A DNA stretch of 17,365 nt from Candidatus Symbiothrix sp. (GTDB lineage: Bacteria > Bacteroidota > Bacteroidia > Bacteroidales > Azobacteroidaceae): the NCBI GenBank assembly GCA_031270525.1, contig JAISXN010000217.1, positions 1-17,365 on the forward strand, read 5' to 3'. Position numbers and translations under genes: made by a program. Positions 1 to 17,365 of the stretch are shown here, in pieces (the stretch's first letter is position 1; each line of letters opens with the position of its first letter). A model generated the notes under the pieces. The model did no database searches and was not told the DNA's origin. It saw only the letters and a list, made by a program, of their open reading frames with translations.

Positions 1-491
1 TTGATATGCACACCTGTTTACAATCCTTTGAGCCGTATCTTTTGGCAAACAAACGCACCGAAAAACCGGTACTTCATATATCCATTAACCCCGACCCGAA
101 AGACAAACTTTCCGATGAACAGTTGTCGGAAATTGCACAAACCTATATGCAAAAAATGGGTTACGGCGACCAGCCTTTCATTGTTTACAAGCACGAGGAT
201 ATAGAACGCCGCCACATTCATGTCGTTTCACTCCGTGTCGATGAAGACGGGCGTAAGATTGACCACAATTTTGAGCGCAAGCGTTCGATGGATATTTGCC
301 GCAACCTCGAACAGCAATACGGACTTGTTCCCGCCGACCAAAAGAAGCGCGAAGAAGGTTTGCCGCTCAAAAAAGTAGATTATTCCAAAGGCGACGTGAA
401 ACACCAAATCGCGAACGTTATCCGTAGCGTTGCGCGGGATTATCATTTCTTTGAGTTTGAAGGAATACAAAGCCGTCCTCTCTTTATATAA
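1..491 (+). pseudogene. mobB: MobB relaxase, N-terminal part (5' cut by window, ends at frameshift)
   Basis: The reading frame that starts at base 3 is already open at the window edge, so the true start lies upstream. It encodes the relaxase/mobilisation nuclease domain that nicks oriT and stays covalently bound to the transferred strand. Visible are the segment PVLHISINPDPKD, a YKHED motif (His about residue 63 from the first ATG) and the HIH motif (residues 70-72, near base 213). Together these form the three-histidine metal site of the MobB/MobA relaxase family. The catalytic tyrosine would be upstream of the window. The frame leaves the family pattern after VARDYHF (base 449) and reaches a stop at 491, while the family sequence resumes in the next frame (SLKEYKAVL). 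Skipping one T in the TTCTTTG stretch at 447-453 restores a continuous protein. mobC follows downstream, as in Bacteroides conjugative elements. The family call is firm; whether the indel is biological or a sequencing error cannot be told here. Confidence 0.85.
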
Positions 492-1131
492 CACAGGTAT
501 GGAAGAAATTCGCGGAGAAGTCAAAGGGAAAGAATACAAGGGATTGGTTTATTCGGCATTGAACAAAAAGGGCGAAAAGGTCGGAACGCCGTTCAAGTCC
601 TCACTGTTCGGAAAAAGTGTCGGGATTGATGCGTTGGAAAAGCACATTGAAAAATCGGCGGAAATAATCAAAAACAAACGACTGAAAGAGCGTTGCAAAA
701 CGGTTATTGCCACCGCGATGCGCATGGCTAACAACCGCGCCGCCTTTGAAAAGGCGTTGGAAAAGCAGGGCGTTTCCGTACTGTTCCGCACCAACGAACA
801 GGGCAGGATTTACGGCGTAACCTTCGTTGACCACGAGCAAAAAGCCGTCTTTAACGGCTCGCGTCTGGACAAGGAATTTTCTGCCAACGTGTTCAACAAC
901 CTCTTTAATGGTAGCGGTCAAGTGCGTGAACGGCAGCCGGAACAGGTGGAAGACCACAAAGCCGGACAATCCATTGAACCGTTCACCCCTTCAAACAGGG
1001 AACGGGAGGAAGGTTCAGGCATCTCTGGGTTGTTCGATCTGTTCACTCCCGAAACAACAGGTGATGAGATAGCGGAACAAAATTTTGTCCGCCGACTGAA
1101 AAAGAAACAAAAGCGTCAAAGACGCATATAA
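430..1131 (+). pseudogene. mobB: MobB relaxase, C-terminal part (after frameshift)
   Basis: This is the continuation of the relaxase in the +1 frame. Genuine homology probably starts near base 451 (SLKEYKAVLSLYNTG), not at the ATG at 430, whose first codons only overlap the upstream frame. It contains the extended relaxase region (GEVKGKEYKGLVYSALN, residues about 28-44; a long charged helix about 60-100) and ends in a basic tail (RRLKKKQKRQRR), plausible for DNA contact. Its stop at 1129-1131 lies 39 nt before mobC, across an AT-rich gap with TAATTTTT repeats. On its own this piece lacks the metal-binding histidines and the tyrosine, so it should not nick DNA unless the frameshift is bypassed or is an artefact. 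Confidence 0.82.
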
Positions 1132-1170
1132 CTTTTAATTCGTAATTTTTAATTTTTAATTGAATATACT

Positions 1171-3177
1171 ATGCAACAGGAAGATGATTTAAGAGGACTG
1201 GCCAAAGTCATGGAGTTCATGCGGGCTGTCAGTATTTTGTTTTGTGTTATCAATATTTACTGGTTTTGTTACCAGAGTATTGTGGATTGGGGGATTAATA
1301 TCGGCGTAGTCGATAAAATCCTGATGAATTTTCAGCGGACTACCGGACTGTTTACGTCCGTTTTGTGGACTAAACTGTTCGCCGTTGTGTTTTTAGCGCT
1401 GTCGTGCCTGGGAACGAAAGGCGTCAAGCAGGAAAAGATTAAATGGTTGAAAATAAACGCATGTCTGTTTTTCGGCTTTGTCCTGTTTTTCCTGAACTGG
1501 TGGCTACTGTATCTGCCGCTTCCACTGGTGGCAAACACGGCTTTTTATGTGTTCACGCTCACTTTGGGTTACATTCTTTTGTTGGTCGCCGGATTGTGGA
1601 TGAGCCGCCTGCTAAAGAATGGTTTGCTCGACGATGTTTTCAATATTGAAAATGAATCGTTTATGCAGGAAACACGGCTTATCGAAAACGAATATTCAGT
1701 CAATCTGCCTACACGTTTTTTCTACAAAAAGAAGTGGAACAAAGGTTGGATAAACGTTGTCAATCCATTCCGCGCAAGTATTGTATTAGGCACACCGGGG
1801 TCAGGAAAGTCATACGCAATCGTAAATAATTACATTAAACAGCAGATTATCAAAGGATTCTCGATGTATGTGTATGATTACAAGTTTGATGATTTGTCCG
1901 TAATTGCTTACAATACAATGCTCAAAAATATGGATAAATACAAAGTGAAGCCGAAGTTTTATGTAATCAATTTCGACAATCCCCGCAAGTCGCACCGCTG
2001 CAATCCCATTGTGCCGGAATTTATGACAGATATTTCAGATGCTTATGAATCAGCCTATACCATTATGCTCAATCTCAATAAAACGTGGATTCAAAAGCAG
2101 GGTGATTTTTTCGTGGAATCACCCATAATCCTTTTAGCAGCAATAATTTGGTATTTAAAAATCTATCAAGAGGGTAAGTATTGTACCTTTCCCCATGCCA
2201 TCGAATTTTTGAACCGTAAATATGCCGATATTTTCCCGATTCTTACTTCTTATCCACAGTTGGAGAACTACTTATCCCCCTTTATGGATGCGTGGGAAGG
2301 AGGCGCTCAAGAGCAGCTTCAGGGGCAGATTGCTTCGGCTAAAATCCCGTTATCCAGAATGATAAGCCCTCAACTCTATTGGGTAATGACCGGAAACGAT
2401 TTTACACTTGACATCAACAATCCCAATGAGCCGAAGATTCTTTGCGTGGGCAACAATCCCGACCGTCAAAACATTTATTCGGCGGCTTTAGGCTTGTATA
2501 ACAGCCGTATCGTGAAGCTCATAAACAAAAAGGGACAACTCAAAAGCAGTGTGATTATCGACGAGTTACCAACTATTTATTTCAGAGGACTTGATAACCT
2601 GATAGCCACCGCCCGAAGCAACAAGGTTGCAGTCTGTCTTGGTTTTCAGGACTTTTCGCAGTTGAAACGGGATTATGGCGACAAAGAGGCCGCCGTAGTG
2701 ATGAACACGGTGGGGAATATTTTTTCCGGTCAGGTCGTGGGCGAATCGGCAAAAAACCTGTCCGAGCGTTTCGGAAAAGTGTTGCAAAAGCGGCAGTCGA
2801 TGACGATTAACAGGCAGGATACATCCACATCTATTTCTACGCAGTTGGATTCGCTTATTCCGGCATCCAAAATCAGCAATCTTACGCAGGGTATGTTTGT
2901 AGGTGCAGTGTCCGACAACTTCGACGAGCGGATAGAACAGAAGATTTTCCATGCCGAGATTGTTGTCGATAACGAGGCAGTTGCCAGTGAAACGAAAGCC
3001 TACAAGAAAATCCCTGTCATTGCCGAGTTTACGGACGATGCAGGAAACGACATGATGCAACAGGTTATCGAACACAACTACAACCAAATCAAAGCAGACG
3101 TGAAACAGATTGTCGCCGATGAACTGGCTCGAATAGAAAGCGACCCGGAATTGCAGCATTTGATAAAGAAAGAATGA
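1171..3177 (+). CDS. mobC: MobC, TraG/VirD4-like type IV coupling protein
   Basis: This 668-residue inner-membrane ATPase hands the relaxase-DNA complex to the mating channel. The N-terminal 145 residues contain four hydrophobic spans (about 17-37, 62-80, 97-117, 121-143). The cytosolic motor has a Walker A motif GTPGSGKS (207-214) and a Walker B VIIDELP (461-467). Further conserved stretches are EQLQGQIASAKIPLSRMISPQ and VVGESAKNLSERFGK, characteristic of Bacteroidetes MobC proteins. The length matches that family. The start at 1171 is preceded by an A+T-rich leader with no Shine-Dalgarno sequence, normal for Bacteroidetes. It lies 39 nt behind mobB and is probably cotranscribed with it; a strong hairpin (3191-3237) follows 13 nt after the stop. 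No damage is seen. Confidence 0.95.
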   Translation: MQQEDDLRGLAKVMEFMRAVSILFCVINIYWFCYQSIVDWGINIGVVDKILMNFQRTTGLFTSVLWTKLFAVVFLALSCLGTKGVKQEKIKWLKINACLFFGFVLFFLNWWLLYLPLPLVANTAFYVFTLTLGYILLLVAGLWMSRLLKNGLLDDVFNIENESFMQETRLIENEYSVNLPTRFFYKKKWNKGWINVVNPFRASIVLGTPGSGKSYAIVNNYIKQQIIKGFSMYVYDYKFDDLSVIAYNTMLKNMDKYKVKPKFYVINFDNPRKSHRCNPIVPEFMTDISDAYESAYTIMLNLNKTWIQKQGDFFVESPIILLAAIIWYLKIYQEGKYCTFPHAIEFLNRKYADIFPILTSYPQLENYLSPFMDAWEGGAQEQLQGQIASAKIPLSRMISPQLYWVMTGNDFTLDINNPNEPKILCVGNNPDRQNIYSAALGLYNSRIVKLINKKGQLKSSVIIDELPTIYFRGLDNLIATARSNKVAVCLGFQDFSQLKRDYGDKEAAVVMNTVGNIFSGQVVGESAKNLSERFGKVLQKRQSMTINRQDTSTSISTQLDSLIPASKISNLTQGMFVGAVSDNFDERIEQKIFHAEIVVDNEAVASETKAYKKIPVIAEFTDDAGNDMMQQVIEHNYNQIKADVKQIVADELARIESDPELQHLIKKE

Positions 3178-3190
3178 TATTTTTAAGTAA

Positions 3191-3243
3191 CAGGCACGGA
3201 TACAACAGACCAATAAATCAATGTTTATCCGTGCCTGCTTTTA
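3191..3243 (+). terminator. Terminator-like hairpin after mobC
   Basis: Two perfect 12-base arms, CAGGCACGGATA (3191-3202) and TATCCGTGCCTG (3226-3237), are separated by 23 nt and followed by CTTTTA. The position 13 nt past the mobC stop fits termination or attenuation of the mob operon. The U-tract is short, so termination may be partial. Confidence 0.7.
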
Positions 3244-3249
3244 CCATAG

Positions 3250-3285
3250 CGCCAACCCCTGCCAAACAAACGCCAACCCTTGCCA
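3250..3285 (+). repeat. Two 15-bp direct repeats upstream of the DUF3945 gene promoter
   Basis: CGCCAACCCCTGCCA (3250-3264) and CGCCAACCCTTGCCA (3271-3285) differ at one base and are spaced 21 bp start to start, about two helical turns. They end 38 bp before the putative -7 element. This arrangement suits a dimeric regulator or an accessory protein site, but no binding protein can be named from the sequence. Confidence 0.6.
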
Positions 3286-3300
3286 CCTGCCTGAAAATCC

Positions 3301-3331
3301 TTTATTTTCAATATTTACCCATCTACTTTTG
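3301..3331 (+). promoter_or_regulatory. Bacteroides-type promoter for the DUF3945 gene
   Basis: TACTTTTG at 3324-3331 matches the Bacteroides -7 consensus TAnnTTTG exactly. A TTTA at 3301-3304 lies 19 bp upstream at the -33 position (consensus TTTG, so one mismatch). Transcription would start around 3338-3340, about 35 nt before the chosen ATG at 3375, just after the mobC terminator hairpin. This supports an independent transcript for the DUF3945 gene and topB. Confidence 0.55.
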
Positions 3332-3374
3332 TACTGCATTAACAGTGATGCAATCATTTAAAATTAAAAGCAGC

Positions 3375-4796
3375 ATGAATGAAAAATTGAAAGACCAAGA
3401 CATTCTTTTGGTCAAGGAAAAAGGTAGCAACGAATTGAGCGTTGCTAAAATGGGCAAGGACGGTAAGGTCAAGCAAGCCAAACCCGACAGTGAAAACCCC
3501 GATTTTTTGAAAATTGACAAACAGGGGAACGTTCTCGAAAACTTCTTTGAAAACTTCAAGCGGCAGGTCAAAGACCCGACACGCTTTGAGTTTTTCCGCG
3601 TTCCGGCAGAGAAGTTTAAGGAAGTCGTGCAGAAATTGCAGAATGCTTTCAAAAACCCAAACAAACCTGAGAACAAGGCGTTTATCGATCTTCATCGCAT
3701 TAACCCGGAAGATTTCCTGAAAAAACAGGGACAAACCCAACCACAGGCGCAGACCCAAACCCAAACACCTGAAAACAGTTATGCCATCAATCCCGACAGT
3801 ATCCATTGGGACAAACTGGAAAAATTCGGCATTACACGCGAATCCCTCGAAAAAACAGGCAACCTCGAAAAAATGCTCGATTACCGCAAAACGGATTTGA
3901 TGCCGGTTTCCATCCGGATAGACGACGAAACGACGCTTCGTACCGACGCCCGCTTTTCGCTTCGCCGGCAGGAAGATGGTACATTTGTTCCTGCCGTTCA
4001 TCCCATCCGGCACAAACCCGATTTGGAACGTCCGTACTTCGGCGTAACATTTTCCGAAGAAGACAGGAAGAACCTGCTGACAAACGGTAATCTTGGCCGG
4101 GTGGTCAATGCCGAATTTCGTCCGGGTGAAAAAATGCCCATCCTGTTGTCGCTGGACAGACTGACCAATGAACTTGTCGCTTTCCGTGCAGACCGGTTAA
4201 CTGTTCCAGAGAAAATCAAGGGTGTGGAACTGGGCGAACAGCAAAGAAAAGAACTCTCGGAAGGCAAAGCCGTACATCTTGATAATATGATAAGCAAAAA
4301 CGGCAAAGAATTTTCCGCATCCATCCAGTTCAATGCCGACAAACGGAGTTTTGAATTTCTGTTCGACAACGACCGGAAGCAAAGCCAAACGCAGGAAAAC
4401 GGGCAATCAAATGTTCAAAAAACCTTTCGTGGAAAGGAACTGACCGAAAACCAGCGCGACAGCCTGCTGGAAGGCAAAACCGTTCATGTGGACGGCTTGG
4501 TAGATAAAAAAGGAAAAGGGTACAGCGGCTATATCACGCTGAACAAAGACACCGGAAAAACCGATTTCATGTTTTCCAAGCAGTACAAAGAGGCATTAGA
4601 AAAAGGTCTGGTCATTCCCGACAACCGCAGCAAAACGCAGGTCGCCGTCAATTCGGAAGGCAAAACCAGCGAAGCGACCAAAAACGTGAAAGAGCCTCTG
4701 AAACAGGGACAAACGCAACCCACCGAAAAGCAGGTGGAAAAGCAGGAGAAACAGGAAAAGAAAACTGCAAAAAAAGCCAAAGGCGTAAAAATGTAA
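3375..4796 (+). CDS. DUF4099/DUF3945-type conjugative element protein
   Basis: This 473-residue protein is of a kind regularly found next to topB in Bacteroidetes conjugative elements; its biochemical role is unknown. The ATG at 3375 is preferred because MNEKLKDQDILLV matches the usual family beginning and sits just below a promoter. In-frame ATGs at 3174 (inside the end of mobC, through the terminator) and 3348 are less likely. Visible parts are: an N-terminal region (about 1-115); a Gln/Thr-rich linker (about 118-133); a segment with WDKLEKFGITRESLEK (about 145-160) typical of DUF4099; then two DUF3945 repeats (about 283-330 and 352-400), each with the pattern GxELxExQRxxLxEGKxVHxD. A Lys/Gln/Glu-rich tail (about 440-473) ends in AKKAKGVKM. 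There is no signal peptide or membrane segment, so it is cytosolic. topB begins 27 nt later. Confidence 0.88.
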   Translation: MNEKLKDQDILLVKEKGSNELSVAKMGKDGKVKQAKPDSENPDFLKIDKQGNVLENFFENFKRQVKDPTRFEFFRVPAEKFKEVVQKLQNAFKNPNKPENKAFIDLHRINPEDFLKKQGQTQPQAQTQTQTPENSYAINPDSIHWDKLEKFGITRESLEKTGNLEKMLDYRKTDLMPVSIRIDDETTLRTDARFSLRRQEDGTFVPAVHPIRHKPDLERPYFGVTFSEEDRKNLLTNGNLGRVVNAEFRPGEKMPILLSLDRLTNELVAFRADRLTVPEKIKGVELGEQQRKELSEGKAVHLDNMISKNGKEFSASIQFNADKRSFEFLFDNDRKQSQTQENGQSNVQKTFRGKELTENQRDSLLEGKTVHVDGLVDKKGKGYSGYITLNKDTGKTDFMFSKQYKEALEKGLVIPDNRSKTQVAVNSEGKTSEATKNVKEPLKQGQTQPTEKQVEKQEKQEKKTAKKAKGVKM

Positions 4797-4823
4797 TGAT
4801 TCATCACTAAAATCCATAAAGAA

Positions 4824-6917
4824 ATGAAAATTTGTATATTGAGTGAAAAGCCCTCTGTGGCAAGGGAAATCGCAAACGTGGTCGGAGCCTCACATAAAGA
4901 AGACGGATTTTTACACGGTAACGGTTACATGGTTACTTGGGCGTTCGGCCATCTGGTACAGTTGGCCATGCCCGAAGAATACGGCTTCACGGGATTTGTC
5001 AGGGAGAACCTCCCGATAATTCCCGAAGTGTTTAAACTCGTTCCCCGGCAAGTAAAAGAGGGCAAAGAATATAAAGCCGACGCGAGCGCATTGAAGCAAC
5101 TCAAAATCATCAAACACGCATTCGACAGTTGCGACCGCATCATTGTAGCTACTGACAGTGGACGCGAAGGATGTTTAATTTTCCGGTATATCTATTCACA
5201 TCTGAACTGCCACAAGCCATTTGACAGGCTTTGGATAAGCAGTTTAACAGAAAAATCCATTAAAGACGGCCTGCAAAACCTCAAACCGGGCAGCGATTAT
5301 GACAACCTGTATTTTGCGGCAAAAGCGCGTTCAGAGGCTGATTGGCTATGTGGAATTAATTCAAGTCAGTCGTTGAGTATCGCGGCGGGGCGGGGTGTGT
5401 TTTCACTCGGACGGGTGCAAACACCCACGCTTGCAATGATTTGTAAACGGTTTTTGGAAAACAGACACTTTGTTTCTACTCCGTTTTGGCAAATCCGGAT
5501 TCAGACGGACAAAACAGGCGTTTCATTTGCCGCAATCAGTCGCGAAAAATACGATAATAAGGATGCGGCAAACAAGGTTTTCTCTCTTTTGCAGCAACAA
5601 AAAACGCTTCATGTTCAGTCTGTTGAAAAGAAAGAAGTCCATCAAGAGCCGCCATTACTGTACTGTTTAACGACACTGCAAAAAGAGGCAAACAGCAAGC
5701 ACGGCTTTTCGGCGGACAAAACACTTTCCATAGCGCAAAAGTTGTATGAATCGAAGTTTATCACTTATCCTCGCACGGGCAGCCGTTATATTTCCGCAGA
5801 CGTATTCGATGAAATACCGGAACTGCTTAACAGTCTGAAAACGCACCCGCGTTTCGGCAGTTATGCCGAATCAATGGACAGCGCCGTTTTGAACATTCGC
5901 TGTGTCAATAATGAAAAAATCACCGACCATCATGCACTTTTGATTACGGAAAACACGCCCAACGGTCTATCCGGCGATGAACAGACCGTTTACGAAATGA
6001 TAGCGGGACGCATGTTGGAGGCGTTTTCAAAAAAGTGCGTCAAAGATGCCACGACCATTTTGTTGGCAAACGGCGACACGGTTTTTGATGCGAAAGGCTC
6101 AATTATCAAACAAGCTGGCTGGCGAACAGTTTTCGGCGAACAGGAAGAAACAGGAGAAGACGAAACAGGCAATTTGCCCGAAGTAATCAAAGGCGAAACG
6201 CTTCCGGTTATCCAATCCGAATTGCTGGAAAAGCAGACCAAGCCCAAGCCGTTACACACGGAAGCCACGCTTTTAGGAGCAATGGAATCGGCAGGAAAAG
6301 AAGTTGAAAACGAAGCCGAGCGCGAAGCCATGAAAGAATCCGGTATCGGAACGCCCGCCACCCGCGCAGCAATCATAGAAACGCTGTTTTCGCGCGACTA
6401 TATACGCCGTGAAAAGAAATCGTTACTGCCGACCGAAAAAGGTCTTCTGGTTTACGAAACTGTTAAAAGTAAGCGTATTGCGGATGTAGCCATGACAGGA
6501 AACTGGGAAAACGCCCTTGCACAAATCGAACGCGGTGAAATGCAGCCGGAAACGTTCAGTAAGGCTATCGAAGTCTATACGAGGCAAATTACAACAGAGT
6601 TGCTGGAAACAAAAATCGTCGTTGCAAATGAAAATACCTGCCTTTGTCCGAAATGCAAAAGCGCACAAGTACGATTCTATCCCAAAGTAGCCAAATGCAC
6701 GGATGCAAATTGTGGACTGGTTATTTTCCGAAATATCAGCGAAAAACAGTTGTCCGACGGACAGATTACGGACTTGCTGACCAAAGGTAAAACCGGAGTA
6801 ATCAAAGGCTTCAAAAGCAAGGCGGGAAAAACGTTTAACGCCGAATTGAAATTAAATGAGAATTATCGGGTTACGTATGATTTTCCAGATAAGTTAGCGG
6901 GGAAAGGGAAAAAGTAG
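4824..6917 (+). CDS. topB: DNA topoisomerase III (type IA), mobile-element TopB
   Basis: This 697-residue type IA topoisomerase relaxes or decatenates DNA by single-strand passage, presumably during excision or transfer of the element. The N-terminal TOPRIM domain begins ILSEKPSVAREIA (residues 4-16) and carries ATDSGREG with D111 and E115. Position 113 is G where cellular TopA has the second Asp. The catalytic tyrosine is Y315 in FITYPRTGSRY. A conserved GIGTPATRAAIIETL helix (about 510-524) follows, then a C-terminal four-cysteine zinc-ribbon-like cluster (C608/C611 and C625/C630, with C606 adjacent). A last segment after residue 650 (TGVIKGFKSKAGKTFNA) recalls the DUF3945-type repeat of the upstream protein. 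The length is normal for the family. C116 follows E115 where I would expect Glu. It is cotranscribed with the upstream gene, and hairpins start 8 nt past the stop. Confidence 0.96.
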   Translation: MKICILSEKPSVAREIANVVGASHKEDGFLHGNGYMVTWAFGHLVQLAMPEEYGFTGFVRENLPIIPEVFKLVPRQVKEGKEYKADASALKQLKIIKHAFDSCDRIIVATDSGREGCLIFRYIYSHLNCHKPFDRLWISSLTEKSIKDGLQNLKPGSDYDNLYFAAKARSEADWLCGINSSQSLSIAAGRGVFSLGRVQTPTLAMICKRFLENRHFVSTPFWQIRIQTDKTGVSFAAISREKYDNKDAANKVFSLLQQQKTLHVQSVEKKEVHQEPPLLYCLTTLQKEANSKHGFSADKTLSIAQKLYESKFITYPRTGSRYISADVFDEIPELLNSLKTHPRFGSYAESMDSAVLNIRCVNNEKITDHHALLITENTPNGLSGDEQTVYEMIAGRMLEAFSKKCVKDATTILLANGDTVFDAKGSIIKQAGWRTVFGEQEETGEDETGNLPEVIKGETLPVIQSELLEKQTKPKPLHTEATLLGAMESAGKEVENEAEREAMKESGIGTPATRAAIIETLFSRDYIRREKKSLLPTEKGLLVYETVKSKRIADVAMTGNWENALAQIERGEMQPETFSKAIEVYTRQITTELLETKIVVANENTCLCPKCKSAQVRFYPKVAKCTDANCGLVIFRNISEKQLSDGQITDLLTKGKTGVIKGFKSKAGKTFNAELKLNENYRVTYDFPDKLAGKGKK

Positions 6918-6925
6918 TACATTTG

Positions 6926-6979
6926 CCGCTGAAATCCACAGTCGTAATGGTTTAATACTGTTTCGCTGGATTTTAGTGG
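6926..6979 (+). repeat. Long hairpin just after topB
   Basis: CCGCTGAAATCCA (6926-6938) pairs with TGGATTTTAGTGG (6967-6979) over 13 bp, two of them G-U in RNA, with a 28-nt loop. No U-run follows directly, so it may protect the 3' end or act with the adjacent terminator. The G-U pairs fold well only in the plus-strand transcript, which suggests an RNA-level role. Confidence 0.55.
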
Positions 6980-6981
6980 TG

Positions 6982-7013
6982 AGCGTTAGGGAGGGATACC
7001 CGGACGCTTTTTT
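6982..7013 (+). terminator. Intrinsic terminator of the topB unit
   Basis: AGCGT (6982-6986) and ACGCT (7004-7008) form an outer stem and GGG (6993-6995)/CCC (6999-7001) an inner stem, followed by a T-run (7008-7013). The T-run works only on the plus strand. It ends the transfer unit exactly where the opposite-strand defence block also ends (stop at 7016), so the two units converge here. Confidence 0.65.
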
Positions 7014-7015
7014 GA

Positions 7016-7594
7016 TTATAACGGAATTACCGGGATACCCATTGGTGTGAAAACAGTGCCATCAATCTCCTGATATATTTGAGGAATGTTTGTAATGTTA
7101 TTTTCGTCTCCGGTAATATCCAAATACAGTATTTTGTTTTGAGTAAGCGCTTTTAGAACATTTGGGGTTGCACCATTAAACAGTATCCATCTTACTTCAT
7201 TTATTTTTTTATGTTCCAAAAGCCATTTGTCTTTTTGAATTTGTTCTCTCACAAATCTATTATATACAACATTATACGACTTAATTTCATAACCGACAAG
7301 TAATTCTTTTATGAAAATGTCATAACGCCTTTTGCAGGTATTTTCTTCAAAACAATAAAACCATTCTTTATCAATCAGTATTGTAAGTTTTGATATGTCT
7401 AATTTTTCTTTTAATGAATCTACAATCAAAGCAGTTGCTATCTTTTCATAGCTCTTACCTTTGGCTTTATTTATACCAATCTGCATTTCCTGCCAAAAAC
7501 TTTCCGGCAGTATGCCAAGAGCAGGATTGTTTCCAGATAGCGGATATTTTATTGTGCCGGTTTTTTTCATTTTCTTATTTTTGCATTTGTTCAT
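7016..7594 (-). CDS. Small putative PD-(D/E)xK nuclease-like protein next to the NLR
   Basis: This 192-residue protein has no family I can name with confidence. A PD-(D/E)xK-like core can be read in it: a Glu in a helix (E50, GKSYEKIATALIVD), then D92 in RRYDIFI, eleven residues on a strand with E103-I-K105 (VGYEIKSYNVV), and a following helix with REQIQKDKWLL (Q118, D122). This order is seen in restriction-endonuclease-like enzymes and some toxin nucleases; nuclease activity is an inference. There is no signal peptide or membrane span. The ATG at 7594 overlaps the end of the TPR reading frame by 20 nt, suggesting translational coupling. An alternative ATG at 7570 would start just behind the TPR stop. 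It is the last gene of the minus-strand block, and the IS upstream may reduce its transcription. Base composition is AT-rich like the NLR, so they probably arrived together. Confidence 0.7.
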   Translation of the reverse strand: MNKCKNKKMKKTGTIKYPLSGNNPALGILPESFWQEMQIGINKAKGKSYEKIATALIVDSLKEKLDISKLTILIDKEWFYCFEENTCKRRYDIFIKELLVGYEIKSYNVVYNRFVREQIQKDKWLLEHKKINEVRWILFNGATPNVLKALTQNKILYLDITGDENNITNIPQIYQEIDGTVFTPMGIPVIPL

Positions 7595-8252
7595 TTAGCC
7601 ATTCTGATAATAATATAGAAGAATCACTTTTCTTATAAATAACTTCCAACATATTATACGCTTTTTTTGAATTTTCATCATTTAAGTGCAAGAAAATATT
7701 ATAGGATACCCAAAAATAATGCAATGCTTTTTTATAATTATTTTGTTTGTAATAAATTCCCGCAATATCGTAATAAATGGTAGCAGTATTTGTGTTATTA
7801 ATTCCAAGTTCTTTTTCGACAATGGATAAAGATTTTTTCAAAAAATCCAATGCGCCTTCAAGATTATTTTGTTTAAAATAAATACTAATTATTTTGTTAT
7901 AAACAGCAAATACTCTATTTATTCCAAGTGTTTCTTTAAAGATTCGTAAAGATCTTTGGAACATTTTCAATGCTTCCAAATACTTACCTTGATTATCATA
8001 AACTAATCCTATCCCATAATACAATTCCGCTATCTTAGGATGCTTTATTCCGAGTACCGTTTTATGGATTAGCAAACAATTTTTGTAAATCACCAAAGAT
8101 TTTAAATAATCACCCTGATTTCTATAAATCTCTGCAATATTATAATAAGTTGTCATCGCATTGAGATGATTGATTCCGATAGTTTTCTTGTATATTTCTA
8201 TTGCTTTTGAGTATATTTTCAATGCTTTAGAGTAGTTTATATCATGAAAAAC

Positions 8253-8406
8253 CAATCCGATATTGTTATATGTTTGAGCTATGTCCGGATGCTCATCGCC
8301 AAGTATTTTTTTTCTGACTTGTAAAGATTTTTGAAGATATTCCAATCCTTTTTGATTGTTACCTTGAAAAATATAAATCAATCCAATATTGTTATAAGTT
8401 TGAGCT
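8253..8406 (-). repeat. DNA-level repeats within the TPR coding region
   Basis: The 28-base stretches at 8253-8280 and 8379-8406 (both containing ATATTGTTATA and GTTTGAGCT) differ at two positions and lie 126 bp apart, exactly 42 codons or one TPR unit. They encode the repeated AQTYNNIGL. A third, weaker copy lies at about 8505-8520, where the IS inserted. Nucleotide identity this high suggests recent duplication of a TPR unit or gene conversion. Confidence 0.6.
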
Positions 8407-8517
8407 GTACCTAAATCTTCAATACCAACTACCTTTTCTCGAATTAATGCTTTTTGATAAAATTCTATTGCTTTTGCGTAGTCAGCTTGATTATAGTAAA
8501 CAAATCCAATATTATTA

Positions 8518-8522
8518 TAAAT
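8518..8522. repeat. Target-site duplication TAAAT, left copy
   Basis: TAAAT at 8518-8522 abuts the left IS end and is repeated at 9826-9830 at the right end. A 4-bp reading (TAAA) is also possible if the IS begins with the T at 8522, but the 5-bp reading gives symmetric 12-bp ends. Confidence 0.8.
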
Positions 8523-8534
8523 GAGAGCTTTGCA
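8523..8534 (+). repeat. IS left terminal inverted repeat
   Basis: GAGAGCTTTGCA is the exact reverse complement of 9814-9825. Matching stops after 12 bases, where the left continues CGGAAA and the right, inverted, AAACGC. Confidence 0.88.
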
Positions 8535-8601
8535 CGGAAAATGTTCATAAATTCGGCTATATCTTTTTGGTTCCAAGATTATTATTTCGCATCTTAGTGG
8601 C

Positions 8602-9681
8602 ATGAAACATGTAAAACAGACATCCATGCAACCAAGTTTTTCTTCCTACGATGTAGAGCGTCGCTCTGCCAAGACTTCCACGTTTTATAACCAGCTTAAC
8701 ACACTTGTTAAATGGAACCAAATTGAGAGAGTGATCAACCGATATTATAAGAAAGGAGAGACCCTTTGTGGGGCTAAACCCTACAGCGGGCTACTGCTAT
8801 TCAAGATGCTCCTGATCGGAATATGGAACGATCTCTCTGATGTTCAGGTCGAAATGCATGTTAACGATACGCTTTCCGCCATGCTTTTTTGCGGTATGTC
8901 TTTAGAAGATAGAGTTCCGGATCACAGTACCCTGAGCCGTTTCCGTAGCGAATTGACAACCAATGGCGGGATGGACAAACTCCTGTCGGCCTTTAATAAG
9001 GAACTTTCCAAAAATCACCTGATTGTGCATCACGGAGTAAAGGTAGACGCCAGCCTCACGGAGAGTCCCCGCAAACCCAAGGGTAAGATTACCTACGAGA
9101 TAGCCGAAGATCGCGATGAAGATAAGGTGTCTGAAGAAGAAAAAAACAAACAAATCACTTGTCTGAAGAAGCAAGAAGGGAAAGGGGTAGACTCGGAGGG
9201 ACGCTGGTTGAAGAAAGGAAAACGGAGTGTTTTCGGTTTCAAACACCACGATGCGGTGGATGAAAACGGCATGATCCTCGGGGTGCATACCACGACTGCT
9301 AATGAGCATGATTCTAAAGGCTTATCCCCGCTCTTAGACAAGCTTGCGGGAGAAGACCTCAAAGGTGGAGTGTTTGCTGATAAGGGCTACAAGGTCCCGG
9401 AGAATGACGGCTTGCTTAAAGAGAAAAAGGTCAAAAATCGTCTGATGCATAAAGCTTACCGGAACCGTCCGTTAACTCGTTGGCAAGTGGTCTCCAATAA
9501 ATTGGTCAGTAAAACCCGCTGGGTAGTGGAACGAACTTTCGGTAGTATCAAAAAATGGTTCGGCGGAGGGAAAGCCCGTTATATCGGCCTGCGAAAAACC
9601 CATACCCAGCATGTTTTACAAGCTATTGCCTATAATCTGAAACGCTCCCCTGGGATACTTATGTCCAATTCTCTCAAATAG
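8602..9681 (+). CDS. IS5-family DDE transposase
   Basis: This 359-residue transposase cuts and joins the IS ends. The N-terminal DUF772-type region (about 55-145) includes LLFKMLLIGIWNDLSD and PDHSTLSRFR. The catalytic residues appear as D149 (KVDASL), D260 (FADKGY) and E310 in RWVVERTFGSIKKWF, the usual IS5 arrangement. An acidic/lysine-rich insert lies at 168-195. The closing HVLQAIAYNLKRSPG is typical of the group. Length is normal and no frameshift is seen, so it may be active. The ATG at 8602 is used; an in-frame ATG at 8626 (MQPSFSSYDVERRS) is a good alternative. The 67 bases between the left repeat and the start are too short to hold more than the promoter. Confidence 0.95.
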   Translation: MKHVKQTSMQPSFSSYDVERRSAKTSTFYNQLNTLVKWNQIERVINRYYKKGETLCGAKPYSGLLLFKMLLIGIWNDLSDVQVEMHVNDTLSAMLFCGMSLEDRVPDHSTLSRFRSELTTNGGMDKLLSAFNKELSKNHLIVHHGVKVDASLTESPRKPKGKITYEIAEDRDEDKVSEEEKNKQITCLKKQEGKGVDSEGRWLKKGKRSVFGFKHHDAVDENGMILGVHTTTANEHDSKGLSPLLDKLAGEDLKGGVFADKGYKVPENDGLLKEKKVKNRLMHKAYRNRPLTRWQVVSNKLVSKTRWVVERTFGSIKKWFGGGKARYIGLRKTHTQHVLQAIAYNLKRSPGILMSNSLK

Positions 9682-9682
9682 G

Positions 9683-9756
9683 AGGAAAAAGCGTTAGGGA
9701 AACGGCTCATCAACCGCTGATTTACCTTTATTAACGAGTAAAAACGACTTTTTCCT
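9683..9756 (+). terminator. Imperfect inverted repeat behind the transposase gene
   Basis: AGGAAAAAGCGTT (9683-9695) and AACGACTTTTTCCT (9743-9756) pair over 13 bp with one bulged base, starting right after the transposase stop. A small inner CGG/CCG stem is possible in the loop. The right arm contains five Ts but no U-run follows. It could end the transposase transcript or block outside transcription. Confidence 0.4.
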
Positions 9757-9813
9757 TCGAAAACACGAACGAGGATAACTATAGAACAGGAAAAGCATGG
9801 GGCGAGTGCGTTT

Positions 9814-9825
9814 TGCAAAGCTCTC
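9814..9825 (-). repeat. IS right terminal inverted repeat
   Basis: TGCAAAGCTCTC is the perfect 12-base inverse of the left end at 8523-8534. Confidence 0.88.
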
Positions 9826-11969
9826 TAAATAGTAAATATATAGGGATGTTCAGCACCAAACACTGTCTCTATGATTATTAATACCTCTTGGTATAATTCC
9901 AATGCTTTTGGATAATTTGCTAATTCATTAAATCCGTATCCCAAAAAAAATTTCAGATTGACTGTATCAGCTGTTTCATGTGGCATTTTATCTGTTACAG
10001 AAAGAATGTGCAGAATTAGTTCTTGGAACAAAGCTTTGGATTTGGCAGTTGAAAAATCAAAATATATTTGTTTATTCATTATCTGTATACAAACAATCAA
10101 TTTCTCCTGTTTATTATTGAGTGCTTTTCTAACCACATCTTGCAACAACCGATGCATACTAATTCTTTCTTCACTGTCAATTCTGACCAATGAATATGCT
10201 TTCAGTTCTTTTTTGATCTCTGCGAAATCATTTAATCCATTTTTCCGTAATTCATCCGACAAAACATCTACTGCATCAACAAACCATTGACTATGAATAC
10301 TGTCAGGTGCAAAGAACGCGCAAAGATTTAATAATTCTTTGGCTGCTTTACTTTTAATTCGTTGCATCGAAATATTCCAAGTTGCGCCAACCGATTCGGT
10401 ATGAGATAAATGTTTTTTTTCTAAAATTGAAATTGTATCTTTTTCTAATAATTCATAATACCCTTTGTATGATTCATTTTCCTCCTTAATATAAGCGGCT
10501 GCCTGTTCCAATGCAAGTGGAAGCCCACCAAGGCGGTCGGCTATTTTATCTGCATAGTCATCAGGTGTTTTATTTGTATGCGATTCTAAGAACTCTCGCG
10601 ATTCCTCTATTTCAAATACATCTATTGGAATAGTTTGAATGTTCGAAAACTCGTCTTTATTTCGGGAAGAAATTAAAATGTGGCGTTTTCCTCTAAGTGT
10701 TTTGTCAAAATCAAAAAACGCTTTAATATCGTCACAGTGTTCGACATTATCAAGTAAAAACAACCAATCTTCATTTTCTTTCATCCATTTTTTGAACACG
10801 TAATAAATGTAATTATAGTCTTTTTCAGTCTCTATAATCAATTTGTTTTTTAACGCAAACTGGAAAATCTCCTCTCTTACATTATCGGCTGAAATTGCAT
10901 TAAACCAAATAATGTGTTTGTATGCTTTTTGTTTGCGATTAGCGTATTCACTCAAAACTCTTGTTTTTCCTACTCCGCCAAAACCTGTAATTACATGAGC
11001 TGACCATCCATCATCATGCAAGTGGTTTGCTATCTTTCCTAAAACGCTTTCTTTTCGTTCCACAAATGGGGAAGTGTATTGTGGAATGCCGAATAATTGA
11101 TTTTCATATCTTGCAAGAAGTTCATCAAGAATTATTTTTACGGATTCATATTTACCCGATTCAAACAGTATCGGATATATGTTTCTTTCTTCAAGTTCCT
11201 CTCTTCTTGTGGAAATCTGGTCTTCTGTGCAGTCTAAAATAGCAAAATGATAGGTTCCGCTATTTTGTAACTTTTCCCATACATCCATAGAATAATCTTT
11301 TGTATCTCCTTTTGTATTAGTAACACCAAGACTGCTGCCAAGAAACAGGAAGTGAAAACCTTGAAAAAACACAGATAAGGATTTCATAAGTTCTGAGTAC
11401 GGGCTATACACTTTATCATATACGGATTTGGTAAAAACAACATTTTGTGCATCGGATACACAACCGTGGATTTTATAGATAAGTCGTTTCCTGTTATCTA
11501 CGGCTTGCCCAAGTTCTTTCGAATTATATGGAAAAACAGCAGGAAGTTTATTATCATGTATATTTTCAATAATTTGGTCAAAATTGGTAGTGATAATCGG
11601 TCCGTAAAACAATTTTGGAACAATAGAAATGGCTTGGGTTTCAGCTTTTTTCAAAACATTTTCCCATTCGGCGTCATTCAGGTTGCCTCCAAAAGTGATG
11701 CGGACATTTTCGTAAAAGATATCTTTCCCTTGTTCTTGTTCAATTAAATCGGCGGCAACAATATTATTCATACTATCCGGTTTTTTCGTATGAAAACAAT
11801 TTTCATACTCGTCATTAATGAATTTATTCCATGTTTTAAACCCGGCAAACACAGACATTCCGGCTCCAATATACGGCACAATCAGCTTGTTTATGCACAA
11901 ACCGGATAATTCCTCAAAAACTTTTTTGTTTTCGGGTGAATAATTAATTATGTCGTCGAATGTTGTCAT
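9825..11969 (-). pseudogene. SIR2-NB-ARC part of an NLR-like (STAND) defence protein, truncated by the IS
   Basis: This 714-residue piece holds all but the TPR end of a roughly 1028-residue protein. Residues about 25-290 are a SIR2-like domain: YIGAGMS (33-39), TTNFD (127-131), KIHG (166-169), FLGSSLG (209-215). Such domains in defence proteins usually destroy NAD+ once triggered. An NB-ARC ATPase follows: Walker A GFGGVGKT (329-336), Walker B LFLLDNVE (403-410), GLPLAL (482-487) and an MHD-like SMHRLL (604-609). From about 670 the first TPR starts (NYPKALELYQEVL). The frame ends at a TAG whose final G comes from the IS. This resembles SIR2-STAND (Avs-like) antiphage proteins, where NTP-driven oligomerisation activates the effector. 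Without most of the TPR sensor it is probably inactive, or misregulated if expressed. It starts 34 nt after gajB, with no SD and no clear promoter between. Confidence 0.9.
9826..9830. repeat. Target-site duplication TAAAT, right copy
   Basis: This is the second copy of the 5-bp duplication at 8518-8522. It codes part of the final Ile and the TA of the artificial TAG stop in the interrupted gene. Confidence 0.8.
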
Positions 11970-12003
11970 ACAAATAATTACAATTTTGCAAATGACTTGT
12001 TAT

Positions 12004-13716
12004 TTAGTAAGGTCTTCCTCTTTTTGTCGTTCTACCTTGTTCCGAAATCAAATGCAAATGTTTTTTTGCCCTTGAACAAATGACATAGAGCAATTTACGA
12101 GATGCATTTACTGGGTCAGGGTCATTCCAATGTGGGACTAATCCATATAATAATCCAAAGGCAATAACGGTATGAAACTCTTCGCCTTTGATGCCATGAC
12201 AAGTATTTACAACAACTCCTGCATGTTGTCTGAATAATCGCTTGAAACTATTAATGTCTTTGGCATAATCAAACTCCGGTTTTTCCAATCGCTTTTTTGT
12301 TCCTTCAAAAAAATATTCCCAATGTTGTTTTAATAAAGGATATCTTTCAAGTGATATATCTAAAGTTTGAAGTAATTGCTGAAAACATTCTTCTAAATAG
12401 GTAAGTCCATCCTCTTGTTTTGAAGATATGGAATTAATAGTGCGCAATAAGAATTTTGACTTTTTTTCAACATTATTCAAAATGTGAATTTCCATTGTAT
12501 CAAGTTCATTGATTAATTCCACCGCCCATTTATTTCTCACAAAATACATTGTCGGAGAAGGTTCTACCAGAAAAAGACGTGCAATTTTATACCAAATATT
12601 TTCTTTGTTTTTTAAAAGCGGAGATAGTCCGTAAGCATCAAAATTAACGTTGGGAAGCAATGTCTTAAGTTTTCTTCCCATGGGAATAACAAGATACCAC
12701 TGCGGGGCTAAAACACAAATTTCATGTTCAGGTATTCCTGTATTAATATTTTCATCAATAATTGATGCAATATGGTCTGCCAGATTATCTTTGTCAATAA
12801 TAGTATTATATGTGATTTTCCCATATTCGTCAGCAAAACCGCATAGAGATTGTATATCTATGTTCGTTGTTTGATAATTTCGATAATAATCTATTATTCT
12901 TTGGCAACTGCGATAATTTCCTGATAATTCTCTTTCTTCAATTTCAATATTTCCAAATGATTCTTTAATTTCCTCTAACGATTTTGCTACGCCTCCCAAT
13001 GTACCGTATATTGCTTGGTCTTTATCTCCTACAAGAAATAGCAATGTTTTCCCATTATTTGCTGTAATGATTTGAGAAAGAATGGCATATTGCAATTCAT
13101 TCGTATCCTGATATTCATCTACACAAATGATATGGAAGAGATTATTTAATGTTTTGCCTATTTTAGGGTAAGTATGAATGAGTTTATAAGCGTAATAAAG
13201 AATTTGGTCAAAGTCTATTAATCCCTCATCTTTTAATATTTGATGATAATCATTGAGTAATGCTTGATGCTCCAAATCAAAAAAAGAGCCATTCGTGTCT
13301 AATCTTGTTGGAATATTTTCCCACCATTTATATCCGTAATCCTCTTTTAATGAAGATATTAATTCTTCTGTTTTATATTCATCGGCAATCACAAAACCAT
13401 TTTTCAATTCATCTAAATATGCCACATAAGGACGAAGAATCCATTCCAGACAAAAAGCATGAATTGTTCCCTCCCACAACCGTGTAGGGTCAATATCCAT
13501 ATGAACTATTCTCCGTTTAATTTCATCTGCTGCCCTATTTGTAAAAGTTAAAGCAATAACCCATTTCTTTGAATCGTCCAATCTTTGTAATTCATGTGCA
13601 ATTTTATGGGTTAATACCCTTGTTTTCCCACTTCCCGGACAAGCTGTTAATAGAACATGGCCTTCCGCAAGTACTGCCTCTTTCTGTTGTTCATTCAAGC
13701 CTTTTAAGATGTCCAT
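12004..13716 (-). CDS. gajB: GajB-like UvrD/Rep-family helicase of a Gabija-type system
   Basis: This 570-residue superfamily 1A helicase or DNA-end sensor shows all the motifs: Q motif LNEQQKEAV (7-15), Walker A ACPGSGKT (25-32), Ia ALTFTNRAADEI (55-66), GTIHAFC (83-89), Walker B VDEYQDT (199-205), III GDKDQAIYG (230-238), IV LSGNYRS (264-270), V NTCHGIKGEEF (504-514) and VI RKLLYVICSRAKKHL (541-555). It follows the OLD nuclease gene by 5 nt, the order gajA-gajB of Gabija. In Gabija, GajB is known to assemble with GajA and sense DNA termini or released nucleotides during phage infection. It is somewhat longer than the roughly 500 residues I recall for characterised GajB. The ATG at 13716 fits the Q-motif position. 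A housekeeping UvrD is unlikely, given the short length and the partner. Confidence 0.88.
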   Translation of the reverse strand: MDILKGLNEQQKEAVLAEGHVLLTACPGSGKTRVLTHKIAHELQRLDDSKKWVIALTFTNRAADEIKRRIVHMDIDPTRLWEGTIHAFCLEWILRPYVAYLDELKNGFVIADEYKTEELISSLKEDYGYKWWENIPTRLDTNGSFFDLEHQALLNDYHQILKDEGLIDFDQILYYAYKLIHTYPKIGKTLNNLFHIICVDEYQDTNELQYAILSQIITANNGKTLLFLVGDKDQAIYGTLGGVAKSLEEIKESFGNIEIEERELSGNYRSCQRIIDYYRNYQTTNIDIQSLCGFADEYGKITYNTIIDKDNLADHIASIIDENINTGIPEHEICVLAPQWYLVIPMGRKLKTLLPNVNFDAYGLSPLLKNKENIWYKIARLFLVEPSPTMYFVRNKWAVELINELDTMEIHILNNVEKKSKFLLRTINSISSKQEDGLTYLEECFQQLLQTLDISLERYPLLKQHWEYFFEGTKKRLEKPEFDYAKDINSFKRLFRQHAGVVVNTCHGIKGEEFHTVIAFGLLYGLVPHWNDPDPVNASRKLLYVICSRAKKHLHLISEQGRTTKRGRPY

Positions 13717-13721
13717 CTGAT

Positions 13722-15866
13722 TTAACCTATTAATCGGTTTATTTCTACAGCATTTATAAATTTCGTCAATTGGTCATTAGGTAAATTGTCTTTATATATA
13801 TTTATCCTGTCTTCTATTTTTTCAGATTCCGATGCTGCTTGAAGCAAAGAATTATAATCAATGCTATATCCTTCATAAGCCATTTCTATTAAAGCTTTTA
13901 AGCGATATTTAGCCATTTCAAACAAAACTTTGTCGGAAATATGTTGACTTGTGTGTGCAATGGCATTGATAATGTAATCTGGAATAAAAGTCAAATGGTT
14001 TATGTGTTCTGAAAGCATAATAGCAAACCATCCTTTCCCGAATTTTTCATCTGCAAGCCTTAATATCTCCTTCCCTGATATAGCAATATCTTCATTTTTA
14101 AATTTATCTGAAATATCATCTATTCTTTTTTGTTGTTTATATTGATTTTCTACAAGAGAAATTACTTCATTAGAATTACCTGCTAATAGGAAATCTACTT
14201 CAAAAGTATAGTCTGCATAAAACACATCTAACCAAATATTTCCTTTGCAAAACGTATCTAATCTGTTCTTCCTATCAATACCTGATTTTTGAGAATTTCT
14301 ACAACCTCGTTGTTCGTTAGTATCGTTATTTTCATCTGCCGGCAATGGTAAGATTGACGTATCCAAATCAGTAATGATAGCACACTTTTTTCTTATCCTT
14401 TTGTCGTGGAAAAGCACAGCAACGTTTTCAAATCCGGTACTGCCAATATTTACAAGGCTAATTCCCAACTCATCCAATGTTACTCCAAAGACTTTTTTCA
14501 CCAATTCAGGGATTAAAATTTGTTCTGCGTCACCTTCGACCAACAAAACACCTTTTGCAAAAAGAAGATTTGTTCTGATTGCGTCCAAATAACGTTCTAA
14601 AGCTGTAACCGTACCCAAACCATTTGATGGATTAAAAACTACGGCATGTTTATCTGCCCTGCTTAAAATATTCATTGAACTTATTTTGCTTACTGATGAA
14701 ATATGCGTTGAATGCGTTGTAATGAATATCTGTGTATTGCGACTGTTTAGTTTCTGGAAAATCGTTTTTTGAATATGAGTATGAACATGTGCTTCCGGTT
14801 CTTCTATCAATAGAAAATTAGCAATTTTATCTACTGATTTTACCTTTTCATATTCTAAAAGTTTAAGTGATAAATAAATAAGATTTGCTCCGCCTAAACT
14901 TAGTTCCCATATACGACCATTGTAACCGATTTCATCAGGGTCGCCCACCCATAACTTTAGGGACTGTAAAAGCCGTTCCATATCGGAGGGAAGTTCGGAT
15001 TTAATATCAATGTTAGGCGCATAAGTTTCCCCAACAGCCTGTTTGATACTGTCCGTAATTCCATGTGAAATATCCTGAACTTCCCTTAGATTGCTGATTT
15101 CTTCATTCAAAGAATTAACTGTATTCTCTATACTTTGCTTTTGAGCGATGTCAATACTCTTTTCTTTTCCACGTAATAAATTAAGCAACGGATTATCTTT
15201 ATAGGAACGCAAATCGGCTTCCACATCACGCAAGGCTTTTACAAAGGTACATGACAATTCATCAAAAAAAGAAAAACCAAACGGTTTTGTACCATAGACA
15301 TCTTCTTGTAATTCATCTGGGTCTGGAAAAACGATATTATCAAAATCACCGACATATTCTTTGTAATTATCATCCAACGAAAAATCAACATTTCCTCTAC
15401 CTCTAAATATTCGTTCGTAATCGTTGAGTTCTATGGAATTAAGAATTTCCTGCAATCCTTCTTTCGTCTTATTTTCCTGTTGAGAGTAATCATAGAGTTC
15501 TTTTCGTTTAGCATCTCTTGGTCTGAATATTAAGGCATAGCTTCCTTTGGTACTGTCGTATTCATTCATGTTTCCAATCTTATGCATTGTCATGGCTTGG
15601 GCTTCTTCACTTGTGCTTAGTTCTTCAAATTCAACTTGAATGATTATCCAATGACCGCTCCAAGAAGTTAAAGTTCTATTAAAATCCGATTCATAAAGCC
15701 TGACATTTCGAGGAAGACTATCATCTATTAATAAACGTAAAGCATATAGTAGATTCGTTTTTCCAGAGCCATTTTCACCAATGATGGTATTAACTCCTTT
15801 TTGGAACGCCAATGAAACATTTCGGAAGTTTCTGTAATTTCTGATTGATAATTTTGATATGTACAT
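13722..15866 (-). CDS. gajA: GajA-like OLD-family ATPase-TOPRIM nuclease of a Gabija-type system
   Basis: This 714-residue protein starts with an ABC/SMC-like ATPase: Walker A GENGSGKT (30-37), signature LSLGG (322-326), Walker B FLLIEEPEAH (351-360) and switch ITTHSTH (382-388). The long insert at 80-320, partly helical (240-280), is the usual dimerisation part. A TOPRIM nuclease follows, with E444 (LLVEGDAEQIL), D500/D502 (ITDLDTS) and E556 (YTFEVDFLL). In Gabija, GajA is a sequence-specific nickase that is held off by nucleotides and works in a complex with GajB. At 714 residues it is longer than the roughly 580 of the characterised GajA; the surplus is mainly in the ATPase insert and a C-terminal helical tail after about 600. 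It starts 19 nt behind abiEii with no promoter seen in the gap. Other OLD nucleases act alone; the adjoining helicase makes this the class 2 (Gabija) type. Confidence 0.88.
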   Translation of the reverse strand: MYISKLSIRNYRNFRNVSLAFQKGVNTIIGENGSGKTNLLYALRLLIDDSLPRNVRLYESDFNRTLTSWSGHWIIIQVEFEELSTSEEAQAMTMHKIGNMNEYDSTKGSYALIFRPRDAKRKELYDYSQQENKTKEGLQEILNSIELNDYERIFRGRGNVDFSLDDNYKEYVGDFDNIVFPDPDELQEDVYGTKPFGFSFFDELSCTFVKALRDVEADLRSYKDNPLLNLLRGKEKSIDIAQKQSIENTVNSLNEEISNLREVQDISHGITDSIKQAVGETYAPNIDIKSELPSDMERLLQSLKLWVGDPDEIGYNGRIWELSLGGANLIYLSLKLLEYEKVKSVDKIANFLLIEEPEAHVHTHIQKTIFQKLNSRNTQIFITTHSTHISSVSKISSMNILSRADKHAVVFNPSNGLGTVTALERYLDAIRTNLLFAKGVLLVEGDAEQILIPELVKKVFGVTLDELGISLVNIGSTGFENVAVLFHDKRIRKKCAIITDLDTSILPLPADENNDTNEQRGCRNSQKSGIDRKNRLDTFCKGNIWLDVFYADYTFEVDFLLAGNSNEVISLVENQYKQQKRIDDISDKFKNEDIAISGKEILRLADEKFGKGWFAIMLSEHINHLTFIPDYIINAIAHTSQHISDKVLFEMAKYRLKALIEMAYEGYSIDYNSLLQAASESEKIEDRINIYKDNLPNDQLTKFINAVEINRLIG

Positions 15867-15885
15867 GATTACTATTTTTATCTGA

Positions 15886-16467
15886 TTATATTTTTTCTAC
15901 TAATTCATTTCTTACCACTTCCCAAGCCGCTTCATTATCATACTCTACCCCTCGCATCAAAACCAACCGAATATCTTCCATAAAATCCCTGTCCGTCAGT
16001 TTCTCGTTCATATTAGCAAGAAACTGCTTCTGTGTAGGAGGTTTATCTACGGCATGTTCCATGTGAATTTTATAACACCGGATAACTTTTTCAGTATCAA
16101 TATCCGAGTGAGTCAATGCCCAATACAGGTCGAATAAATCGCGCCCTTTCTTGCGTTGGTACAAGGCTTTCAGTTTCGTTCCCAACAGTTCCTCTATTTC
16201 ATATCCGCTAATATGGCATTGCCCCGAAAACCAGGCATTTTTCACTGTGTACGGAATCTCCTTTAATCCAAATATATTAAGATGTTCACGGGTATTTATT
16301 TCAATTTTCAAACGCATCGGAACAACCGGCTGCATTTCGGAATCGAAACGATAAATAACTGTATTGTTGTGGATATGTTGTTTTACGATGCGCTTTGTTC
16401 CTAAAAAAGATAATTTTTCATGCATCCGCTTCAGTATCGGATTGATGGGTTCAGAGTTAATTTGCAC
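15886..16467 (-). pseudogene. abiEii: AbiEii toxin, C-terminal part (after frameshift)
   Basis: This is the rest of a type IV toxin of the nucleotidyltransferase fold. Family sequence actually begins before the ATG at 16467: the same frame reads upstream as RYSEDIDLVQIN, carrying the catalytic DxD motif (near 16490-16480). Further conserved elements are LKIEINTRE (a third acidic/strand element) and GTKLKALYQRKKGRDLFDLY (about residues 95-114), typical of AbiEii. It ends at 15886, 19 nt before gajA. The two halves overlap in different frames near 16510-16530. Alone this part lacks the GGT motif that binds the nucleotide, so toxin activity should be lost. Confidence 0.85.
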
Positions 16468-16480
16468 CAGGTCAATGTCT

Positions 16481-16672
16481 TCACTGTAACGGATTTGTGG
16501 CGTCAGATAGAGTTTGGGCTGTACCGCCCCGAAATGACAACGATTTTTTCAGTAAATCATCCGAGTACATCTCAACAATAGCCCGTGCTATCACTAAATC
16601 CTGTTCAACCTGTGCATCTGTTGTCCACGGCGCTACGGCTCGCCATTCCTCTATATATCGTTGCGGTATCAT
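16481..16672 (-). pseudogene. abiEii: AbiEii toxin, N-terminal part (ends at frameshift)
   Basis: The start MIPQRYIEEWRAVAPW is the characteristic AbiEii beginning. The ATG (16672-16670) shares four bases (ATGA) with the stop of abiEi, as in intact abiE operons. Residues 45-52 (LSFRGGTA) are the nucleotidyltransferase GGT motif. The frame then drifts to QTLSDATNPLQ and stops at 16481. The family usually reads GGTALHKLY...RYSEDIDL. Comparing that with GCC-CAAACTCTAT here suggests about five bases were lost (remaining C of a CTGCAC-like pair of codons) near 16521-16524. The break separates the GGT motif from the DxD motif, so no active toxin is expected from a single frame. Confidence 0.85.
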
Positions 16673-17364
16673 AAATCACTTTCAATCTCCATATTTTTAA
16701 TTATCTTCCATTTGCTGTCCGTTTCTCCTTTTTTCTCTTTTTGAGGCGAAAGGGAAACAGGGAAACAGGTTCTTTCGTTCAGTGCTTTCCATAATGAGTC
16801 CGACAGTTTTTCTGCCGAAATTTCCTTCTCAAGAATGTATCCCAAACGTTGTATGGCAGCCGTATTGGGATATTGCCGGGCTAATTTCAAAAGAGGCGCC
16901 GGCTTCATGGCTTCCGCCAACTCCTGCAACACCGTAGTAATCCGGTTTATTCCAAACTTGTGAATATAATCGAAAAATTCCAGTGCCGTCAATTCCGGAG
17001 ATGAAACATTAATATAACCGGCAGGCGTTTTTTTCTGTATGATACCGTCCTGCAAAAAAACCTGTCTGGAAAAGAAAACGATTTTCAGCCTGTCGATGCT
17101 TCGCGGGGCAGGACTTTGGGTGATTACGGTATATCCCATCGGCTGCTGATGTGCCGCACCATACAACGCCGCCGCCGATAACAAACCTACGTAATATAGT
17201 TTGTCAAGCGATTTCATCAAGTCGTCGATGAATAAATAAGGCGGAAGCATCCCCTGCTTTGAATATTCCGGTGGGATAATCACATAAAAACCCTGACGAA
17301 TCTGGGCAACTTCTTTTTTCAATTTCAACCGGTACAGATTCTGTTTCAGAGCAGGATAGGACAA
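16669..17364 (-). CDS. abiEi: AbiEi antitoxin/repressor (5' end outside window)
   Basis: The visible 231 codons belong to the AbiEi family, the antitoxin of the AbiE type IV system. In characterised AbiE pairs it opposes the toxin without direct binding and represses its own promoter through an N-terminal winged helix. The window cuts this helix: the frame enters with SYPALKQNLYRLKLKKEVAQI, the recognition-helix end and wing (GFYVIIPPEY). The TTG at the edge is not a credible start, so the true start lies upstream. The C-terminal AbiEi_1 part follows (YVGLLSAAALYGAAHQQP, about residues 58-75; SPELTALEFFDYIHKFG, about 121-137). The tail is charged and Lys-rich (SPQKEKKGETDSK). No lesion is seen in the visible part, unlike the adjoining toxin. 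Its promoter, and perhaps that of the whole defence block, lies outside the window. Confidence 0.88.
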   Translation of the reverse strand: MSYPALKQNLYRLKLKKEVAQIRQGFYVIIPPEYSKQGMLPPYLFIDDLMKSLDKLYYVGLLSAAALYGAAHQQPMGYTVITQSPAPRSIDRLKIVFFSRQVFLQDGIIQKKTPAGYINVSSPELTALEFFDYIHKFGINRITTVLQELAEAMKPAPLLKLARQYPNTAAIQRLGYILEKEISAEKLSDSLWKALNERTCFPVSLSPQKEKKGETDSKWKIIKNMEIESDL

Positions 17365-17365
17365 T

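What the first reader, a model, noticed from the sequence alone, without database searches (positions are those of the whole stretch)
7016..11969. Candidate two-gene system: SIR2-NB-ARC-TPR sensor with an overlapping PD-(D/E)xK-like partner
The sequence shows a small gene overlapping the end of an NLR-like gene by 20 nt in the same AT-rich block. It has a readable E50 / D92 / E103-x-K105 / Q118-D122 pattern. SIR2-STAND proteins are known as single-gene antiphage effectors with built-in NADase activity. A separate linked nuclease would be a second effector, a regulator or a self-protection factor, and I do not recognise this pairing as described. The nuclease reading rests on motif order alone.
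Basis: partly seen in the sequence, partly recalled or inferred. Interest (0 to 1): 0.78.

Follow-up and report, generated by a model that had tools for sequence, protein, structure and literature searches.

The report
NLR gene with toxin-like nuclease partner
A bacterium carries a presumed virus-sensing immune gene followed directly by a small gene for a predicted DNA- or RNA-cutting enzyme related to the killing tips of bacterial toxins; the pair seems to be kept together in some related bacteria, although the sensor copy seen here has been broken by a jumping gene.

Summary
The pairing looks real and conserved, but the NLR in this window is not intact: a 1303-bp IS5-family element (8523-9825) splits its SIR2/NB-ARC part from its TPR part. 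The 192-aa partner (7016-7594) has a PD-(D/E)xK nuclease core: AlphaFold2 pLDDT 91.4 for residues 28-163, structural matches mostly nucleases, and E50, D92, E103, K105, Q118 invariant in 21 members. No Pfam, PADLOC or NCBIfam family covers it. Distant relatives are C-terminal domains of polymorphic/CdiA-like toxins. Four of 21 relatives have a contig of exactly the length of one coding a SIR2-NLR; three of these four pairs are compatible with a shared 17-nt gene overlap, against 3 of 2495 control pairs. The evidence for a conserved operon is thus strong but indirect, and several related NLRs lack the partner. Best reading: a toxin-type nuclease captured as a separately encoded second effector of an NADase-type NLR. 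Control by the NLR, activity and phage defence are inferred. Seven paper searches listed no description of the pair.

The parts
7016..7594 (-). partner gene: 192-aa predicted PD-(D/E)xK nuclease
   Evidence: ORF; 21 homologues; fold of residues 28-163; only sub-cutoff listings in Pfam and NCBIfam and none in PADLOC
7106..7513 (-). nuclease core, residues 28-163 (helix, strands, helix, strand, helix, strand)
   Evidence: AlphaFold2 with alignment A7, pLDDT 91.4, pTM 0.81
7280..7447 (-). predicted active site: E50 (7445-7447), D92 (7319-7321), E103 (7286-7288), K105 (7280-7282)
   Evidence: invariant in 21 sequences; D92 and K105 in 20 of 20 and E103 in 18 of 20 rows of the wider set
7575..7594 (-). 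20-nt overlap of the partner's first ATG with the 3' end of the NLR gene; alternative ATG (codon 9) 4 nt after the stop
   Evidence: a 17-nt overlap is compatible in three relatives
7575..8522 (-). C-terminal TPR part of the NLR gene (listed as ORF 7575-8627, whose first codons lie inside the IS)
   Evidence: Pfam TPR families; colinear with residues 874-1202 of intact relative P0024, 42% identity
8523..9825 (+). IS5-family insertion sequence, 1303 bp, 12-bp terminal inverted repeats; transposase 8602-9681
   Evidence: NF033581 IS5 family 229.1 bits, cut-off 140; ends and target duplication; one match in the held, incomplete assembly
8518..8522 (.). target-site duplication TAAAT, first copy
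9826..9830 (.). target-site duplication TAAAT, second copy
9826..11969 (-). N-terminal part of the NLR gene: SIR2, NB-ARC, DUF7779, start of the TPRs (listed as ORF 9825-11969, 714 aa)
   Evidence: Pfam SIR2_2 4.5e-20, NB-ARC 8.9e-11, DUF7779 3.3e-13; 80.7% identical to residues 1-708 of intact relative P0024
11169..11597 (-). SIR2_2 domain match (residues 125-267)
10368..11051 (-). NB-ARC domain match (residues 307-534)

Best explanation
A two-gene defence operon. Gene 1 is an NLR-type sensor: a SIR2 NADase head, an NB-ARC switch and a fast-diverging TPR sensor tail. Gene 2, probably translationally coupled to it, is a separate PD-(D/E)xK nuclease taken from the pool of polymorphic-toxin C-terminal domains and fitted with its own N- and C-terminal extensions. 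Likely working: the TPR tail recognises a phage component, the NB-ARC part assembles, the SIR2 head depletes NAD+, and the assembled NLR also recruits or unleashes the nuclease, which cuts DNA or RNA, giving two independent ways to stop the infection. Shown by computation: both protein types, the nuclease fold, conserved catalytic residues, a toxin-domain relationship and, indirectly, a recurring operon junction. Inferred: nuclease activity, its substrate, its control by the NLR, and phage defence itself. In this window the NLR is broken by an IS, so this copy is probably a dead or damaged system.
Against: The partner is dispensable: NLR relatives in G399 and G413 lack it, and 7 of 10 SIR2-NLRs among P0024-P0042 on contigs of 10 kb or more have no homologue on a contig of the same length. 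Six of 10 small-protein relatives on contigs of 5 kb or more show no length match among the 120 NLR hits listed. The fourth same-length pair (P0026/P0014) is not compatible with an overlap. No activity, substrate or interaction was tested. Foldseek gave no PDB match at E<=0.001, and the VIA-align list also holds RNA-polymerase subunit E and chaperonin rows. Adjacency in the relatives is inferred from proteins and contig lengths, not read from DNA.
Confidence: 0.55

Rival explanations
1. The nuclease is the toxin and the NLR its keeper: the NLR binds and holds it inactive in the resting cell, and loss of the NLR's resting state frees it (guard or toxin-antitoxin logic).
For: The nuclease family is toxin-type and no other gene lies between it and the conjugation genes that could be its immunity gene. 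The overlap recurs in relatives.
Against: In this window the NLR is split by an IS while the nuclease ORF is intact with its predicted catalytic residues; losing the keeper should select against the nuclease, unless the IS also stops its expression. Related NLRs occur without the nuclease.
Confidence: 0.17
2. The partner is an independent anti-invader nuclease or a regulator (for example of NLR mRNA or of the SIR2 head) that shares the operon only for co-expression.
For: It is facultative and more conserved than the NLR. The window is a defence block with Gabija and AbiE genes, where independent systems are stacked.
Against: The junction recurs with NLRs only 50-81% identical to the window's, more than loose stacking would need.
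Confidence: 0.15
3. A passenger: a standalone toxin-domain cassette that landed behind one NLR lineage and is inherited with it, without a joint function.
For: Standalone toxin cassettes are a known feature of polymorphic-toxin loci (PMC3482391, abstract and passages). The pairing is patchy. Both genes are confined to a narrow group: at E<=1e-40 the NLR is in 2 of 393 order genomes, the window's own and one of the same genus.
Against: Catalytic residues invariant in 21 members and a recurring junction point to selection on the pair; a solitary toxin without immunity should decay.
Confidence: 0.11
4. The PD-(D/E)xK reading is wrong and the protein is a non-catalytic adaptor of similar shape.
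Against: High-confidence core, fitting topology, invariant E/D/ExK/Q and a match list made up mostly of nucleases.
Confidence: 0.04

Closest known systems
Avs5 (SIR2-STAND defence proteins)
   Same: N-terminal SIR2 NADase effector, STAND-type switch, C-terminal repeats as sensor (PMC12931631, passages seen)
   Different: The Avs5 proteins described in those passages carry an nSTAND3 domain; here the switch is NB-ARC with DUF7779, no PADLOC Avs model was listed at E<=0.01, and a separate nuclease gene follows
Avs1-Avs4 (STAND with nuclease effector)
   Same: A nuclease is used as effector by a STAND sensor (PMC12931631, passages)
   Different: There the nuclease is the effector of the system itself; here it is a second, separate protein beside a SIR2 head. 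That Avs2-4 nucleases are fused PD-(D/E)xK-type domains is recalled
MBL nuclease-protease pairs acquired by AVAST, Hachiman, Lamassu and DRT
   Same: A separately encoded nuclease repeatedly added to existing immune systems (PMC12799240, abstract and passages)
   Different: MBL-fold nuclease, typically upstream, activated by a fused trypsin-like protease; here a PD-(D/E)xK protein downstream, and no protease family among the Pfam hits of the genes scanned
Tox-REase families of polymorphic toxins, nearest by signature Tox-REase-7
   Same: G-x-x-x-E, D, E-x-K, Q order as tabulated for Tox-REase-7 (PMC3482391, passages); relatives found here sit behind haemagglutinin repeats, DUF4280 or HINT domains
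   Different: The tabulated IxD is R-Y-D here; no Pfam Tox-REase model was listed; standalone, next to an NLR, with extra N- and C-terminal stretches
CRISPR ancillary nucleases Can2/Card1/Cdn1 and restriction enzymes BsaWI/PspGI
   Same: Among the closest solved folds for the core
   Different: No sequence relation found; different architecture and context

Membership tests
PD-(D/E)xK nuclease superfamily | alpha-beta-beta-beta-alpha-beta core | tested here: met
PD-(D/E)xK nuclease superfamily | conserved D and (D/E)xK active-site residues | tested here: met
   D92, E103, K105 invariant in 21 members; in 20 wider rows D92 and K105 20 of 20, E103 18 of 20
PD-(D/E)xK nuclease superfamily | metal-dependent phosphodiesterase activity | not testable with these tools
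   needs purified protein
Polymorphic-toxin REase-like domain (superfamily level) | homology to C-terminal toxin domains | tested here: met
Polymorphic toxin (whole system) | secretion or trafficking N-terminus and linked immunity gene | tested here: not met
   192-aa solo protein with no such domain listed, and no gene after it before the conjugation genes
Tox-REase-7 | signature GxxxE, IxD, ExK, Q | tested here: not met
   GxxxE, ExK and Q present, IxD is RYD (signature from PMC3482391); no Pfam Tox-REase match listed
Bacterial NLR (effector-NB-ARC-repeats) | effector domain, NB-ARC, C-terminal repeats in one gene | tested here: met
   precomputed Pfam domains of intact relatives P0024, P0025, P0026, P0042; P0037 lists SIR2, DUF7779 and TPRs but no NB-ARC entry; in the window the gene is split by an IS
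Avs5 | SIR2 plus nSTAND3 plus repeats | tested here: not met
   NB-ARC and DUF7779 instead of nSTAND3; no PADLOC Avs hit at E<=0.01
Conserved two-gene operon | same order and junction in independent loci | tested here: inconclusive
   3 of 4 same-length pairs compatible with a 17-nt overlap, controls 3 of 2495; strong but indirect, not read from DNA
Antiphage defence system | protects against phage | not testable with these tools
   needs plaque assays

The most novel reading that the evidence does not exclude
A dual-effector NLR: one sensor with a built-in NAD+-destroying head and a second, separately encoded nuclease effector domesticated from interbacterial toxins, so that one recognition event both starves and cuts the infected cell; the nuclease is added to and lost from NLR loci as an exchangeable module.
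Probability: 0.45. Interest if true: 0.75.

Novelty: new variant of a known kind. Interest (0 to 1): 0.6.

Why it matters
Bacterial NLRs are usually described with one effector fused to the sensor (general knowledge). A conserved operon that adds a toxin-derived nuclease to an NADase NLR would show how immune sensors gain second weapons from the toxin pool, give annotators a family that now has no curated model in the libraries searched, and make a testable case of one NLR controlling a partner in trans.

Tried and rejected
Tried without result: small protein in genome contigs with A2 (nothing) and A3 (one toxin-like locus, L003), in viral contigs (nothing), in plasmids and phages (nothing). 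The NLR head in viral contigs, the wider nuclease alignment A6 and the L003 domain in viral contigs and the G589 relative in plasmids and phages also gave nothing. The 2.4e-4 hit in G051 lies in a long unrelated ORF (tricorn-like by eye) and was dropped. Of the five genomes, the G695 hit (E 0.007, 43-aa frame with stops) was dropped; the G559 hit (E 0.0088) lies in a 154-aa ORF that shows a comparable RRxD...ExK stretch but is marginal and was not used. First fold with A2 was poor (pLDDT 46.6), so the core alone was folded with a wider alignment. Sequence searches of solved structures gave only chance-level hits. PHROGs gave only marginal hits (best 0.0071). Promoter and terminator scans were at chance level. 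P0020 (119 aa, diverging first residues) was dropped from alignments A2 onwards; with it kept, E103, K105 and Q118 are still invariant and E50 and D92 nearly so. From, L038 (55 aa) and duplicates were left out of A8. Avs5 and Tox-REase-7 membership considered and not adopted. Structural families absent are not excluded.
Full report
What is there. The window is a whole 17,365-bp contig (C157) of an incomplete genome (G000, completeness 53%). On the + strand lie conjugation genes: a relaxase domain, MobC (NF041326, 1122 bits, cut-off 900) and topoisomerase III. On the - strand, in an AT-rich block, follow AbiEi, AbiEii in two ORFs, GajA and GajB (Gabija, PADLOC 2.5e-286 and 3e-230), then the SIR2-NB-ARC-TPR gene and the small gene, all running the same way.

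The NLR is broken here. Between the 714-aa ORF (9825-11969) and the 350-aa TPR ORF (7575-8627) lies an IS5-family element (NF033581, 229.1 bits, cut-off 140) at 8523-9825, 1303 bp, with 12-bp perfect inverted ends and the 5-bp duplication TAAAT. Compared separately with the intact 1209-aa relative P0024, the first piece matches residues 1-708 at 80.7% and the second residues 874-1202 at 42% (in repeats the register is uncertain), so they are the two ends of one gene. Intact copies exist in relatives.

Where the nuclease comes from. A second genome-contig scan found a Nocardioidaceae protein whose C-terminus matches the motif block (profile comparison E 8.9e-11). A search of 395 phylum genomes found, besides the window, one solitary 180-aa relative (G589; E 9.7e-9). 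From the Nocardioidaceae domain, tblastn reaches five plasmid records (three Rhizobium, two Burkholderia): three matches lie in proteins annotated as haemagglutinin-type, one in a hypothetical protein, one in no annotated gene. In the Rhizobium record fetched, the domain is the C-terminus of a haemagglutinin-repeat protein, and a 570-bp gene follows 7 bases later. In 148 genomes of one unnamed genus of the window's class, 9 carry the domain; L025, L033 and L034 have DUF4280, and L033 and L034 also a pretoxin-HINT domain, before it, with weak hits to a REase Pfam family (E 0.012 and 0.018) over the motif region. So the nuclease core belongs with C-terminal toxin domains. Most NLR-type members add an N-terminal stretch (consensus TGSIKYPLSGNNPALGIL; different in P0016-P0019) and about 30 C-terminal residues (missing in P0021 and P0022) that the toxin domains lack.

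The pair recurs. Of 21 small-protein relatives, 4 have a longest contig whose length equals exactly that of a contig coding a SIR2-NLR among the 119 other NLR hits listed (120 of 595 shown): 43614, 54787, 102743 and 5870 bp. Shifting lengths by 1-500 bases either way gives 0.11 coincidences on average and never more than 2. The length method agrees with known placements: the window (17365), G399:C7 (74142, as for P0033) and G413:C114 (14113, as for P0052). Then I asked whether one DNA could code both the NLR's last residues and the partner's first residues in overlapping frames. For 3 of the 4 same-length pairs the answer is yes, at 17 nt only (20 nt in the window); P0026/P0014 fails. Of 2495 mismatched pairs 3 pass at 14 nt or more, and two of those 3 involve NLRs that have their own passing partner, i.e. 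2 of 80 within the four partner-bearing NLRs (the second ratio is my arithmetic). This is strong but indirect evidence for a conserved overlapping junction. Identities to the window show different tempos: partners 91, 83, 81 and 77% (P0003, P0006, P0008, P0014) against NLR N-parts 80.7, 50.1, 51.7 and 65.6% and TPR parts 42, 31, 34 and 38% (P0024, P0042, P0037, P0026).

What speaks against a fixed pair. In the window's family (45 genomes) only the window's genome has the small gene. Eight of the 45 have some match to the NLR head at E<=0.001; apart from the window only G399 (57%) and G413 (48%) match over most of it, and neither has the small gene: in G399 the next gene starts 183 bases after the NLR, and no remnant was seen in the gap. 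Among the SIR2-NLRs P0024-P0042, 3 of 10 on contigs of 10 kb or more share a length with a small-protein contig. Of 10 small-protein relatives on contigs of 5 kb or more, 6 have no match among the 120 listed NLRs; their neighbours are unknown. In 393 genomes of the order only the window's and one same-genus genome have the NLR at E<=1e-40, and only the window's has the small gene (one further hit is chance). The system is narrow and patchy.

Mechanism. The SIR2 head (motifs TTNFD and IHG visible in the sequence; their catalytic meaning is recalled), NB-ARC switch and TPR tail point to NAD+ depletion on recognition, as in Avs5 (PMC12931631, passages). No immunity gene follows the nuclease, so something must restrain it: its own extensions, low expression, or the NLR. 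That the nuclease stays intact behind a broken NLR argues mildly for activation by the NLR rather than restraint by it, unless the IS blocks its expression. I therefore favour a second effector acting in trans (0.55 for the whole statement; fold about 0.95, operon about 0.9, NLR-controlled effector about 0.55-0.6).

Literature. Searches of the open-licence library (listings with titles and abstract starts) show no paper on a SIR2-NLR paired with a separate PD-(D/E)xK nuclease. The nearest precedents are in Closest known systems. In passages of PMC7159879 REase-fold domains are among the effectors of other NTP-dependent conflict systems, and passages of PMC8195603 list REase and SIR2 among exchangeable effectors, a general precedent for effector mixing. 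Most subscription papers and bioRxiv's own collection are not in that library.

Noticed in passing
12004-15866 (-): Apparently complete Gabija pair (GajA 714 aa, GajB 570 aa, near full-length to PADLOC models), 5 bp apart and 34 bp upstream of the NLR start, so possibly one transcription unit with it.
   Followed up: partly
15886-17364 (-): AbiEi/AbiEii type IV toxin-antitoxin genes; AbiEii lies in two ORFs (16481-16672 and 15886-16467) matching the start and the rest of one model, so it looks disrupted.
   Followed up: no
3-6917 (+): Relaxase domain, MobC coupling protein and topoisomerase III of a Bacteroides-type conjugative element next to the defence block.
   Followed up: no
L017 (G589:C92) 8962-9504: Solitary 180-aa relative of the nuclease in another family of the phylum; no NLR is evident among the ORFs of its 11.8-kb contig (ORFs read by eye).
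   Followed up: partly
L025, L031, L033, L034 and related loci of one unnamed genus: A toxin-domain family without a Pfam or NCBIfam match, behind DUF4280 or pretoxin-HINT domains in the three long proteins scanned; in L025 and L031 the E of ExK reads Q.
   Followed up: partly
L021 (G193:C98), L019 (G413:C114): NLR relatives that look damaged: an in-frame stop in G193 and an N-terminus in a second frame in G413, so loss of these NLRs may be frequent.
   Followed up: no
L027 (G559:C7) 1363-1827: A 154-aa ORF with an RRVD...ExK stretch that scores marginally (E 0.0088) with the nuclease profile; possibly another restriction-endonuclease-like protein.
   Followed up: no
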